64,000 bases of DNA from positions 4,216,001 through 4,280,000 of the forward strand of contig CP101406.1 in NCBI GenBank assembly GCA_024758765.1. The letters run 5' to 3'. Both the position numbers and the translations under genes were made by a program. Positions 1 to 64,000 of this stretch are shown in pieces. This stretch comes from Mycobacterium sp. SVM_VP21. Lineage in GTDB: Bacteria; Actinomycetota; Actinomycetes; Mycobacteriales; Mycobacteriaceae. The stretch's first letter is position 1; each line of letters opens with the position of its first letter. Under the pieces are notes generated by a model. The model was not told the DNA's origin and ran no database searches. It saw only the letters and a program-made list of their open reading frames with translations.

Positions 1-610
1 GCCGCGGAATAAAACCCCGCTGCACCGACAACACCGTCTTGATAAACCCCGCCACACCCGAAGCCGACTCAAGGTGCCCCAGATTAGTCTTCACCGACCC
101 CAACACCAACGGCGCCGACGACCCACGCTCACCAAACACCGCCGACAAGGCATCCAACTCAATCGGATCACCCAACGCCGTCCCAGTCCCATGCGCCTCG
201 ACATAATCAATATCCGCCGGGGACAACCGCGCCGACGCCAACGCCGCCCGCACCACCCGCTGCTGCGCCGGACCCGACGGCACCGTCTGACCCGACGACG
301 GCCCATCCTGATTCACCGCCGAACCCCGCACCACCGCCAAAACCCGGTCACCATCACGCTGCGCATCCGAAAGCCGCTTGAGCACCACCACCCCAGCACC
401 CTCAGACCGCACATAACCATCAGCAGCCGCATCAAACGTCTTGCACTGCCCATCCGGCGCCAACATCCCCCACCGCGACGTCGCAATGCTGTTCTGCGGA
501 GTCAACATCAAATTCACCCCAGCAGCCAACGCCTGATCCGACTCCCGACGCCGCAAACTCGCACACGCCAAATGAATCGTCACCAACGACGACGAACACG
601 CCGTATCCAA
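1..610 (-). pseudogene. Type I polyketide synthase ketosynthase (KS) domain, 5'-truncated fragment
   Basis: The minus strand reads without interruption for about 200 codons as the second half of a modular PKS KS domain. It opens at the active-site cysteine (DTACSSS, about 587-607), followed by the two catalytic histidines in VEAHGTGT and KTNLGHLE. Reading continues off the left window edge. Just upstream of the active-site motif the frame meets two adjacent TGA codons (614-619) and homology stops, so the KS N-terminal half and any start are missing here. The catalytic Cys-His-His set is intact, so truncation looks recent or the fragment derives from a recombined PKS. Which PKS it belongs to cannot be told. 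It is called a pseudogene because no start or upstream KS sequence exists on this side. Confidence 0.8.
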
Positions 611-625
611 CCCTCATCAAGGGAG

Positions 626-717
626 TGTCAAGGATCAACCGAAGCAACTGTCAAGCCTCAGCCGAAACACCGTCAAGCATCACCCGACACCGAAATGTCA
701 AGCATCAACCGAGGTCA
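626..717. repeat. Four imperfect 22-25 bp tandem repeats (TGTCAAGCATCAACCGA type)
   Basis: Units begin at 626, 649, about 671 and 696, each built on TGTCAAG-N-ATCA-N-CCGA. They lie directly between the break in the PKS fragment and the tRNA gene. Several short imperfect repeats starting with TG are typical of the terminal regions of IS21-family elements, so this may be one end of a lost or truncated insertion element that beheaded the PKS. That origin is inference: no transposase is present in the window. Confidence 0.6.
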
Positions 718-731
718 TACACACACATGAG

Positions 732-804
732 TGCCCCCGGCAGGATTCGAACCTGCGACACCGGCTTTAGGAGAGCCGTGCTCTATCCCCTGAGCTACGG
801 GGGC
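732..804 (-). tRNA. tRNA-Arg (anticodon CCT)
   Basis: The minus strand folds as a 73-nt tRNA. The acceptor stem GCCCCCG pairs with CGGGGGC plus discriminator A. The D arm contains GCTCAGGGGATAGAGC, the anticodon stem CGGCT/AGCCG encloses loop CTCCTAA giving anticodon CCT, and the T arm carries GGTTCGAATCC. No CCA is encoded. Its 3' end faces the repeats and broken PKS fragment, the usual side for integration of mobile DNA. Confidence 0.95.
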
Positions 805-904
805 GGCGAACCTAGCGATGTAGGTACTGGAACCCATAGGGACAGCTCATGGTAGTCGGCGAGCTGGCGTTGCACGTATGGGGCTCGCGACTTTCCTTCG
901 GAGT

Positions 905-1429
905 TCACTCGCCGGTCGTGGTCCTGCTCCGCTGGTAGTGCCGGCGTGCTTTCATGCGGTTGCCGCAGATGGCCATCGAGCACCACCGGGCAGTGTTGGG
1001 CTTGCTGCGATCGATCAGGAACAGCTGGCATTCGGAGTTGGCGCAGGGGCGCAGCCGGCTGGGACTGGAGATCCGTAACGCGTCCCAGGCGAGTATCACG
1101 CGCGCGACGGCTTGGGAGGTCTTGCTCGCGGACAGGGTCCAGGCGATGCCATCGTCAGACAGGACGGGGGTCAGCTCAACGCCGTTGAGGAATGGCTGCA
1201 AGGTCTGCGGGGCCAGCTCGCCACGCACCACCGCCTGCAGCGCGGCCCGGACGTCACGAAGTTCCTCAAGCTGCGCCCCGGCGAGGGCGATGCCGTGCGC
1301 ATTCAGCCACGCCTGCGTGCTGGCCGGATCTTCGAGCTCGTCGTGTGGCACGCCATCGATGACCGGAGTGGTGTTGAGCAGGTCTAGCAGCAGGGCCTCG
1401 TCGGCGGGCCCGGTCGCAATAATTTCCAT
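905..1429 (-). CDS. CGNR zinc-finger / ABATE-domain transcriptional regulator
   Basis: 174 aa. The N-terminal two thirds (about 1-120) resembles the ABATE putative stress-response domain. The C-terminus carries the CGNR zinc finger: a C-x4-C pair (PCANSEC) and then C-x4-CGNR near residue 155, followed by a basic tail suited to nucleic-acid binding. The start is supported by GGAGG just upstream (about 1434-1438). It is divergent from the hydrolase gene at 1510 with an 80-bp shared promoter region, so it is a plausible regulator of that operon; the effector is unknown. The family assignment is firm, the function inferred. Confidence 0.85.
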   Translation of the reverse strand: MEIIATGPADEALLLDLLNTTPVIDGVPHDELEDPASTQAWLNAHGIALAGAQLEELRDVRAALQAVVRGELAPQTLQPFLNGVELTPVLSDDGIAWTLSASKTSQAVARVILAWDALRISSPSRLRPCANSECQLFLIDRSKPNTARWCSMAICGNRMKARRHYQRSRTTTGE

Positions 1430-1509
1430 ATAACCTCCAAAATGCTATTGACAGGTTACACCACGAGTGTTTGACTCCTAACTATCAACAGTTATTTAAG
1501 GGGTTAGCT
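1430..1509 (+). promoter_or_regulatory. Divergent promoter region with inverted repeat, CGNR regulator / hydrolase operon
   Basis: A -35-like TTGACA lies at 1448-1453. A dyad TAACT-N6-AGTTA lies at 1479-1494, just before the AAGGGG ribosome-binding site (1498-1503) of the hydrolase. The stretch is AT-rich compared with its surroundings. The dyad is a candidate operator for the neighbouring CGNR regulator; this is inference from position only. Confidence 0.4.
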
Positions 1510-2385
1510 ATGGTTACTTCTGTCCGGTACCAGTACGCCACCGTCGCCTGGCGACGCTTGTTCTATCGGGAGGCCGGAAGCCCTGATGCGCCGGCGATCG
1601 TGCTGCTGCACGGCTTTCCGACCAGCTCGTACATGTTCCGGGACCTCATCACTCGCCTGGCGGATGACTATCACGTGATCGCTCCCGATCACCTCGGCTT
1701 CGGCTACTCGGACATGCCGCTGGTGACCGAGTTCGACTACACCTTCGACAATCTCGCCACACTCACCCAGGGGCTACTGGATCACCTCGGGCTCCAGCGT
1801 TACGCGATCTACGTCCAGGACTACGGGGCGCCGATCGGTTGGCGGCTGGTGCTGAACCGGCCCGAATCCATCAGCGCGATCATCACGCAGAGCGGCAACG
1901 GCTACGACGAGGGCTTCGTCGAAACCTTCTGGAAAACCGTCTGGGACTACCAGCGTGAGCAGACTGCGGTGACGGAGGCGGCCATCCGCACGGCGCTCGA
2001 TGTCGAGTCGATCAAATGGCAGTACCTGACCGGCGTGCCGGACGAGTCGCTGGTCAGCCCGGATACCTGGACCCTGGACGCTGCGCTGCTGGCTCGCCCC
2101 GGCAATGACGAGATTCAGCTCAAGCTGTTCCGGGACTACGCCACCAATCCGCCGATGTACCCCGCTCTGCACGAGTACCTGCGCACCAGCGGAGTTCCGG
2201 TGCTGGCCGTCTGGGGACAAGGGGACCCGATCTTTGGGCCGGCGGGCGCCCAGGCCTTCGGCAGGGACGCGCGCAATGCTGAGATTCACCTGCTCGACGG
2301 CGGCCACTTCTTGCTGGAGACCGCCGCCGGTGAAGTCGCCGAACTGGTCAAAGACTTCTTGCGCCGGGTCGGCGGCTGCCGGTGA
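1510..2385 (+). CDS. Alpha/beta-fold hydrolase, haloalkane dehalogenase / epoxide hydrolase-like
   Basis: 291 aa from ATG 1510, chosen over an upstream TTG (1471) because AAGGGG sits 6 nt before it. Residues 34-39 (HGFPTS) form the oxyanion region. The nucleophile elbow is VQDYG with Asp104 in place of serine, as in haloalkane dehalogenases, fluoroacetate dehalogenases and epoxide hydrolases. The catalytic His is His266 (GGHFLLE), and an Asp follows AVWGQG. The tryptophan that follows the nucleophile in haloalkane dehalogenases is Tyr here, so the substrate is uncertain. Its stop overlaps the GTG of the next gene (GTGA), a haloacid dehalogenase, implying coupled translation and perhaps sequential dehalogenation. 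Confidence 0.8.
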   Translation: MVTSVRYQYATVAWRRLFYREAGSPDAPAIVLLHGFPTSSYMFRDLITRLADDYHVIAPDHLGFGYSDMPLVTEFDYTFDNLATLTQGLLDHLGLQRYAIYVQDYGAPIGWRLVLNRPESISAIITQSGNGYDEGFVETFWKTVWDYQREQTAVTEAAIRTALDVESIKWQYLTGVPDESLVSPDTWTLDAALLARPGNDEIQLKLFRDYATNPPMYPALHEYLRTSGVPVLAVWGQGDPIFGPAGAQAFGRDARNAEIHLLDGGHFLLETAAGEVAELVKDFLRRVGGCR

Positions 2386-3089
2386 CCGGCATGGTCGGCG
2401 AAACGCGCCCCGCGGTGCTGGTCTTCGACGTCAACGAAACGCTCCTCGACATTGAGGCGTTAGAGCCCCTTTTCGCGAGGCTTTTCGAGCGCCCCGGCGT
2501 GCTGCGAGAGTGGTTCGGCCAACTGATCACCTATTCGATGACCGTGACCCTGTCGAGGTGTTACGCAGACTTCTTTGCCCTGGGGCGGGCCACGCTGCGG
2601 ATGCTCGCCGAAATACACCGGGTTCCGCTGAGTGATGACGATGTGGCCACCGTGGCTCGCGCGCTGGCCACCATGCCGGCGCACCCCGACGTCGCGCAAG
2701 GCCTTTCGCGTCTACGCGACGACGGATACCGGTTGGCGGCGCTGACCAACTCGCCGAACTCGCCTGGTCGGCCAACGCCGTTGGCACATACGGGACTGGC
2801 CGGCTATTTCGAGCGGCAGTTCAGCGTCGACGAGCTTGAGGTCTTCAAACCGGCAACGGCGCTGTATCGGCACACCGCAGACGGGCTGGGGGTACCGCCC
2901 TATGCCTGCATGATGGTCGCCGCGCACGCCTGGGACACCATCGGTGCGCAGGCTGCCGGGTTCGGTGCTGCCCTCATCACCCGACCCGGCAACGCGCCGT
3001 TGCGAATCGAGGGAGTACACCAGCCCGACTTCATCGCGCCCGACTTGCTCGATCTTGCGCGACAAATGGCGGAAGCGTTCGAAAAGTAA
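2382..3089 (+). CDS. Type II haloacid dehalogenase (HAD superfamily)
   Basis: 235 aa, GTG start overlapping the preceding stop. The HAD motifs are in order: nucleophile Asp16 in FDVNETLLD; motif II LTNS (121-124); Lys156 in EVFKPA; and the motif IV-like AHAWDTIGA (from 181). This spacing and the AH-x-WD signature are those of 2-haloacid dehalogenases type II, which hydrolyse 2-haloalkanoates to 2-hydroxyacids through an aspartyl ester. The length matches the family. With the upstream hydrolase and the downstream alcohol-dehydrogenase-type enzyme it resembles a haloalkane-to-haloacid route, but the true substrate is not known. Confidence 0.8.
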   Translation: MTGMVGETRPAVLVFDVNETLLDIEALEPLFARLFERPGVLREWFGQLITYSMTVTLSRCYADFFALGRATLRMLAEIHRVPLSDDDVATVARALATMPAHPDVAQGLSRLRDDGYRLAALTNSPNSPGRPTPLAHTGLAGYFERQFSVDELEVFKPATALYRHTADGLGVPPYACMMVAAHAWDTIGAQAAGFGAALITRPGNAPLRIEGVHQPDFIAPDLLDLARQMAEAFEK

Positions 3090-3120
3090 TTCGTATCAGC
3101 ACTAGTCAAAGGAGCAGACC

Positions 3121-4167
3121 ATGGGTGCAAAAAGCACGCCGGACCTTCCTGTTGCGCCCGCAGTGGTGCGCGAAGTTCCAGGCGGCCCAACCATGCGGGC
3201 GATCATTCTCGACGGGTTCGGCGACCTGGACGTCTTGACCTACACCGACATTCCCAAGCCGCTGCCGAAGCGTGGCGAGGTGGTGATCAGGGTCAAGGGA
3301 TTCGGCATTAATCACGCCGAAATGCACATGCGTCGAGGCGAGTGGGCGCAGGCCGCCGAGGTCAGTGGTATCGAATGCGTCGGCGTCGTCGACGCCTGCC
3401 CGGGCGGAGAATTCCCCGTCGGCGCCAAAGTCGCGGCCCTGATGGGTGGACTGGGCCGCACCATCAACGGCAGCTACGCCCAATTCACCCGGGTGCGGGC
3501 CGAGAACGTTGCGCTGATAGAGACGGACCTGTCGTGGGATCAGCTGGCCGCGTTGCCGGAAACCTACGCCACCGCATGGACCTGTCTGTTTCGCAACCTC
3601 GACCTGACCGCCGGGCAGACCATCGTGATCCGCGGGGCGACATCGTCTTTCGGTCAGGCGGCCGTGAAGCTGGCCGTGGAGGCCGGTGCACGGGTGATCG
3701 CCACCACCCGCGCCCGGGCACGGTTCGGTCTGCTGACCTCGCTCGGCGCCGAACGGGTCGAGCTCGAGATCCCCGATCTGAGTGCACACATCGCCGAGGC
3801 CCAGCACATCGACGCCGTTCTCGACCTCGTGGGCAACAGCACGATCCTGGATTCCCTGAACATGCTGCGCCGGGGCGGCACTGCGTGCTTGGCGGGCTGG
3901 CTCGGAGGACTGGACCCGATCGCTGACTTCAACCCGCTGTTGCAGATGCCCAGCGGCGTCAATCTCAGCTTCTTCGGCAGCTTCGTGTTCGGTACACCCG
4001 GCTTTGCGCTGTCGGATGTTCCGCTGCAGGACATCGCCGACAAGGTTCGTGCGGGATGCCTCGAAGCCGCGCCCTCCCATGTCTTCTCCTTTGATCAGAT
4101 CGGTGATGCGCATCGCGTCATGGAAGCAGGAGACGCGGGCGGCAAGATGGTGGTGTTGGTCGACTGA
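3121..4167 (+). CDS. MDR-family NAD(P)H quinone oxidoreductase / zinc-independent alcohol dehydrogenase
   Basis: 348 aa. ATG 3121 follows AAAGGAG (about 3107-3113); the conserved domain begins at MRAIILDGFG (residue 25), so 24 residues are an extension. A GroES-like N-terminal part precedes a Rossmann domain with GATSSFGQAAVKLA near residue 170 and the downstream ATTRARARF. The cysteine clusters of zinc alcohol dehydrogenases are absent, which favours the quinone oxidoreductase branch with NADPH. It is 31 bp after the dehalogenase and 22 bp before the next gene, so part of the same operon. Confidence 0.8.
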   Translation: MGAKSTPDLPVAPAVVREVPGGPTMRAIILDGFGDLDVLTYTDIPKPLPKRGEVVIRVKGFGINHAEMHMRRGEWAQAAEVSGIECVGVVDACPGGEFPVGAKVAALMGGLGRTINGSYAQFTRVRAENVALIETDLSWDQLAALPETYATAWTCLFRNLDLTAGQTIVIRGATSSFGQAAVKLAVEAGARVIATTRARARFGLLTSLGAERVELEIPDLSAHIAEAQHIDAVLDLVGNSTILDSLNMLRRGGTACLAGWLGGLDPIADFNPLLQMPSGVNLSFFGSFVFGTPGFALSDVPLQDIADKVRAGCLEAAPSHVFSFDQIGDAHRVMEAGDAGGKMVVLVD

Positions 4168-4189
4168 TCCAGACCAGGAGGGAACACCA

Positions 4190-4942
4190 ATGAAGATCGC
4201 GGTTGCCGGCGGTACCGGCAAGACCGGCCGTAAAGTGGTCGAGCATCTCCACGTCCAGGGGCACCAGCCGGTGATCCTTGCCCGCGCGCACGGGGTTGAC
4301 CTGATCCAGAACACCGGAATCGACGCCGCGCTCGACGGTGCCGAGGCCATCATCGACGTCTCCGACTTCGCGACCATGAACGCCAAGAAGGCACGGGCCT
4401 GCTTCGGCACAGCGACCACGAATCTGCTGGCCGCCGCGCAGCGCAGTGGAGTTCGCCATCATGTCGCGCTGTCGATCATCGGCATCGACCGGGCGACCAG
4501 CGGCTACTACCAAGGCAAGCTGCGGCAAGAGGAATTGGTGCAGACCGGCGCCGTCCCGTGGACGATCCTGCGGGCCGCCCAGTTTCACGAATTCGCCGAC
4601 CAAGTCCTGGCGCAGGTTCCCGGCCCCATCGCACTGGTCCCGAAAATGCAGTCGCAACCCATCGCGGTCACCGAAGTCGCCGCTCATCTGTGCGGCCTGG
4701 CCACCGCCGAACCCCAGCAGATGGCACCCGAACTCGCCGGCCCCCGCGTGGAATCGGTCGTCGACATGGTTCGGCAGCTGATCCGGCGGCGCGGGCAGCA
4801 CCGGCCGGTCATCGGACTGCGGATTCCTGGGGCGGCCGGAAAGGGCATGGCCAATGGCGCGTTGCTGCCCACCGGTCCCGGCCCGAGGGGACGGCAAACC
4901 TATGCCGAGTGGCTGGCTGAGCTGACACCGGACGGCATGTGA
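4190..4942 (+). CDS. NAD(P)-binding NmrA/SDR-atypical family protein
   Basis: 250 aa from ATG 4190, preceded by AGGAGGG. The N-terminal GGTGKTG (residues 7-13) is the GxxGxxG dinucleotide-binding motif of NmrA-like and atypical SDR proteins. There is no YxxxK active site in the expected place, so it may be a redox-sensing or isomerase-like member rather than a dehydrogenase. A conserved segment VPWTILRAAQFHEF is typical of the NmrA-like group seen next to SigJ or anti-sigma genes in other mycobacteria. It belongs to the operon starting at 1510. Confidence 0.75.
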   Translation: MKIAVAGGTGKTGRKVVEHLHVQGHQPVILARAHGVDLIQNTGIDAALDGAEAIIDVSDFATMNAKKARACFGTATTNLLAAAQRSGVRHHVALSIIGIDRATSGYYQGKLRQEELVQTGAVPWTILRAAQFHEFADQVLAQVPGPIALVPKMQSQPIAVTEVAAHLCGLATAEPQQMAPELAGPRVESVVDMVRQLIRRRGQHRPVIGLRIPGAAGKGMANGALLPTGPGPRGRQTYAEWLAELTPDGM

Positions 4943-4951
4943 GTGCCCACG

Positions 4952-5404
4952 ATGTCACAAACTCGTTCGCTGCGCCGTCTACCGGGCATGAACCTCATCG
5001 TGCATCGGCTGTGCCTGCTCCTGTTGACCATCGTGGGCTTTGGCCTGGGACTGTGGGCGTATTTCGCTCCGCTGCACTGGTACAGCACGTTTCCCGGTAT
5101 GGGCATGTCCTGGTTGCCGGTGCTCGGCCCGTACAACGAGCATTTCGTGAAGGATGTCGGCGCCATGTTCCTGGCGCTCGGGGCGCTCAGCGCCATGGCG
5201 GTGTACCACCTGGGCAACCGTGCCGTCGTCGTGATCACCGCGACGGCCTGGTCGATTTTTAATGCGCTGCACCTGATTTACCACGTCGGGATGCTGCACA
5301 TGTATGGCGCGCGTGACGCGGTCCTCAACGCGGTCAGCCTCAGCTCGCTTCTGGTGGTCTCGCTGCTGCTGTTCCTGCCCGGCCGCCGCCACAACGGGGG
5401 ATAG
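4952..5404 (+). CDS. Small integral membrane protein, four predicted helices
   Basis: About 150 aa; ATG 4952 is preferred, with GTG 4943 immediately after the previous stop as alternative. Hydrophobic segments are seen near residues 18-38, 70-90, 95-115 and 125-145, joined by short loops, with a conserved-looking LHWYSTFPGMGMSWLPVLGPYNEH between the first two. No catalytic motif is visible. Position inside the 1.5-7.2 kb operon suggests an accessory role. I do not recognise a named family. Confidence 0.7.
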   Translation: MSQTRSLRRLPGMNLIVHRLCLLLLTIVGFGLGLWAYFAPLHWYSTFPGMGMSWLPVLGPYNEHFVKDVGAMFLALGALSAMAVYHLGNRAVVVITATAWSIFNALHLIYHVGMLHMYGARDAVLNAVSLSSLLVVSLLLFLPGRRHNGG

Positions 5405-5514
5405 CGCCACAGCCCGGGGCGGCGGGAAGGCAAAGCGGTGCGCGAGCCGTCGACGACGTGCTTCACTACGCCATACGATCGCGCCCGCGCGGGCGAACGC
5501 ACCAGGAGCCCGAA

Positions 5515-7191
5515 GTGACATATGACTACGACGTTGTGGTGATCGGCTCGGGATTCGGCGGCAGCGTGGCCGCGCTGCGCCTGACCGAGAAGGGCTATCG
5601 CGTCGGCGTGTTGGACATGGGCCGGCGCTGGACCCCCACCGACTTCCCGCCCAACAACTGGCACGTCCGCAAGGCGATGTGGGCACCGAAACTGGGCTGC
5701 TTCGGTCCGCAACGACTGACCGTGCTGGGTAAGACATTCATCGCCAGCGCCGTCGGGGTCGGCGGCGGGTCGTTGATCTACGGCAACACCCTCTACGAGC
5801 CGCTGGAACGGTTCTTTCATGACCCGCAGTGGGCCCACATCACCGACTGGAAGTCCGAGCTGGCCCCGTACTACGAACAGGCCCGCCGGATGCTCGGGGT
5901 GACGTCCACCCCGCACACCACGCCGGCAGATGAGGTGTTGCTGGCGGTGGCCCGCGATCTGGGGGTCGAGGACACCTATCACCCCACCAATGTCGGAGTC
6001 TTCTTCGGTGATGAGCCCGGCCAGACCGTCCCGGATCCATTCTTCGGCGGGGCAGGCCCCGACCGCGCCGGCTGTATCGGCTGCGCGCAGTGCTTCACCG
6101 GTTGCCCGCACAACGCGAAGAACACCACCGAGACCAACTACCTGTATCTGGCCGAGCACGCCGGCGCCCAGATCCATCCGATGACGATGGTCACCGATGT
6201 GCGCCCCGACGGCGACGGCTATGTGGTCAGCACGGTGCGCACCGGCCGGTGGGTGCGCAAACATAGGCGGGACTTCACCGCGAGCCAGGTGGTGTTCGCC
6301 GCGGCCTCGCTGGGCACCCAGCGGTTGCTGCACCGGCTGCGCGACACCGGATCACTGCCGAATCTCTCGCCGCGGCTGGGTGAGCTGACCCGCACCAATT
6401 CCGAAGAGGTGCCGGTGGTGTTCGCTCCAGATCGTGACGACTTCGCCCAAGGCGTCGCGATCACCTCATCGATCCATCCGGAGGCCAACACCCACGTCGA
6501 GGTGTGCCGCTATGGCAAGGGATCCAACCTGTTGTCCATGATGGGCACTCATCTGATCGACGGCGGGCCGTGGCGCTTCGCCCGGCTGATGCTGACCATC
6601 GCGCGCCACCCGGCGATGATGCTGCACAGCATGTTCCCCCGCAACGCCTCGTCGCATTCGATCATCGTGCTGGTGATGCAGTCGCTGGACAATTCGCTGA
6701 CCACCTATCGCAAGCGTGGCCTGTTCGGCACCCGAATGACGGCGAAACAGGGTGTGGGAGAGCCCAATCCAGACTGGATCCCGACCGCCCACGATGTGGC
6801 GCGCCGGATAGCCGAAAAGGTCGGCGGGATGGCCGGTGGCACCTACCTCGATGCGCTCAATATCCCGTTGACGGCGCATTTCATCGGCGGCTGCCCGATC
6901 GGTGAATCCGCGGATACCGGGGTCATCGACCCCTATCAGCGTGCCTACGGGCATCCCGGTGTGCACGTGGTCGACGGGTCGGCGATCACCGCCAACCTGG
7001 GCGTGAACCCGTCGTTCACCATCACCGCGCAGGCCGAGCGGGCGATGTCGTTGTGGCCCAACAACGGTGAGGCCGACTCCCGCCCGCCGCTTGGCCAGCC
7101 GTATCGGCGCATCGCGCCGGTGGCACCGCACCACCCGACGGTTCCGACGGGTGCCCCCGGTGCGCTGCGGTTGCCGCTGTCGCCGGCCTGA
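5515..7191 (+). CDS. GMC-type FAD oxidoreductase, ChoD (cholesterol oxidase) homologue
   Basis: 558 aa from GTG 5515 (AGGAG upstream). FAD-binding GSGFGGS is at residues 11-17, followed by a GVGGGSL segment and the C-terminal GMC signature region VDGSAITANLGVNPSFTI. A cysteine-rich patch CIGCAQCFTGC recalls the matching patch of M. tuberculosis ChoD (Rv3409c), to which the whole protein aligns by eye from end to end. ChoD proteins are annotated as cholesterol oxidases, but sterol activity for this paralogue is unproven. It ends the operon that starts with the hydrolase; the MarR gene follows after 26 bp. Confidence 0.85.
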   Translation: MTYDYDVVVIGSGFGGSVAALRLTEKGYRVGVLDMGRRWTPTDFPPNNWHVRKAMWAPKLGCFGPQRLTVLGKTFIASAVGVGGGSLIYGNTLYEPLERFFHDPQWAHITDWKSELAPYYEQARRMLGVTSTPHTTPADEVLLAVARDLGVEDTYHPTNVGVFFGDEPGQTVPDPFFGGAGPDRAGCIGCAQCFTGCPHNAKNTTETNYLYLAEHAGAQIHPMTMVTDVRPDGDGYVVSTVRTGRWVRKHRRDFTASQVVFAAASLGTQRLLHRLRDTGSLPNLSPRLGELTRTNSEEVPVVFAPDRDDFAQGVAITSSIHPEANTHVEVCRYGKGSNLLSMMGTHLIDGGPWRFARLMLTIARHPAMMLHSMFPRNASSHSIIVLVMQSLDNSLTTYRKRGLFGTRMTAKQGVGEPNPDWIPTAHDVARRIAEKVGGMAGGTYLDALNIPLTAHFIGGCPIGESADTGVIDPYQRAYGHPGVHVVDGSAITANLGVNPSFTITAQAERAMSLWPNNGEADSRPPLGQPYRRIAPVAPHHPTVPTGAPGALRLPLSPA

Positions 7192-7217
7192 CCGCAGCGA
7201 TATCGTTATCAACCGTC

Positions 7218-7703
7218 ATGAAACCGGATAAGGATGCTGTTGGCCGAGCCGCGCTGGAGTCGTTGATATCTGCCGATATGCGCGAGCTGGCCGCCGAATC
7301 CGAACAGATCGGCCAGCGGTTCGCCGGCGCCAACAACGTGCGCCAGACCGATTTCCGCGCCTTGCTGCACATCATGGTCGCTGAGACTGCAGGAACCCCG
7401 ATCAGTCCCAGTGAGCTGCGTCAACGTATGGGATTGTCGGGTGCGGCCATCACCTATCTCGTCGATCGTCTCATCGAGTCCGGCCACGTGCGGCGCGAAG
7501 CGCACGCCTCGGATCGACGCAAGGTTGCGTTGCGGTACTCCGAACTCGGCTTGGACACCGCCAGAGCGTTTTTCACCCCGCTGCAGAGTCACACCCAGCG
7601 TGCCCTGGCGCAGTTCTCCGACGCCGACCTGCAGACTACGCATTGGGTCTTGGCTGCCGTGATCTCCGCCATGCGACAGTTCGATTCCGAGCTGGAGAAG
7701 TAG
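7218..7703 (+). CDS. MarR-family transcriptional regulator
   Basis: 161 aa with a winged helix-turn-helix in the middle: SPSELRQRMGLSGAAITYLVDRLIESG, then the basic wing HASDRRKVALRYSELG, a MarR signature. Its TAG stop overlaps the GTG start of the photolyase gene by one base (TAGTG), so the two are translated together. It could control the photolyase and the SOUL/TspO genes downstream; an AT-rich perfect palindrome sits at the end of the photolyase gene. Confidence 0.85.
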   Translation: MKPDKDAVGRAALESLISADMRELAAESEQIGQRFAGANNVRQTDFRALLHIMVAETAGTPISPSELRQRMGLSGAAITYLVDRLIESGHVRREAHASDRRKVALRYSELGLDTARAFFTPLQSHTQRALAQFSDADLQTTHWVLAAVISAMRQFDSELEK

Positions 7704-9061
7704 TGCCGGTCCTGCTGTGGTACCGCCGCGACCTGCGGGTCGACGACTTGCCGGCCTTGACGGCCGCGCTCGCTGAAGGCCCCGAGGTGTTGGCCTGCTT
7801 CGTGCTGGACCCGCAGCTGGAGACCTCGGCTGGGCAGCGTCGACTGCAGTTCTTGGGCCAGTCTCTGCGGCGGCTGCGCGATGACCTCGACGGCCGGTTG
7901 CTGATCACGCGCGGACGTCCAGAGGAGCGGATCCCGGCGATCGCCGCCGCTATCAGCGCGTCGGCCGTGCATGTGTCAGAGGATTTCGCCCCTTACGGGT
8001 GCCGGCGTGACGAGCGGGTTCGCGCCGCGCTCGGTGACATACCGCTGGTGGCCACCGGCTCTCCGTACCTGGTCTCTCCCGGACGAGTTGTCAAAGACGA
8101 TGGGACTCCCTACCGGGTCTTCACCCCGTTTTTTCGCCGGTGGCGGGAGCACGGCTGGCGGCGTCCGGCGAACTCCCGGCCGGACTCGGCGCACTGGATC
8201 GATCCTCTCGATGTACCCGACGAGTCCGGTCAACCGGTGGACATCCCTGACTTCGGTGGTCGACCCGAGTTGCCCGCAGGGGAAGCTGCGGCGCTCGAGC
8301 ACTGGCGGGGGTTCGTCAGCGGCGGGCTGGAGCGCTACGAGCAGGACCGCGACCGAGCCGATCTCGAAGGTGGGAGCCGGATGTCGGTCTACCTGAAATT
8401 CGGCAACATTCATCCGCGCACTATGGCTGCCGACCTTGATCTCCAGCAGCCGGGTGCCGCGTCGTATCTGCGGCAACTGGCCTTTCGGGATTTCTATGCC
8501 GCCGTACTGCACTTCTGGCCCCGCAGTGCCTGGCGCAATTGGAACCAGGATTTCGACTCCATCCAGATGGACACCGATGCCGACGCGTGGAGCCGCTTTG
8601 AGCGTTGGAAGGCCGGGGAGACCGGTTTTCCGATCGTGGACGCCGGCATGCGTGAACTGCGCCAAACGGGCTTCATGCACAACCGGGTGCGCATGATCGC
8701 CGCATCGTTCTTGGTCAAGGACCTGCATCTGCCGTGGCAGTGGGGGGCTCGCTGGTTCTTGGAGCAGCTGATCGACGGCGATGTGGCCAACAACCAGCAC
8801 GGTTGGCAGTGGTGCGCGGGGTGCGGGACCGACGCGGCCCCTTACTTCCGGGTTTTCAACCCGACGTTGCAGGGCAGCAAATTCGACCCCGAAGGCTGTT
8901 ACGTGCGTCGCTGGGTTCCAGAACTGGCCGACCTCCCCGACGCACATCTCCGCCGGGCTGCGCCGCCGCCGGGATACCCCCGGCCCATGGTGGACCACGG
9001 GCGCGAACGTGCCGAGGCGCTACGTCGCTACCGGTACCTGAGTAATTCAATAAATGAATGA
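7703..9061 (+). CDS. phr: Deoxyribodipyrimidine photolyase (cryptochrome/photolyase family)
   Basis: 452 aa, GTG start overlapping the MarR stop. The N-terminal DNA-photolyase domain begins LLWYRRDLRVDDLPAL, and the C-terminal FAD domain carries GMRELRQTGFMHNRVRM, SFLVKDL and the DGDVANNQHGWQW-x-AG signature with conserved tryptophans. It repairs UV-induced pyrimidine dimers using light and reduced FAD. The last six codons (SNSINE) lie within a 31-bp palindrome, so the gene end doubles as a regulatory or transcript-end site. Confidence 0.93.
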   Translation: MPVLLWYRRDLRVDDLPALTAALAEGPEVLACFVLDPQLETSAGQRRLQFLGQSLRRLRDDLDGRLLITRGRPEERIPAIAAAISASAVHVSEDFAPYGCRRDERVRAALGDIPLVATGSPYLVSPGRVVKDDGTPYRVFTPFFRRWREHGWRRPANSRPDSAHWIDPLDVPDESGQPVDIPDFGGRPELPAGEAAALEHWRGFVSGGLERYEQDRDRADLEGGSRMSVYLKFGNIHPRTMAADLDLQQPGAASYLRQLAFRDFYAAVLHFWPRSAWRNWNQDFDSIQMDTDADAWSRFERWKAGETGFPIVDAGMRELRQTGFMHNRVRMIAASFLVKDLHLPWQWGARWFLEQLIDGDVANNQHGWQWCAGCGTDAAPYFRVFNPTLQGSKFDPEGCYVRRWVPELADLPDAHLRRAAPPPGYPRPMVDHGRERAEALRRYRYLSNSINE

Positions 9062-9075
9062 TTCATTTATTGAAT
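9045..9075. promoter_or_regulatory. 31-bp perfect palindrome with 15-bp arms over the photolyase stop codon
   Basis: The left arm ATTCAATAAATGAAT (9045-9059), centre G9060 and right arm ATTCATTTATTGAAT (9061-9075) are exact inverse complements. It is almost purely AT in a GC-rich region and contains the TGA of the photolyase gene. No T-run follows, and an AT-only stem is weak as a terminator, so a dimeric repressor operator for the SOUL-TspO transcript (start 9138) is the better reading. The neighbouring MarR protein is the obvious candidate binder. Confidence 0.6.
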
Positions 9076-9137
9076 GTACTTCCCCGATCGGTCTACTGTC
9101 GTTGGTCAGGCGATAGCACGGGCGGTGGAGGGCGAGC

Positions 9138-9779
9138 ATGAGCGGAATCCTCTCGGCGGCAGGGGCCGCCGTTGCGGCCGTCGGGTCAGTGGTCGGTGTG
9201 CGTAACGGAACCGAAGAGCCTCCTTTCACGGTGCAGCGGCGAACGCGCGATGTGGAGATTCGCCGCTATGCCGAACGCGTGGCGGCGGAAACCGTGGTTG
9301 ACGGTGATGAGGAGAGCGCGCGCAGCGCGGGCTTTCGGCGCCTGGCCGGCTACATCTTCGGCGGCAATAACTCGCGTACCAAGTACGCCATGACCGCTCC
9401 CGTCGCTCAGGACCCCGCCGCTCCGGCGGGTGAGCAGATCTCCATGACCGCGCCGGTCGCCCAGCAATCCGGCACTGAAGGCCAATGGTTGATTCGTTTC
9501 TTCATGCCGACCGGTATCGGCCTGGAATCGCTGCCGGAGCCTGACAACGCCAAAGTGCAATTGGTGCGGGTGCCGGCTGAAACCGTCGCGGTGCACACCT
9601 TCTCCGGAGATCGTGGCCGTCGTGCTGTTGAAATGCACACCGCGACGCTGCTCAATGCCCTCAAAGAACTGCAGTGCGAGCCAGTCCGGGTACCGCAGGC
9701 GTGGTTCTACGATCCGCCATGGACCCTGCCGATGTTTCGCCGCAACGAGATTGCGGTAACTGTCACCCAGAACGATTGA
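9138..9779 (+). CDS. SOUL family heme-binding protein
   Basis: 213 aa; GAGGGCGAG precedes the ATG. After a short hydrophobic Ala/Gly N-terminus the SOUL/HBP fold follows: VEIRRYAERVAAETVV, FRRLAGYIFGGN, and the repeated KYAMTAPVAQ / ISMTAPVAQ segments typical of the family, ending with WFYDPPWTLPMFRRNEIAV. SOUL proteins bind heme or tetrapyrroles. It is 15 bp upstream of a TspO gene, another tetrapyrrole-linked membrane protein, and downstream of photolyase, which suggests a light or porphyrin-stress theme. Confidence 0.88.
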   Translation: MSGILSAAGAAVAAVGSVVGVRNGTEEPPFTVQRRTRDVEIRRYAERVAAETVVDGDEESARSAGFRRLAGYIFGGNNSRTKYAMTAPVAQDPAAPAGEQISMTAPVAQQSGTEGQWLIRFFMPTGIGLESLPEPDNAKVQLVRVPAETVAVHTFSGDRGRRAVEMHTATLLNALKELQCEPVRVPQAWFYDPPWTLPMFRRNEIAVTVTQND

Positions 9780-9794
9780 CCTACAAGGAGTCAC

Positions 9795-10283
9795 GTGCGC
9801 ATCTCAACCCTGCTCGGCACCGGGTCCGCCGTCACCGCGGCAGCCGTCACGGGAGGTCTCGCCACCACCCCCGCGGTCCAATCTGACTGGTACGAAGGGC
9901 TGGTCAAGCCCGCATACCAGCCACCGCGACAAGCCTTTCCGATAGTGTGGCCTGCGCTCTACGCCGACATCGCCGCGGTGTCGGCGGCCACTATCGATGA
10001 ACTCAGCGACCGCGGGGAGGTCGCGCAGCGCCGCAACTACATAGCGGCGCTGGTGCTCAACCTCGTCCTCAACGCGGGCTGGTCGTGGCTGTTCTTCAAC
10101 CGCCGCCGTCTCGGCCCGGCCACTGCGGTCAGCGTGGCGCTGGCGACCAGCAGTGCTGACCTGGCGCGCCGGGCCGTCGCCGTTCGGGGTGCGCGGGCGG
10201 TGCCCCTGGTGCTGTATCCGCTGTGGGTCACCTTTGCCACCGTGTTGTGCGGACACGTCGCGATACTCAACCCCCGCCGGTGA
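9795..10283 (+). CDS. tspO: TspO/MBR family tryptophan-rich membrane protein
   Basis: 162 aa, GTG start with AAGGAG upstream. The family signature WYEGLVKPAYQPPRQAFPIVWP is at residues 33-54, followed by the N-x2-WSWLFF segment and five hydrophobic helices. Bacterial TspO binds porphyrins and takes part in tetrapyrrole or oxidative-stress handling at the membrane. It lies 15 bp after the SOUL gene and is presumably co-transcribed with it. It converges with the epimerase gene, leaving only 3 bp between stops. Confidence 0.9.
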   Translation: MRISTLLGTGSAVTAAAVTGGLATTPAVQSDWYEGLVKPAYQPPRQAFPIVWPALYADIAAVSAATIDELSDRGEVAQRRNYIAALVLNLVLNAGWSWLFFNRRRLGPATAVSVALATSSADLARRAVAVRGARAVPLVLYPLWVTFATVLCGHVAILNPRR

Positions 10284-10286
10284 GAC

Positions 10287-11648
10287 TCACTGCGGTCCCG
10301 TACGCCCCAACAGGTGGCGCAGCAGCGGCTCGAGTTCGGGCATGCGGAACGGGTGACCAGCGTCGTTGAGGCGGCCGGGCAGCGCGCGCTGACTGGCGCA
10401 CGCGAGTTCACGAGCACCTTGCGCGCCGAGCAACAGTCGCGGGCCCAGGCTCGGTACCGGCAGTGCGGTCGGTCGATGTAGCACGCGACCCAGCGCCTTG
10501 GTGTAGTCGACGTTGCGCGACGGGTTCGGGGCGACCGCGTTCACCGGTCCGCGCAGCCCGGTGTCCCACAGCGCTCGGTGATAGATGTCGATCAGGTCAT
10601 CGATGCCGATCCACGGCAGCCACTGCCGTCCACTCCCGAGCCGGCCACCGAGCCCCGCCGCGAACAATGGCCGCATCAGGCGCAACGTCCCGCCGCGCGG
10701 GGACTGCACGATGCCCGTGCGTACCCGCACCACGCGGGTCCCGGACTGTTCTGCCGGCGTGAGCGCGCCCTCCCAGTCGGCTACGACGTCGGCCAGAAAG
10801 CCGTCACCGCGTTCGGCGTCTTCGGTCAGTACGTCGTCACCGCGGTCATACCCGTAATAGCCGACTGCCGAGGCGCAGATCAGCACGCTCGGTCCCGCGG
10901 GCGTGCCGGCGACCAGCTCGGCGAGCTTGCGGGTGGGCCCGATTCTGCTGTCACGGATCTGGCGGCGGTGCTCGGCGGTGAATCGGCCGGCGATCGACGC
11001 GCCGGCCAGATGGATCACGGCGTCTATTCCGGTCAGCAGATCAGGGTCGGGATGGTCGGGATTCCACTGCCGCTCATCAGGATTGTCCGCGGCATGGCGC
11101 ACCAGGCGAATCACCCGGTGCCCGCCGGTGCTCAGGAACGCCGCCAAAGCCGAACCGACCAGCCCGGTCGCGCCGCTGATCGCCACGGTCAGCGGTGTAA
11201 GGCCTGCCTGCTGAGCACGCCGATGCGCTGCGGTGTCATCGGCGAGTTGGCGATGCCGGTAGACGAACATCGGCCGCAGCAGGGCCCCAGGGATGGGGGT
11301 TTCGACGTGGTCGATAACCCGCGTCCGCCCGTCGCCCAGATCCTCGAACTCGTGAGTGTGCGTCCAACTGAGCGTGGCCCGGGTGGGAAGTGATGCCAGG
11401 CCGTGCCCGCCGAGCGCGTCGACGAATCGCGCCGGCGGGTCGTAGCCGTCGGGCTGGTGTTCGGCGACCCACCGGAGTCCACCGGGAAGGGCTAAGACGG
11501 CCGTCCCGTCGCGGAGCGAATGGGCCTCGCTGACCAGGTTCATCGGCTGCCACGGCGGACTCAGCCGGGTGAACGCACCCGGCCTCTCATGCCATGCGAA
11601 GACCTCCGCGCGCGGCGCGGCAACTGTGCTGGAGAAGTCCACGCTCAT
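10287..11648 (-). CDS. TIGR01777-family epimerase with N-terminal SRPBCC (polyketide cyclase-like) domain
   Basis: 453 aa. Residues about 1-140 are an SRPBCC/START-like domain; from about 150 an extended-SDR Rossmann domain begins with ISGATGLVGSALAAFL and includes ICASAVGYYG and the C-terminal DUF1731-like region (GARELACASQRALPGRL). The fusion matches M. tuberculosis Rv2216. Substrate unknown; the family is annotated as nucleoside-diphosphate-sugar epimerase. It is divergent from a second SRPBCC gene at 11775, which has a SigK-like promoter. Confidence 0.88.
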   Translation of the reverse strand: MSVDFSSTVAAPRAEVFAWHERPGAFTRLSPPWQPMNLVSEAHSLRDGTAVLALPGGLRWVAEHQPDGYDPPARFVDALGGHGLASLPTRATLSWTHTHEFEDLGDGRTRVIDHVETPIPGALLRPMFVYRHRQLADDTAAHRRAQQAGLTPLTVAISGATGLVGSALAAFLSTGGHRVIRLVRHAADNPDERQWNPDHPDPDLLTGIDAVIHLAGASIAGRFTAEHRRQIRDSRIGPTRKLAELVAGTPAGPSVLICASAVGYYGYDRGDDVLTEDAERGDGFLADVVADWEGALTPAEQSGTRVVRVRTGIVQSPRGGTLRLMRPLFAAGLGGRLGSGRQWLPWIGIDDLIDIYHRALWDTGLRGPVNAVAPNPSRNVDYTKALGRVLHRPTALPVPSLGPRLLLGAQGARELACASQRALPGRLNDAGHPFRMPELEPLLRHLLGRTGPQ

Positions 11649-11709
11649 GCCCCGACGCTACTTGGCGAATTCGGTTGTGCAAGAGGCGTCGGCACGCTGC
11701 CCGCGGACA

Positions 11710-11737
11710 CCGACCACCGCGCCTTCGGTTCCGAATC
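11710..11737 (+). promoter_or_regulatory. SigK-type promoter upstream of SRPBCC gene
   Basis: CCGACC (11710-11715), a 15-bp spacer and CCGAATC (11731-11737). The -10 element is the one known for mycobacterial SigK (published form, from memory, about CCATCC-N16/17-CCGAATC). Two other copies of the same design with the same spacing exist at 12286 and 14834. The -10 ends 37 bp before ATG 11775. Confidence 0.65.
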
Positions 11738-11774
11738 ACTGTCACAGCCACGACGTCAGGCCGGAGGAGCAGTC

Positions 11775-12221
11775 ATGATCACCATGCAGCGTGAGGTGAG
11801 CAGTGACGTCGCGCAGGATGTGGCTTTTGTCTACCTCGCCGATTTCACCACCACGCAGCAGTGGGACCCGGGGACCATCACGACGGTGCGCGTCTCGGGC
11901 GATGGCGGGGTGGGAACTCACTACGAGAACACCTCCCGGTTCGCCGGACGGGTGAGCACGATCGACTATGTGGTGACCGCGCTGCGGCCGGGCCGGTCGA
12001 TCGACCTGCGCGGAGAGAACGCCTCCGTCATCGTCTGCGACACCATCACGGTCGCCGCGCGGCAGTCCGGCTGCGTGATCACCTATCGGGTGCGGTTCGC
12101 CTTTCAGGGGTGGTTGAAGTGGATCGAGCCCCTGCTGCGCCCAGCCGTGATTCGGTTGCTCGACGACGGCGTCCGCGGACTTCGGGAGGAGCTGCGGCGC
12201 CTCGGCGACCAGGAGTGCTGA
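11775..12221 (+). CDS. SRPBCC (polyketide cyclase/dehydrase-like) family protein
   Basis: 148 aa from ATG 11775, with GGAGGAG just upstream. It is a single SRPBCC domain beginning MITMQREVSSDVAQDVAFVYLADF and ending with a long C-terminal helix. Such domains bind hydrophobic ligands; the ligand is unknown. A SigK-type promoter ends 37 bp upstream, so it is probably a SigK regulon member like the oxidoreductase gene at 14868. Confidence 0.8.
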   Translation: MITMQREVSSDVAQDVAFVYLADFTTTQQWDPGTITTVRVSGDGGVGTHYENTSRFAGRVSTIDYVVTALRPGRSIDLRGENASVIVCDTITVAARQSGCVITYRVRFAFQGWLKWIEPLLRPAVIRLLDDGVRGLREELRRLGDQEC

Positions 12222-12285
12222 CCGGCCCCGGGGATCGGCGAGGGCAAGGGCTGCGGACCGGTCCAAAGTTGGTTGTCGGTCGAAC

Positions 12286-12313
12286 CCGACCCGCGGCGGT
12301 GCGGCTCCGAATA
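12286..12313 (+). promoter_or_regulatory. SigK-type promoter upstream of PE-PPE-domain esterase
   Basis: CCGACC (12286-12291)-N15-CCGAATA (12307-12313), identical in hexamers and spacing to the copy at 14834. An ATG lies 7 bp after the -10 (12320), the same distance as in the leaderless copy at 14868, and is in frame with the downstream gene. The rest of the 380-bp gap 12222-12601 holds no other recognisable feature. Confidence 0.6.
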
Positions 12314-12601
12314 ACTCCGATGTATGCCGTACCGAACTCTGCAGCGCCTGTCCCTGGCGACGAATCCTCGGCCCGGATCCTGATCGTCGTTCCAACGTCG
12401 CACCCGGTAGCGGAGATCACCCACACGTTCTTCTCGCACGAGAACGACGACACCACCCGGCGCATGGAAGTGGGAAGTTCCTCCTTCGCGCCACAGGTGA
12501 CGGGCCCTACGGTAATGATCACCTGGGTAACAGACACGGGTCGGCCCAACCCGCTGCGGCACGTTCAGAACAGACCCCACCACCGTCGAAAGGGAAGTCA
12601 C

Positions 12602-13804
12602 ATGCGCGCTTTCACGCCTAGTCGTATCACCGCCGTTGTTGCCGCCACCGGTCTGACTGCCGGCGCGCTGGCGGACCTGCCTGTCGCATCGGCGACTTCG
12701 GTGGCGCCCATCGAGGTTGCGCTGACTGCCGGGGGATCGCTCGGTGACGGGACCGCTTTGATCATGGGTGGCACCAGCATTCCGCAACCGAACCAGCTCT
12801 ACCTGGACGCGGCCAACCAGCTCTATCTCGAGCAACTCGGGTTCGGGGGAACCCTTCAATCGCTGTTCACCCCCGAGAACATCAGCTCGACCTCGCAGGC
12901 ACGCGGCATGCAGATTCTCGATTCCACCATTCTGCAGAAGATCGCCAGCGGCGACGTCAGCGCCGAGAACCCGCTGGTGGTGTTCGGCTATTCGCAGAGC
13001 GCGGCGATCTCCTCGGCGGTCATGCGGCAGCTCGCCGGGCAGGATGTTCCGAGCGATTTCGTGCGCTTCGTCCTGATCGGCAATCCGGACAACCCGGTTG
13101 GCGGCATGACGGTGGAGACCAGCGGCCTCTACCCGCAATACCTGGCCGACAACGTTGCCACGCCGAACAATCTCTACCCGACTGACGTCTACACCCATGA
13201 GTACGACGGAGTCGCCGATTTTCCGACGTATCCACTCAACCTGCTGTCGGTCCTCAACGCCGCGATGGGCTTCATCTATTCGCACGGCACCTACTTGAGC
13301 CTGACTCCCGAACAGATCAGCAATGCCGTCCTGTTGCCCACCTCCGACAGCGACACGCTGGTCAACTACTACATGATTCCGTCCGAGAGCCTGCCGCTGC
13401 TCAACCCGTTGCGTTTGATCCCCATTGCCGGGCAACCCCTGTATGACCTGCTCGAACCCGTGACTCGAATTCTGGTCAACCTCGGCTACGGCAACATCGA
13501 ACACGGCTGGTCGCCCGCCGACGCCGACGTCGTCACCGGCCCCGGCCTGTTTCCGACCGACCTGAATCTCGGCGATGTGGTGGCGGCACTGGGCAACGGA
13601 CTGCAGCAGGGAATCAACGACTTCGTCGAGACCCTCTTCGATCCGGCCACCTACCAGATCACGCCGCTGCTGGACAACCCCTCGCTGACCGATCTCGAGG
13701 TGGCCGGCTACCTCTTCGGCTTCCTGCCCTCACCGAACCCTACGGGGGCAGAGGCGCTGCAGGGAATCAGCGAGTTGTTTCAGGCCTTCAGTGCTATGAC
13801 CTGA
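12602..13804 (+). CDS. Secreted PE-PPE-domain protein (alpha/beta serine hydrolase)
   Basis: 400 aa from ATG 12602 (AAAGGGA upstream). A signal peptide covers about residues 1-31 (basic RAFTPSR, hydrophobic core, VASATS). The PF08237-type fold follows, with the GYSQS nucleophile elbow in VVFGYSQSA, an NPDNPVGG loop and a late EHGWSP histidine, the serine-hydrolase layout shown for PE-PPE-domain esterases. There is no PE or PPE N-terminal domain: it is the free-standing form. An in-frame ATG at 12320, 7 bp after a SigK-like -10, would add 94 residues, but that start would bury the signal peptide. The 3' end overlaps the convergent DUF1295 gene by 11 bp. Confidence 0.85.
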   Translation: MRAFTPSRITAVVAATGLTAGALADLPVASATSVAPIEVALTAGGSLGDGTALIMGGTSIPQPNQLYLDAANQLYLEQLGFGGTLQSLFTPENISSTSQARGMQILDSTILQKIASGDVSAENPLVVFGYSQSAAISSAVMRQLAGQDVPSDFVRFVLIGNPDNPVGGMTVETSGLYPQYLADNVATPNNLYPTDVYTHEYDGVADFPTYPLNLLSVLNAAMGFIYSHGTYLSLTPEQISNAVLLPTSDSDTLVNYYMIPSESLPLLNPLRLIPIAGQPLYDLLEPVTRILVNLGYGNIEHGWSPADADVVTGPGLFPTDLNLGDVVAALGNGLQQGINDFVETLFDPATYQITPLLDNPSLTDLEVAGYLFGFLPSPNPTGAEALQGISELFQAFSAMT

Positions 13805-14699
13805 GGTGGTTGCCCCGACGTGGCGGGCGGGGCACCAGGCGTGGCACGCGGTCGATCACATGCTGGTATTCGGGCCGGCGCTGCAGGCTGCGCTCCTCCA
13901 TCATCGGAATGCTGGCGCCCAAGAACATCGCTACCATCGCCAGCACACCGAAGAACATCCACCACGCCTGAGCCGGTGCGGCGGCGACCCCGAACAGCGC
14001 GCACGCAAACCAGAAGCTGATCTCACCGAAGTAGTTGGGATGCCGTGACCAGCCCCATATCCCGCGATCCATCGCCGTGCCCGGCGCTCGATCCCGCACG
14101 AACCGGTGTAACTGCACGTCCGCCACCAGTTCCAGCAGCACCGCGGAAATGCCGATGGCAAACGCGACAACAGAAAGCCAGACCAGGCCCCGGTCCGGCC
14201 GTGTCACGGCGACATAGACCGGCACCAGGCCGACGAACACCTGCAGGGTGGGTACCAGGTGAATGGCGAACAGGTCCGCGACGAACTCCCAGCGTCCCGC
14301 GCGTTCGCGCAGCAGCGGATACCGCCAATCCTCATGGTGCATACCGGGAAATCCCCACACCCAGTTGGCGGTAAGCCGCACCGCCCACAGCCCCACCACC
14401 AGAGCGATCAATACGCAACGCGCGGTATCGACGTGAGGAAGCGACTGAAACCACCAATAGGCCACCAACAGGGGCGGAATGGCGCTCCAATAGGCGTCGT
14501 AGAAGCTGGAGTTGCCGAAGCACCTACTGAAGACGAAGACCACCACGGTGGCCAATACATCAGCGATCAACGTATCCAGCCAGAGCCGCCCGGTGCCCGG
14601 CCCCCAGCCCAGCCACGCGCCGGCGACGCCGACCGCGACGAGGTAGGCCGCGCCGATCAGCGACAGTGACGCGGTCTTCCCCATCGTCGGCCTCACCAT
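13794..14699 (-). CDS. DUF1295 integral membrane protein (Rv0446c-like)
   Basis: 301 aa with about seven hydrophobic helices. The C-terminal part WGWSRHPNYFGEISFWF matches the DUF1295/ICMT-like steroid-reductase fold, with the conserved RHPNYFGE that binds cofactor in related methyltransferases and reductases. In M. tuberculosis the homologue Rv0446c sits between ufaA1 and sigK; here it has moved to the other side and points away from the oxidoreductase gene. No SigK-like box was found on its strand. Confidence 0.85.
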   Translation of the reverse strand: MVRPTMGKTASLSLIGAAYLVAVGVAGAWLGWGPGTGRLWLDTLIADVLATVVVFVFSRCFGNSSFYDAYWSAIPPLLVAYWWFQSLPHVDTARCVLIALVVGLWAVRLTANWVWGFPGMHHEDWRYPLLRERAGRWEFVADLFAIHLVPTLQVFVGLVPVYVAVTRPDRGLVWLSVVAFAIGISAVLLELVADVQLHRFVRDRAPGTAMDRGIWGWSRHPNYFGEISFWFACALFGVAAAPAQAWWMFFGVLAMVAMFLGASIPMMEERSLQRRPEYQHVIDRVPRLVPRPPRRGNHLRS

Positions 14700-14833
14700 G
14701 TGTTCACGCGGCTTGGTCTGTGTGTGTCAGCGGATACATGAGCCTTCATCTCGAAGTGGGGGTGCCGGCAGTTCTCGACGCTACCGGGAGACCGAGGCGG
14801 CGCAACCTGTTTCGATCGGCTTGTCGCCAAGTC

Positions 14834-14861
14834 CCGACCACGGCGCTCGCGGCTCCGAATA
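14834..14861 (+). promoter_or_regulatory. SigK-type promoter giving a leaderless mRNA for the sigK-locus operon
   Basis: CCGACC (14834-14839)-N15-CCGAATA (14855-14861). The ATG of the oxidoreductase gene begins at 14868, 7 bp after the -10, where transcription should start, so the mRNA is probably leaderless; no Shine-Dalgarno is visible. The operon runs toward sigK-rskA, giving potential autoregulation. Confidence 0.72.
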
Positions 14862-14867
14862 ACTCCC

Positions 14868-16172
14868 ATGCACAGTGCACCGCAGCGAGCGCGGTCGATA
14901 GCCGTGGTCGGCAGCGGCATAGCGGGCCTGACGGCGGCCTACATCCTTTCCCGCCACAACCGGGTCACGCTCTATGAGGCCGACTCTCGATTGGGCGGGC
15001 ATGCCCACACCCACCTGCTCGAGGCTGATGACGGCAGCGCCCTCGCCGTCGACTCGGCCTTCTTGGTCTACAACGATCGGACCTACCCGACGCTGTGTCG
15101 GCTGTTCGGAGAACTCGGTGTGCACGGCACCGAGACCGAGATGTCCCTATCGGTGCGCAACGATGCCACCGGCTTGGAATACGCCGGGGCACGAGGAATA
15201 GGAGGCCTATTCGCCTCGCCGCGGACGCTGCATCCTCGCAACCTGCTGATGCTGGCCGAGATCCGGCGCTTCCACGCGGCGGCCAACGCGGTGCTGCAGC
15301 AATCGGGCGTCGAAGAGCTGGAAACCCTCGAAGCCTTCTTGCTGCGCCACGACTTCTCCGCCTACTTCAGAACCAACTTCATCGCGCCGTTGGTGGCGGC
15401 AGTGTGGTCCTGCCAAGCCAATGACGCGCTGAGCTACCCCGCCCGCTACCTGTTCACATTTCTCGAGCACCACGGCATGCTCTCGGTGTTCGGATCCCCG
15501 AAGTGGCGCACTGTGACCGGCGGCTCGATCACCTACGTGCAACGCATCGCCGCGAACCTTGACGAGGTACTGACCAGCGCCGCCGTGCGCTCAGTGCGCC
15601 GGGTGTCCGATGGAGTCCTGGTAGACGTGCGTGGATCGCAGCAGCGGCATTTCGATGCTGCCGTGGTGGCTGTCCACCCCGATCAGGCCCTGCGCCTACT
15701 CGATGGACCCACGGCCCAAGAACGTGCCGTGCTCGGGGCTATGCCCTATTCGACCAACCACGCTCAACTGCACACCGACGAATCGATGCTGCCCCGCCAC
15801 CCCAGAGCCCGGGCGTCGTGGAACTACCGAGTCGCCCCGGACCGCCCGGCAGTGCTGGTCACCTACGACGTGAGCCGGCTGATGCGAATCCACTCCCGCC
15901 GGCGCTTCCTGGTCACCCTGGGCGGATCAGATCTGATCGACCCGCGCGCGGTGCTGTCCGAGATGACCTACCACCACCCGCTTTTCACTCAGGAGTCTGT
16001 CGCCGCCCAGCGGCGGATTCCCGAGCTCGGCGATGACCGCATCGCATTTGCCGGCGCCTACTACGGCTGGGGCTTCCACGAAGATGGTGCGGTCTCCGGA
16101 GTGCGGGCGGCGTGGCGGCTGGGCGCGGACTGGACGCCAACCGCCGCCCGCGGTGAGGCGTGCGCATGCTGA
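14868..16172 (+). CDS. FAD-dependent amine oxidase-like oxidoreductase (Rv0449c-like)
   Basis: 434 aa. The FAD-binding motif GSGIAG is at residues 15-20, followed by an acidic residue at the end of strand 2 (LYEADSRLGGHAHT). The C-terminal FAGAYYGWGFHEDGAVSG is the second FAD contact. It matches the first gene of the mycobacterial sigK locus. With the DUF1365 and cyclopropane synthase-like neighbours it probably acts in modification of membrane or cell-wall lipids; the reaction is unknown. A SigK-type promoter directly precedes it. Confidence 0.88.
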   Translation: MHSAPQRARSIAVVGSGIAGLTAAYILSRHNRVTLYEADSRLGGHAHTHLLEADDGSALAVDSAFLVYNDRTYPTLCRLFGELGVHGTETEMSLSVRNDATGLEYAGARGIGGLFASPRTLHPRNLLMLAEIRRFHAAANAVLQQSGVEELETLEAFLLRHDFSAYFRTNFIAPLVAAVWSCQANDALSYPARYLFTFLEHHGMLSVFGSPKWRTVTGGSITYVQRIAANLDEVLTSAAVRSVRRVSDGVLVDVRGSQQRHFDAAVVAVHPDQALRLLDGPTAQERAVLGAMPYSTNHAQLHTDESMLPRHPRARASWNYRVAPDRPAVLVTYDVSRLMRIHSRRRFLVTLGGSDLIDPRAVLSEMTYHHPLFTQESVAAQRRIPELGDDRIAFAGAYYGWGFHEDGAVSGVRAAWRLGADWTPTAARGEACAC

Positions 16173-16864
16173 CCCCAGCGATCTACCGCACCACTGTCAC
16201 GCACCGCAGAAGGACTCCGGTGGTCCACCAATTCGCTTACCCCAGCTACAGCTGGTACGTCGACATCGATGAGCCGCCCCGGCTGCCCTGGTGGTTGAGA
16301 CCGTTCGCCGTGTTCGACGCGAGTGATCACCTGGTGGGCAGCAGCGGTGACACCTTGCGCCAGCGCGTGGAGCGATTTCTTGCCCAACGCGGCGTTCCTG
16401 CACCCGCAGGCCGCATCTACGCCTTGCTGCAGGCGCGAGTTCTGGGCTACGTGTTCAACCCGATCAGTCTGTTCTGGTGCCACGACCGTGACGAGCAGCT
16501 GCAGCACGTGATCGCCGAGGTGCACAACACCTACGGAGAACGCCACGCCTACCTGCTGCCGCCGGCCGAGACGCCGGTCCAGGTGGCCAAACAGTTCTAT
16601 GTCTCGCCGTTCAATCCCGTTGACGGCCACTATTTGGTCCGGGCTCCCCGTCCCGGTGCGGACGTCGACGTCAGCATCGCGTTGTACCGTGCCGAGGAGC
16701 CGGTGTTCGACGCGACGATGCGCGGCATCGGATACCCGGCCACCGACCGCCGCGTCGCCCGCATGCAACTCATCGCGCCGTTGTCGCCGCTGCTGGTCGC
16801 GGCGCGTATTCGCCTGCAGGGCACCACGTTGTGGTTGCGACGCGTTCCGGTGGTGAAGAAATGA
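16166..16864 (+). CDS. DUF1365 family protein (Rv0448c-like)
   Basis: 232 aa from ATG 16166 (GTG 16160 possible), overlapping the previous stop by 7 bp. Family landmarks are the early HQFAYPSYSWYVDID and VLGYVFNPISLFWCHD, then VIAEVHNTYGERHAYLL and KQFYVSPFNPVDGHY. The biochemical role is unknown, but DUF1365 is almost always found between an FAD oxidoreductase and a cyclopropane fatty-acid synthase-like enzyme, as here. Its stop overlaps the next start (ATGA). Confidence 0.87.
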   Translation: MLTPAIYRTTVTHRRRTPVVHQFAYPSYSWYVDIDEPPRLPWWLRPFAVFDASDHLVGSSGDTLRQRVERFLAQRGVPAPAGRIYALLQARVLGYVFNPISLFWCHDRDEQLQHVIAEVHNTYGERHAYLLPPAETPVQVAKQFYVSPFNPVDGHYLVRAPRPGADVDVSIALYRAEEPVFDATMRGIGYPATDRRVARMQLIAPLSPLLVAARIRLQGTTLWLRRVPVVKK

Positions 16865-18135
16865 GTACCGCATCAGATCTGCGTCCGGCGGTGCCGGTCG
16901 ATCCGAACCAGTGGCCGCAGCTGGCGCACGTCCCCTCGGGTCCGCTGGCGGCCGCATCCGCTGCGGTAGTGCACGCGTTGCTGCGACGCACCGCCGGGCG
17001 TCTGCCGGTCCGACTGGTCTATCCCGGGGGCGATCGCTACGGCGCGCTCGACCCCCACGCCCCGGAGCTGGTGATCCGTGATCCGGACCGCATGGCCAGG
17101 CGCATCGGAAGATCCGGATTGATCGGCTTCGGCGAGGCGTACATGGCCGGCGAGTGGGATTCGCCGGACGCGGTGGCGCTGCTCAGCGTCTTGGCCGGCT
17201 CGATGGGCGAGCTGGTCCCCGCGGTCTTGCAGCGGTTACGGCCTCTGGTGCTGGCCCGGCAACCACGGTCGCGCAATACCGTCACGCGTGCCCGCCGCAA
17301 CGTATCGGCACATTACGACCTGTCCAACGAGCTGTTCGCGCTCTTCCTCGATGAGACCATGACGTACTCCAGCGCGCTGTTCGACCAGCTCCCCGGATCC
17401 TCCGAAGACCTCGCGGAGGCCCAGCGCCGCAAGATCGATCGCCTTCTGGACACGGCCGCCGTCGGTCCTGGGACCCGGGTCCTCGAAATCGGCACCGGCT
17501 GGGGCGAGCTCTGCCTGCGCGCGGCGGCCCGCGGCGCATCCGTGCGTTCCCTCACGCTGTCGCGGGAGCAGAAGCTGCTCGCCCGGCAGCGGGTGGCGGC
17601 CGCGGGCCTCGCCGACCGGGTCGAGATCGAGCTCCGGGACTACCGCGAAGTTACCGGCAGCTATGACGCGGTGGTTTCGGTGGAGATGATCGAGGCGGTC
17701 GGCTATCGCGGTTGGCCAGGCTACTTCCGGGCACTGGAACGCCTGACCGCACCTGGCGGCCGGGTGGCGATCCAGGCGATCACGATGCCGCACGACCGGA
17801 TGATGGCCAGTCGCCACACCCTGACCTGGATTCAGAAGTACATCTTCCCCGGCGGACTGCTGCCTTCCACCCAGGCGATCATGGACATCACGGGGTATCA
17901 CACGGGCCTGCGTACGGTCGACATGCGGTCGCTGGGCCCGCACTATGCAGACACGCTGCAGCTGTGGCGGGAACGCTTCCGGCGCAACAGTGCCGCCGTC
18001 GCGGCCCTGGGCTTCGACGAGGTGTTCTCTCGGATGTGGAATCTTTACCTGGCCTACTCCGAAGCGGGCTTCCGCTCGGGATATCTGGATGTCTACCAAT
18101 GGACATTCGCCACATCGGACCAACGGCAGCAGTGA
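16861..18135 (+). CDS. ufaA1: Cyclopropane-fatty-acyl-phospholipid synthase family methyltransferase (UfaA1)
   Basis: 424 aa; ATG overlaps the previous TGA. The SAM-binding motif VLEIGTGWGELCLRAA is near residue 205, followed by FSVEMIEAVG-like VSVEMIEAVGYRGWPGYF and the YIFPGG-LPS segment of the CFA synthase family. In M. tuberculosis UfaA1 (Rv0447c, about 427 aa) methylates oleate in phospholipid to tuberculostearic-acid precursors; the FAD and DUF1365 neighbours may supply the partner reduction. Ninety-one bp separate it from sigK. Confidence 0.9.
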   Translation: MSTASDLRPAVPVDPNQWPQLAHVPSGPLAAASAAVVHALLRRTAGRLPVRLVYPGGDRYGALDPHAPELVIRDPDRMARRIGRSGLIGFGEAYMAGEWDSPDAVALLSVLAGSMGELVPAVLQRLRPLVLARQPRSRNTVTRARRNVSAHYDLSNELFALFLDETMTYSSALFDQLPGSSEDLAEAQRRKIDRLLDTAAVGPGTRVLEIGTGWGELCLRAAARGASVRSLTLSREQKLLARQRVAAAGLADRVEIELRDYREVTGSYDAVVSVEMIEAVGYRGWPGYFRALERLTAPGGRVAIQAITMPHDRMMASRHTLTWIQKYIFPGGLLPSTQAIMDITGYHTGLRTVDMRSLGPHYADTLQLWRERFRRNSAAVAALGFDEVFSRMWNLYLAYSEAGFRSGYLDVYQWTFATSDQRQQ

Positions 18136-18212
18136 GGCGACGTCGATGCCTGCCGTCTCCGAACCCCTCGATGACTGGTTCCCAACCGCCCCACCTGGGA
18201 CGGGGCGGCGGC

Positions 18213-18218
18213 TAGGCT
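18213..18218 (+). promoter_or_regulatory. -10 element of a leaderless sigK transcript
   Basis: TAGGCT fits the mycobacterial TANNNT -10 and ends 8 bp before ATG 18227; no ribosome-binding site is visible. This would give sigK a SigK-independent start in addition to read-through from the operon at 14868. Confidence 0.45.
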
Positions 18219-18226
18219 GTCGTCCG

Positions 18227-18787
18227 ATGAATCAGATCGCGGATTCCTCCGAGCTGGATGCGGTACTCCACCGGGTGGCGGGGGGAAGTCTCGCCGACTT
18301 CGCGACGCTCTATGACCGCACTGCCTCGCGGGTGTACGGCTTGGTGCTGCGGGTCCTGCGTGACACCGGCTACAGCGAGGAGACCACTCAAGAGGTCTAC
18401 CTGGAGGTGTGGCGTAACGCCGGCAAGTATGACCCGGCCAAGGGGTCGGCGCTCGCGTGGCTGCTGGCCATGGCGCACCGCCGCGCCGTGGACCGCGTTC
18501 GCGCCGAACACGCTGCCGGACTGCGGGAATCACGCTACGGCGCCGCCAGCGCTGAACCGGCCGCCGACGTTGTCGTCGATGCGGTGATCGTCGGCGACGA
18601 ACATCAGCGCGTCGTCGAGTGCCTGGGCGGTCTGCCCGAGAAGCACCGGGAGTGCGTCGAGCTGACCTACTACACCGGCTTGACCTATCGCGAGGTTTCG
18701 GAACGGCTTTCGGTCGCCACATCCACGATCAAAACGCGGATGCAGGACGCATTGCGCCGCCTGCGTGAATGTTTGGGCATGTCATGA
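18227..18787 (+). CDS. sigK: ECF RNA polymerase sigma factor SigK
   Basis: 186 aa, the family length. The region 2 domain (residues about 25-95) contains FATLYDRTASRVYGLVLRVL and ALAWLLAMAHRRAVDRVR; the region 4 domain near the C-terminus has LPEKHRECVELTYYTGLTY and the helix-turn-helix REVSERLSVATSTIKTRM. Identification as SigK rests on the adjacent rskA and on the Rv0449c-Rv0447c-like genes upstream. Its last codons overlap the rskA start (ATGA), so sigma and anti-sigma are made together. Confidence 0.92.
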   Translation: MNQIADSSELDAVLHRVAGGSLADFATLYDRTASRVYGLVLRVLRDTGYSEETTQEVYLEVWRNAGKYDPAKGSALAWLLAMAHRRAVDRVRAEHAAGLRESRYGAASAEPAADVVVDAVIVGDEHQRVVECLGGLPEKHRECVELTYYTGLTYREVSERLSVATSTIKTRMQDALRRLRECLGMS

Positions 18788-19479
18788 CCGAGCCGCACGG
18801 CTTCGACCTGCTCGCACTGGCGACGCCGTATGCGCTCGACGCCGTCTCCGACACCGAGCGGCGCGAGGTCGAGCGAGGTGTCGCCGGCGCACCGACGGCT
18901 GTCGCGCAGGCCTTCGGAGCCGAGGTTTCGGCGGTGCAGGAGACCATGGCAGCCATCGCGGAGACCACCGCCGCGAAGCCGTCGCCGGCGCTGCGTGAAT
19001 CGATTCTGAGCCGAGCCGCGAAGCTCTCCGCCGCCCGTTCTCGATGGCGTACCGCGGCTGTTGCCGCGGCGGCAGCCATCGTGGTGGGACTAGCGGCGTT
19101 CGGGTTCGGAATCCAACTCAGACCCACCGGCCCACAGTCGGTCTCGGACCGCGTGCTCGCGGCGCCCGACGTGGAGAGTGTGACGACTCCGCTCGCCACC
19201 GGTACTGCGACGGTGCTCTTCTCCAGGGAACGCAGTGCCGGCGTCCTGGTGATGAACAATGTGCCCCCGCCCGAACCGGGCACGGTCTACCAGATGTGGC
19301 TGCTGAGTCCCAGCGGTGCGACGCTGGCCGGCACCATGGACGCCGCCGCTGTGTCGCCGTCGACCACCGCGGAGATTCCTGCCCTTGGCGACTCGACGGC
19401 GCTCGGGTTCACCGTGGAGCCCGATCCGGGGTCGCGCGAGCCCACCGGGCAGATGCTCGTTGAGATACCGCTGCGCTGA
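18784..19479 (+). CDS. rskA: Anti-sigma-K factor RskA
   Basis: 231 aa. The cytoplasmic N-terminal anti-sigma domain (1-85) starts with FDLLALATPYALDAV, one transmembrane helix spans about 89-110, and the extracytoplasmic part is the RskA domain with TVYQMWLLSPSG and a GSREPTGQ-like segment. RskA holds SigK at the membrane until proteolysis releases it. The start overlaps the sigK stop. Confidence 0.92.
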   Translation: MTEPHGFDLLALATPYALDAVSDTERREVERGVAGAPTAVAQAFGAEVSAVQETMAAIAETTAAKPSPALRESILSRAAKLSAARSRWRTAAVAAAAAIVVGLAAFGFGIQLRPTGPQSVSDRVLAAPDVESVTTPLATGTATVLFSRERSAGVLVMNNVPPPEPGTVYQMWLLSPSGATLAGTMDAAAVSPSTTAEIPALGDSTALGFTVEPDPGSREPTGQMLVEIPLR

Positions 19480-19494
19480 GACGAGGTCGGTCGG

Positions 19495-20457
19495 ATGGGT
19501 CTGGGGTCGGTAGTCGATTCGGTGCTGGACCGTGCCGTTCTTCCCGGCTACAGCCGCCTGGGGTACCGGATTCGGGAGCACGCGTGGTCTGGTGATCCCG
19601 AGCCACAGGCACTGCGCGGCAAGACCGCGATGGTGACCGGGGCCAACAGCGGCATCGGGAAGGCCATCGCCGGGGGACTGGCGGCGCTGGGTGCCACGGT
19701 TGTGATGGTCAGCCGAAACCTCGAACGTGTCGAAGGTGCCCGAGCCGAGCTGATTGCCGAGCACCCGGATGCCGACCTGCGCGCAGAGGTCTGTGATGTG
19801 GCGGACTTGTCGGCGGTGCGATGGTTCGTCGCCGATCTCGGCGCTCGTCTGCCCAGCCTCGACGTGGTGATCCACAACGCCGGGTTGCTGCCGGCAGCGC
19901 GGGCCGAGACCGCTGACGGACACGAGATCACCCTGGCCACGCATGTGCTGGGCCCGGTGCTGATGACCGAACTACTTGTCCCCGTCTTGGCCGCATCCCA
20001 GGACCCTCGGGTCATCTTGATGTCCTCGGGCGGCATGTACACCCAGGGGCTGGCTGTCGACGACCCCGAATACCGGGTCGGACGTTACCGCGGTGCCACC
20101 GCCTATGCCCGAACCAAGCGGATGCAGGTGGCGCTGACCCCGGTGCTGGCCGAACGCTGGAAGGCGGCCGGAATCTCGGTGTACTGCATGCACCCGGGTT
20201 GGGCTGACACACCGGGAGTGGTTACGTCGCTGCCGACTTTCCAGAAACTGACCAAGCCGCTGCTGCGCACGGCATCGCAAGGTGCCGATACCGCGGTCTG
20301 GTTGGCCGCAACGCAGCCCGCGCCGCCGACCGGCCGGTTCTGGCACGACCGGCGGCAGCGCCCCGAGCACTATCTGCCGTTCACCCGAGAAAGCGGTGCG
20401 GACCGTGAGCGAATCTGGCGATACTGCGCACGAGCCATCGGACTGCGCGACAGCTGA
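19495..20457 (+). CDS. Short-chain dehydrogenase/reductase (DHRS12/Rv0439c-like)
   Basis: 320 aa. After about 40 residues typical of this subgroup the Rossmann motif MVTGANSGIGKAIA appears, with HNAGLL, a serine in ILMSSGGMYTQ and the active site YARTKRMQV (YxxxK). The C-terminal CMHPGWADTPGV and TGRFWHDRRQRPEHYLPFT match mycobacterial Rv0439c-type proteins. The substrate is probably a lipid or retinoid-like alcohol; unknown. It is 15 bp after rskA and may be read from the same transcript. Confidence 0.87.
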   Translation: MGLGSVVDSVLDRAVLPGYSRLGYRIREHAWSGDPEPQALRGKTAMVTGANSGIGKAIAGGLAALGATVVMVSRNLERVEGARAELIAEHPDADLRAEVCDVADLSAVRWFVADLGARLPSLDVVIHNAGLLPAARAETADGHEITLATHVLGPVLMTELLVPVLAASQDPRVILMSSGGMYTQGLAVDDPEYRVGRYRGATAYARTKRMQVALTPVLAERWKAAGISVYCMHPGWADTPGVVTSLPTFQKLTKPLLRTASQGADTAVWLAATQPAPPTGRFWHDRRQRPEHYLPFTRESGADRERIWRYCARAIGLRDS

Positions 20458-20477
20458 ATTCGGCAGCGCTCCGTTGC

Positions 20478-22007
20478 CTAGCCGTACTGCTTGCGCAGTT
20501 GCGGCTTGACCACCTTGCCGCTGGCATTGCGGGGCAATGCGTCGATCAGCACCAGTTCTTTCGGGTGCTTGTAGCGGGCCAGGCGCTCGTTGAGGAAGGG
20601 TTCGAGGTCCTCCAGCGTCAGCGGCGCCTCGCCGGCCGCTACCGCCACTATGGCCACCGGAACCTCGCCCCACTTGTCGTGGGCACGCCCGATCACGGCG
20701 GCCTCCTGGATCAGTGGGTGCTCGAACAGTACGTTCTCCACCTCGGCGCAGTAGATGTTCTCGCCGCCGGAGATGATCATGTCCTTCTTGCGGTCGACGA
20801 CGTAGACGAAGCCCTCGTCGTCGACGCGGACCAGATCCCCGGAGTGGAACCACTCGCCGGCGAACGCTTCGGCTGTCGCCTCGGGCTTGTTCCAGTAGCC
20901 CTGCATCATGGTTGGCCCGCGGTAGACGATCTCGCCGATCTCACCGGGTGCCACGTCGTTCATGTTCTCGTCGACGACTCGTGCCGCGATGGTCGGGATC
21001 ACCTTGCCCACCGAGCCGAGTTTGCGGATCGCGTCCTTGCCCTGGAGCACGCAGGTGACCGGTGACATCTCGGTCTGGCCGAACACCGCGACGTTGAGCG
21101 CGTCCGGGAACGTCTCCGCCATGGCCCGCAGCACCGTGTCGGACGCCGGCGCCGCCCCCCAGCTGATCACCTCGAGCGCCAGGTCACGTTGCCGCACAGT
21201 CGGATCCGCGCAGATGACCTGCCACTGCGCCGGCACCAGGAACACCGACGTGGCGCGCTCGCGCTCCCAGGCGTCGAGGGTGTCGGCGGCGTTGAACGCA
21301 CCGAGCGGGTGAATCACCGTCTTGGTGCCGAGCATCAGGTTGGGCGCGATACTGCCCAGGCCGGCGATGTGGAACATCGGCGCGGCGCAGAAGTACACGC
21401 TGTCCGGGCTGATCTGCAGCGCCTGAATGCAGGTCAGCGACTGGGCCAGCAGGTTCGAGTGGGACAGGATGGCGCCCTTGGGACTTCCGGTGGTTCCCGA
21501 GGTGTACATGATCAGCGCCGGGGTGTCTTCGGGAACATCCGCGCCGGGGTGCGGGTCGCCGGGTTCGGCGATCAGCGACTCGTAGTCATCGCCGAGTACC
21601 ACGGCCACGTCGAGTCCGGGGGTGTTCTTGCGGACGGCCTCTATCAGCGGTGCAAGCAGCTGATCGGTGATGACGCCCTTGGCTCCGCTGTCGGTGACGA
21701 TGTAGCTGATCTCGGGGTCGGTGAGGCGGAAGTTGACCGGTACGGCGATGGCACCCAGGGCGTTGATCGCCAAGGTCGCCTCGATGTATTCGGTGTGGTT
21801 GAGCATCACGATCAGCACGCGATCGCCGAAGGAGATGCCGCGCCGGCACAGTGCCCCGGCCAGGCGCTGCGAGCGATCGTGCAGTTCTTGCCAGGTGGTG
21901 TCGTTGCCACGACAGCGGAAGGCAACGGCATCGGGACGCATTTCGGCGTGGGTTGCCACCTGATTCATCCAGTGGTTGCGGCGAGACCGCAGTGGCTGAG
22001 CGATCAT
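20478..22007 (-). CDS. Fatty-acid-CoA ligase, FadD5-like
   Basis: 509 aa ANL-superfamily enzyme. The ATP-binding P-loop YTSGTTGSPKGA is near residue 170, with WGAAPASDTVL, FGQTEMSPVTC, GEWFHSGDLVRVDDEGFVYVVDRKKD and the C-terminal catalytic lysine in NASGKVVK. It aligns by eye along its length with M. tuberculosis FadD5 (Rv0166), which activates long-chain acids and is linked to mce1, although no mce genes are here. Its start overlaps the enoyl-CoA hydratase stop by 4 bp. Confidence 0.88.
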   Translation of the reverse strand: MIAQPLRSRRNHWMNQVATHAEMRPDAVAFRCRGNDTTWQELHDRSQRLAGALCRRGISFGDRVLIVMLNHTEYIEATLAINALGAIAVPVNFRLTDPEISYIVTDSGAKGVITDQLLAPLIEAVRKNTPGLDVAVVLGDDYESLIAEPGDPHPGADVPEDTPALIMYTSGTTGSPKGAILSHSNLLAQSLTCIQALQISPDSVYFCAAPMFHIAGLGSIAPNLMLGTKTVIHPLGAFNAADTLDAWERERATSVFLVPAQWQVICADPTVRQRDLALEVISWGAAPASDTVLRAMAETFPDALNVAVFGQTEMSPVTCVLQGKDAIRKLGSVGKVIPTIAARVVDENMNDVAPGEIGEIVYRGPTMMQGYWNKPEATAEAFAGEWFHSGDLVRVDDEGFVYVVDRKKDMIISGGENIYCAEVENVLFEHPLIQEAAVIGRAHDKWGEVPVAIVAVAAGEAPLTLEDLEPFLNERLARYKHPKELVLIDALPRNASGKVVKPQLRKQYG

Positions 22008-22798
22008 TCGCCGAACACCGCCTTGCGCTTCTGCAGCATCGCGGCGGCGCCCTCGAAGAAGTCGGGGGAGCCCAGCAACTCCACCTGACCGGCCTTCTCG
22101 CGGGCCAGCGCGGCATCCAGTGCGGCGAGGTTGGTGGCGTTGAGCGCGCGTTTGGTCAATTCGATGGCGCGACGCGGTCCGTGGGCCAGCTTCTCGGCGG
22201 CCTCATTCACCCGGGCATCCAACTCCGCCTCGCCGAGCACCGCGTTGATCAGGCCGGCATCCCGGGCGGCCGTCGCCGATAGGCGTTCACCGAGCAGGGC
22301 CATCTCGTTGGCCACGGCCCGTCCGGCGGCCGCTGCGATCAGGGCGGTGGTGCCGCCGTCGGGCATCAGGCCGATGTTGGTGAACGAGAGCAGGAAGTAG
22401 GCACTCTCGGCGGCGTAGATCAGATCCGCGGCCAGCGCCAGACCCACGCCGACGCCGGCGGCCGGACCGTTGATCCGCGCGATCACCGGCACCGGGGTCT
22501 GCGCGACCGAGTTGACCAGCCGGGAGGCGCAGTCCATCACCTCCTCGGGGCCGACGCCGCCGGCCGTGGCCGACAGGTCGGCGCCGGTGCAGAAGGCCTT
22601 GCCTTCCCCGGTGATCACGATGGCCCGCACGCCCGGGTCGTCGGCCGCGCCGGCGATGACGTCACCCAGGCCCGCCATGGTGGCGTAGTCGATCGCGTTG
22701 AGCCGGGCGGGATTGGTGATCGTCACCCGCAGCACCCGGCCGTCGCGCGTCGCGGTGAGTTTGGCGGAGCTGGCGTTCTCGGACACGGTCAGACCCAC
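22004..22798 (-). CDS. Enoyl-CoA hydratase/isomerase family protein
   Basis: 264 aa crotonase fold. The oxyanion-hole segments are GEGKAFCTGADLS and GPAAGVGVGLALAADL. The first catalytic glutamate position is occupied by FTNIGLMPDGGTT with Asp in place of a second Glu, as in several EchA proteins of broader specificity. It forms a two-gene beta-oxidation-type operon with the ligase, divergent from the tandem TetR gene at 22904, its likely regulator. Confidence 0.87.
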   Translation of the reverse strand: MGLTVSENASSAKLTATRDGRVLRVTITNPARLNAIDYATMAGLGDVIAGAADDPGVRAIVITGEGKAFCTGADLSATAGGVGPEEVMDCASRLVNSVAQTPVPVIARINGPAAGVGVGLALAADLIYAAESAYFLLSFTNIGLMPDGGTTALIAAAAGRAVANEMALLGERLSATAARDAGLINAVLGEAELDARVNEAAEKLAHGPRRAIELTKRALNATNLAALDAALAREKAGQVELLGSPDFFEGAAAMLQKRKAVFGE

Positions 22799-22903
22799 CC
22801 TTCGATGAACCGGGATTGCAGCACGTCACTTCCTCCGTGGATGAAAATGTAAATTGTGGTTAACGTATGGGCGTCGGGTCCAACAGTCAACACGGGGGTG
22901 AAA
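22799..22903. promoter_or_regulatory. Divergent promoter region, enoyl-CoA hydratase / tandem TetR
   Basis: An AT-rich core (about 22840-22870) in the 105-bp gap contains GTAAATTGTGGTTAAC, a likely operator and promoter site for both directions. I could not define exact dyad arms. Confidence 0.35.
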
Positions 22904-24115
22904 ATGGCCGCGTCCATGGCTGCGGGATCGGTCACTGCGGTGCAGCGGCGCCCCAAAGACCGCAAGGCGCAGATCGTCCGCGCGGCGGCCCGTGCGTTCA
23001 GCGAGCGCGGCTACCACGCGGTCGGGGTTGACGAGATCGCCGCCGAGGTGGGGATCTCCGGACCTGCGCTGTATCGGCACTTCGCGAACAAGTACGCGCT
23101 GCTGGTCGCGACCGCCCAGTACACGGCGGGGGTGCTGGTGAACGCCGCGCGCTCCGCCGACGATCCGGGCCGACCGGCGCCGGAGCGGTTGCGCGCGATC
23201 ACCGCCGCGCTGATCGAGACCACGATCGGGACGCGACGCGAGGGCGCGTTCTACCGGTGGGAACGGCGCTACCTGCAGCTGCCGGATCGTAAAGACATCC
23301 GAGCCGGCTACGACGCGCTCAACGCCACGATCGCCGAACCACTGGCGGTGCTGCGCCCGGACCTTCCCGAAGCCGACACCGCGATCCTGGCCGCTGCGGC
23401 CCTGAGCGTCATCGGCAGCATCTCGGCGCACCGAACGCGACTGCCTGCCGCCGCACTTCAGGAACTGCTCGCTGAGCTGTGCTGGTCGGTGCTCACCGTC
23501 GAGCTGCCCCCGGCGCCTTCGGGTCCGCCGCCGCGGCGACCGGCGCGGGGCCTGCCCAGCGCATCAAAGCGTGAACGGCTGCTCGCCGAGGCCATCCGCA
23601 TGTTCGGCCAGCGCGGCTTCTACGAGGTCAGCATCGAGGAGATCGGCACCGCCGCCGGACTCAACGGCTCCAGCGCCTATCGCTACTACCCGAGTAAGGC
23701 GGCCCTGCTGGCCGTCGCCTTCCATCGGGCCAGCGCCCGGGTGCTGATGGCCATCACCGACTCCCTGGCCGAGTCGACCAGTCCGCGGCAGGCTGCCCTG
23801 CGGATCGCCGAGCGCTACACCGCGCTGGCGTTCGCCGCGCCCGAGCTGATCAACATCTATTTCGCCGAGTTCGCCAACCTGCCCGAATCCGACCGGGTTG
23901 AACTGCGCCGTCTGCAGCGGCAGAACGTCGACGAATGGGCGCATCTGGTGAGCCAGGTCGGCGCGGCCGACACCGAAGCGGTGTTCCGTGTCCACGCGGC
24001 GCTTGCTCTGGTTGTCGATATAGGACGCCTGGTTAACTTTGATGATCGAGACGAACAACGGTCCCGGATCCATGCCTTGATGGCGGCCGTCCTTTTCGGC
24101 ACCGGCGGCCGGTGA
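22904..24115 (+). CDS. Tandem (double) TetR-family transcriptional regulator
   Basis: 403 aa, about twice the usual TetR length. ATG 22904 is chosen for the GGGGGTG just upstream. The first helix-turn-helix lies at about residues 20-65 (RKAQIVRAAARAFSERGYHAVGVDEIAAEVGISGPALYRHF), the second at about 225-270 with LNGSSAYRYYPSKAALL. Each is followed by its own helical effector-binding region, so the protein is a fused pseudo-dimer. The divergent beta-oxidation genes are the probable target, and an acyl-CoA the probable ligand; both are inference. Confidence 0.87.
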   Translation: MAASMAAGSVTAVQRRPKDRKAQIVRAAARAFSERGYHAVGVDEIAAEVGISGPALYRHFANKYALLVATAQYTAGVLVNAARSADDPGRPAPERLRAITAALIETTIGTRREGAFYRWERRYLQLPDRKDIRAGYDALNATIAEPLAVLRPDLPEADTAILAAAALSVIGSISAHRTRLPAAALQELLAELCWSVLTVELPPAPSGPPPRRPARGLPSASKRERLLAEAIRMFGQRGFYEVSIEEIGTAAGLNGSSAYRYYPSKAALLAVAFHRASARVLMAITDSLAESTSPRQAALRIAERYTALAFAAPELINIYFAEFANLPESDRVELRRLQRQNVDEWAHLVSQVGAADTEAVFRVHAALALVVDIGRLVNFDDRDEQRSRIHALMAAVLFGTGGR

Positions 24116-24271
24116 CTGCAGGCGGCCACGCTGGCTACGATCGAGCGATGACTGCCGCACTGTCAGGACGCGAAGTGCCGTCACCGCTGCCCCCGAGGGT
24201 TCCGATGATCGTCGCGGCGTTGCGGGTGTGGCGCGCCGGCTAGGGGTGGCTTGATGAATGTGGTGGCCTAG

Positions 24272-24901
24272 ATGGCCTACGTCAAGGCGTCCGAGCGCGA
24301 GGGTCAGATCGTCGCGGCCGCGATGCGCGTTCTCAGTGACGTCGGCGTGGCGGGCACGACATTGCGCGGGGTTGCCGCTGAAGCCGGGATCCCGCTGGGC
24401 ACCTTGCACTATGTGTTTCCGTCCAAGGACCAGCTGCTGCGAGCGGTGATCGCCGCGGTCATGGACGACGTCGTGGACGCAGTGCGCGCCGATCTGAAGC
24501 CCGACCGGGGAGTGGCCCACGCGCTTCGCCAAGGCGTGACGAATTTCTGGAGCACGTTGGTCGAAAGCGACACCGGCCTGCAGATCATGCAATACGAGCT
24601 GGCCATGTACTCGGTGCGCAGCGAAGGCTCGGGCGGTCTGGCCCAGCTGCAGTATGAGCGCTACGCCGCGCTCGTCACTGAGTTCTGCGCCCAGGCCGCG
24701 CAGGCGGCGGAGGAGCGCTGCGCCGTCGATTTCGACAGTCTCGGGCGGCTCGCGCTCGCCCTGGTGGACGGGCTGATCGTGCAGTACGTGACAAGCCCGG
24801 ACTCCGAGCGGGCCCGACGCGATCTTGACCGAGCCGTCGACATGGTCGTGCAATTCGCCGATCCGCAGCCCGTCGGCACACGCCCAAGCCACGCCGGCTG
24901 A
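24272..24901 (+). CDS. TetR-family transcriptional regulator
   Basis: 209 aa. The helix-turn-helix at about residues 9-55 (EGQIVAAAMRVLSDVGVAGTTLRGVAAEAGIPLGTLHYVFPSKDQLL) is followed by a helical ligand-binding domain. The gene lies 71 bp upstream of an amine-oxidase gene in the same direction, with a palindromic operator placed in that gene's promoter. It likely represses the oxidase gene and itself. Confidence 0.85.
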   Translation: MAYVKASEREGQIVAAAMRVLSDVGVAGTTLRGVAAEAGIPLGTLHYVFPSKDQLLRAVIAAVMDDVVDAVRADLKPDRGVAHALRQGVTNFWSTLVESDTGLQIMQYELAMYSVRSEGSGGLAQLQYERYAALVTEFCAQAAQAAEERCAVDFDSLGRLALALVDGLIVQYVTSPDSERARRDLDRAVDMVVQFADPQPVGTRPSHAG

Positions 24902-24936
24902 TTCCTTCGACCGCTGCCCGGTAAGCCGCCGGAGCC

Positions 24937-24965
24937 TTGACTCGGTCGGTTGACCGACTTAGATT
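24937..24965 (+). promoter_or_regulatory. Promoter with embedded TetR-type operator, leaderless amine-oxidase transcript
   Basis: TTGACT (24937-24942)-N17-TAGATT (24960-24965), then 7 bp to GTG 24973. Inside the spacer is a perfect dyad GTCGGT-TG-ACCGAC (24945-24958). Binding there would block RNA polymerase, a textbook repressor layout; the TetR gene next door is the natural candidate. Confidence 0.7.
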
Positions 24966-24972
24966 GTCGAGC

Positions 24973-26289
24973 GTGCAGTCAGATGACGCGGCGGTGGCCA
25001 CCACGGTGGCCGTAGTGGGCGCGGGGATGTCCGGGTTGACGGCTGCCCGCGATCTGCACCGGGCCGGCGTCGACGTGCTCGTTCTCGAGGCCGCGGAGCG
25101 ACTCGGCGGACGGGCCATGACCGAGACCAGCGCGTTGGGGTCACGGGTCGACCTCGGCGGCCAGTGGATCGGCCACGACCACCACCGGATCAAGGCGCTG
25201 GCGTCCGAACTGGGCGCCACGCAGTTTCGGATGCACACCCGGCCGTTGCCCATCGTGGTCGACGGATCGCGTCGGCTGCGCGCCGCGGGACCGTCGATGC
25301 TGGTGGCCTTGCTCGTTCTCGTCGGCGTCGAAGCCTGGTCCCGTATCGCCAAGACGCAACGGTGCAATACCACGACGGTGCAGGCCCGGCTGCGCCGAGT
25401 GCCGGGGCGCGCTCGGCGGCTGCTCGAAGTGCTGGCCTACATCTCGTGGACGGCTGACCTTGATCGCTGCTCCCTTCACGCGATGGCGCAGAGCATCCGC
25501 CAGCAGGGCGGGCTGCGTACCATGCTGGCGACGGCCGGGGGCGCTCAGGAGTCCTTGGTGGCCGAAGGGATCGGCACGCTGATCGAGGGCCTTGCCGCCG
25601 AACTCGGTTCGCGTGTGCTCCCGGGTCGCCGGGTCACCTCGATCGTGTGCGGCGCGAACGGCGTCACCATCGACACCACCGCGGGTGCGATCCATGCCGC
25701 GAAAGTCATTGTGACGGTTCCGCCGCCGCTCACCGGACGAATCACCTACGACCCGCCGCTCCCGCCCAGCCGTGCCGCATTGGCGTCCGACACCTATATG
25801 GGCTCGGTGTACAAGGGCGTGGCGGTCTATCCGCGCCCGTTCTGGAGGGATCGAGCCGGCGGCGAGTTCCTGGTTCTCGACAAACCCGGACGGGCGGTGT
25901 TCGACACCGGCGCGCCGGGCGGTCCGGGCCACCTGTGTGTGCTGGTGGGCGGACCAGAGGCGCGTGAGCTCGACCGGCTCGATGCAGCCGAGCGGCGCAA
26001 CGCGGTGCTCGGTGCGCTGGCCCGCTACGTCGGTCCCGACGTTCTCGAACCGGCGAGTTGGCATGAAAAGTCCTGGCATCTCGATGAATATGTCGGCGGC
26101 GGCTATATCTCGTTAGCCCTTCCCGGAACCACCGACGGCATCCCGCCGATTGATTGCACGCCGACCGGTGACATTCATTGGGCTGGTACCGAGACGGCGC
26201 GTGACCACGCGGGGTATCTGGAGGGCGCCATCGAGTCGGGCACCCGGGTTGCGCGTGAGGTGATCGAGGTGCTGTCTCCTACCCAGTGA
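24973..26289 (+). CDS. Flavin-containing amine oxidase (MAO-like)
   Basis: 438 aa from GTG 24973, preferred over TTG 24937, which lies in the -35 element. The FAD motif GAGMSGLTAARDL is followed by LVLEAAERLGGRAMTE and the DLGGQWIG segment shared by monoamine oxidases; the C-terminus has WAGTETARDHAGYLEGAIESG, the second FAD contact. It probably oxidises an amine to the aldehyde with hydrogen peroxide. Controlled by a palindromic operator in its promoter. Confidence 0.87.
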   Translation: MQSDDAAVATTVAVVGAGMSGLTAARDLHRAGVDVLVLEAAERLGGRAMTETSALGSRVDLGGQWIGHDHHRIKALASELGATQFRMHTRPLPIVVDGSRRLRAAGPSMLVALLVLVGVEAWSRIAKTQRCNTTTVQARLRRVPGRARRLLEVLAYISWTADLDRCSLHAMAQSIRQQGGLRTMLATAGGAQESLVAEGIGTLIEGLAAELGSRVLPGRRVTSIVCGANGVTIDTTAGAIHAAKVIVTVPPPLTGRITYDPPLPPSRAALASDTYMGSVYKGVAVYPRPFWRDRAGGEFLVLDKPGRAVFDTGAPGGPGHLCVLVGGPEARELDRLDAAERRNAVLGALARYVGPDVLEPASWHEKSWHLDEYVGGGYISLALPGTTDGIPPIDCTPTGDIHWAGTETARDHAGYLEGAIESGTRVAREVIEVLSPTQ

Positions 26290-26301
26290 CGCTGGGCGAG
26301 T

Positions 26302-26562
26302 TTAGATCTGGCGTTGCCCGTAGCGGCGGCGGAATTTCTCGACCTGCCCGGCGGAGTCGACGATCCGGCTGTTGCCGGTCCAAAACGGATGTGACGCAGC
26401 GCTGATCTCCACGATCACCAGCGGGTAGCTGCGCGTGCCCGTCGGGGTGGGCCACTCGATGGTGCGGTCGCTGGTGACGGTGGAACGGGTCAGGAACGTC
26501 TGGCCGGTGGTGGCGTCCTGGAAGACGACGGGGTGGTAGTCGGGGTGGATGCCGAGTTTCAT
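26302..26562 (-). CDS. rpmE2: 50S ribosomal protein L31, type B (zinc-independent)
   Basis: 86 aa, starting [16 protein letters not shown] and containing the [19 protein letters not shown] and [11 protein letters not shown] segments of type B L31. The zinc-binding cysteines of L31 are absent, which marks the paralogue used under zinc starvation. Its ATG overlaps the mrf stop (ATGA), so it is read from the Zur box at 27758-27778. Confidence 0.93.
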
Positions 26563-27749
26563 CGTTGGTCTCCTTCTTGGGAGCGGTACAGGGAAATATC
26601 TGCCGTGGCCGTGGGGGTCTCGTCGCACGGTTCTTGGTGGTGGTCGCCGAACGGGTCGGGGTAGCCGGCCCACTGGTGCGGGCTGCGCAACTCGACGTCG
26701 GTGAGCAGTGCGGCCGACAAGGCCTCGCGGATCTGCTCGGGGCGGGCGCCGCAGACCAGGATCACCACCGAGGTGTGCCGGTCTCCGTAGCGGTGGTCCC
26801 AGATCAGATCCGCGAACGCGTGTCGCTCCGGGGACACGCGGGCGGCCTCCTCGGCTGTCATCGCGGCCAGCCACTTGCCCACCGCGGCGGTATGCAACCC
26901 GCCGCCCGCCGACTCCAGCCAGATCGCTCGCTCGCCCCGGTTGGCCAGCCACAGCCGCCCGCGCGCCCGGATCACGCCGTCGAGCAGGGCATCGAGGGCC
27001 GAGTGCAGACGCTGCGGGTGAAACGGTCGGCGGGCGTGGAATTCGATCAGCTCAACCGGGCCCTCGGCCCGCAACGGCGGTTGACCAGCCAGCAGCGGGG
27101 CGTGCGGATCATCGGCTCGACCGCGGCGGGCGCCGTCATCGAGGTGGGTCACCGCCTGTTCAAGGCGAGCGGTGCCGGCGGTGATGCGCGCCAGCGGAGC
27201 CAACCGGCGCAGTACCGCCAACGCCGTCGGGTCGGGGGCGTAAACCACCAGGGCGTCGGCGGATTCAGCCTGGCCGACCACCACCTGGGCGATGGTGCGG
27301 CCGTCATCGAGTTCGTCGTCACCGAGCGCTTGCGGCAGCCACGCCGTGGCGTCGAGACAGGTGATGACCGCGGCGACCACCACGTCGCGGCCGGCTGGGC
27401 CGTCGATGTATCCCGGTCCAACGCGGACTCGCACGTTGCGGATCGCCCAGCAGATGGGCTGCGGCTCCAGCCAATTGGGCAACTGCACGACGATGCGCTC
27501 AACGCCGGCCCGGCGATGCAGCCGGCGCAGCAGCACCAGCAGGTCGTTGCGCAGCGTGCAGGACACGCAGCCGTGCGCCAACTCCAGGGCCAACGTCGTG
27601 GCAACCGCTGTCGTGCTGGTGGTTTCCCGCACCACCACGTGACCATCCAGTCCGTAGGCGACGGTCACCGTGCCCGCCTTGGCCTGCAAGGCTTTGGTCG
27701 CTGCGTCGGTGCCGTACTGCCCGGCCACCAGGATCACCGGAGTCCGCAT
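26559..27749 (-). CDS. mrf: CobW-like GTPase-family protein Mrf, ribosome-hibernation factor recruiter
   Basis: 396 aa from ATG 27749 with AGGAGGG upstream. The CobW/COG0523 fold is recognisable, but the P-loop position reads [14 protein letters not shown], without the canonical GKT/S, so nucleotide binding may be weak. The CxxC motif GCVSC (Cys61, Cys64) fits the zinc-sensing motif of mycobacterial Mrf, which brings the hibernation factor Mpy to zinc-free ribosomes when zinc is scarce. A Zur box precedes it and rpmE2 follows with a 4-bp overlap. Identification as Mrf is from context and motif; a plain CobW zinc chaperone is the alternative. Confidence 0.8.
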
Positions 27750-27757
27750 CACCCTCC

Positions 27758-27778
27758 TAATGAAAATCATTGTCATTA
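27758..27778 (-). promoter_or_regulatory. Zur box for mrf-rpmE2
   Basis: A 21-bp near-perfect palindrome with outer arms TAATGA / TCATTA and inner AAT / ATT, matching the mycobacterial Zur site (core TCATTNTCATTA). It ends 9 bp upstream of the mrf start. Confidence 0.85.
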
Positions 27779-27812
27779 ATGCCGTCCCTACGGTAGCCTC
27801 CAGTCGGTCGCT

Positions 27813-27833
27813 TGTCGACAATGATTTTCAATA
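27813..27833 (+). promoter_or_regulatory. Zur box for the rpmB-rpmG-rpsN-rpsR operon
   Basis: GACAATGATTTTCA (27817-27830) is the same core as the first box in inverse orientation, 34 bp away. It lies 24 bp before the TTG start of rpmB. With zinc, Zur should silence both directions. Confidence 0.82.
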
Positions 27834-27857
27834 AGACCGTCATGAAGGAGAGTTCCG

Positions 27858-28094
27858 TTGTCTGCACGCTGCCAAGTCACCGGCCGGGTGCCCGGATTCG
27901 GGAATGCGGTGTCGCACTCGCATCGCCGCACCCGGCGCCGCTGGTCGCCGAATATCCAGGTCCGGACCTACTATCTGCCGTCACAGGACCGCCGGATCCG
28001 GCTTCGGGTCAGCGCGAAGGGCATCAAGGTCATCGACCGTGACGGCATCGAGGCCGTGGTGGCCCGACTGCGGCGCGAAGGTGAGCGGATCTGA
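27858..28094 (+). CDS. rpmB: 50S ribosomal protein L28 (zinc-free paralogue)
   Basis: 78 aa from TTG 27858, supported by AAGGAGAG (27845-27852) and by the conserved start [24 protein letters not shown]. One cysteine remains near the N-terminus, but no CxxC pair is present, so it is the C-minus form. It is first in the Zur-controlled operon, and its TGA overlaps the rpmG ATG. Confidence 0.92.
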
Positions 28095-28258
28095 TGGCGC
28101 GCACCGACATCCGCCCCATCGTCAAACTGCGCTCCACGGCGGGCACCGGCTACACCTACGTCACCCGCAAGAACCGGCGCAACGATCCCGACCGCCTGGT
28201 GCTGCGTAAATACGACCCCGTCGTCCGTCGCCATGTCGACTTTCGCGAGGAGCGCTGA
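28094..28258 (+). CDS. rpmG: 50S ribosomal protein L33 (zinc-free paralogue)
   Basis: 54 aa; the TGATG overlap joins it to rpmB. It reads [19 protein letters not shown], then [21 protein letters not shown] and ends REER, the L33 fold without its zinc cysteines. It replaces zinc-binding L33 during zinc limitation, freeing zinc. Confidence 0.92.
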
Positions 28259-28261
28259 ATC

Positions 28262-28567
28262 GTGGCTAAGAAGTCCAAGATCGTCAAGAACGAGCAGCGC
28301 CGAGAGCTGGTGGCCCGCTACGCCGAACGGCGCGCTGAGCTCAAGGAGATCATTCGTTCGACGTCGAGCAGTCCGGAACAGCGATGGGCCGCCCAGCGCG
28401 CGTTGGCTCGCCAACCCCGTGATGCCAGCCCGGTCCGGCTGCGCAACCGCGACAGTGTCGACGGGCGTCCCCGCGGCCACCTGCGCAAATTCGGGCTGTC
28501 ACGGGTGCGTGTGCGTCAGCTTGCGCACGACGGCCACCTGCCCGGCGTCCGGAAAGCGAGCTGGTAG
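28262..28567 (+). CDS. rpsN: 30S ribosomal protein S14 (zinc-free paralogue)
   Basis: 101 aa, GTG start 3 bp after rpmG. It has the long S14 form with [16 protein letters not shown] at the start and [37 protein letters not shown] C-terminus, lacking the four cysteines of the zinc S14. It is part of the Zur operon and is followed directly by rpsR. Confidence 0.93.
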
Positions 28568-28834
28568 ATGGCGATCAAACCCAAAGATTCGCGGCGTGTT
28601 TCGCGGAGCGGAGCCAGGTCCGCCAAGCCGAACCTGCTCGCCAAACTGGGCCTGGCGGTCGTCGACTACAAAGACACCGCCACGCTGCGCGTCTTCATCT
28701 CCCCGCGCGGCAAGATCCGCTCGCGTGACGTCACCGGACTCAGCGTGCGGCAACAGCGCCAGGTGGCCACAGCCATCAAGAACGCCCGGGAAATGGCACT
28801 CCTGCCGTATCCGGGGCCCACGGTCGACGGCTGA
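28568..28834 (+). CDS. rpsR: 30S ribosomal protein S18 (zinc-free paralogue)
   Basis: 88 aa, starting immediately after rpsN. The core is [27 protein letters not shown], then [21 protein letters not shown]. It has no zinc cysteines. It is last in the Zur operon; its final 59 bp overlap the 3' end of mmpL on the other strand. Confidence 0.92.
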
Positions 28835-31646
28835 CGACGCCGGGTCGGTCGTGGACCACGATCGGCCACCAGAACCAGCGACCGGCCAGGGTCGCGACGG
28901 CTGGAATGACCAGGGACCGGATGAGCAGCGTGTCCAGCAACAGCCCCAGACCGACGGCAGTGCCGGTCTGGGCGATGTTGTGTGCGTAGCCGGCCAGCAT
29001 GGCGAACATGGTGAACCCGAACACCAATCCGGCGGTGGTGACCACCCCGCCGGTGTTGACCATGGCGCGGATGATTCCAGTCTTGATGCCGGCCCCGATC
29101 TCCTCCTTGAATCGCGCAACCAGCAGCATGTTGTAGTCGGCGCCCACCGCGACCAGAAACACGAAGGAGACCGGGGCCACCGACCAGTGCAGCGGGTTGC
29201 CGATCAGGTCCTGCCAGACGAAGGCGGTCAATCCCAGCGCCGCCAGATAGGACAGGGCTACGGTCCCGATCACCGCGATCGCTGCGACCAGACTGCGGAG
29301 CAGGATCAGGATCACGCAGAACACGAACGCGAACGCGGCTATCGCACTGGTGATGAAGTCTTCCCGCGCGAAGGCCTCGATATTGAGCAAGGTGCCGCCG
29401 GGGCCGCCGAGGCTCACCGTGCTTCCGGCCAGCGAGGTGCCTTTGATCGCCTGCAGTGCGGTCGGGATGACCTTGGCGCTGACATCCATCGCTTCGCGGC
29501 TGAACCCCTCCATCTCGGGGGTGACAACCATCCGAGTCATCGTCCCGTCGGGGGAGAAGAAGTACGGCATCGCATTCTTGAACAGCGGATTGTCGAAAGC
29601 CTGGCTGGGCAGGAAGAAGGCGCCGTTGGGATCGCCTCCCGCGAAGCTCTGGCTGAGTTCCTCGGTGAACGTGGTGATTTCGGTGATCTGGGGAACCAAC
29701 GTCTGCAGGGTGGCGCGCAACGGTACGGTCGCGGCGTGGACCTGGACCGCGAAGTCCTTCACGTTGTCGAGTTGTGCGGACAGTTCGGGCAGGGTGTGAG
29801 CGACCGCGTGGGTTCCGCCGGCCAACCGGTCCACCAGGCCGTCGAAACGATGAAGGTCTTCGAACAGAGATAAGCTGGTGAGTGCCGCCCGGCAGGGTTC
29901 GTTGTCCCGGCAGTTGGGGATGGAATCGATGAACGTGCGGGCGGGTGCGGTGGCGTCGCGCAGCGAATCCATCTTCGTCACGACGCCGCTCAGTGCGGAT
30001 TGGAGTTCGGTTGCGCTGCCGTCGATCTCATCGCTGCCGGCGCGCCCGCTATGCAGGGCCTGCTCAATCCCGGCGATGGTGAGTTGGAGTCGTCCCACCT
30101 CGCCGTCGAGGATCAGCAGGTCATCGGCTCGTTGGCTGAGCACATCGGTCATCTGCGTCAGTCGTTGCCCCAGGTAGCCGGCCTGGGAAGTCAGCGTGCC
30201 CTGCTGTAGCGGCGCGCCCAGCGGGCGGGTGATGCCTTGAACGTTGGAGACTCCGGGAATGGCCAGTACCGCGTTGGCGAGCTTGGCCAGGGCGATCATG
30301 TCCGACGGATTGCGCATGTCGTGATCGGATTCAACCAGAAAAACGCTGGGAGCCATGATATTCGGCGGAAGGTGGCGGTCGGCCGCGGCGATGCCCAAGT
30401 TGGCCGGTGAGTCACTGGGCTGGGCGATGCGTTCGTTGTAGCTGGGATGAAACGTCGGCAGGATCAACAGAGCCAGGCTCAACACCGCCAGCGAACCCAC
30501 CAGGACCGGGCCTGGCCAACGCACCACGGAGGTGGCGATCCGACGCCAGCGACGCAGCGACTTCTGATCGCGGCCTTTGTGCGGCTCGAAGAACCCCAAC
30601 CGGCTGCCGACCGCGAGGACGGCCGGCCCCAGCGTCAGTGCCGCGGCCAGGGTGATGACGACCGCGATGGTGCACGGCAACCCGGAGGTGCTGAAGATCG
30701 CCAGTCGGGTGAACGTCATGCATGCGGTCGCCCCGGCGATGGTCAGGCCCGAGGCGATGATGATGTGTTGCACACCGCGCAGCGCCGCGTAGTACGCGGC
30801 GGTCGGGTCCGCTCCGGCCCGGCGTGCCTCCTGGTAGCGGCCCAAAAGAAAGATGCCGTAATCGATTCCCGCGCCCAGAACCATGACCGCCATCAATGCC
30901 GAGGCGAAGATGGAGACGCCGATGATCTGGTGGTTGCCCAGCAGCGCGACCACCGGTCGTCCCACGCCGAGCCCTGCTCCGGCGACCAGCATCGGCATTG
31001 CCACCGTGATCGGTGAGCGGTAGACCCAGAACAGAATGGCGCCGACGAGCGCACCGCAGGCGATGAGCAGCAGCAGGATCGAGTCGTTAATCGACACGAG
31101 TTCGTCGTTGACCACCGCTGACGGCCCGGTCAGGTGTGCGGTGACTCCCGGCGGGGCCTCGGTGTTGGCGATGATGTCGCGAACGGCCTGGGTCGAGGCC
31201 ATCGCCAGCGCGGTGCCCATGTTGCCGCTCAGGTTGAGCAAGACGTAGGCGGCATGACCGTCGGCGCTCTCGTTTGCCGCGGCGAACTGGGGATCGGACC
31301 ACAGGTCCATTGCAGAGTTGACGTGTGCGGTGTCGGCAGTGATCCGATCCAGCAATGTCGAGTAGTACCGGTGGGCGTCGGGGCCCAGGGGTTCTTCGCC
31401 TTCGAGGAGGAGGTAGACGAAGTTGTTGGTGCCGGCGCCGCCGAAGTGTTCGCCGAGCTTCACGATGGCCTGCACCGACGCGGCATCGTCGGGCAGAAAC
31501 GACTTCGCGTGCTCGGTGATGACCGTTTCCAATTGCGGGACGGCGAGATTGAGCGCGCCGGCGGCGCCCACCCACAGCACGATGATGGGCATTGCGAACC
31601 TGTAGAGCAGCCGTGCGATTAGGGGCCGGCCGGCCGGCGCGGTCAT
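28776..31646 (-). CDS. MmpL-family RND lipid/drug transporter
   Basis: 956 aa from ATG 31646, which overlaps the mmpS stop (ATGA). There are twelve hydrophobic helices in the 1+5+1+5 RND pattern with two large periplasmic loops. The family proton-relay motifs are [14 protein letters not shown] in the first half and [16 protein letters not shown] in the second. With the MmpS partner it probably exports a lipid, siderophore or drug; the substrate is unknown. Because of the upstream Ddn-like gene and TetR operators, drug or lipid stress is a possible signal. The C-terminal 19 codons are antisense to rpsR. Confidence 0.9.
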
Positions 31647-32050
31647 GCGACCGGCTCCTGGCATGCCACCGCCGAGGACGTGGACGATTGCTCGTCGCGG
31701 ACCTGTCCGTCGATGACGACGCGACAGGACAACGGCTCGTTCTCGGTTTGTGCCATCACCCCGGTGGGCACGGTGATGCGCTGGGTGCGCAGGGTGGTCT
31801 GCCAGGGCAAGGTCGTCGATACCTGGCGCACCGAGCCGTCGACGTCGAGATAGGACGCGAAGACCGGAGTGCCTGCCGGACCGTCCACCCGGTATTCGAC
31901 GACCTTCTCTGTGAGTCGGCCGACCGCCGGTGGGCGCGGTGAGTGGCCGACCGCGGGGTCGGGGATCTCGCTGAGCCTCAGATGGGCGATGAACACCCCA
32001 GTGGCGCATAGCGTTGCCGCGGCGACCAGATACACCCAGGCGGAACGCAT
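31643..32050 (-). CDS. MmpS-family transport accessory protein
   Basis: 135 aa from ATG 32050. One N-terminal transmembrane helix (about 4-22) is followed by a periplasmic beta domain with YRVDGPAGTPVFASYLD and VPTGVMAQTENEPLSCRVVIDGQV, the MmpS pattern. It sits directly upstream of mmpL with overlapping codons and 1 bp after the Ddn-like gene. Confidence 0.87.
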   Translation of the reverse strand: MRSAWVYLVAAATLCATGVFIAHLRLSEIPDPAVGHSPRPPAVGRLTEKVVEYRVDGPAGTPVFASYLDVDGSVRQVSTTLPWQTTLRTQRITVPTGVMAQTENEPLSCRVVIDGQVRDEQSSTSSAVACQEPVA

Positions 32051-32051
32051 C

Positions 32052-32504
32052 TCACACGGCACCGTCGGTGAAGGTGATGCGCACCGAGACCGGCGTGCTC
32101 GCGAGCGCACGAAACGTGGCCGCGGCCAAGCCTGCGAAGACGGGCCGGGACGCGAAGCTGCGCGCGCGGGCCGTCACGTCGTCGTCGGGTTGGAACTGCG
32201 CGACGCCGCTGCGCCACCGCGAGCCCTGGCGTATGCGGACTTGGGGATTGGCGGTGATGTTGGCTCCCCACCCCGACCGTGCCCCGTGCTGGGAGATCAC
32301 CCAGGCGCCGCCGTCGTCGAAACAGGCGGCGACCGGAACGTGCCGCGTCTTTCCTGTCTTGCGGCCGGTGGTCTGTAGTTCGGTGGCCAGTGTGGTGCTG
32401 ACACCCAGGCGGGCCAGCGCCGATACCAGGGGGTTGGCGAGATAGCGCCCGACTCGGCGTTCGACGCGGAACTTGCGTAGGGCTTGTTCGTCGCTTCGTG
32501 TCAT
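32052..32504 (-). CDS. F420-dependent nitroreductase/deazaflavin oxidoreductase (Ddn family)
   Basis: 150 aa. The split-barrel Ddn signature is ATELQTTGRKTGKTRHVPVAA, followed by SQHGARSGWGANITANPQVRIRQG. Members use reduced F420 to reduce quinones or nitroimidazoles. It is first in a three-gene operon with mmpS and mmpL, opposite a TetR gene. Confidence 0.87.
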   Translation of the reverse strand: MTRSDEQALRKFRVERRVGRYLANPLVSALARLGVSTTLATELQTTGRKTGKTRHVPVAACFDDGGAWVISQHGARSGWGANITANPQVRIRQGSRWRSGVAQFQPDDDVTARARSFASRPVFAGLAAATFRALASTPVSVRITFTDGAV

Positions 32505-32555
32505 GGCTGCTCCCCATCCCCTGCGCCGATCGATGAACCAGTCCGGCGACCGCGG

Positions 32556-32607
32556 TATACCGATTGGTCTACTCGCGTGCTGCGAGGCTAGTAGACTGAT
32601 CGGTATA
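32556..32607. promoter_or_regulatory. Paired TetR-type operators between Ddn-like operon and tetR
   Basis: Two 18-bp copies lie in inverse orientation, TATACCGATTGGTCTACT at 32556-32573 and AGTAGACTGATCGGTATA at 32590-32607, differing at two positions and separated by 16 bp. Each copy is itself an imperfect dyad around ACCGAT/TGGT. Two dimers could bind and control both directions. Confidence 0.75.
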
Positions 32608-32632
32608 TCGCAAACAGTCGGGGTCGGGAAAG

Positions 32633-33205
32633 GTGATGGTGATGGCGGCGCGTGACCGGCTCATCAACAGTGCAATCGCACTACTGCAGCGCAAGGGTGT
32701 TGCGGGTACCGGGATTTCCGAACTGCTCGCCCATAGTGGGATCGCGCGCCGCTCGGTCTATCTCAACTTTCCTGGCGGCAAAGCCGAACTCGTCGCCAAT
32801 GCGGCCAGAGCCGCGGGGCGGACCACCTCGGACATGATCGGGCGGTTGCTGGCCGAAGCGGACGCAGTGACGGCCGTCGAGACGTTCATTGCGGTGTGGA
32901 AGGACGCCTTGACCGGCAGCGAGTTTCGTGCGGGCTGTCCGATCGTCGCCGCAGCGTTGGGACGCTCCGAAGCGCCCGATGCCGCCGATGTCGCCGGCGC
33001 AGTGTTCGCCGACTGGGAACGCCTGCTGGCCGATCGGTTGGAAGAAGCCGACGTCGCGCCCGAGACCGCTGAACAGCTGGCCACCACCACCATCGCGGCG
33101 GTTGAAGGCGCGGTGATCATGTCGCTGGCTGCGAAATCGGCGGCGCCATTGCAGCGCACCGGACGGCTGCTGAAAGAGCTTGTCGCGCAGCACACCCGGT
33201 CTTAG
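32633..33205 (+). CDS. TetR-family transcriptional regulator
   Basis: About 190 aa; GTG 32633, ATG 32636 and ATG 32642 are close alternatives. The helix-turn-helix is KGVAGTGISELLAHSGIARRSVYLNFPGGKAELV; the C-terminal domain resembles the LmrA/YxaF-type TetR group (AGCPIVAAALGRSEAPDA). It is divergent from the Ddn-mmpS-mmpL operon across paired operators and most likely represses it. Confidence 0.87.
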   Translation: MMVMAARDRLINSAIALLQRKGVAGTGISELLAHSGIARRSVYLNFPGGKAELVANAARAAGRTTSDMIGRLLAEADAVTAVETFIAVWKDALTGSEFRAGCPIVAAALGRSEAPDAADVAGAVFADWERLLADRLEEADVAPETAEQLATTTIAAVEGAVIMSLAAKSAAPLQRTGRLLKELVAQHTRS

Positions 33206-33219
33206 TGGTCGACGGAACT

Positions 33220-33318
33220 TCAGCCGATGTGGAACACGACCTCCAGGGTCAGGAATCCGAAGACGAGCAGTCCGAGGATCCCGGCGAGCACCGGCAGAAC
33301 AAGCACTGGATCTTTCAT
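33220..33318 (-). CDS. Putative small membrane peptide, 32 aa
   Basis: The frame reads MKDPVLVLPVLAGILGLLVF, then GFLTLEVVFHIG and TGA. It has a charged N-terminus and a single hydrophobic helix of about 22 residues. A TATAAC -10-like hexamer lies 10 bp before the ATG, so the message could be nearly leaderless. It is convergent to tetR and upstream of arsR/ctpI, where a small P-ATPase-associated or membrane-stress peptide would not be out of place. No family recognised. Confidence 0.45.
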   Translation of the reverse strand: MKDPVLVLPVLAGILGLLVFGFLTLEVVFHIG

Positions 33319-33406
33319 GGATCGAGACGTTATACAGCCCCCGGTTGTAAAAAACTGAAGTGTGCTGCCAGTCACCGGATCTCGGGACTTTCGTCCGTGA
33401 CCGGCG

Positions 33407-33793
33407 TCACGTTCGTGGCGGGTCGGGTGCCAGGCTGCCGTCCGGGGCGATGTGGGCGAAGATCTGCTGGAGCAGTGTCAAGATGTGCGGGTCATCGACG
33501 GTGTAGATGTGGTGACGCCCGTCGCGCCGTGCGTTGATCAGGCCGGCCAGCCGCAGCTTGGTCAAGTGCTGGCTCATGGTGGCGACATTGACGCCGGCCC
33601 GCCGGGCCAGGGTTGTCACGTCGTAGGCATCCTGGGCGGCCAGCCACATCACGTGCAGGCGCGCCGGACTGCTGAGCAGCGCGAACGTGCTCGCGGCGGA
33701 AGCTAGTTGGGGTTGGGTCGGTTCATCGGGCCGGCCACCTGAACTGATTTCTTCGGGCGGCCGTTCTTCATCTTTAGCCATGGCGGCATTCAT
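33407..33793 (-). CDS. ArsR/SmtB-family metal-responsive regulator
   Basis: 128 aa from ATG 33793 (GGGAG upstream); ATG 33781 is an alternative. The winged helix-turn-helix is SSPARLHVMWLAAQDAYDVTTLARRAGVNVATMSQHLTKLRLAGLI followed by wing ARRDGRHHIYTVDDPH, with His residues suited to metal sensing. It is divergent from the P-type ATPase gene ctpI, which it presumably represses until metal binds. Confidence 0.87.
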   Translation of the reverse strand: MNAAMAKDEERPPEEISSGGRPDEPTQPQLASAASTFALLSSPARLHVMWLAAQDAYDVTTLARRAGVNVATMSQHLTKLRLAGLINARRDGRHHIYTVDDPHILTLLQQIFAHIAPDGSLAPDPPRT

Positions 33794-33832
33794 TTTGTCC
33801 CAACTCCCATGACGGGATTCGCCGAACGTCAC

Positions 33833-33851
33833 ATTCGCATAGTTGCGCAAT
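33833..33851. promoter_or_regulatory. Candidate ArsR operator between arsR and ctpI
   Basis: An imperfect dyad ATTCGC / GCGCAAT flanks a short spacer, at the position expected for an ArsR-type operator over the ctpI start region. The dyad has a one-base gap, so confidence is limited. Confidence 0.4.
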
Positions 33852-36800
33852 CGCCAAAGTATCGCCAGAATTGGGCCGTTCACGCGGCGCATTGGCCGCC
33901 CGGCGGGCGCCGTCCAGGCCCGCTCTCAGACCACAGGATGGGTTGCTGCCGAATTGATTCCGACATCGTTGCTGCTGCGCCCGGCCACCCTGGGCATCCG
34001 TGCGGCATCAGCCGTCGTCGACGCGGCCGCTCGCAGTGCATCGGCCACCACCGAGGCCGTCGGTGCCATCGCCTCGGCCGGACTGCAGGTCGCCGCGCTG
34101 CCAGTTCGGGAAGCCAGCCGGATGCTGTCCGGCGAAGCCACCACGGCGACGCTGACCCGCAGGTGCTGGCGCGGGGAGAACCGCGCCTGGATCGAGGTCC
34201 GCGGCCTGACTGAATCCGCCGAACTGGGGCAGCGGGTGCTCGACACGCTGGTCGCCGAACCCGCCGTGGTGTCGGCGCGACTGAACCGCCCGCTGTCTCG
34301 AGTCGTGGTGGAACTCGCGGTCGATGGTGAGCAGGTATCACTGAATGACCTGTGCCGCCTGATTACCGGGGTCGAACGCGGCTACCGCCGGTCCGAAGGC
34401 ACGGCAGCTCAGACCAGTGCCGCACCGCCTACGGTCCTGCCCGGCGACGGGTTGCTGCTGATGGCCCGGGGCCTGATGGTCGGCGTCAACGCCGCCGGGC
34501 TGGCCATCGCGGTCGCCGGGCGCGCGCTGCGGCTGCCGCAGGCGCCGATCACCGTCGACGCCGTCGCGGCGCTGGCGAACTACCAGCCGTGGCTGCGCCA
34601 GCAACTGGCCGAGCGAATCGGCCGGGGTCCGGCCGACACGGTGCTGTCGCTGATCTCCACCGGGGCGCGCATCGCCACCTTGTCGCCGGCCACGCTGGCA
34701 GTGGACTTGGCGTTGCAAGGCGTCAAGGCCGCCGAATCGCAGGCCGCGGCGCAGGCCTGGATCCGCCACGAGCCGCACCTGGCCCGGCACGCCGACCAGG
34801 CGCAGGTACACGTGTCGTCGCGGCCGGTGCCCCTGCCGGAGGGGGCGATCGACCGGCACGGACGGCGAGCGGGCTACGTCCAGCTGTTCGGGGCCGGCCT
34901 GGTGGGCGTGCTGTCCCGCAATGTCACCACAGCCGCCACCGCGGCCGTGGTCGCCGGCCCGAAAGCCATGCGCACCACGACCGAATCCTTCGCGGCCACC
35001 CTGAGTCGGTCGTTGGTCGAACAGCACTCGGCGCTGCCGTTGCGCCCGGAGGGGGTGCGCCGACTCGATCGCGTCGACTCCGTCCTCATCGATCCGCGGC
35101 TGCTCTGCACCGTGAACGCACGCCACCCACTGGCCGCGGCGCTGCTGGCCGAGGCGCGGGCGTCCGGCGCCGAACTGGTCACCCTCGACGTGGAGGCCCT
35201 CGGGGAACTGCGTCCCGCCTTCGACGAACTGGCGCCGGTCGACATCGCCGCCGACGACGAACAACTCGACCAGGCGCTGTCCGCTGTGTTGACCGAACGT
35301 CAGCGAGACGGCCGCACCGTTACGGTGCTGACGTCGACCGGCGCGCAGGCACTGGCCGGCGCCGACGTGGGCCTGGGGATCATGCCCGACGATGAGCAGA
35401 CGCCGCCGCCGTGGGAAGCGGATCTTCTGCTGGCAGACCTGGCCGGCGCCTGGCGGGTGCTGCACGCGATACCGGCGGCGCGCGCGGCCGCTCAGCGCGG
35501 CATCTCGCTGTCCACCGGCGCCTCGACACTCGGTGCACTGCTGATGGTTCCCGGCGTGCGCGCCGGCCGAGGCAGAGGAGGTCCCGGGCCGGTCACCGCC
35601 GGGGCAGCCACCGGGCTGCTCTCGGGATACCTGCTGGCTCGCCAGGTCGCTCGGACGCCGGCGCCGCGACCCGCACCTTCTTACGAGTGGCATGCGATGT
35701 CGCTCGACGAGGTCCGCGCGATCTTGTCGGCCCCCGGCGTCGCCTGCGCCGCTGCCGAACTCGACGCCGCGCCGCCGCACATGGCCTGGCAGTTCATCAA
35801 GGCGGTGCGCGCCGAATTGTCGGATCCGCTGATGCCGGTGCTGGCGCTTAGCTCGGTGGCGACCGCAATGCTGGGCTCGCCGGTAGACGCGATGATGGTC
35901 AGCACGGTGCTGATCGGCAACTGCATGCTCGCGGCAGCCCAGCAACTGCAGGCCGAGAACCGGCTGAACCGGCTGCTGGCCCAACAGACCCCACCGGCCC
36001 GCACCGTCGAGCCGGGCAGCGACCGCTACGCCGAGATCGTCGCGGACCGCCTGATCCCCGGCACCGTGATCGAGGTCCGCAGCAACGAGGTCGTACCCGC
36101 CGACGCGCGGTTGATCGAGGCCAGCGATCTCGAGGTCGACGAATCCTCGCTCACCGGCGAATCACTGTCGGTGGACAAGCAGACCGCGGCCGTGCTGCCC
36201 GGTGCTGAACTCGCCGAACGGCGCTGCATGCTCTACGCCGGCACGACGGTTGTCGCCGGCACCGCGCGGGCGGTGGTGACCGCCGTCGGCGCCGACACCC
36301 AGGCCCGTCGTGCCGCCGAACTGGCCGCCGGGGATCTGCCGGTGGTCGGCCTGCAGCATCAGCTCAGTCAGCTGATGAGCCGCGCGTTCCCGGCCAGCGC
36401 CGGCGGCGGCCTGATGGTCGGCCTGCTGGGGATGCTGCGCGGCGGTGGGTTGCGGCTGGCGCTGGGCAACGCGATCGCGGTCGCCGTCGCCGCGGTGCCC
36501 GAGGGTATGCCGCTGATGGCGACCCTGGCCCAACACGCCTCGGCCCAACGCTTGACCGATTCCGGTGCGCTGGTGCGCATTCCCCGCTCGGTCGAGGCGC
36601 TGGGCCGCGTCGAGGTGGTCTGCTTCGACAAGACCGGAACGCTGAGCGAGAACCGGCTGAGGGTCACCCGGGTGTACCCGGTCTCCGGCCACAGGCACGA
36701 CGACGTGCTGCGCTGCGCGGCCAACGCCGCGCCCGCACCCGAGGGCGACCCGCACGCGCATGCCACCGACCAGGCCGTCACCGAGGCCGCCGCCGGGATA

Positions 36801-38285
36801 TCCGACGGCGGGGCACCCCTGTGGACCACCCCGGACGCGCACCTGCCGTTCCGCTCCGGCCGGGCATTCTCGGCATCGGTGTTGGGCAGGGAGCTGATGA
36901 TCAAGGGGGCTCCGGAAGTGGTGCTGGCCGCCTGCACCGGCCTCGGTCCGGACAGCGACGCGCCCGTCGCCGAACTCGCGGGCGGCGGGTTGCGAGTGAT
37001 CGCGGTGGCGCAGCGTCGGCTCACGGCCGCACAGGTGAAGTCTTTGGCCGACGACCCGGACGCCCTCGCCAGGCTGTGCCAGACCGGGGTGATGCTCACC
37101 GGCTTTCTCGGCATCTCCGACACCCCACGCGCCGAAGCGCCGCAACTGCTCGCCGCCCTCGCGGACCGGGGCGTCGGGATCCGGCTGATCACCGGTGATC
37201 ACCCCGTCACCGCCACCGCGATCGCCGCGGAACTGGGGGTACCGGTCGCCGCCGATCAGGTCATCACCGGAGCCCAGTGGAACGCGCTGTCGCGCAAGGA
37301 TCAAGAACGCGCGGTCGGAGAGCGGGTGATCTTCGCCCGGATGTCGCCGGAGAACAAGGTGCAGGTCGTGCAGACCCTCGAACGCAGCGGACGGGTCTGC
37401 GCCATGGTCGGCGACGGTGCCAACGATGCGGCGGCGATCCGCGCCGCCAGCGTGGGCCTCGGTGTGGTCGCGCGCGGCAGCGACTCGGCGCACCTCACCG
37501 CGGACATCGTGTTGACCGACGGGCGCATCGGTGCCCTGGTGGATGCCATCGATGAGGGCCAGCGACTGTGGCGCGGCGTGCAGTTGGCGGTGACCGGCTT
37601 GCTCGGCGGCAACGTCGGCGAGGTGATCTTCGGAGTCATCGGCACCGCGCTGTCGGGAACCTCGCCGCTGAACAATCGCCAGCTGCTGCTGATGAACATG
37701 CTGACCGACGCGCTGCCGGCCACCGCGGTCGCGGTCAGCACCCCCGCGGGCTCCTCACACCGGGTGGTGCACGGCATCGACGAACGCAGCCTGATGCGCG
37801 CCGTCGCGGTCCGCGGGGCGATCACAGGCGCCGCGGCCAGCGTAGCCTGGGGGATGGCTCGCCTTTCTGTTGTACCGGGCGCCCGCCAGCGCGCCGCCAC
37901 CGTCGCATTGATCACCCTGGTCACCACCGAGCTGGCCCAGACCCTGGTCGACTCCCACGCACCGTTGGTGTTGCTCACCGCAGCCGGTTCGTTCGCGGCG
38001 TTCGCGGCGATGATCAGCCTGCCCGGAATCAGTCAGCTGCTGGGTTGTGTCCCAGTGGGGCCGCTGGGCTGGTCGAAGGCCCTGGGCGCCAGCGGCGCCG
38101 CAGTCCTGGCGATCGCCGCGGCGCCGCACGTGTTGCCGGCCGGGCGGGGAGAGTCGGCGGAGGCCAGCGCCGCGACCGAGTCCGGCCCGATGGCCACCGT
38201 GGCTGTACTCCGGCCGGTAGGCGACGAGGGCTCCTCGGCCGCGAGCGTCGGTGGGTCTACCGTGAGGGTCAGCCGTACCAACTGA
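33843..38285 (+). CDS. ctpI: CtpI-like P-type ATPase cation transporter
   Basis: About 1480 aa; TTG 33843 gives the longest frame, but the start is uncertain and may be later (for example TTG 33954). A long N-terminal extension with an HMA-like fold (SARLNRPLSRVVVELA) precedes the ATPase core. The core has SSLTGESLSVDK (actuator), VPEGMPLM in the membrane, the phosphorylation motif DKTGTLSEN, and MVGDGANDAAAI. PEG in place of CPC points away from the copper/zinc P1B class. Size and neighbours (mrf, L28, L31 genes) match M. tuberculosis ctpI (Rv0107c). The transported ion is unknown. Confidence 0.85.
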   Translation: MRNRQSIARIGPFTRRIGRPAGAVQARSQTTGWVAAELIPTSLLLRPATLGIRAASAVVDAAARSASATTEAVGAIASAGLQVAALPVREASRMLSGEATTATLTRRCWRGENRAWIEVRGLTESAELGQRVLDTLVAEPAVVSARLNRPLSRVVVELAVDGEQVSLNDLCRLITGVERGYRRSEGTAAQTSAAPPTVLPGDGLLLMARGLMVGVNAAGLAIAVAGRALRLPQAPITVDAVAALANYQPWLRQQLAERIGRGPADTVLSLISTGARIATLSPATLAVDLALQGVKAAESQAAAQAWIRHEPHLARHADQAQVHVSSRPVPLPEGAIDRHGRRAGYVQLFGAGLVGVLSRNVTTAATAAVVAGPKAMRTTTESFAATLSRSLVEQHSALPLRPEGVRRLDRVDSVLIDPRLLCTVNARHPLAAALLAEARASGAELVTLDVEALGELRPAFDELAPVDIAADDEQLDQALSAVLTERQRDGRTVTVLTSTGAQALAGADVGLGIMPDDEQTPPPWEADLLLADLAGAWRVLHAIPAARAAAQRGISLSTGASTLGALLMVPGVRAGRGRGGPGPVTAGAATGLLSGYLLARQVARTPAPRPAPSYEWHAMSLDEVRAILSAPGVACAAAELDAAPPHMAWQFIKAVRAELSDPLMPVLALSSVATAMLGSPVDAMMVSTVLIGNCMLAAAQQLQAENRLNRLLAQQTPPARTVEPGSDRYAEIVADRLIPGTVIEVRSNEVVPADARLIEASDLEVDESSLTGESLSVDKQTAAVLPGAELAERRCMLYAGTTVVAGTARAVVTAVGADTQARRAAELAAGDLPVVGLQHQLSQLMSRAFPASAGGGLMVGLLGMLRGGGLRLALGNAIAVAVAAVPEGMPLMATLAQHASAQRLTDSGALVRIPRSVEALGRVEVVCFDKTGTLSENRLRVTRVYPVSGHRHDDVLRCAANAAPAPEGDPHAHATDQAVTEAAAGISDGGAPLWTTPDAHLPFRSGRAFSASVLGRELMIKGAPEVVLAACTGLGPDSDAPVAELAGGGLRVIAVAQRRLTAAQVKSLADDPDALARLCQTGVMLTGFLGISDTPRAEAPQLLAALADRGVGIRLITGDHPVTATAIAAELGVPVAADQVITGAQWNALSRKDQERAVGERVIFARMSPENKVQVVQTLERSGRVCAMVGDGANDAAAIRAASVGLGVVARGSDSAHLTADIVLTDGRIGALVDAIDEGQRLWRGVQLAVTGLLGGNVGEVIFGVIGTALSGTSPLNNRQLLLMNMLTDALPATAVAVSTPAGSSHRVVHGIDERSLMRAVAVRGAITGAAASVAWGMARLSVVPGARQRAATVALITLVTTELAQTLVDSHAPLVLLTAAGSFAAFAAMISLPGISQLLGCVPVGPLGWSKALGASGAAVLAIAAAPHVLPAGRGESAEASAATESGPMATVAVLRPVGDEGSSAASVGGSTVRVSRTN

Positions 38286-38301
38286 CCAGCGGAGGCGTGG
38301 C

Positions 38302-38715
38302 ATGCACCCATTCCGGCAAGCCGTCGAGGCCGGGGACGCCGCGGCCATCGAGGCGCTGCTGTCCGATGATGTCGTTTTCACCAGCCCCGTGGCGTTCAAG
38401 CCCTACCCGGGCAAGCCGGTCACCGCGGCGATCCTGCGCGCGGTGATGCGGGTTTTCTCCGACTTCCACTACGTGCGCGAGATCGCTGACCCGTCGGGGC
38501 GCGACCACGCCCTGATCTTCGAGGCGTCGGTCGACGGTAAACGGCTCACGGGATGCGACTTCCTGCATTTCGACGACGACGGCAAGATCGACGATTTCGT
38601 CGTGATGGTCCGGCCGCTGTCGGCGGCTACCGCACTGGCCGACGCCATGGCGCAGCAGTTCGAGCAGATAACGCGTGAGGCGGCGGCGGACGGTGGTCGT
38701 TCTGCGGCGCCGTGA
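38302..38715 (+). CDS. SnoaL/NTF2-like domain protein
   Basis: 137 aa with the cone-shaped NTF2-like fold: MHPFRQAVEAGDAAAIEALLSDDVVFTSPV, then GCDFLHFDDDGKIDDFVVMVRP. Such proteins are small isomerases, hydrolases or ligand binders. It lies 16 bp after ctpI in the same direction. Function unknown. Confidence 0.8.
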   Translation: MHPFRQAVEAGDAAAIEALLSDDVVFTSPVAFKPYPGKPVTAAILRAVMRVFSDFHYVREIADPSGRDHALIFEASVDGKRLTGCDFLHFDDDGKIDDFVVMVRPLSAATALADAMAQQFEQITREAAADGGRSAAP

Positions 38716-38793
38716 TTGGCGCGCAGTCTGATACTTCGCTTGCCGTTTTCCCCCGCGTTCCGGTGAGTTGCTGCGTGCAGGGTTGCCGAAGCT

Positions 38794-38799
38794 TATAGT
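38794..38799 (+). promoter_or_regulatory. -10 element for riboswitch A transcript
   Basis: TATAGT, a TANNNT hexamer, ends 7 bp before the first G of the aptamer (38807). The same 7-bp distance occurs at riboswitches B and C. No clear -35. Confidence 0.6.
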
Positions 38800-38806
38800 T
38801 GGCGAC

Positions 38807-38854
38807 GGTGATGAGGATCGCCATAACCGCCGACTCGGCTGATGGCTTCTACCC
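38807..38854 (+). promoter_or_regulatory. Fluoride riboswitch (crcB motif) A, upstream of two PPE genes
   Basis: P1 is GGTGA/TCGCC, followed by the conserved ATAACCGC, a P3 hairpin GCCG-ACT-CGGC, then CTGATGGCTTCTACC. This is the sequence order and spacing of the crcB motif RNA (as in the T. petrophila and B. cereus fluoride aptamers). The pseudoknot pairs GAGG of the P1 loop with CTTC at the 3' end, with one G-U pair. Downstream, 38845-38878 can form a competing hairpin (GCTTC and CCCA with TGGG and GAAGGC) that uses the same 3' strand. The next gene is the PPE at 39269. Confidence 0.88.
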
Positions 38855-39268
38855 AACTGAATGACCATGGGCGAAGGCTGGGGGCCTGGAATGGTTTTGC
38901 GGAACATCACGGTTGACCATCCCGAACCGCGTAATCTCGTTGATCTGCCGCGGTGCGGACAGCGGCGCAGCGCCGACGTCCCCCGAGACTGTCTCCATCG
39001 TAACAATGCACCCGCGGGCGACCATGCCGCTGTTCCGGTATGGGCTTGCTGCCCAACCCTTCCCAGGCAACGTCTGCTGGTCCATGTCAGCTCGGCCAAA
39101 GCCAAAGCCATGGTGCCACGCCAGGGAACCCATTACGCCCGCAGGCCGGTGAGAGATTCAGCGCCGGCAGCTCCGCGTGTATTCGCCTGGAGCACAAACG
39201 GGTACCCCCGAAACGCCGCCGCTGGTAGGTAGCAGGCGGCCAGCGGTGCCGAACGGAAGGCGGGCGAT
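38855..39268 (+). other. Long leader between riboswitch A and the PPE gene
   Basis: About 414 bp with no gene I can support. The open frames here have no recognisable domain or ribosome-binding site. It contains the competing hairpin up to 38878 and is probably 5' untranslated sequence. GGAAGG (about 39255) serves the PPE start. Confidence 0.5.
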
Positions 39269-40531
39269 ATGGATTTTGGAGCGTTGCCACCCGAACTCAA
39301 TTCCGCGCGGATGTATTCCGGACCTGGAGCCGGGCCGATGTTGGCGGCCGCCGCTGCCTGGGATGCGGTGTCGGCAGAACTCAGCTCCACGGCATCTGCC
39401 TACGACTCGGAAGTGTCTGGTCTGGCCAACGAATGGGCCGGCTCGTCCTCGAACGCGATGGTTGCAGCCGCTGCGCCCTATGTGATGTGGATGTCGAGAA
39501 CCGCCGGGCATGCCGCACGTACTGCTGCGGGCGCTAGGGCCGCGGCCACGGCGTATGAGGCGGCGTTCGCGGCCACGGTTCCTCCCGCGGTGATCGCGGC
39601 CAATCGCAGCTTGCTGGCGACCCTGATAGCTACCAATATCCTGGGACAAAACACCATTGCGATCGCGGCGACCGAAGCTCACTACGCCGAAATGTGGGCA
39701 CAGGACGCAGCCGCAATGTACGGCTACGCAGGCGCTGCTGCCGCTGCCGCGCGGGTGGCGCCCTTCGGTGAGCCCCCGCAGACGACCAACCCGGCCGGTG
39801 CGACGACTCAAGTTGCGTCCGTCTTCCAAGCCACCGCAACGTCGGCCACATCGCACTCGCAGGTTCTACCGCAGCTGCTCACGGCGCTTCCGGAGTCGCT
39901 CAATGGCCTTGCCGCGCCGGTCTCGGCGGCTGCCAGTCCTGCCGCAGCGGGTGATTTGGGGGCACTGCTAACCGCCCTCAACTCGTTTATCGTCGGCCCG
40001 CTGTCGCCGGCGTCCTTGTTCACCATTGCCGGGGTGCCGGGGCTACTGGGAGTTCAGTCCTATCTCCTTCCCCAAGCCGCCGCCAACCTGACGAGCAGCG
40101 CGGAGAAGGTATCCAAACTTCCCTACGACGTCGTTGGCGAACCCTTGGCAGGAGCGCTGGGAATGAAGCCACCGACGCTGACCTCGACGGCACTTCCTGG
40201 GGTAGCTGCGCAGACTGCAGGCGCCGGTCGACTTGCGGGCATGTCGGTACCGTCGGGCTGGTTCTCGGCTGCGCCCGAGATCAAGACAGTGGCAGCGATG
40301 TTGCCCGAAAGCAATTTCGCGACTGCGCCGACAGCCCTTGCAGCGGAAAGTGATTCAGCGATGCTAAACAACATTGCCGTCTCCGGCTTGGTCGGCCGGG
40401 GCATGGTCGGAACCGGCGAGAGCGCTTCCCGGCAGATGACTGCGGCGAGTCCGCCGTCGACCAAGGAATTCGCCCCCGCCACCGACTTTGTCACGTCGGT
40501 GAACATCTTCGTGCTTCGCGAGGGTGACTGA
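39269..40531 (+). CDS. PPE family protein (PPE-SVP subfamily)
   Basis: 420 aa. The N-terminal PPE domain has [20 protein letters not shown], the WxG-like turn [11 protein letters not shown] and AAWDAV helices to about residue 175. The C-terminal SVP motif [15 protein letters not shown] is near residue 325. It belongs to the ESX-5-type substrate group. No PE gene is next to it. It follows fluoride riboswitch A and precedes a second PPE by 31 bp, presumably as an operon. The C-terminus ends FVLREGD rather than the usual basic RP-rich tail. Confidence 0.93.
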
Positions 40532-40562
40532 TGTCGTTCTGCAGTGATCGAGGAGCCTAGCC

Positions 40563-41945
40563 ATGGATTTCGCAACTCTGCCTCCAGAAATCAACTCGGC
40601 GCGTATGTATGCCGGTCCAGGTCCGGAATCGCTGCAGGCTGCCGCGGCGGCATGGGACCTCCTTGCCTCCGACCTACGCGCGGCGGCAAGTTCGTATTCG
40701 TCGGTGATCTCCGCGCTGACCGCGGCCTGGACTGGACCGTCATCGGTGAGTATGTCGGTCGCTGCCGCTCCCTATGTGTCCTGGCTGGTCACCGCGTCGG
40801 CGCGCGCCGAGCAGACCGCCGGCCAGGCCAGGGTCGCGACCGCTGCCTACGAAGCCGCCTACGCGGCCATGATCCCGCCGCAGGTGATTGCAGCGAACCG
40901 GACTGTCCTAGCAGAACTGATCGCCGCCAACATCTTTGGCCAGAACGCCATGTCGATTGCCGCTACCGAAGCCCAGTACGCGAGCATGTGGGCACAGGAC
41001 GCGGCCGCGATGTACAGCTACGCCGGCGCGTCCGCGGCTGCGACCAGGATGGCGCCCTTCACCCAGCCCGCACAGAACTCCAATCCGGCAGCTATGGAGA
41101 ATCAGGCGGCCGCGACGGCGGCCGGCCTCGGAAATGGCTCCACGTCCAGCACTTCCGCCGTGTTGTCGCAAGCGATGTCGGGGGCTCCGGCGGTGTTGCA
41201 GAACCTTGCATCGCCAGCGGCGGCTAGCGACCCGATCTCCGCGTTGACTGATTTGTTGAACGCCATCAATGCATCCCCGTTGGCGCCGGTGGCCGCGCAA
41301 GTCGAACTGTTGCCGAAGTTGATCCTCCCGGCCAACGATGTCCTCATCAGCACCATCATGGGTGTGGTGATCGGCGGGAGAGCATTGTCGGACGTCGCCG
41401 TTGGGGCAGCGGCGGCCGCGACTGCCGCGCCCGCGGTCGCCTCGACAGCAGCGGCGCCGGCGGTTGTGGCGAGCGTTGGACAGGCGGGAATGGTCGGAGC
41501 GCTGGCGACCCCACCGACCTGGGCGGCGGCCACCCCAGCGATCAGGACCGTGGCCGCGGTGTTGTCCTCCTCCGGCCATGCGGTTTCTGCCGCGGCGGTG
41601 AGCGAGGGGGGTCTCTTGAGCGACGCCGCCCTCGCCGGCATGGTGGCGGGGGCAGCGGGTACCGCCGCCACCCGCGGCCTGGTGGGGGGAAACGCCGGCC
41701 GATCTGTGATGAGTAAAGACGTCAAGGCCGTCAAAGATCTGCAGGACCGGCGGTCGTCGCCGGGGCTGCAGCGTCTGGTGGCCGAAATGGCTGAGCGGCC
41801 GGACAGCGTGCAACATTGGCACACCGATTCCGAGCACCTCGACTCCCTGTTGGCCGAACTGGAACACAAGCCCGGCATCCACGCTGTGCACGTGGGCAAA
41901 GTTGACAAATCTGGGAACGTTCTACCAAATTCACAGCCTCGGTAG
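40563..41945 (+). CDS. PPE family protein with unusual C-terminal extension
   Basis: 460 aa; GAGGAG upstream. The PPE domain is [20 protein letters not shown] with AAWTGPSSVSM. The SVP-like motif is GALATPPTWAAATPAI. After about residue 380 comes a charged tail of some 78 residues, including LQRLVAEMAERPDSVQHWHT and LDSLLAELEHKPGIHAVHV, unlike the short RP-rich end of most SVP proteins; it reads as a folded alpha/beta segment. It is co-directional with the first PPE and probably under riboswitch A. Confidence 0.92.
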   Translation: MDFATLPPEINSARMYAGPGPESLQAAAAAWDLLASDLRAAASSYSSVISALTAAWTGPSSVSMSVAAAPYVSWLVTASARAEQTAGQARVATAAYEAAYAAMIPPQVIAANRTVLAELIAANIFGQNAMSIAATEAQYASMWAQDAAAMYSYAGASAAATRMAPFTQPAQNSNPAAMENQAAATAAGLGNGSTSSTSAVLSQAMSGAPAVLQNLASPAAASDPISALTDLLNAINASPLAPVAAQVELLPKLILPANDVLISTIMGVVIGGRALSDVAVGAAAAATAAPAVASTAAAPAVVASVGQAGMVGALATPPTWAAATPAIRTVAAVLSSSGHAVSAAAVSEGGLLSDAALAGMVAGAAGTAATRGLVGGNAGRSVMSKDVKAVKDLQDRRSSPGLQRLVAEMAERPDSVQHWHTDSEHLDSLLAELEHKPGIHAVHVGKVDKSGNVLPNSQPR

Positions 41946-42366
41946 GCGCCCGTACCGGTACCGCCGCACTTCGTCACCTCCTCGTGTGGGACGCGTCGCT
42001 GTCGTGCTACCCGTGAGGCGCGTCCGGAACGACTCCGCTAGCCGGCGTTGGGCATTGGGGTTGCCCTTACGGGCCCCTTGGAGTGAGTCATGTCGAGGTG
42101 GCCCAGCCGTATGGCGCCACGTCGGCGCGGCGAACTGACTCGACGCAACATGCCAGTGACCCGCCAACTGGTCGACAGGGAGCCTCCAGCTCGATGGGGG
42201 AGCATTAAAAATCAGCATGAGTAAAACTCTGGCGTGATCAGAGTGTCCGTGTCGCCCGACTCAGGGGCGGGCCACGGATTGCTGGGTGATATTTCGGCGG
42301 GTTCTGCGGCGGACTACATCGGTCCGCGAGGCCGGATCCACATGCGCATTCGAAGGAGCGTTGATC
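41946..42366. other. Intergenic stretch without recognisable gene
   Basis: 421 bp between the PPE pair and the sulfotransferase. No supported coding frame and no crcB motif. A hairpin GGGCA-N7-TGCCC near 42053-42070 might end the PPE transcript. The sulfotransferase ribosome-binding site AAGGAG lies at its right end. Confidence 0.4.
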
Positions 42367-43293
42367 ATGGAGAAACAAATGGTCGCCCCGCAGAGGGTCC
42401 TCCGGGACTACCTCTCGGATTCGACCGTGTGGTTGGGCTTCTTGGCGCAGGGTGGTTTCGTCGAGGGCGATATCGTTGTTGCGGACCCGTTCAAGGCGGG
42501 GACCACGTGGACTCAACGAATCCTGCAGCAGATTCTGCACAACGGGGAGGAAAGGGACGGCGGGCTGTCGGATACGTCGCCCTGGCTGGACTCGAGTTGG
42601 GGGAATCACGCCGAGATGCTCCGGACCTTGAGGGAGCAGCGCGAGGCCGGAATGCGGCGCGTAATGAAGTCCCATCTGCCGGCGGATGCGCTCCCGATCG
42701 CTCCGGAACCGCGCTACGTATTTGTGGGCCGCAACGGCAAGGACCTTGGCATTAGCTTCCACAATTATCTCAAGAACTTCTCGGCCGCGACGATGTCGGA
42801 GATCAATCGGATATATGCCGTGTGGTCGGTCAATTCAACACCACTTGTGATCCCGGAAGATATGCAAAAGTTCTTCGATCTGTGGCTCGACAACGATGGC
42901 TACGAGTGTTGCGATCTGCTGGGCATCATGGCGTCGTGGTGGAAGCTCAGGGATGAACCCAACGTGCTGTTGGTTCACTACCGGCAGCTGAAAGACGACT
43001 TGCCGAGTCAGGTCGTCCGTATCGCCGAGTTCTTGACCATCGACCCGGGAACGCTGCGGCTGGACGACATCCTCCGGCACTCTTCGTTTGAGTACATGAA
43101 GGGCCGTGCGGAAAAGATGGCACCGTTTGGCGGTGAGCACATGTCGAGCGCCAAGGCGTTCTTTCACAAGGGCCCGAAGCGTGATTTTCGCACCGAACTG
43201 ACGTCCGAGCAGATCGAACGATTCGACCGCAAAGCCTTGGAAAGGCTCGGGCCGGCGTGCAGTCGTTGGCTGGAGACCGGCGACACCGCCTAG
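42367..43293 (+). CDS. PAPS-dependent sulfotransferase
   Basis: 308 aa from ATG 42367 (AAGGAG upstream). The 5'-phosphosulfate loop is PFKAGTTWTQRILQQIL (GTTW core), and the 3'-phosphate motif is RYVFVGRNGKDLGISFHNYL. FEYMKGRAEKMAPF and the late GPKRDFRTELT match the cytosolic-type sulfotransferase family. It transfers sulfate from PAPS to an unknown hydroxyl or amine, possibly a glycolipid. It lies inside the fluoride island without its own riboswitch. Confidence 0.88.
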   Translation: MEKQMVAPQRVLRDYLSDSTVWLGFLAQGGFVEGDIVVADPFKAGTTWTQRILQQILHNGEERDGGLSDTSPWLDSSWGNHAEMLRTLREQREAGMRRVMKSHLPADALPIAPEPRYVFVGRNGKDLGISFHNYLKNFSAATMSEINRIYAVWSVNSTPLVIPEDMQKFFDLWLDNDGYECCDLLGIMASWWKLRDEPNVLLVHYRQLKDDLPSQVVRIAEFLTIDPGTLRLDDILRHSSFEYMKGRAEKMAPFGGEHMSSAKAFFHKGPKRDFRTELTSEQIERFDRKALERLGPACSRWLETGDTA

Positions 43294-43370
43294 CGGCGGT
43301 GGAAGCAGCCCTGGGGGGTGATGCTGTGGTCCGACCACAGGTCCGGCGCCACGGGACGTTCGTTTCGGCT

Positions 43371-44387
43371 ATGTCCCGTGGTGCCGCTTCCGGGCTGGTG
43401 AATCTTATGTCCAGCCAGATCGTGGTAGGTCGAGATCGCCTCCTTGTGGTGGGCGCAGTGCTGCTGTATGTCGCCGTGATCGCACTCGGTGCAGGGTTCG
43501 GCCGCGGCTACTTCGTACTGTTCCCTGGGTTGGTGGCGGTCGCCTACGAAGTGTTGATGCGACCGTGGGGTCGCTGGGCAAGCCAGCGGTGGCGGCTTGT
43601 CGTTGCACCGGCTTCGGCTGCCGTTATCGGCACGGCGATCACCATTGCCTATGGGTACAGTCCTATGAGCGTGCTTCTCGATGTTGGTCTATGCCTGTTG
43701 GTGCTCATCGTTTTTCGAGCCAGCATCTCCGCGGCGATGCCGGCAGGCCTGCTGCCACTCGTCTTGGAAATCAAGACCTGGTGGTACCCGGTTTCGGTAG
43801 CGCTCGGCTTGGTCGTGCTGATCTGTGTTCTGGTGCCTTGGCGGCGGCGGTGTCTGCAACGGTATCGAGAAACTGGACAGGATGCGGCCGATGGAGCTCA
43901 AATGCCGAGTGACGCACCGTCCTTCCGGCGACCTGGTACCTGGCTCTTTGCGCTATTCATTGCCCTGATGACGTTCGGCACCGGGGCATCGGGTCTCCGG
44001 TTCATGTTGTTCCCCCCGCTTCTCGTGCTGACTTACGAAATGTTTTTGCGTCCTACGAGTTGTCCCTGGGCAGGCCGACCGGGCGCTCTGATCGCGACAT
44101 GCTCGCTGAGCGCTTTGGTGGGGTGGCTTTCGGCGAGCTTGGTAGGACACAGTGCCATCGCTGCAGTCGGCGCGGCCGGCTTCGGGATTCTCGTCCTGAG
44201 GGCACCGCAGATTCACGTGCCGCCGGTGCTGACGATTGGGATATTGCCAGGCCTGATCGCTTCGCCCGGCATCGCCTATCCCATATCCGTGATGGTGGGG
44301 ACTGGAGCGCTGTGCCTAGCTTTTCTGCTTTGCCGTCCATGGTTGATCGCGGCGAGTGAAGCCGAACCAAGAGTTTTTGCGATATGA
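43371..44387 (+). CDS. HPP-like integral membrane protein with internal duplication
   Basis: About 338 aa from ATG 43371 (43407 is an alternative). It has eight or more hydrophobic helices. Two halves repeat the same pattern: FVLFPGLVAVAYEVLMRPWG near residue 45 and FMLFPPLLVLTYEMFLRPTS near residue 215, each followed by further helices. The LFPPL-x5-E-x3-RP pattern recalls the HPP transporter family. Lower GC than its neighbours suggests acquisition. The antiporter stump follows after 11 bp. An anion or ion transport role is likely but unproven. Confidence 0.75.
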   Translation: MSRGAASGLVNLMSSQIVVGRDRLLVVGAVLLYVAVIALGAGFGRGYFVLFPGLVAVAYEVLMRPWGRWASQRWRLVVAPASAAVIGTAITIAYGYSPMSVLLDVGLCLLVLIVFRASISAAMPAGLLPLVLEIKTWWYPVSVALGLVVLICVLVPWRRRCLQRYRETGQDAADGAQMPSDAPSFRRPGTWLFALFIALMTFGTGASGLRFMLFPPLLVLTYEMFLRPTSCPWAGRPGALIATCSLSALVGWLSASLVGHSAIAAVGAAGFGILVLRAPQIHVPPVLTIGILPGLIASPGIAYPISVMVGTGALCLAFLLCRPWLIAASEAEPRVFAI

Positions 44388-44397
44388 GGAGCCCACA

Positions 44398-44835
44398 GTG
44401 CCAAATTCTCAATTGACGGCGGTGCTGTTCGTCCTGCTACTGCTGGTCGGACTGGCGCAAATAATCGGTTATATTTTCGTCAAGTTTCGCCAACCAAAAA
44501 TGATTGAAGAAATCCCGGCCGGTGTTGTCGTCGGCCCCTCAGTTTTCGGCCAGGATTCCGTGCGTGGCGCATGTAGTCGCCACCGCCACTGGGGCCGGGA
44601 TGACCCTTATGATGCGCAAAAGCTTCTCGAGCAGTATCGGGAGAAGTTGTCTATCAAGCCGGTATTCCTCCGGGAAAACTGGTACCGCACGGCATGTCTG
44701 GAAGTGACGAATTCGGCATTATGCGGGCATGACTCGATGGCGCAGAGCTTTAGTGGCAGTCTCATTCGGAGCATTCTCACGGGTGAGGTCCAGCCTGCCC
44801 AGCGGGTCAGAGGCGCGAGGTCTTCGAAATTGTGA
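44398..44835 (+). pseudogene. CPA2 (KefB-like) cation:proton antiporter, N-terminal stump
   Basis: GTG 44398 with AGGAG upstream. The first about 51 residues are a clear antiporter N-terminus: a hydrophobic helix, then GYIFVKFRQPKMIEEIPAG and VVVGPSVFG, the usual RQP-x-IGEI-x-AG-x-LGP pattern. After residue 51 the resemblance ends and about 95 low-complexity residues follow to the stop, in place of some 350-600 residues of membrane domain. A deletion or frameshift has destroyed the gene; continuing pieces in other frames to 44938 are not recognisable. Confidence 0.7.
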
Positions 44836-44941
44836 TGGAGGCTGCGGGAAATACGGTATGAGTTCGCCGTTCGTCACTGATGAATACCTGGAGGGCCGGT
44901 TGCCGATCTTTGAGCTGGATCAGCTGGAAAGGAATTAGGAT

Positions 44942-45253
44942 ATGGCTAGGAATGCCGCGGGAATAACAATAAACGTGTGGATCAACGATGAACGTCTGAA
45001 GGCCTTGCAGGAAGCGGGGATGGAGCAGATGGCGAAAGATGCGTTCGCCGGGATGAAGCTGCTCTCGATCGAAGTTACGGAGGCGCAGAAGGATTCGCTC
45101 CTCGAGCGCTATGCTTCCGCGAAGTATGATTCGTCCACCACCGGGTCGATCGAACTGCTACCTAAGCGGGCGAAAGATGAGTTGTTAGAACTTGCAATCC
45201 GCATGCATTCGACAGGGTACGACGTTACTGAGCAGTTTATCGAGAGTGCATAG
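44942..45253 (+). CDS. Hypothetical protein, 103 aa
   Basis: It starts MARNAAGITINVWINDERLK and is rich in Lys, Glu and Ala, with predicted helices KALQEAGMEQMAKDAFAGM, EAQKDSLLERYASAKY and AKDELLELAIRMHS. It is soluble and contains no cysteine. GAAAGGA lies upstream. Base composition is less GC-rich than the housekeeping genes. I do not recognise a family. It lies 64 bp before ppa in the fluoride island. Confidence 0.65.
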   Translation: MARNAAGITINVWINDERLKALQEAGMEQMAKDAFAGMKLLSIEVTEAQKDSLLERYASAKYDSSTTGSIELLPKRAKDELLELAIRMHSTGYDVTEQFIESA

Positions 45254-45317
45254 TCCCCGCACCGTTATTGTTAGCGCATAGCCTCCGACAAATCGATCTT
45301 GAAAGGCGCCGTGAAAG

Positions 45318-45806
45318 ATGCAATTCGACGTGACCATCGAAATCCCCAAGGGTCAGCGCAACAAGTACGAGGTTGACCACGCCACCGGGCGGGTCAAGCT
45401 CGACCGCTACCTGTACACGCCGATGGGCTACCCGACCGACTACGGCTTCATTGAGGACACCCTCGGCGAGGACGGCGACCCGCTGGACGCGATGGTGTTG
45501 CTGCCGCAGTCGGTGTTCCCCGGTGTGCTGGTAGAGGCGCGTCCGGTCGGGATGTTCCAGATGACCGACGAGGCCGGCGGCGACGCCAAGGTGCTGTGCG
45601 TGCCGGCCGGCGACCACCGGTGGGACCACATCCAGGACATCAGCGACGTGCCCGCCTACGAGCTGGACGCGATCAAGCACTTCTTCGTGCACTACAAGGA
45701 CCTGGAGCCGGGCAAGTTCGTCAAGGCCGCCGACTGGGTGGGCCGCGCCGAAGCCGAGGCCGAGATCACCCGGTCGATCGAGCGGTTCAATAAAGCGGGG
45801 CACTGA
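45318..45806 (+). CDS. ppa: Inorganic pyrophosphatase (family I)
   Basis: 162 aa, the usual length. The signature [22 protein letters not shown] carries the metal-binding aspartates; [22 protein letters not shown] and [16 protein letters not shown] complete the active site. It hydrolyses pyrophosphate with magnesium. Family I pyrophosphatases are strongly inhibited by fluoride, which gives a reason for its position among fluoride-responsive genes, although it has no aptamer of its own and may be the ancestral resident of this site. Confidence 0.95.
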
Positions 45807-46134
45807 ATTCTGGCGTCTGACCCTCCGGCTCGCTCGTATCGGGTGGGACAGGCATGGGTGTCTGGGCTGTTGTGAGTGACCCAGCACCCGTCCGGCACGG
45901 TAGACAGGGCGTCTTCGATCGCGGTCCGTTGCCCCTGGCCGCCGCTGGACGTCACTGACGTGCACACCCCGCGGTGATTTTTCAGCTACTTAGTTGAGCG
46001 ATTGCAATCGCCATATCAATGGTGCAGGGGCGGCCGAAAGAACAGTTTTCGTTGATATCAATGTGGGCGAGGCCACACAGAACATCTTCAGCTAGCTGCG
46101 ACAATAGCTCCAGCTAGGTATCCCGATGCAGGAG
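45807..46134. other. Intergenic stretch before riboswitch B
   Basis: About 330 bp with no supported gene. It contains short AT-rich palindromes such as GATTGCAATC and TTGATATCAA (about 45995-46065) that may be binding sites. No mobile-element remnant was recognised. Confidence 0.4.
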
Positions 46135-46140
46135 TACTTT
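46135..46140 (+). promoter_or_regulatory. -10 element for riboswitch B transcript
   Basis: TACTTT (TANNNT) ends 7 bp before the first paired G of the aptamer (46148), as at riboswitches A and C. Confidence 0.6.
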
Positions 46141-46147
46141 GGCAATG

Positions 46148-46196
46148 GGCGATGAGGCTCGCCATAACCGCCGGGCTCGGCTGATGGCCTCTATCC
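46148..46196 (+). promoter_or_regulatory. Fluoride riboswitch (crcB motif) B, upstream of PPE genes and fluC operon
   Basis: P1 GGCGA/TCGCC is perfect, with loop TGAGGC; then ATAACCGC, P3 GCCG-GGCT-CGGC, and CTGATGGCCTCTATCC. The pseudoknot GAGGC/GCCTC is perfect. The 3' part GGCCTCTATCC (46186-46196) can instead pair with GGGTAGGGGGCC (46208-46219), leaving one bulged G, a competing hairpin of 11 bp. This is the strongest of the three copies and very close to the T. petrophila aptamer. It heads the region holding two PPE genes and FluC-DUF190-FluC. Confidence 0.92.
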
Positions 46197-46573
46197 GGTA
46201 AGCGATCGGGTAGGGGGCCGTCGGACAGATGCTGGATTCGCTAGCCAACAAACCTCGCACAACTGTCGGCTGTAGGCCGCGGGCACTGCGGGCGCCATTA
46301 TCGGGGAGTCGTGTTAGCCGGACCGTGCGGACCGTCAGCCGCTCCGCCGGCCAGCCCGCCCGCCCCTCCTCATTTGAGATCCTTTGCCGCCATGAACCTC
46401 GCCCAGGACTAACCGATCTGTTGCCGTCCAAAGGCGGCATCGCTGCGCGACCTCTGGATAGAAGAAATGCCACTATTCGCGCGGTAACAGGTCGCAGTGA
46501 TGTATCGCGCACTCGAGAAGCCGATAACCCATGACACCGAGTTCTGTAGTGCTGCCCGAGAAAGGAATAACTG
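46197..46573 (+). other. Long leader between riboswitch B and the PPE gene
   Basis: About 377 bp; only the competing hairpin (to 46219) and AAAGGA for the PPE start are recognised. No coding frame has domain support. A leader of the same kind and similar length follows riboswitch A. Confidence 0.5.
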
Positions 46574-47800
46574 ATGATTGATTTCGCGGAATTGCCGCCC
46601 GAGGTTAACTCGGGGAGGATGTATTCGGGGCCGGGGTCGCGATCGTTGATGATCGCTGCGACAGCGTGGAATACGCTGGCTGGCCAACTGGAGTCGGTCT
46701 CGCGCGACTACGAGGCAGTAGTTTTGGGGCTGCAGGGCGAGGTCTGGTCGGGGGCTACGTCGGAAGCGATGGCCGCTGCGGCCGCTCCGTACGTCGCGTG
46801 GCTGGCCGCAACTGGCGCGCACGCCGGGCAGGTGGCTAGCCGTGCTCGGACAGCGGCCAGCGCGTATGAGACGGCGTTGGCAGTAATCGTGCCGCCAACA
46901 GTGGTCGCGGCGAATCGCGTTCAGCTGATGAACTTGATCGCGAACAACATCTTGGGACAGAACGCAACGGCGATCGCGGCTACCGAAGCTGACTACGCCG
47001 AAATGTGGGCGCAAGATGCCCACGCGATGTACGGCTATGCCGCTTCCTCATCGGCGGCCACGCAGCTGACACCGTTCAGCCAACCGCCGGAGACCACGAA
47101 TCCGGCTGGGCAGTCCGGCCAGGCTGCCGCGGTCCACCAAGCTGCGGGCTCCTCGGCGGTGTCGCAGTCACAGTCGACTCTGTCGCGGTTGATGTCGCTG
47201 GTTCCACAACAGTTGCAATCGCTGGCGTCGGGCACTTCGGCCGGCTCGACGGCGGCGAGTCCGGCGACGGTATCGGCGGCGGCGGATCCGTCGGTATTGG
47301 ACGCCTTCGGTGCGTTCAACACCGTCACCAATCCGGTCAACTTCGGCGACGGGATCAGCCGCACAATCACCTCCGGGGGTAGCTTCGGGTCCGGGCTCTA
47401 CCGGATCGGCTTACAGGAGGCCAGCGCTACCCCACCCGCGCTGAGTCCTGCGGTCCCACAACTGCCCTCTCAAGTCCTTTCCTCTGTCGAGCGCGGCCCG
47501 GTGCTTGCCGCCGTGGGACAGGCGGCACCGATCGGCGGCCTGTCTGCTCCTCCGGCGTGGGCCTCGGCGACCCCGGTGGCCAGCGTCAGCGAGGATCCGT
47601 ACTGGCTGTCGGAGATGGAGTTCGCGGCCACCGCGTCGCCGGAAGGTGCCGTGGCGAGCGCGGCCGAGGCGGCGCCGATGGCGGGCCTAGGGCCGATGGC
47701 AGGTATGGCCGCGGGAGCGGCGGCGCGTTCCACGGTCAGCAGCATGCTGCGCGTCCAACCCCGCCGATTCAAGATGCCTCGCCCGTCTCTGGGCGGATAG
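46574..47800 (+). CDS. PPE family protein (PPE-SVP subfamily)
   Basis: 408 aa. PPE domain [21 protein letters not shown] with [29 protein letters not shown] ends the domain near residue 175. The SVP motif is [14 protein letters not shown], and the C-terminus [12 protein letters not shown] is the usual basic tail. It is the first gene after fluoride riboswitch B, with another PPE 80 bp downstream. No PE partner nearby. Confidence 0.93.
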
Positions 47801-47880
47801 CCGCTGGTCGTCTGTCCTTGGCGCCCGCAGTCGCCCGAGGCGAGTGGGTTCGCGGGAGCATCGTGATGAGAGGAACGCTG

Positions 47881-49083
47881 ATGCTTGATTTCGGGGCATT
47901 GCCGCCCGAGGTCAACTCCGCTCGGATGTATACCGGCCCTGGAGCGGGGCCGATGATGGCTGCTGCATCCGGCTGGGATGCACTTGCCACGCAACTGGAT
48001 TCGTTTGCGGCAGGATATTCCTCCACGCTCGCCGATCTGCAGGGCCAGAATTGGTCTGGTGCTACGGCAACGGCCATGGCCAGCGCAGCCGCACCCTATA
48101 TCGCATGGGCGACCACGGTGGCAGCGCAGGCCGAGGATGCTGCCACCCAGGCACGGGCGGCCGCGGTCGCCTACGAGGCCGCGTTCTCCGCAACGGTACC
48201 GCCGCCAGTGGTTGCGGCTAACCGCATCCAGTTAGCAACGCTGGTCGCAACCAACTTCTTTGGGCAGAACACGCCGACGATAGCGGCCACTGAGGCGGCC
48301 TATGCCGAGATGTGGGCACAAGACGCATCCGCGATGTATGTCTACGCTGCAGCCTCATCGGCCGCGTCCCTGTTGACGCCGCTCGACCAGCCGCCGCAGA
48401 CCACCAACCCCGCCGGGCAGTCGGGTCAGGCCGCTGCCGTTGTCCACGCCCTCAGCAACTCGACGATGGGTCAGTCACAAGCGACGCTGTCGCAACTGAT
48501 GTCGGCGTTGCCCCAACAGCTGCAAGCACTCGGGTTAGGCCAAACCGCCGCCGCAGCAGACCCGACCGCAGCAGCGTCGTCAACGCCGGTACTTACGGCT
48601 TTCAGTACCTTGGCCACGCTCTACGGACCACTGAACCCGGTTTGGCAGACCGCGTACGCGGTGTTCCAGGCCGGTGCATTCGGGACGGGGACGCGCCTGG
48701 CTCAAATCCAGGCAGGCAAGCTCGCCGCCAAAGGGATCAAGCCAGCCTTCACTATCGGAACTCCCACTACGCCGGAGACGGAATGCGTTCGCGGTGGGGT
48801 GCTGGTGAGTGTGAACACCTCCGACCGAGTCGGCAATCTGTCTGTTCCGCCGAGGTGGACGACGGCGGCGCCGACGTCCGACCCCGCCGCTGAATCGGTG
48901 GCCGCGAAGACAACACGTTTCCGCGCCTTGCCGGCGTGGGCATCGAACGCGTCGACGAATATGCCAGCAGCTGCACCGACTTTCGGGCCGATCAGCAACC
49001 CCCCCGACCGTGCCACCGGCAACAAGATGTTCCGTATGAGAGACCGCCGATTCAGAATGCCACGCCCTCCCGCAGGTGGCTAG
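47881..49083 (+). CDS. PPE family protein (PPE-SVP subfamily)
   Basis: 400 aa from ATG 47881 (AGAGGAA upstream). PPE domain [21 protein letters not shown] with [12 protein letters not shown]-terminal [14 protein letters not shown] and the tail [12 protein letters not shown]. It is closely similar to the preceding PPE (shared [18 protein letters not shown] region), so the pair arose by duplication. It is followed after 245 bp by the fluoride-channel operon in the same direction. Confidence 0.93.
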
Positions 49084-49328
49084 TGTGCCACTTCCGTCCA
49101 GTTCAGCACTGTGCGTAGGAAAGTGGCGGCAATGGAACGAAGCCGCCGCATTTGTCGGTAACGGACATGGGATACCCCAGGAGACACCGGGATTATTGAG
49201 TTCAGGGCTGGGTGGCGCCGCCAAAGGGGCGGGGTGCGGAGCCGTCGGGGTAGACGGCTACGACGAGGTTCACGAATACTACGGCTACCGGATGCCTATC
49301 CTGAGCCATGCCGACACGAGGATCTGAC

Positions 49329-49778
49329 GTGAACACCAGTCCAGGACTGTTCGTTCGGCGCCGGCAGTCCGTGGCGGTACGAGAGCAGGCGCCGGTGGTT
49401 GCGGCGGTGGCCGTTGGCGGTGCGATCGGCGCCTGCGCCCGCCACGGTATCGAACTGGCGTGGCCGACCCCGACGGCTGGCTTTCCCTGGACCATACTCG
49501 CCGTCAATGTGAGCGGGTCTGCGCTAATGGGGGCATTAATGGTGGCGATCACCGAACTGTGGGTCGGGCATCGCCTGCTGCGGCCGCTGCTGGGCACCGG
49601 TGTGCTGGGGGGGTACACGACGTTTTCCGCGTTTGCCGGTGATGTCGACGCCCTTGTCGGTGCGGGCCATCCGGCCCGCGCGTTGCTCTATCTGTTCACT
49701 ACGCCGATTCTGGTCCTGATCACCGCGTGGGCGGCGGCGGCCCTCACTCGACGTCTGATCCTCAGGAGGAGAACATGA
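49329..49778 (+). CDS. crcB: Fluoride-specific ion channel FluC/CrcB, first subunit
   Basis: 149 aa from GTG 49329 (GAGGA upstream); ATG 49308 would add 7 residues. Four hydrophobic helices. The family signature [17 protein letters not shown] carries the TTFS phenylalanine/threonine track, and [12 protein letters not shown] and [16 protein letters not shown] give the conserved Arg and Asn. FluC channels are dual-topology dimers; with the second gene at 50122 this is likely a heterodimer. Its stop overlaps the DUF190 start (ATGA). Confidence 0.92.
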
Positions 49779-50125
49779 CCCAACTCACCGGATCCGCGCT
49801 GCGTATGACGGTGTTGGTGGGCGAGAGTGACACCTGGCATCGTAAGCCGCTGTTCAGCGAGATCGTTCATCGAGCGCGTCGGGCCGGACTGGCCGGGGCG
49901 ACGGTGTTTCGCGGCGTCGAGGGCTACGGTGCCTCCTCGACCATTCACACCACCCGGCTGTTATCGCTGTCGGAGGATCTGCCGGTGTCGATCATCATCG
50001 TCGACACCGCCGAGCGGATCCGCGCCTTCCTGCCGGAACTCGACGAGTTGGTCGCCGAAGGGCTGATAATGCTCGACGAAGTCGAGGTCGTCAGATACGT
50101 CGGCCGAACCGCCGATGGCCAGTGA
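49775..50125 (+). CDS. DUF190 protein (PII-like fold)
   Basis: 116 aa; overlaps both neighbours by 4 bp. It has the DUF190 pattern [47 protein letters not shown], then [21 protein letters not shown]. The family has a PII-like ferredoxin fold and regularly lies with crcB genes; it may gate or sense for the channel, but its function is not established. Confidence 0.88.
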
Positions 50126-50490
50126 ACTGGCTGCTGGTGATGGCCGGCGCCGCGGTGGGAGCATCACTGCGGTACCTGACCGACCGCTTCATCCAAGCCC
50201 GGCACAACACCACCTTCGCCTGGGGCACGTTCACGGCCAACGTGCTCGGCAGCCTGGTCCTGGGCCTACTCGTCGGGGCGGTGGGCACCGGCGACGAGCG
50301 GCTGCAGATGTTGATCGGCACCGGCTTCTGCGGAGCGTTGACCACGTATTCGACCTTCTCCTACGAGACGGTCCAGCTGGCCGCCGCCGGTGCCAGGTTC
50401 TACGCGGTCGCCAATCTGGTGCTCACCTTGACCTGTGGTCTCGGTGCCTACTACGCCGGCTATGTTGCCGCACAAGCCATCTGGGCGTGA
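50122..50490 (+). CDS. crcB: Fluoride-specific ion channel FluC/CrcB, second subunit
   Basis: 122 aa, GTG start overlapping the DUF190 stop (GTGA). Four helices; signature [17 protein letters not shown] with the channel Phe/Thr track, [14 protein letters not shown] with the conserved Arg and FTANVLGS with Asn. It pairs with the first FluC to form the inner-membrane fluoride exit path. It converges with the minus-strand PPE genes. Confidence 0.92.
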
Positions 50491-50592
50491 CACCGAAATG
50501 CCTGCCGGAATGAATCCGCCCTGCCACGCGTTCGCGGCCCATCGGCTGACATGACGCTGGCGAAGTTGCCGCGGTCGATCATCTCGCACCAC

Positions 50593-51657
50593 TTATCCGG
50601 CCGCCGGCGACCGCGGTATCACACTGGGCCGCCGTAGTTTGGCCGCGGCGTTGTTGGCGCCACGTCCGGCCAAGGTGCCCAGCATGGCCTCGCCGAACAC
50701 GCCCGGAGGTGGGGTCGAGGAGATCGGCGGCGCCGCCGGAGCTGTCGCGTTGGCCGCTGGGGCGGCCGCAGCAGGTCCGGTTGCCGTGGATTCGACAGCT
50801 GCCCAGCCCTGCGGCACCGACAGTGCACCGACCAGGCTGGCCCGACCGGCGAAAGCTGAAACCGGCGGTGTGGCAATGCCACCCAGCCCGGGCGTGGCCG
50901 ACGAACGACGCGCGCTCGCGATGAAGGGCCCGATGCCCTGGTGTTCGTCGCGCATCGCGTTGACCGCCAGGGCGTGATTGGTGGTCTGGATGGCGACGCC
51001 TGAGAACGTTGAACTCGTCGTCGAAGCGGCCGCACTGGTCAGCGCCGGGACATCCAGCGCAATCGAGAGCAGCGAGGACGGGTCAACCGCTGCCGGTTGC
51101 GCCGCGGCGGCTGATGCGGGCGCGGCCACGGTAGGTGGGGCGGCGAACGGCGTCAGCGTGGCAGCGTTGGACGCCGACGCGGCATAGCCGTGCATCGTGG
51201 CGGCGTCCTGGGCCCACATCCGCTCGTAGTCGGCTTCGGTCGCGGCGATCGCCGGGCTGTTCTGCCCGAAGAAGTTGGTGGCGATCAGCGTCGTCAGGTG
51301 CAGTCGGTTGGCGGCGATCAGCGGAGGTGAGACCATGCCCGCCCAGGCCGTCTGGTAGGCCGCGGCGGCGGCCTTGACTTGCACGGAGGTCTGTTCGGCC
51401 TGCCCGGCAGTCGCATGCAACCAGCTCAGGTAGCGACTGGCCGCGCCGGCCATCATCGCCGACGAGGGGCCTTGCCAGCCGTCGGTGGCCAACCCGGCAA
51501 CCACCGAGCGGTAGGACTCCTCCGCTACATTCAACTCACGGGCGAGCTGTTCCCAGGCTGTGGCCGCTGCCAGCAGCGGACCGCTGCCGGGCCCGGCGTA
51601 CATGCGTGCCGAGTTGATCTCCGGTGGCAGTGCACCGAAATCCATATCAAAGTCCAT
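50593..51657 (-). CDS. PPE family protein (PPE-SVP subfamily)
   Basis: 354 aa from ATG 51657 ([24 protein letters not shown] start; the longer frame to 51849 is not PPE-like). It has [27 protein letters not shown] and the tail [13 protein letters not shown]. Its start is 44 bp downstream of the end of the next PPE on the same strand, so the two form an operon read from riboswitch C. Confidence 0.92.
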
Positions 51658-51700
51658 GGCGTGGGATTCCTTTCCTGATCGGTTCCGGCGTTGGTGTGCG

Positions 51701-52777
51701 CTAACCGGCGGCCGGGGAGCGCACGATGATCGGTTTGCTTTTCGCCCGTGAGGGCCGCCGTTCGTCGCGCGACAGCGTGCCCAGTGCCGACTGGCTGAAG
51801 ACGTTGCCGCCGCCGGAGTCGGCGGACGCGGCGGGGGCGGCCGTGACAACCGAATCCGTCAGAGCCAATGCAGTCGGCCGTACCTCGGGTGCCGAGGTGA
51901 ACCAGCAGGGCGGCGCCGAGAGGCTGCCGATCAGGCCGGATCTACCCCAGGCAGCAGTGACCCGAGGTGGTGCGGTGCCTCCGGTTGCCGTGATCAAGGT
52001 CGGCCGCGGGCCCAAGGGAAGCGTCGACTGAGCCTGGGCGGCGAGTCGCATGTTGATGGTGTAGATACCGCGTCCGGAGGTGACGGCGTTCGCAGCGGAC
52101 AGCACGGAGTTCGTCACGTTCGGGACGTGTTCGAGGATCTGAACCAGTGGTGATGACAGCGTCGTTTGAAGTTGCTGGGTCGCGCTGTCGGCGGCCGCGC
52201 CCGCCTGGGCGGCCGGATCGGCCGTTCGCGGTGGCTGGCCGAAGGACGGCAAGGTGGATGCGAGCGCCGAAGACTCGGCATAGTGGTACATCGCGGTGGA
52301 ATCCTGGAGCCACATCTGCGCGTAGTACGCCTCAGTGGCGGCGATGGCTGCGGCGTTCTGACCAAAGAAATTGGTGGCGACCAGCGCCAGCAGCAGGCTG
52401 CGGTTGGCGGCGATCACCGGCGGCGGAACCGTCATTGAGAAGGCCAACTCGTAGGCGGCGGCCGCCGCACGGGCGTGGCCGGCGATCTCGGCTGCAGTTT
52501 CAGCCGTCTGACTCAGCCATGTCATGAACGGTGTCGCCGCCGCAGCCATCGCCACCGATGTCGGACCCAACCAGGCGCTGCCCGTCAGCCCGGAGATGAC
52601 CGAGGTGTAGCCGCTTGCGGCGATGGACAATTCGGTGGCAAGCGCATCCCAGGCGGCCGAGGCGGCCACCATTGGAGCAGAACCTGGCCCGAGATACATT
52701 CGCCCGGAATTGATTTCCGGTGGCAACGCGGCGAAAGCCAGTCCGATCGGGGCGGAAGTGATGTTGCCGTAAGTCAT
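51701..52777 (-). CDS. PPE family protein directly behind fluoride riboswitch C
   Basis: 358 aa from ATG 52777. PPE domain [18 protein letters not shown] with [14 protein letters not shown]-like [16 protein letters not shown]; tail [11 protein letters not shown]. The N-terminus is 10 residues longer than usual ([10 protein letters not shown]). Its ribosome-binding sequence GAAGG is part of the strand that can pair with the aptamer 3' end, so translation should depend on fluoride. Confidence 0.92.
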
Positions 52778-52787
52778 CCGGTACCGC

Positions 52788-52814
52788 CTTCTACCACGAA
52801 GATCGGGGTAGAAG
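52788..52814 (-). promoter_or_regulatory. Translational expression platform of riboswitch C
   Basis: On the minus strand CTTCTACC (52807-52814), the 3' strand of the aptamer pseudoknot, is complementary over 8 bp to GGTAGAAG (52788-52795), which overlaps the GAAGG ribosome-binding site of the PPE gene. Fluoride binding would hold CTTC in the pseudoknot and free the site, an ON switch. Confidence 0.72.
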
Positions 52815-52854
52815 CTATTAGCCGGGTGCGGCGGTTAAGGCGGGCTTCATCGCC
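52807..52854 (-). promoter_or_regulatory. Fluoride riboswitch (crcB motif) C, upstream of the minus-strand PPE pair
   Basis: Minus strand: P1 GGCG/CGCC, then TTAACCGC, P3 GCCG-CACC-CGGC, and CTAATAGCTTCTACC. The pseudoknot GAAGC/GCTTC is perfect and differs from copy B (GAGGC/GCCTC) by a paired change, which is covariation support. It starts 7 bp after the -10 TAGCAT and ends 29 bp before the PPE ATG. Confidence 0.9.
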
Positions 52855-52861
52855 TATCGGA

Positions 52862-52867
52862 ATGCTA
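52862..52867 (-). promoter_or_regulatory. -10 element for riboswitch C transcript
   Basis: TAGCAT (minus strand, TANNNT) ends exactly 7 bp before the first aptamer G at 52854, as for the other two copies. Confidence 0.6.
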
Positions 52868-53053
52868 CACCGACAGTGTCAGCGAAACGACGGTGATTTG
52901 CCGGGGCGTCAGCCCGCGGTGCGGTTGCGGGCATCCACGGCCGCAGGGGCGGCTCGCATTGCCTGAGCAGCGCTTGGTTGAACGCATCAGGGGTGCCACA
53001 ATCGAGCAGGCCGTGTGCCGCGAAGCCCACTCATGACCTTTCCAGGAGTAGCC

Positions 53054-54265
53054 ATGTCGTTCTCGGTAGAGCTCAGCGATGACGTGATCGAGGTACGGGA
53101 CTGGGTGCACCGGTTCGCCGCTGAGGTTGTCCGCCCGGCTGCCGCCGAATGGGATGAGCGGGAGGAGACGCCGTGGCCGATCATCGCCGAGGCTGCCAAG
53201 ATCGGCCTGTACTCGCCGGAACTGTTCGCGACCCAGGCCGCCGAGCCCAGCGGGATCGGCATGTTGACGGTGTTCGAGGAGCTGTTCTGGGGTGACGCCG
53301 GCATCGCGCTGTCGATTCTGGGCACCGGCCTGGCGGCAGCAGCCCTGGCGGGCAACGGAACTCCCGAACAGCTGGGCCAGTGGCTGCCGGAGATGTTCGG
53401 CACCGCGGATGATCCCAAGCTGGGGGCGTTCTGCTCTTCGGAGCCCGATGCCGGTTCCGACGTCGGCGCGATCCGGACTCGTGCCCGCTTCGACGAAGGG
53501 ACTCGCGAGTGGGTGCTCAACGGCACCAAGACCTGGGCCACCAACGGCGGCATCGCCAACGTGCACATCGTGGTCGCCTCGGTCTATCCCGAACTCGGCT
53601 CGCGCGGACAGACCAGCTTCGTGATCCCACCCGGCACTCCGGGCCTGGCGCAGGGACAGAAGTTCAAGAAACACGGCATCCGGGCGTCGCACACCGCGGA
53701 GATCGTGCTCGACAACGTGCGGTTGCCCGAGGACATGATCCTTGGTGGCCGAGAGAAGTTCGAGGAGCGCGTCGCTCGGGTCAAATCCGGTGCGTCGGCC
53801 GGGGGACAGGCCGCGATGAAGACCTTCGAGCGGACCCGACCGACCGTCGGTGCGATGGCGGTCGGAGTGGCCCGCGCCGCCTACGAGTACGCCCTCGAAT
53901 ACGCTTGCCAGCGTGAACAGTTCGGTCGCAAGATCGGGGAGTTCCAAGCGGTGGCGTTCAAGCTGGCAGACATGAAGAGCCGCATCGACGCCGCCCGGCT
54001 CATGGTGTGGCGGGCCGGCTGGATGGGACGCAACAACAAGGCTTTCGACAACGCGGAGGGCTCGATGGCCAAGTTGTTCGCCAGCGAGACCGCGGTCTAT
54101 GTCACCGACGAGGCGATCCAGATCCTCGGCGGCAACGGCTACACCCGCGACTACCCGGTCGAGCGAATGCACCGCGACGCGAAGATCTTCACCATCTTCG
54201 AAGGCACCAGTGAGATCCAGCGGCTGGTCATCGCCCGGGCAGTGACGGGCCTGCCGCTGCGCTGA
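53054..54265 (+). CDS. Acyl-CoA dehydrogenase
   Basis: 403 aa from ATG 53054 (CCAGGAG upstream). Family segments: [18 protein letters not shown] (FAD/substrate loop), [35 protein letters not shown], and the C-terminal [37 protein letters not shown], with the catalytic glutamate in FEGTSE. It oxidises an acyl-CoA to the enoyl-CoA with FAD. Chain-length preference cannot be told. Confidence 0.93.
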
Positions 54266-54278
54266 TCGGCGACATCGG

Positions 54279-54785
54279 TCAGAAGACGAAGCGGGTGCAG
54301 TCGGTTGGGAACGCGAACCAGGCCAGTGCCCGCCGCGGGATGATCATGCGAAGCCCGCCGCCGTCCTGCCCCGCCCAGGCATCGGGGCCCGGAGCGTACT
54401 GCGGGTGGTATTTCTCAAACGCGGTCGCCAGCCGGGCTCCGAGACCGTCCGGGTCTGCCGAGGTTGCAGTGGAGATTCCTTCGACGATCACCACCTGCGT
54501 ACCGCTTTCCAGGGTCAGGGTGCACGCCGGGTTGTCCTGGAGGTTGCGCGCATGGCGGGTGGTTGGCGCGCCGTCGTAATAGAACCGACCGTCGAGCCAC
54601 ACGCCCCAACGCGGCACGGAGTGCGGGGTGCCGTCCGGGCGCACCGTGGTCAGCCAATAGTGCTGGGACGCGGTCAATCGCTGTTTGACTTCTGACCAGC
54701 TCAACAAACCTTCTGCTGAACTTGGCAACCCGTAACCCTCTGGCAGGACGGGACGAGTCGCAGTAGGGCCCGGTTTCGGTTCCAT
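54279..54785 (-). CDS. Pyridoxamine 5'-phosphate oxidase-fold protein
   Basis: 168 aa from ATG 54785. The split-barrel flavin or F420-binding domain contains HYWLTTVRPDGTPHSVPRWGVWLDGRFYYDG and TRHARNLQDNPACTLTLESG, typical of F420/FMN PPOX-like proteins of actinobacteria. A TAGCGT -10 ends 7 bp upstream of the ATG, so it may be leaderless; GTG 54794 is less likely because it lies in the -10. Substrate unknown. Confidence 0.82.
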   Translation of the reverse strand: MEPKPGPTATRPVLPEGYGLPSSAEGLLSWSEVKQRLTASQHYWLTTVRPDGTPHSVPRWGVWLDGRFYYDGAPTTRHARNLQDNPACTLTLESGTQVVIVEGISTATSADPDGLGARLATAFEKYHPQYAPGPDAWAGQDGGGLRMIIPRRALAWFAFPTDCTRFVF

Positions 54786-54845
54786 GGTTGGCACGCTAAT
54801 TCAGACATCCGACCGGGGGCGACACAGCTGCTGCCGCAGGGCGTC

Positions 54846-55586
54846 CTACCCGGCGGTTTTCCCGTTGTCAGTCATATAGACCGCGCCGTGCACCGCGGCA
54901 GCGGAGTCGCTGGCCAGAAACGCGATCACTTCGGCGACGTCGCTCGGTGCGCTCATCCCGCGCGGCGAGGCCACCCGCATGACGAGATTGACGTCGGCGC
55001 CCTCGGGAAGTTGGAAGTTGGTCACCTGCGGGGTCAGCATCCCGCCCGGGCACACCGCGTTGACCCGCAACGTCTCCGCGGTGAACTCCACGGCCAACGA
55101 CCGGGTGAGCCCGACGAGCCCGTGCTTGGCCGCGCAGTAGCCCGCGGAGTAGGCCTGGCCCTCCACCCCGGCGATCGAGGCGACGTTGACGATATTGCCG
55201 GCGGTCTCCAACAGGTGCGGCAGCGCCGCGCGGCATAGGAAGAACGGTCCGTTGAGGTTGACCGCGAGATCGTGGGCCCACTCGTCGTCTGTGACGGCCA
55301 GCGTGTGGCGCATCTGATGGGCGCCCGCGACGTTGACCAGAACGTCGAGTCGGCCGAACTGGGCGATGCATTGCTCGACCGCCGCCGCGCAGGCCGCCGC
55401 GGTGCTGATGTCGGTGGGGGCGTACTTCCCGCCGGGTACGTCGGCGAACACCGTGGCCAGTCGCTCGGCATCGCGCGCCAACCCGAACACCGTCGCGCCA
55501 CGGGCGGCGAACAGTTGGGCCGTCGCCGCGCCCAAGCCGGACGACGCGCCGGTCACCAGCGCCACTTTGCCTGACAGATCGGTCAT
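54846..55586 (-). CDS. Short-chain dehydrogenase/reductase
   Basis: 246 aa from ATG 55586 (GGAGAG upstream). Classical SDR: ALVTGASSGLGAATAQLFA, NVAGAHQ, the serine in IVNVASIAGV, active site YCAAKHG (YxxxK) and CPGGMLTPQ. It is divergent from another SDR gene at 55647 with 60 bp between. Substrate unknown. Confidence 0.88.
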   Translation of the reverse strand: MTDLSGKVALVTGASSGLGAATAQLFAARGATVFGLARDAERLATVFADVPGGKYAPTDISTAAACAAAVEQCIAQFGRLDVLVNVAGAHQMRHTLAVTDDEWAHDLAVNLNGPFFLCRAALPHLLETAGNIVNVASIAGVEGQAYSAGYCAAKHGLVGLTRSLAVEFTAETLRVNAVCPGGMLTPQVTNFQLPEGADVNLVMRVASPRGMSAPSDVAEVIAFLASDSAAAVHGAVYMTDNGKTAG

Positions 55587-55646
55587 TTCGACTCTCCGCA
55601 TCACCCAGTCGACCGGCACTGATGCGCAGCCGTCTACCGTCCAGTT

Positions 55647-56486
55647 ATGGCCTCAGTATCAGTGATCACCGGCGGCGCGGGCGGGATGGGTCTGGCGACG
55701 GCCAAGATCCTGGGCCGAGACCACACCGTGGTGTTGTGCGATGTTCGGCAGGAGCGGCTCGACTCCGCGCAGGCCGGGCTCTCCGAGCTCGGTATCGCCG
55801 CGACCGCCGTCAACTGCGATGTCACCGATCGTGACGCGGTGACCCGGCTGTTCGACACCGCGGCAGGTCTCGGGACACTGGCCTCGGTGATCCACACCGC
55901 CGGGGTCAGCCCGAGCATGGGCGACGCTGAATTCGTCATGCGGATCAACGCGTTCGGCACCCTCGTCGTCAACGAGGTGTTCTACGACGTCGCGCCCGAC
56001 GGCGCGGTGATCGTCAACGTTGCTTCGATGGCCGCGCAGCTGCTGCCCGACAAGGCGTACCCCACCAAGCAGTTCCCGTTGGCGCTGGACGACGGCGACG
56101 CCTTCGTGGCCGCGATGACGGCGTATTGCAACAACGCACCCGAGCAGGCGCGCTCGGGCTTCTCCTACACAGTCAGTAAGGCCTTCGTGAAATGGTATTG
56201 CGCCTCGCAGGCCGAGCGCTTCGGTGGTCGCGGGCTGCGCATCGTCTCGGTGTCGCCGGGCAACATCGATACCGAGATGGGCCGGCGTGAAGAGCAGGCC
56301 GGGGTGGGCATGATGATGCCCGACGCGTTGATCCCGCGGTGGGGCACTCCCGAGGAGATGGCCGAGCTGTTCGCGTTCTGTGCCGGCGATCGGTGCCGCT
56401 ACCTCACCGGCGCCGACATCCTCGCCGACGGCGGGGTGGTCGCCTCGATGCGGGAACGCGCCCGGGTGGCGGGGCAACCGCGTTGA
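55647..56486 (+). CDS. Short-chain dehydrogenase/reductase
   Basis: 279 aa. SDR motifs: SVITGGAGGMGLATAKIL, HTAGVSPSMG, IVNVASMAAQ, active site YTVSKAF and SPGNIDTEMG. The insertion between the active-site serine and tyrosine (KQFPLALDDGDAFVAAMTAY) fits the group annotated as 3-alpha-hydroxysteroid dehydrogenase-like. It probably acts on a steroid or lipid alcohol, but this is inference. Confidence 0.87.
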   Translation: MASVSVITGGAGGMGLATAKILGRDHTVVLCDVRQERLDSAQAGLSELGIAATAVNCDVTDRDAVTRLFDTAAGLGTLASVIHTAGVSPSMGDAEFVMRINAFGTLVVNEVFYDVAPDGAVIVNVASMAAQLLPDKAYPTKQFPLALDDGDAFVAAMTAYCNNAPEQARSGFSYTVSKAFVKWYCASQAERFGGRGLRIVSVSPGNIDTEMGRREEQAGVGMMMPDALIPRWGTPEEMAELFAFCAGDRCRYLTGADILADGGVVASMRERARVAGQPR

Positions 56487-56599
56487 GATTGCGCGCAGGG
56501 CTGCAGTAGCGCGCACGATCACGACCCTGGGTGCAATTTCACGGAGGTTCCTTGCATCGCCGAACTTGGGTAGCGTGCCGTTGAGGGAAGGGGGCGCCG

Positions 56600-57028
56600 A
56601 TGCACTACACCCGCACCGATCCCATCGCGGCCCGTCCCAGCGACGTCTGGGCCGTCCTGACCGACGTCGAGCATTGGCCAGACTGGACGGCATCGATGCG
56701 CGAGATCGTCCGCCTCGGCTCGGGTCCGCTGCGAGTCGGCAGCACCGCCCGCGTCCGGCAACCCACTGGCCGGCCGATGGTCTGGACCGTCACCGACCTG
56801 GTCCACGAGCGGTCCTTCACCTGGACGGCGTCGACGGCCGGCATTCGCTTCACCGGCTTTCATGAGCTGACGCCGACCGGGTCGGGGGTGCGGGCCGTGC
56901 TGACTTTTACCCTGACCGGTCCGATGGCTTGGCTGGCCGCCCTGCTCGCCGGTGGCCGGATTCGTCGCTACGTCGACATGGAGGCTGACGGGCTCAAGCG
57001 GCAGTCGGAAGGCCATGTGGCTCCCTAG
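56600..57028 (+). CDS. SRPBCC family protein
   Basis: 142 aa. It begins MHYTRTDPIAARPSDVWAVLTDVEHWPDW, the classic START-like opening, with WTVTDLVHERSFTW and a C-terminal helix RYVDMEADGLKRQSEG. Hydrophobic-ligand-binding fold; function unknown. Confidence 0.82.
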   Translation: MHYTRTDPIAARPSDVWAVLTDVEHWPDWTASMREIVRLGSGPLRVGSTARVRQPTGRPMVWTVTDLVHERSFTWTASTAGIRFTGFHELTPTGSGVRAVLTFTLTGPMAWLAALLAGGRIRRYVDMEADGLKRQSEGHVAP

Positions 57029-57137
57029 CGTGCGCTCGCAGCGGGTCGTCCGTCACTGGGCCAGCGATGGTAGCTGGGGCGCTGATTTGGTCGGTCGATT
57101 CGGGGCGCGGAATGCGCCGCAGCAGCCAAGTTAACGG

Positions 57138-57167
57138 TTGACACGCGACGGTGTGGGTGTTTACCGT
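57138..57167 (+). promoter_or_regulatory. Promoter of the DesA1-like gene
   Basis: TTGACA (57138-57143)-N18-TACCGT (57162-57167). The predicted start of transcription falls in the palindrome that begins at 57171. Confidence 0.6.
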
Positions 57168-57170
57168 GGA

Positions 57171-57196
57171 CCAAACCTACGGGACCGTAGGTTTGG
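57171..57196 (+). promoter_or_regulatory. 26-bp perfect palindromic operator of the desaturase gene
   Basis: The arms CCAAACCTACGG and CCGTAGGTTTGG flank GA without mismatch. It lies just downstream of the -10, 52 bp before the ATG. The position and core CCTACGG/CCGTAGG fit the acyl-CoA-responsive repressor site known for mycobacterial desA genes (MadR); assigning it to MadR is from memory and inference. Confidence 0.75.
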
Positions 57197-57248
57197 CTGG
57201 GGGGCCAATCGACAGCCCACTTGTCGATCAGGGAGGGGACCAAAAACT

Positions 57249-58166
57249 ATGGTGAATGTCCAGACGGCACTGCTTCACGAGCTCGAGCCGATTGTCGAGC
57301 AGAACCTCAATCGCCATCTCACGGCCGCCAAGCCGTGGCTGCCGCACGACTACGTGCCGTGGAGCAAGGGACGTGACTTCGCGTTCCTCGGGGGCGAGGA
57401 CTGGGTTCCTGAAGACTCGCCGCTGGACCCGGTCGCCAAGGCTGCGCTGCTGGTCAACTTGCTGACCGAGGACAATTTGCCTTCCTACCACCGCGAGATC
57501 GCCACCACCTTCGGTCGGGACGGCGCCTGGGGCACCTGGGTGGGCCAGTGGACCGCCGAGGAAGGCCGCCACAGCATCGCGCTGCGTGACTACCTCGTTG
57601 TCACCCGCGGCATCGACCCGGTGAACCTCGAGAACATGCGGATGGCGCACACCGTCGCCGGCTACGACTCTGGCGGTAAGTCAGCGCTGGGTGTGCTGGC
57701 GTACGTGTCCTTCCAGGAACTCGCCACCCGAGTGTCGCACCGTAACACCGGCAAGGCCTCCGGATGCCCCCTCGCTGATCAGTTGCTGGCCCGGGTTGCA
57801 CTCGACGAGAACTTGCACATGGTGTTCTACCGCAACCTGATGCAGGCGGCCCTGGACATCGCCCCGGACGAGGCGATGTGCGCCATCCGCGACGAGGTGC
57901 TCGGTTTCTCGATGCCCGGGATGAACATGCCCGGCTTCCAGGAGAACGCCATCATGATCGCCAAGGCCGGCATCTACGACCTGCGCATCCACCACGATGA
58001 CGTCATTCAGCCGGTGCTGCGCTTCTGGAAGATCCACGAGCGCAACGACTTCGGTGCTGCGGGCGACGAGGCCCGCGAGCAGGTCGTCGGCTTCATGAAG
58101 ATGGTCGACGAGCGGGCCACCTACTACGAGGAGAAGGCCAAGGCGCGCGAGAGCGTCTCCGCCTGA
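57249..58166 (+). CDS. Acyl-ACP desaturase, DesA1-like
   Basis: 305 aa from ATG 57249. Diiron ligands are in TEDNLPSYHRE, WTAEEGRHSIALRDYLVVTR (ExxH) and the second helix pair with DENLHMVFYRN (ExxH). FQELATRVSHRNTGKA is shared with M. tuberculosis DesA1; the protein is about 30 residues shorter than DesA1 at its C-terminus. DesA1 introduces double bonds in meromycolate precursors carried on AcpM. It may be a paralogue rather than the essential DesA1. Confidence 0.88.
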   Translation: MVNVQTALLHELEPIVEQNLNRHLTAAKPWLPHDYVPWSKGRDFAFLGGEDWVPEDSPLDPVAKAALLVNLLTEDNLPSYHREIATTFGRDGAWGTWVGQWTAEEGRHSIALRDYLVVTRGIDPVNLENMRMAHTVAGYDSGGKSALGVLAYVSFQELATRVSHRNTGKASGCPLADQLLARVALDENLHMVFYRNLMQAALDIAPDEAMCAIRDEVLGFSMPGMNMPGFQENAIMIAKAGIYDLRIHHDDVIQPVLRFWKIHERNDFGAAGDEAREQVVGFMKMVDERATYYEEKAKARESVSA

Positions 58167-58180
58167 TCGAGGTTGAGCGG

Positions 58181-59113
58181 CTAACCCCGCTTGATCGAGG
58201 TGTAGTAGGTCGTGTCAGCCATCGACACCGAGTCGGCGCCCCGCTCCGGCGTCGGACGACCGTACTGCGTCAGCAGCTCGGTCATGGTCTGGCCGGTCGA
58301 CGTCCAGCCCAGGGGGCCGAGGTACACGGCGACGTCGTTGCGATCGCCCTCATACCCGAGTTCGGAGAACTCTAGGTCGAAACCGTGCGCCCGCCATTTC
58401 TCGGTGGCGCTGCGCATCATTTCGCGGGACTGTTCGTGCTGTGCGGCCGAGATGTTCGGAATGGCCTCGGTGGCCAGCCGGCTGCCGTCGGCACTCAGTG
58501 CGGTGATGTTGTCCAGCAGCCGGTCTTGCGCTTCCGGCGGGAGATAGCCGAGCAGCCCCTCGGCGATCCACGCGGTGGGCTGGGTGCGGTCGAAACCCGC
58601 CTCGATCAAGGCGGCCGGCCAGTCATCCCGCAGATCGACGGCGACGCCGCGGCGATCGGCAGTCGGCTCGGCGCCCAAGTCGGCCAGCGTTGCGGTCTTG
58701 AAAGCCAGCACCGCGGGCTGGTCGATCTCGAAGATCGTCATGCCGGAGGGCCACGTCAGTCGGTAGGCCCGCGCGTCCAGACCCGATGCCAGGATCACTG
58801 CCTGGTGAATCCCGGCCTCGGTGGCGTCGGCGAAGAATGCGTCGAAAAAGCGCGTGCGAACAGCCATCGCGTCGGGCATCTGCCCGAGCTTCCAGCCGGA
58901 TTCGTGGTCGTCGAGATCGGTGCCTGCTAGGTCGCCGGCGGCCCACTTGATCAGGAAGTCGACGCCGACGGCCCGAACCAGCGGCTCGGCGAAGCGGTCG
59001 TCGATCAGGGGATTGTCGGCGTTGGTGGCGATCGCCCGGGCGGCGGCGACCATGGTTGCCGTGGCACCCACGCTGGTGGCGAGGTCCCAAGTGTCGTTGT
59101 CGGTGCGTGCCAT
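58181..59113 (-). CDS. SAM-dependent methyltransferase, TIGR00027/LCM-like
   Basis: 310 aa of the mycobacterial TIGR00027 group. Landmarks: [19 protein letters not shown] at the start, [34 protein letters not shown] (SAM site), [12 protein letters not shown], and [16 protein letters not shown]. The family is related to leucine carboxyl methyltransferases; substrates are unknown. The upstream region 59150-59185 is strikingly AT-rich (TTAATTAGTTTATTTAAC) and probably holds its promoter and a repressor site. Confidence 0.9.
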
Positions 59114-59148
59114 GAGCGCTCCTTGAGGATGACGGGCGGGGCGATTTG

Positions 59149-59186
59149 CTTAGTCTAACAATTAATTAGTTTATTTAACAAACGCT
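59149..59186 (-). promoter_or_regulatory. AT-rich promoter/operator region of the methyltransferase gene
   Basis: About 36 bp with only a few G or C, including AATTAATT flanked by related TAAC/AGTT half-sites, 36-72 bp upstream of the ATG. The composition contrasts sharply with the GC-rich surroundings. Confidence 0.4.
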
Positions 59187-59227
59187 CCGAACCGGGCGAC
59201 GGTTCCCGGTCTGCGGCCCAGGGGTGC

Positions 59228-60466
59228 CTAGCGCACAGTCAGATAAATCAACGCCACATTGAGCGTCCCGATCACCAGGGTGACAACCCAGCCCAGTGCC
59301 GAGGTCAGTGGCCGGTTGGCGTCGGCACCCATCAGCGTCCGGTCGCCGGTTACCCGGATCAGCGGCACCAGCGCGAACGGGATGCCGAAGGACAACACCA
59401 CCTGCGAGATCACCAGCGCCCGGGTGGGTTCCATCCCCAGGGCCAGGATCGCCAGCGCCGGGCCCAGCGTGATCAGCCGGCGCCAGAGCAGCGGAACCGA
59501 TACCCGCAACAGGCCGTGCATGATCATCGCGCCGGCGTAGGCGCCCACCGACGTCGACGCCAACCCGGATGCCAGCAGTCCAATCGCGAAGAACAGCGCA
59601 ACCGTCGGGCCGAGGGCGTCGTTGACCGCGGCATGCGCACCCTCGATGGAGTCGGCGTTGTCGACGCCCCGCAGGTTATTGGCGGCCACCACCAACATGG
59701 CCAGGTTCAGCGTTCCGGCTACCAGCATCGCCAGACCCACGTCCCAGCGAGTCACCCGCAGCAGCCGCCGTCGCGCCGGGCCGGGTTCGGGCTGACCGTG
59801 CCGGTCGCGGGCCAGGCCCGAGTGCAGGTAGACCGCGTGCGGCATCACTGTCGCGCCCAGGATTGCCGTGGCTAGCAGCACGCTCTCGGTACCGTCGAAA
59901 CGGGGCAGTAGGCCCGCGGCGACCTCGGCGGGCGCCGGTGGGGCGACCACCAGGCTGGCCAAAAATCCGATGGCGATGATGATCAGCAGCCCGCCGGTCA
60001 CCTGCTCGAGAATCCGCGGCCCGCGCCGGTCTCCGATGTTCAGCAATGCCATCGACACCACGCCGGTGATGAGGCCGCCGAGTAGCAGCGGTAAGTCAAA
60101 GATCAGGTTCAACGCGATGGCGCCGCCCACCACTTCGGCGAGATCTGTTGCCATGGCCACCAATTCGGCCTGCAGCCAATAGGCGATCCGGACCGGTTTG
60201 CGGCTGTGGGCGCCGATCACCTCGGGCAGCGACCGGCCGGTCACCAGTCCGAGCTTGGCGGACAGGTACTGCACCAGTCCGGCCATCACGTTCGCGGTGA
60301 CGATCACCCACACCAGCAGGAAACCGAACTTCGCCCCCGCACTGACGTTGGCGGCGACGTTGCCCGGGTCGACGTAGGCGATGGCAGCGACGAAAGCCGG
60401 GCCGAGCAGATACCAGCCCGGCTTCAGTCGAACCGCGGTGTCTGCAGCCACCGACACCCTCTCCAT
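59228..60466 (-). CDS. mntH: Nramp-family manganese/divalent metal transporter MntH
   Basis: 412 aa with eleven predicted helices. The metal-binding motifs are DPGN (AYVDPGNVAANVSAG, helix 1) and MPH (TVMPHAVYLHSGL, helix 6). The protein imports Mn2+ or Fe2+ with protons. No clear MntR box was seen in the 72 bp upstream. Confidence 0.92.
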   Translation of the reverse strand: MERVSVAADTAVRLKPGWYLLGPAFVAAIAYVDPGNVAANVSAGAKFGFLLVWVIVTANVMAGLVQYLSAKLGLVTGRSLPEVIGAHSRKPVRIAYWLQAELVAMATDLAEVVGGAIALNLIFDLPLLLGGLITGVVSMALLNIGDRRGPRILEQVTGGLLIIIAIGFLASLVVAPPAPAEVAAGLLPRFDGTESVLLATAILGATVMPHAVYLHSGLARDRHGQPEPGPARRRLLRVTRWDVGLAMLVAGTLNLAMLVVAANNLRGVDNADSIEGAHAAVNDALGPTVALFFAIGLLASGLASTSVGAYAGAMIMHGLLRVSVPLLWRRLITLGPALAILALGMEPTRALVISQVVLSFGIPFALVPLIRVTGDRTLMGADANRPLTSALGWVVTLVIGTLNVALIYLTVR

Positions 60467-60538
60467 CCGGATCAGCGAACAGAAAAATCAGGGTAGCCGG
60501 AAAATCGCCGCCGTTCCGCGGTCCAGGCGGCGCTGGAG

Positions 60539-61615
60539 TCAGCCGGCGCTGTAGAGCCCGCGTCCGGTGATCAGCGGCAGGTCCAAGGTGGTCCGGATTC
60601 CCGGTTCGGCCGCCACCACCGCGGGAATGGCGTTGACGACCCGCATCGCGGTGGCCACCAGGCCGGCGTGGTTGTGGTCGCCGTTCGGGCTGGACAAGCA
60701 CAGGTCCAAGGCGTATGACGGCTCGCCGGTCACCTCGACGCGATACGAGCCGCCTTCTTGGGCCGGTTGCGGCCAGTCCGGGCACAGGTCCTCGCGTAGC
60801 CGGGTGACGTGCTCGAGGACCACCGCGGCCTTGCCGTCAACCATCCCGCGTACCTCGAATCGCAATGCCGCGGCGGTGCCTTTCGCGATGTCACCCGAAG
60901 AGATCGAGAAGTCCTCCGGGGCGGGCACCCGAATGTGGGACTGTTCGACCGAGTCGAGTTCCAGACCCAGGCCGGCCGCGAGCTGGCGCACCACCGAACC
61001 CCACGCCAGGCTGAGCACACCCGGCTGCAGCAGCATCGGGGTCTCGTCCATCGATTGGCCGAAGCCCATCACGTCGAACATGACGGCGGCGCTGTCGTAG
61101 GTGGCGTAGTCGACGATCTCCATGCAGCGGATCTGCTGGACGCTCTGGCAGGTGCCGGCCAGCGCCAGGGGTAGCAGGTCGTTGGCGAAGCCCGGGTCGA
61201 TGCCGTTGACGAACAAGCTCGCGTTGCCGGCCTTGGCGGCGTCCTCGATGGGGGTCAGCATCTCTGCGGGGATGACGTTCCACGGGTACTGCAGGAACAC
61301 CGCGCTGCTGCCGACCACGTTGATACCGGCGTCCAGGATGCGCTTGAAGTCCTCGAGCGCCTCCACGAGCCGGTTGTCGGCCAGCGCGGTGTACACGGCG
61401 CAATCGGGTTTGGTCGCCAGCACCGCGTCCAGATCCGTGGTGGCCTTGATGCCGGTCGAGACATCAAGTCCGGCAAGCTCTCCGGCGTCTTTACCGGCCT
61501 TGGCGTCCGAGGACACCCACACCCCGGTCAACTCGAACTCCGGGTTGGTGATCAGTGCTTTCAGTGCGTGGACACCGACATTGCCGGTGCCGATCTGGGC
61601 GACACGAATGGTCAT
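60539..61615 (-). CDS. NAD(P)H-dependent amine/diacid dehydrogenase family protein (DapB-like fold)
   Basis: 358 aa. Rossmann motif IRVAQIGTGNVGVHALKAL at the N-terminus, then a dihydrodipicolinate-reductase-like domain with NVVGSSAVFLQYPW, NGIDPGFANDLLPLAL and a C-terminal AMRVVNAIPAVVAAEPGI. Mycobacteria carry many copies, some active as amine dehydrogenases. It is 11 bp after the SDR at 61627 and so in one operon with it. Confidence 0.82.
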   Translation of the reverse strand: MTIRVAQIGTGNVGVHALKALITNPEFELTGVWVSSDAKAGKDAGELAGLDVSTGIKATTDLDAVLATKPDCAVYTALADNRLVEALEDFKRILDAGINVVGSSAVFLQYPWNVIPAEMLTPIEDAAKAGNASLFVNGIDPGFANDLLPLALAGTCQSVQQIRCMEIVDYATYDSAAVMFDVMGFGQSMDETPMLLQPGVLSLAWGSVVRQLAAGLGLELDSVEQSHIRVPAPEDFSISSGDIAKGTAAALRFEVRGMVDGKAAVVLEHVTRLREDLCPDWPQPAQEGGSYRVEVTGEPSYALDLCLSSPNGDHNHAGLVATAMRVVNAIPAVVAAEPGIRTTLDLPLITGRGLYSAG

Positions 61616-61626
61616 CAGTCAATTCC

Positions 61627-62418
61627 TCACAGGTCGGGGACGGGCAGGTCGAGGTTCGGGAAGGTGATGCCGCCGTCGACTTCGAGCACCTTGCCGGTCA
61701 GGTAGGCGCCGGCCGGTGACGCCAGATACAGGGCGGCGGCCGCGATCTCCTCGGGGTCACCGAGTCGACGCATCGGCGTGGCCTTCTCCATCGGGGTGCG
61801 CAGCTCCTCGTTGGCGGCCACCACATTCAGCGCCGAGGTCATGATCGATCCCGGGGCGATGGCGTTGACGCGGATCTTCGGGCACAGGTCCAGTGCGGCC
61901 AGCCGGGTGTAGTGGGCCAGCGCGGCCTTGGCGGTGCCGTAAGCGGCGAACCCCCGCCCGGGCACCCGGCCCATGGTGGAGGTGATGTTGATGATGGAGC
62001 CGCCACCGGAGTGCTCCAGCATCAGCGGCACCGCCGCGATGGTCAGCGCGTGCGCGGTGGCGACATTGAACGTGAACGCGTCTTTGAGGTCTTTGGTCGA
62101 CGTGGTCAGCAAGGTGTTGGGCATCGTTCCGCCGACGTTGTTGACGACGATGTCGAGCTTGCCGAAGGCCTCGACCGCTTCGGCGGCCAGCTTCGCCGTC
62201 TCCTCGGGATGGGCGAGATCAGCGACCACGATGTGGGCGCGACGGCCCGTCGCACGGACCTGCTGCGCGACGGTCTCTAGTTCCGATTGGGTGCGTGACG
62301 CGATCACCACGTTGGCGCCGGCTTCGGCGAACGCCACCGCGATGGCGGCGCCCAAGCCCCGGCCAGCGCCGGTAACGACGGCCGTTTGATTATCGATTCG
62401 GAATTTGTCGAGTATCAC
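61627..62418 (-). CDS. Short-chain dehydrogenase/reductase (Rv0769-like)
   Basis: 263 aa. [39 protein letters not shown], serine in [11 protein letters not shown], active site [11 protein letters not shown] and [10 protein letters not shown]. It resembles M. tuberculosis Rv0769 and probably reduces or oxidises a steroid or acyl alcohol. First gene of a two-gene operon with the DapB-like protein. Confidence 0.88.
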
Positions 62419-62527
62419 GGCGCCACGCTAACAAGGATCGATCGTGAGCTGAACCCCTTTTTTTGAAACACGTTCTAACAAGATGCGGGTCTGCCGTGAG
62501 TGCGCTGCGAACGTCAGTAGATTCGCG

Positions 62528-62548
62528 TACAATCGAAAGTATGTTCGA
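62528..62548 (+). promoter_or_regulatory. LexA (SOS) box and -10 element over the start of the 13E12-family gene
   Basis: TCGAAAGTATGTTCGA (62533-62548) matches the mycobacterial SOS box TCGAAC-N4-GTTCGA at 11 of 12 fixed positions and spans the ATG at 62541. TACAAT (62528-62533) ends 7 bp before the ATG, so the message is probably leaderless and LexA would sit on the transcription start. Confidence 0.75.
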
Positions 62549-64000
62549 TCAATCCCTTCCGTCATTGGAGGGCATCCGCGCGTGCGACGACGCGGGTCTG
62601 GTCGACGCGATACAGGGGGCCGCGCGGATGCAGGCGGCTTTTCTGGCGCGGGTATTCGCAGCAGCGGCGGAGTTGTATCACCGCCGACTGGCCGAGCAGC
62701 AGGTTGCCGCTCGGGAGATCTGGGCCATCGATGGCTGGGAGGCGGTGGCTGCGGAGATCGCGGCGGCTCAGGGCATCAGTCGGGGGCGGGCGGCGGGGCA
62801 GTTGCGGCTGGGTTTGGCCTTGGCTGAGCGGTTGCCGAAGCTGGAGGCGTTGTTTGCGGCGGGCGTGGTCGATTACCAGGTGGTGGCCGCGGTGGTGCAT
62901 CGCACCGAGTTGATGATCGATCCGGATGCGATCCCGCGGATGGATCGGTGGCTGGAGCGTAATGCGCCCCGGTGGGGCAAATGGTCGAGAGCCCGGATCG
63001 TCGAAGCGGTCGACTATTGGGTGCAGGTGGTGGAACCGGCCGCAGTGCGTGAAGCCCGCACCCTGGATCAATCTCGTCACATTCTGGTGACTCCGCAGCA
63101 TTCGGGGCTGGCGGAGATCTTCGGCGATGTGCGCACCGCCGATGCGTTGGCTTTCGACCATCGGCTCGATGAGTTGGCCGGCACGGTGTGCCCGGCGGAT
63201 CCGCGCACTAAGCAGCAGCGCCGCGCCGATGCCCTCTCGGCACTGACGGCGGGTGCGGCCATCATGGCGTGCGAATGCGGTTCGCCGGATTGCCCGGCAG
63301 CCACTGGCGAGGCATCGGTGGGTGCGGTGATGATCCATGTGATGGCCGAGCAGGCCACCCTTGAGGGCCGCTCGGAAGTGCCGGGGTATGTGCCCGGGTT
63401 CGGTGGCCTGCAGGCCGACGCGGTGCGCACGATCGCCAAATCGGCAAAGCTGCGGACGATCCGTCATCCGCGGGATGCGGCGCCGGAATCGGGGTATCGG
63501 CCGTCAGCGGCGCTGGCGGACTTCATCCGCTGCCGTGATCTGACGTGTCGGTTTCCCGGATGCGGCCGACCCGCCGAGGTCGCTGACATCGACCACACCG
63601 TGCCATGGCCGCTGGGTCCGACGCATCCGAGCAATCTGAAGTTGCTGTGCCGGCTTCACCATCTTTTGAAGACTTTTTGGGTCGGGCCTAATGGGTGGCG
63701 GGACCGTCAAGAACCTGACGGCACGGTGATCTGGACCGCGCCCACCGGGCACACCTATGTCACCAAACCCGGCGGGGCCCTGTACTTCCCGCAGTTAGCC
63801 AACCCCACCGGCGAGCTGGATCTGCCCGACTGGAAGCCGACCGGCGACCGCGGCGTAATGATGCCCACCCGCCGGCGTACCCGGGATCAAGATCGGGCCT
63901 ACCGGATCTGGCTGGAACGCAGCCACAACCAGGAACGCATCGCCGCCGCGGCGATCGAGGCCGCCGCCGCCGAACACGCCAGACGCATCGCCGCCGCAAA
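62541..64000 (+). CDS. 13E12-repeat family protein, DUF222 with HNH endonuclease domain (3' end outside window)
   Basis: At least 486 aa, open at the window edge. The N-terminal DUF222 region (about 1-300) is followed by the HNH nuclease motif FIRCRDLTCRFPGCGRPAEVADIDHTVPWPLGPTHPSNLKLLCRLHHLLK with its C-x4-C pair and DH, N, H residues. Mycobacterial 13E12-family genes are repeated across genomes, and several are LexA-controlled, which fits the SOS box over the start codon. The cellular role is unknown; a homing or repair nuclease are possibilities. Confidence 0.9.
   Translation, partial: MFDQSLPSLEGIRACDDAGLVDAIQGAARMQAAFLARVFAAAAELYHRRLAEQQVAAREIWAIDGWEAVAAEIAAAQGISRGRAAGQLRLGLALAERLPKLEALFAAGVVDYQVVAAVVHRTELMIDPDAIPRMDRWLERNAPRWGKWSRARIVEAVDYWVQVVEPAAVREARTLDQSRHILVTPQHSGLAEIFGDVRTADALAFDHRLDELAGTVCPADPRTKQQRRADALSALTAGAAIMACECGSPDCPAATGEASVGAVMIHVMAEQATLEGRSEVPGYVPGFGGLQADAVRTIAKSAKLRTIRHPRDAAPESGYRPSAALADFIRCRDLTCRFPGCGRPAEVADIDHTVPWPLGPTHPSNLKLLCRLHHLLKTFWVGPNGWRDRQEPDGTVIWTAPTGHTYVTKPGGALYFPQLANPTGELDLPDWKPTGDRGVMMPTRRRTRDQDRAYRIWLERSHNQERIAAAAIEAAAAEHARRIAAA

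Follow-up and report, generated by a model that had tools for sequence, protein, structure and literature searches.

PPE gene pairs behind predicted fluoride riboswitches in mycobacteria: a possible outer-membrane step in fluoride resistance

The DNA analysed here, a window of 64,000 nucleotides from a mycobacterial chromosome, contains an island (38794-52867) in which three fluoride riboswitch aptamers, six PPE genes, a FluC-DUF190-FluC cluster and an inorganic pyrophosphatase gene lie together (Table 1), and the pairing of aptamer with PE/PPE gene recurs in 21-22 related genomes. To our knowledge, fluoride resistance is known only at the inner membrane and in metabolic enzymes. We suggest, as a reading whose chances fall just short of even, that the aptamer-switched PPE pairs supply the outer-membrane part of a route by which fluoride leaves the cell, with FluC as its start. 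If this is true, an outer-membrane layer is added to fluoride resistance, and the ligand of a riboswitch names the solute of an orphan PPE.

The original prediction drew the limits of the island correctly, and profile searches recovered the aptamers, the three tandem PPE pairs, the two FluC subunits with DUF190 and the pyrophosphatase that it had named. The aptamers score 46.3-47.5 bits with RF01734, whose gathering score is 34 (E 4.8e-10 to 1.2e-9), and the first recognised genes after each one are a tandem PPE pair on the same strand, at distances of 411, 374 and 25 nt. All six PPE genes have the N-terminal domain PF00823 (205-226 bits), and five exceed the cut-off of 23 for PPE-SVP (PF12484), a subfamily mark; PPE1a reaches 20.5. 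Both FluC subunits, with DUF190 between them, exceed the PF02537 cut-off of 32.9. The N-terminal PPE domain is matched by 5xfs (E 1.1e-70), and the six solved PPE sequences that were matched all stop at or before profile position 192. In having this domain and, above the cut-off in five of the six, a PPE-SVP tail, the proteins resemble PPE-SVP proteins and the solved relatives PPE15, PPE41 and PPE4. The second gene behind aptamer 3, which we call PPE-B, differs from these in forming a separate clade with a conserved C-terminal stretch of its own; its predicted structure (pLDDT 42) was of no use as a model. A PE partner is usually needed for PPE secretion, and a PE gene adjoining the PPE gene is common, not obligatory; neither the window nor the loci of a related genome, G001, yielded a PE ORF, which counts against the exit route.

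Table 1. Features of the island, in window coordinates.
Feature	Position	Strand	Evidence or remark
Fluoride riboswitch aptamer 1 (heads PPE pair 1)	38798..38858	+	RF01734 46.3 bits
Possible leader ORF, aptamer 1 to PPE1a	38891..39232	+	Putative; in frame with longer ORF 38861-39232, which has no Pfam match
PPE1a	39269..40531	+	PF00823 213.5 bits; PPE-SVP 20.5 bits, under cut-off 23
PPE1b	40563..41945	+	PF00823 206.1 bits; PPE-SVP 32.5
Sulfotransferase	42367..43293	+	PF00685 on longer ORF 42286-43293; start chosen by us
Protein earlier called HPP-like	43407..44387	+	TM_HPP E 0.54, sub-threshold; start chosen by us
Deletion fusion, CPA-type exchanger N-terminal piece and ATP sulfurylase C-terminal piece	44398..44835	+	PF01747 41.2 bits, residues 69-135
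DUF6955 protein	44942..45253	+	PF22271 110.8 bits
Inorganic pyrophosphatase, family I	45318..45806	+	PF00719 197 bits
Fluoride riboswitch aptamer 2 (heads PPE pair 2)	46139..46200	+	RF01734 47.4 bits
Predicted OFF hairpin at aptamer 2 (ends approximate)	46181..46224	+	Folding of 67-nt segment 46179-46245
Possible leader ORF, aptamer 2 to PPE2a	46229..46534	+	Putative; no Pfam match
PPE2a	46574..47800	+	PF00823 205.1 bits; PPE-SVP 39.1
PPE2b	47881..49083	+	PF00823 217.3 bits and PPE-SVP 37.2, both on longer ORF 47557-49083
FluC subunit 1	49308..49778	+	PF02537 79.4 bits; alternative start 49329
DUF190 protein	49775..50125	+	PF02641 131 bits on ORF 49727-50125
FluC subunit 2	50122..50490	+	PF02537 92.8 bits
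PPE3b (PPE-B)	50593..51657	-	PF00823 226 bits on longer ORF 50593-51849
PPE3a (PPE-A)	51701..52777	-	PF00823 213.5 bits
Shine-Dalgarno-like strand GGTAGAAG, upstream of PPE3a ATG	52788..52795	-	Partner in predicted OFF helix
Fluoride riboswitch aptamer 3 (heads PPE pair 3)	52802..52863	-	RF01734 47.5 bits
Switching strand CTTCTACC of aptamer 3	52807..52814	-	Common to pseudoknot and OFF helix

Among 396 genomes of the genus, a PE or PPE gene is the first recognised gene downstream of 22 of 100 over-cutoff aptamers, at distances of -47 to 570 nt, where about 0.5 such sites would be expected from PPE density. These sites are spread over 21 of the 56 aptamer-bearing genomes, so that the lack of conservation in relatives that would have spoken against the original prediction was not what we found. 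PE comes first at 14 of the 22 sites, and a PE ORF lies near three more, one of them at just 23 bits. A count of 106 sites is of those reaching the 34-bit cut-off, 4 of 110 lying below it. Beyond the genus sample we read 44 of the 62 over-cutoff sites in other genomes of the family. No first gene there was labelled PPE, and none of those assigned, which were all but the ones in G567 and G539, was a porin by a model set that had none for porins; both are weak negatives, and count against the exit route. The genes assigned there were FluC, MutS-like, Hyf, histidine phosphatase and metallophosphatase, with a UDG-like gene in G412 and Usp in G409. Searches at five further loci with PPE2a or PPE relatives (L002, L222, L005, L213, L230) gave no aptamer at E 0.1.

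The PPE-B gene is tied closely to the aptamers. It was found in 12 of the 396 genomes (474-638 bits, the next best match scoring 385) and in all 12 it lies in an operon of the form aptamer-(PE)-PPE-A-PPE-B, so that it makes up a small, clean gene set that is always behind a fluoride aptamer where it is found. This exclusivity is a statement about the 396 genomes searched, the genomic contexts of 255 PPE-B homologs lying outside it. The PPE-B sequences, 14 in number, group together as a single clade (FastTree support 0.997, SH-aLRT 95), and PPE-A occurs outside aptamer operons too. A single clade of all aptamer-linked PPEs is rejected (p-AU 0.0096; trees built without the truncated PPE at locus L093 of G259), which suggests that PPEs probably joined fluoride aptamers more than once. 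A single clade of the first PPEs alone survives the same test (p-AU 0.236, on a quick LG+G4 tree), and the number of recruitments is therefore uncertain; the starred branches of the quick tree require at least four label changes. More tentatively than for the exit route itself, we propose that the PPE-A/PPE-B lineage is a dedicated, riboswitch-switched outer-membrane fluoride conduit of mycobacteria, with other PPEs recruited in parallel and, in the window, forming the outer half of an operon with FluC.

Genes that come and go in this way might also be passengers, that is, PE/PPE elements repeatedly inserted behind older aptamers and playing no part in fluoride resistance. At one hotspot the flanks are fixed and related genomes exchange mainly aptamer-headed modules, and comparison with the empty site shows PPE modules both gained and lost there. 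A transposase gene stands between the aptamer and PE-PPE or PPE in G198 and G326, pe-ppe genes have been proposed to insert into riboswitch loci in the case of Mbox (PMC12810186), and the absence of a single clade points the same way. We nevertheless consider passengers very improbable, since PPE-B stays behind its aptamer in all 12 genomes in which it was found although its operons occupy different chromosomal sites, since the switching strand is kept with compensation, and since in 12 of the 21 genomes the PE/PPE-linked aptamer is the sole over-cutoff fluoride aptamer detected.

The 3' strand of the aptamer has two possible, mutually exclusive partners, one within the pseudoknot and the other a Shine-Dalgarno-like strand, with which it would form what we call the OFF helix. 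In an alignment of 54 aptamers that includes the three of the window (A3; 56 aptamers of at most 66 nt minus two sites, in G083 and G320), the pseudoknot is paired in 98.9% of cells and the OFF helix in 88.9%, falling to 43-69% when the latter is slid. Letter shuffles give 87.8% for the OFF helix, with 1 of 500 as high as the real value, which is thus only slightly above chance; pairs changed on both sides number 3 in the OFF helix against 1.4 in the shuffles (49 of 500). One variant column is C in five sequences, and in four of these both helix partners have changed to fit, as expected of a translational ON switch. Fluoride would likely turn on the PE/PPE genes behind these aptamers. Within the window, the 67-nt segment at aptamer 2 folds at -33.7 kcal/mol (z -3.51), the hairpin CTTCTACC/GGTAGAAG of aptamer 3 has z -1.09 alone and -2.15 with the aptamer, and the OFF helix at aptamer 1 is weak (z 0.44). 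Taken with the 22 genus sites and the restriction of PPE-B to them, compensation on both sides of the switching strand strongly supports the regulatory half of the original prediction. Between 46000 and 53000 the sequence has no more terminator-like or sigma-70-like sites than its shuffles. Many leaders hold short ORFs after the switch; differences among three close relatives (G325, G385 and G133) have no excess at third codon positions, which gives no support to the leader ORF as a conserved small protein. This lack of coding bias, and the 374-411 nt that separate two of the three window pairs from their aptamers, count against the proposed reading.

We suggest that, in the window copies, fluoride binding would likely unmask the ribosome-binding site ahead of each PPE pair, giving the ON polarity, and that the PPE proteins would then be made, exported by a type VII system and inserted in the outer membrane, where they would conduct fluoride as their solute. 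FluC carries fluoride across the inner membrane. A dense mycolate outer membrane would trap that fluoride in the periplasm and leave it able to return to the cell as HF; a PPE conduit induced by fluoride would let it out. Aptamer 2, the PPE2 pair and FluC follow one another in this order in the window, so a single transcript may carry both PPE and FluC.

The main alternative keeps the switch as it is and reverses the purpose: PPEs induced by fluoride would make the outer membrane tighter and so reduce the entry of HF, the solute being excluded rather than exported. A barrier would have no need of FluC induced alongside it, and this fits the arrangement at most loci. At nine of the ten FluC loci scanned in genomes with a PE/PPE-linked aptamer, FluC has no aptamer serving it, though the PE/PPE genes have one; at the tenth (G006) an aptamer lies 1.7 kb upstream, and G119 is the only genome common to the PE/PPE set and the set with an aptamer heading FluC or DUF190. 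Thus PPE and FluC are mostly not co-regulated by a fluoride aptamer, which counts against the exit route in its simple form, and the idea of PPEs working alongside a FluC under fluoride control has to be amended. Membrane permeability rose in M. marinum after loss of PPE51 proteins (PMC12607722), again as a barrier would have it. Against exclusion, the PPE2 pair is directly upstream of FluC both in the window and in G001, a truncated PPE likewise lies between aptamer and FluC in G259, and the best studied riboswitch-controlled PE/PPE pair has been linked to transport of the ligand that its riboswitch senses (PMC12810186). We regard exclusion as unlikely, and as the main rival to the exit route.

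Riboswitch control of PE/PPE genes is a known kind of arrangement, with Mg2+ acting on PE20-PPE31 and B12 on PPE2 (PMC12810186, PMC11260477), and fluoride would be a new ligand for it. The Mbox Mg2+ riboswitch of M. tuberculosis controls pe20-ppe31, which is linked to Mg2+ uptake, in an operon of PE20, PPE31, PPE32, PPE33, Rv1810 and MgtC (PMC12810186). The fluoride loci resemble it in that a riboswitch heads a PE-PPE operon which also includes a gene outside the PPE family concerned with the ion that is sensed, in the translational expression platform (here predicted), in the long leader with upstream ORFs (here putative) and in the genus-wide pe-ppe association. They differ in ligand class, in predicted polarity (ON, not OFF) and in the partner gene, FluC; the solute is moreover toxic, so that exit or exclusion is expected rather than uptake. 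The B12 riboswitch of ppe2-cobQ-cobU, which also places a PPE under riboswitch control, through a translated leader ORF (PMC11260477), differs in its single PPE, its ligand and its OFF switch. The aptamer family and the pseudoknot are those of the fluoride (crcB) riboswitches known from fluC, mutS-like and formate hydrogenlyase genes; MutS-like and Hyf-type targets, already named in 2010 (PMC2864571), occur here too, whereas the PE/PPE genes behind the aptamer set the present loci apart from known crcB targets. Among the matches listed in our literature search (titles, abstract openings and parts of PMC9495176, PMC2864571, PMC12810186 and PMC11260477), none linked a fluoride riboswitch to PE/PPE. 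Together with the channels formed by PPE64 (PMC12802285), control of the Mg2+-linked PE20-PPE31 by a Mg2+ riboswitch strengthens a transport reading. A riboswitch of known ligand class before PE/PPE genes predicts their signal and probably their solute, which makes PE/PPE function directly testable.

Since fluoride forms complexes with Mg2+ and inhibits phosphate enzymes, the PPEs might serve to restore an ion or nutrient that it makes scarce, such as Mg2+ or phosphate, and PE20-PPE31, both riboswitch-controlled and linked to Mg2+ uptake (PMC12810186), would be a precedent. The pyrophosphatase of the island, whose counterpart in G001 is an extra copy, also suits such a role. The labelled genes after PE/PPE-linked aptamers include no Mg2+ or phosphate transporter, a weak argument given the small model set, and we think resupply quite improbable. 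Under the exit route, the island pyrophosphatase is plausibly an aptamer-controlled member of the fluoride response. G001 has two pyrophosphatase loci, as does G325, where one of the two stands behind an aptamer, and G119, G299, G368 and G105 each have a single locus.

The island also contains a sulfotransferase gene and a DUF6955 gene. Two further genes look different from their first description. The supposed HPP-like transporter matches TM_HPP at only E 0.54 (E 0.089 for its G001 relative), below the Pfam cut-off, and we no longer use the name. The supposed CPA2 antiporter stump is real as an exchanger fragment, fused to ATP sulfurylase rather than simply cut short: compared with G001, a deletion of about 2.6 kb has removed most of the exchanger and the front of ATP sulfurylase, and the alignment of the fusion gene to the corresponding locus (L041) jumps from 10459 to 13049.

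All three fluoride aptamers of the original prediction were recovered by cmscan (46.3-47.5 bits), each with a PPE pair downstream on the same strand, at distances of 411, 374 and 25 nt for aptamers 1, 2 and 3. Pfam agreed on the six PPE genes (three tandem pairs), the two FluC genes with DUF190 between them and the pyrophosphatase, and also supported a sulfotransferase and DUF6955 in the island. The "HPP-like" transporter label lost its footing, all matches of that protein being sub-threshold. The supposed CPA2 antiporter stump does contain a piece of an exchanger, but not as a plain stump: since the exchanger and the ATP sulfurylase are both complete at this place in Mycolicibacter icosiumassiliensis (G001), comparison indicates that the gene is a fusion remaining after a deletion of ~2.6 kb. 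The G001 row (L041:8153-14569) comprises sulfotransferase, exchanger, whole ATP sulfurylase, DUF6955 and pyrophosphatase, hinting at sulfate activation within the fluoride island.

Aptamers, the third PPE pair and two further RNA matches in the window.
Feature	Position	Strand	Method	Score (bits)
Fluoride aptamer 1	38798-38858	+	cmscan	
Fluoride aptamer 2	46139-46200	+	cmscan	
Fluoride aptamer 3	52863-52802	-	cmscan	
PPE3a (PPE-A)	51701-52777	-		
PPE3b (PPE-B)	50593-51657	-		
ASdes small RNA match	57561-57628	-		62.1
tRNA gene	732-804	-		67.6

The proposed search for such motifs beside PPE genes in other mycobacteria found the pairing there too. Over-cutoff fluoride aptamers occur in 56 of 396 genomes of a genus sample taken out of a larger group. 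We classed 106 sites (3 in the window, 3 in G001, 100 in the sample) with our own crude gene caller, the first gene being a labelled gene or an unlabelled ORF of at least 160 aa on the same strand within 750 nt. PE or PPE comes first at 28 of the 106, and in the sample alone at 22 of 100, in 21 genomes. About 0.5 such sites would be expected by position, given a PPE density of 251 in 28.8 Mb (25-57 per genome in six genomes, all from the PE/PPE-aptamer set); the binomial value of 5e-30, or 7e-17 at a rate of 2%, overstates the strength of the pairing because kinship is ignored. The count leaves aside three sites that also favour the pairing: those of G198 and G326, where a transposase gene separates the aptamer from PE-PPE or PPE, and that of G337, where a PPE after the aptamer is reduced to its first codons. 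Of the 22 sample sites, 14 begin with PE, and three others have a PE ORF nearby, one of them weak (23 bits); none was found in the window or at the G001 loci. That riboswitches of the fluoride class govern mycobacterial PE/PPE operons we consider very probable.

Riboswitch control of PE/PPE genes is of an already known kind, with an Mg2+ riboswitch on the Mg2+-linked PE20-PPE31 (PMC12810186); the fluoride ligand and its toxic-anion logic are new within the literature searched. By analogy with PE20-PPE31, with PPE64, described as a channel (PMC12802285), and with the PE/PPE transport theme (PMC13315784), PPE proteins may provide fluoride with an exit across the outer membrane, a proposal to which we assign slightly under even chances. 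They could instead act as a barrier, a reading that draws on the increase in permeability upon loss of PPE51 (PMC12607722).

Elsewhere the aptamer is followed first by FluC or DUF190 (23 genomes), a MutS-like pair (15), a Nudix-Hyf or Hyf operon (14 sites) or a histidine phosphatase (8), and further kinds also occur. PE/PPE aptamers are all 60-64 nt long, and those of FluC, Hyf and phosphatase genes mostly 72-92 nt. The MutS-like genes, mostly tandem (L045:13004-14584 and 14 more sites; PF00488 in a representative), follow aptamers of 60-63 nt, the same length class as the PPE-linked ones. The Nudix gene with a Hyf/complex I-like operon recurs in L082, L085, L097, L099, L078, L047, L102, L106, L107 and L110, with representatives matching NUDIX, PF00146, PF00361, PF00346 and PF01058. 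Proteins resembling amino-acid permeases (the cluster representative matches PF13520) follow aptamers at L043:17670-17729 and L091:8261-8322, a uracil-DNA-glycosylase-like gene follows one in G412 (L188:4037-4660), and a universal stress protein gene in G409 (L199:2960-3490).

Fluoride control often goes to PE/PPE genes instead of FluC, as seen from genomes with sole PE/PPE aptamers and from FluC loci that have none. The PE/PPE aptamer is the only one over cutoff in 12 of 21 genomes, in a search that scored 12 candidates per genome and may miss weak aptamers. FluC is encoded in 20 of 22 genomes searched (one a partial match), and none of the 10 of these loci scanned has an aptamer within the scanned stretch at E up to 1. 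For one of the ten, in G006, an aptamer lies ~1.7 kb upstream, ahead of a MutS-like gene. FluC follows an aptamer in G119, and an aptamer plus PPE in G001, G259 and the window.

In blastn comparisons of related genomes, the island occupies a hotspot with fixed flanks and variable content. G368 and G105 hold only aptamer-FluC-DUF190-FluC, to which G119 adds a PPE3 pair with its own aptamer; G299 has the PPE3 pair there and FluC elsewhere, and G337 retains FluC and aptamer 3 along with a PPE stub. An oxidoreductase gene separates aptamer from FluC in G382, where (L096:7306-9117) the aptamer heads a single protein with both cytochrome b561 and molybdopterin oxidoreductase domains, followed by DUF190 and FluC. 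Relative to G119 the window has ~10.4 kb of extra DNA (about 38859-49330), which includes PPE pairs 1 and 2 together with the pyrophosphatase and the sulfotransferase group. Aptamer 1 is therefore probably the former FluC aptamer, now ahead of PPE1, with FluC now after PPE2. In G001 (L042:1480-3117 and 7030-10133), the PPE2 region is interrupted by a transposase gene, and FluC is separated from the PPE3 pair by two MutS-like genes.

A tree of 182 PPE domains places PPE-B, the second PPE of the tandem, in a single clade (support 0.997) whose 14 members are all aptamer-linked; the 139 background-tagged rows all fall outside it. Six rows were re-tagged (four with overlapping ORFs, two behind transposase) before another tree was built from 96 rows, 47 linked and 49 background (11 near relatives chosen, 38 random), and PPE-B remained a single clade there (SH-aLRT 95). 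A PPE-B alignment searched against the 396 genomes, with five candidates per genome scored, matched 12 at 474-638 bits, including M. celatum, M. kyorinense, M. branderi and M. sp. MFM001; all 12 matches lie in aptamer operons, an exclusivity that applies to the genomes searched. For nine of the 12 (all except G133, G299 and G092) the high scores are partly by construction, because these genomes supplied model rows; the next matches, at 385 bits or less, are PPE-A paralogs or other PPEs. PPE-A, the first PPE, is not exclusive to aptamer-linked operons in the 182-domain tree. On a quick tree, a single clade of all aptamer-linked PPEs was rejected (p-AU 0.0096), and one of first PPEs alone was not (p-AU 0.236).

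Pairing was scored in an alignment of 54 aptamers, each with the next 36 nt (two sites were omitted), and 98.9% of pseudoknot cells are paired. The 3' strand of the pseudoknot (CUUCUACC) can instead pair with a GGUAGAAG strand further downstream, and this alternative helix reaches 88.9%, against 43-69% when slid. Letter shuffles pair nearly as well in the alternative helix (mean 87.8%, 1/500 as high) because the strands vary little; its covariation score was reached in 3/500 shuffles and its number of pairs changed on both sides in 49/500. Five sequences carry C at the variant column, and four of them (window aptamer 2, L095, L101, L047) have matching changes in both partners; in the fifth, L091, neither is changed, and L083 has an A unpaired in both helices. 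A control for complementarity put 43 of 56 sites at a score also attained by 19% of shuffles, and the helix is weak at aptamer 1. Its downstream strand is Shine-Dalgarno-like and at aptamer 3 immediately precedes the start of PPE3a. Long leaders often have a short ORF after the switch, like those published for Mbox-pe20 and B12-ppe2; coding was not supported here.

Extra pyrophosphatase loci occur in G001 and G325, whereas four other genomes have a single pyrophosphatase locus each. That of G325, which follows an aptamer with a Nudix-like stretch in between (L083:7000-8400; Nudix read from DNA), is an independent aptamer-linked extra pyrophosphatase.
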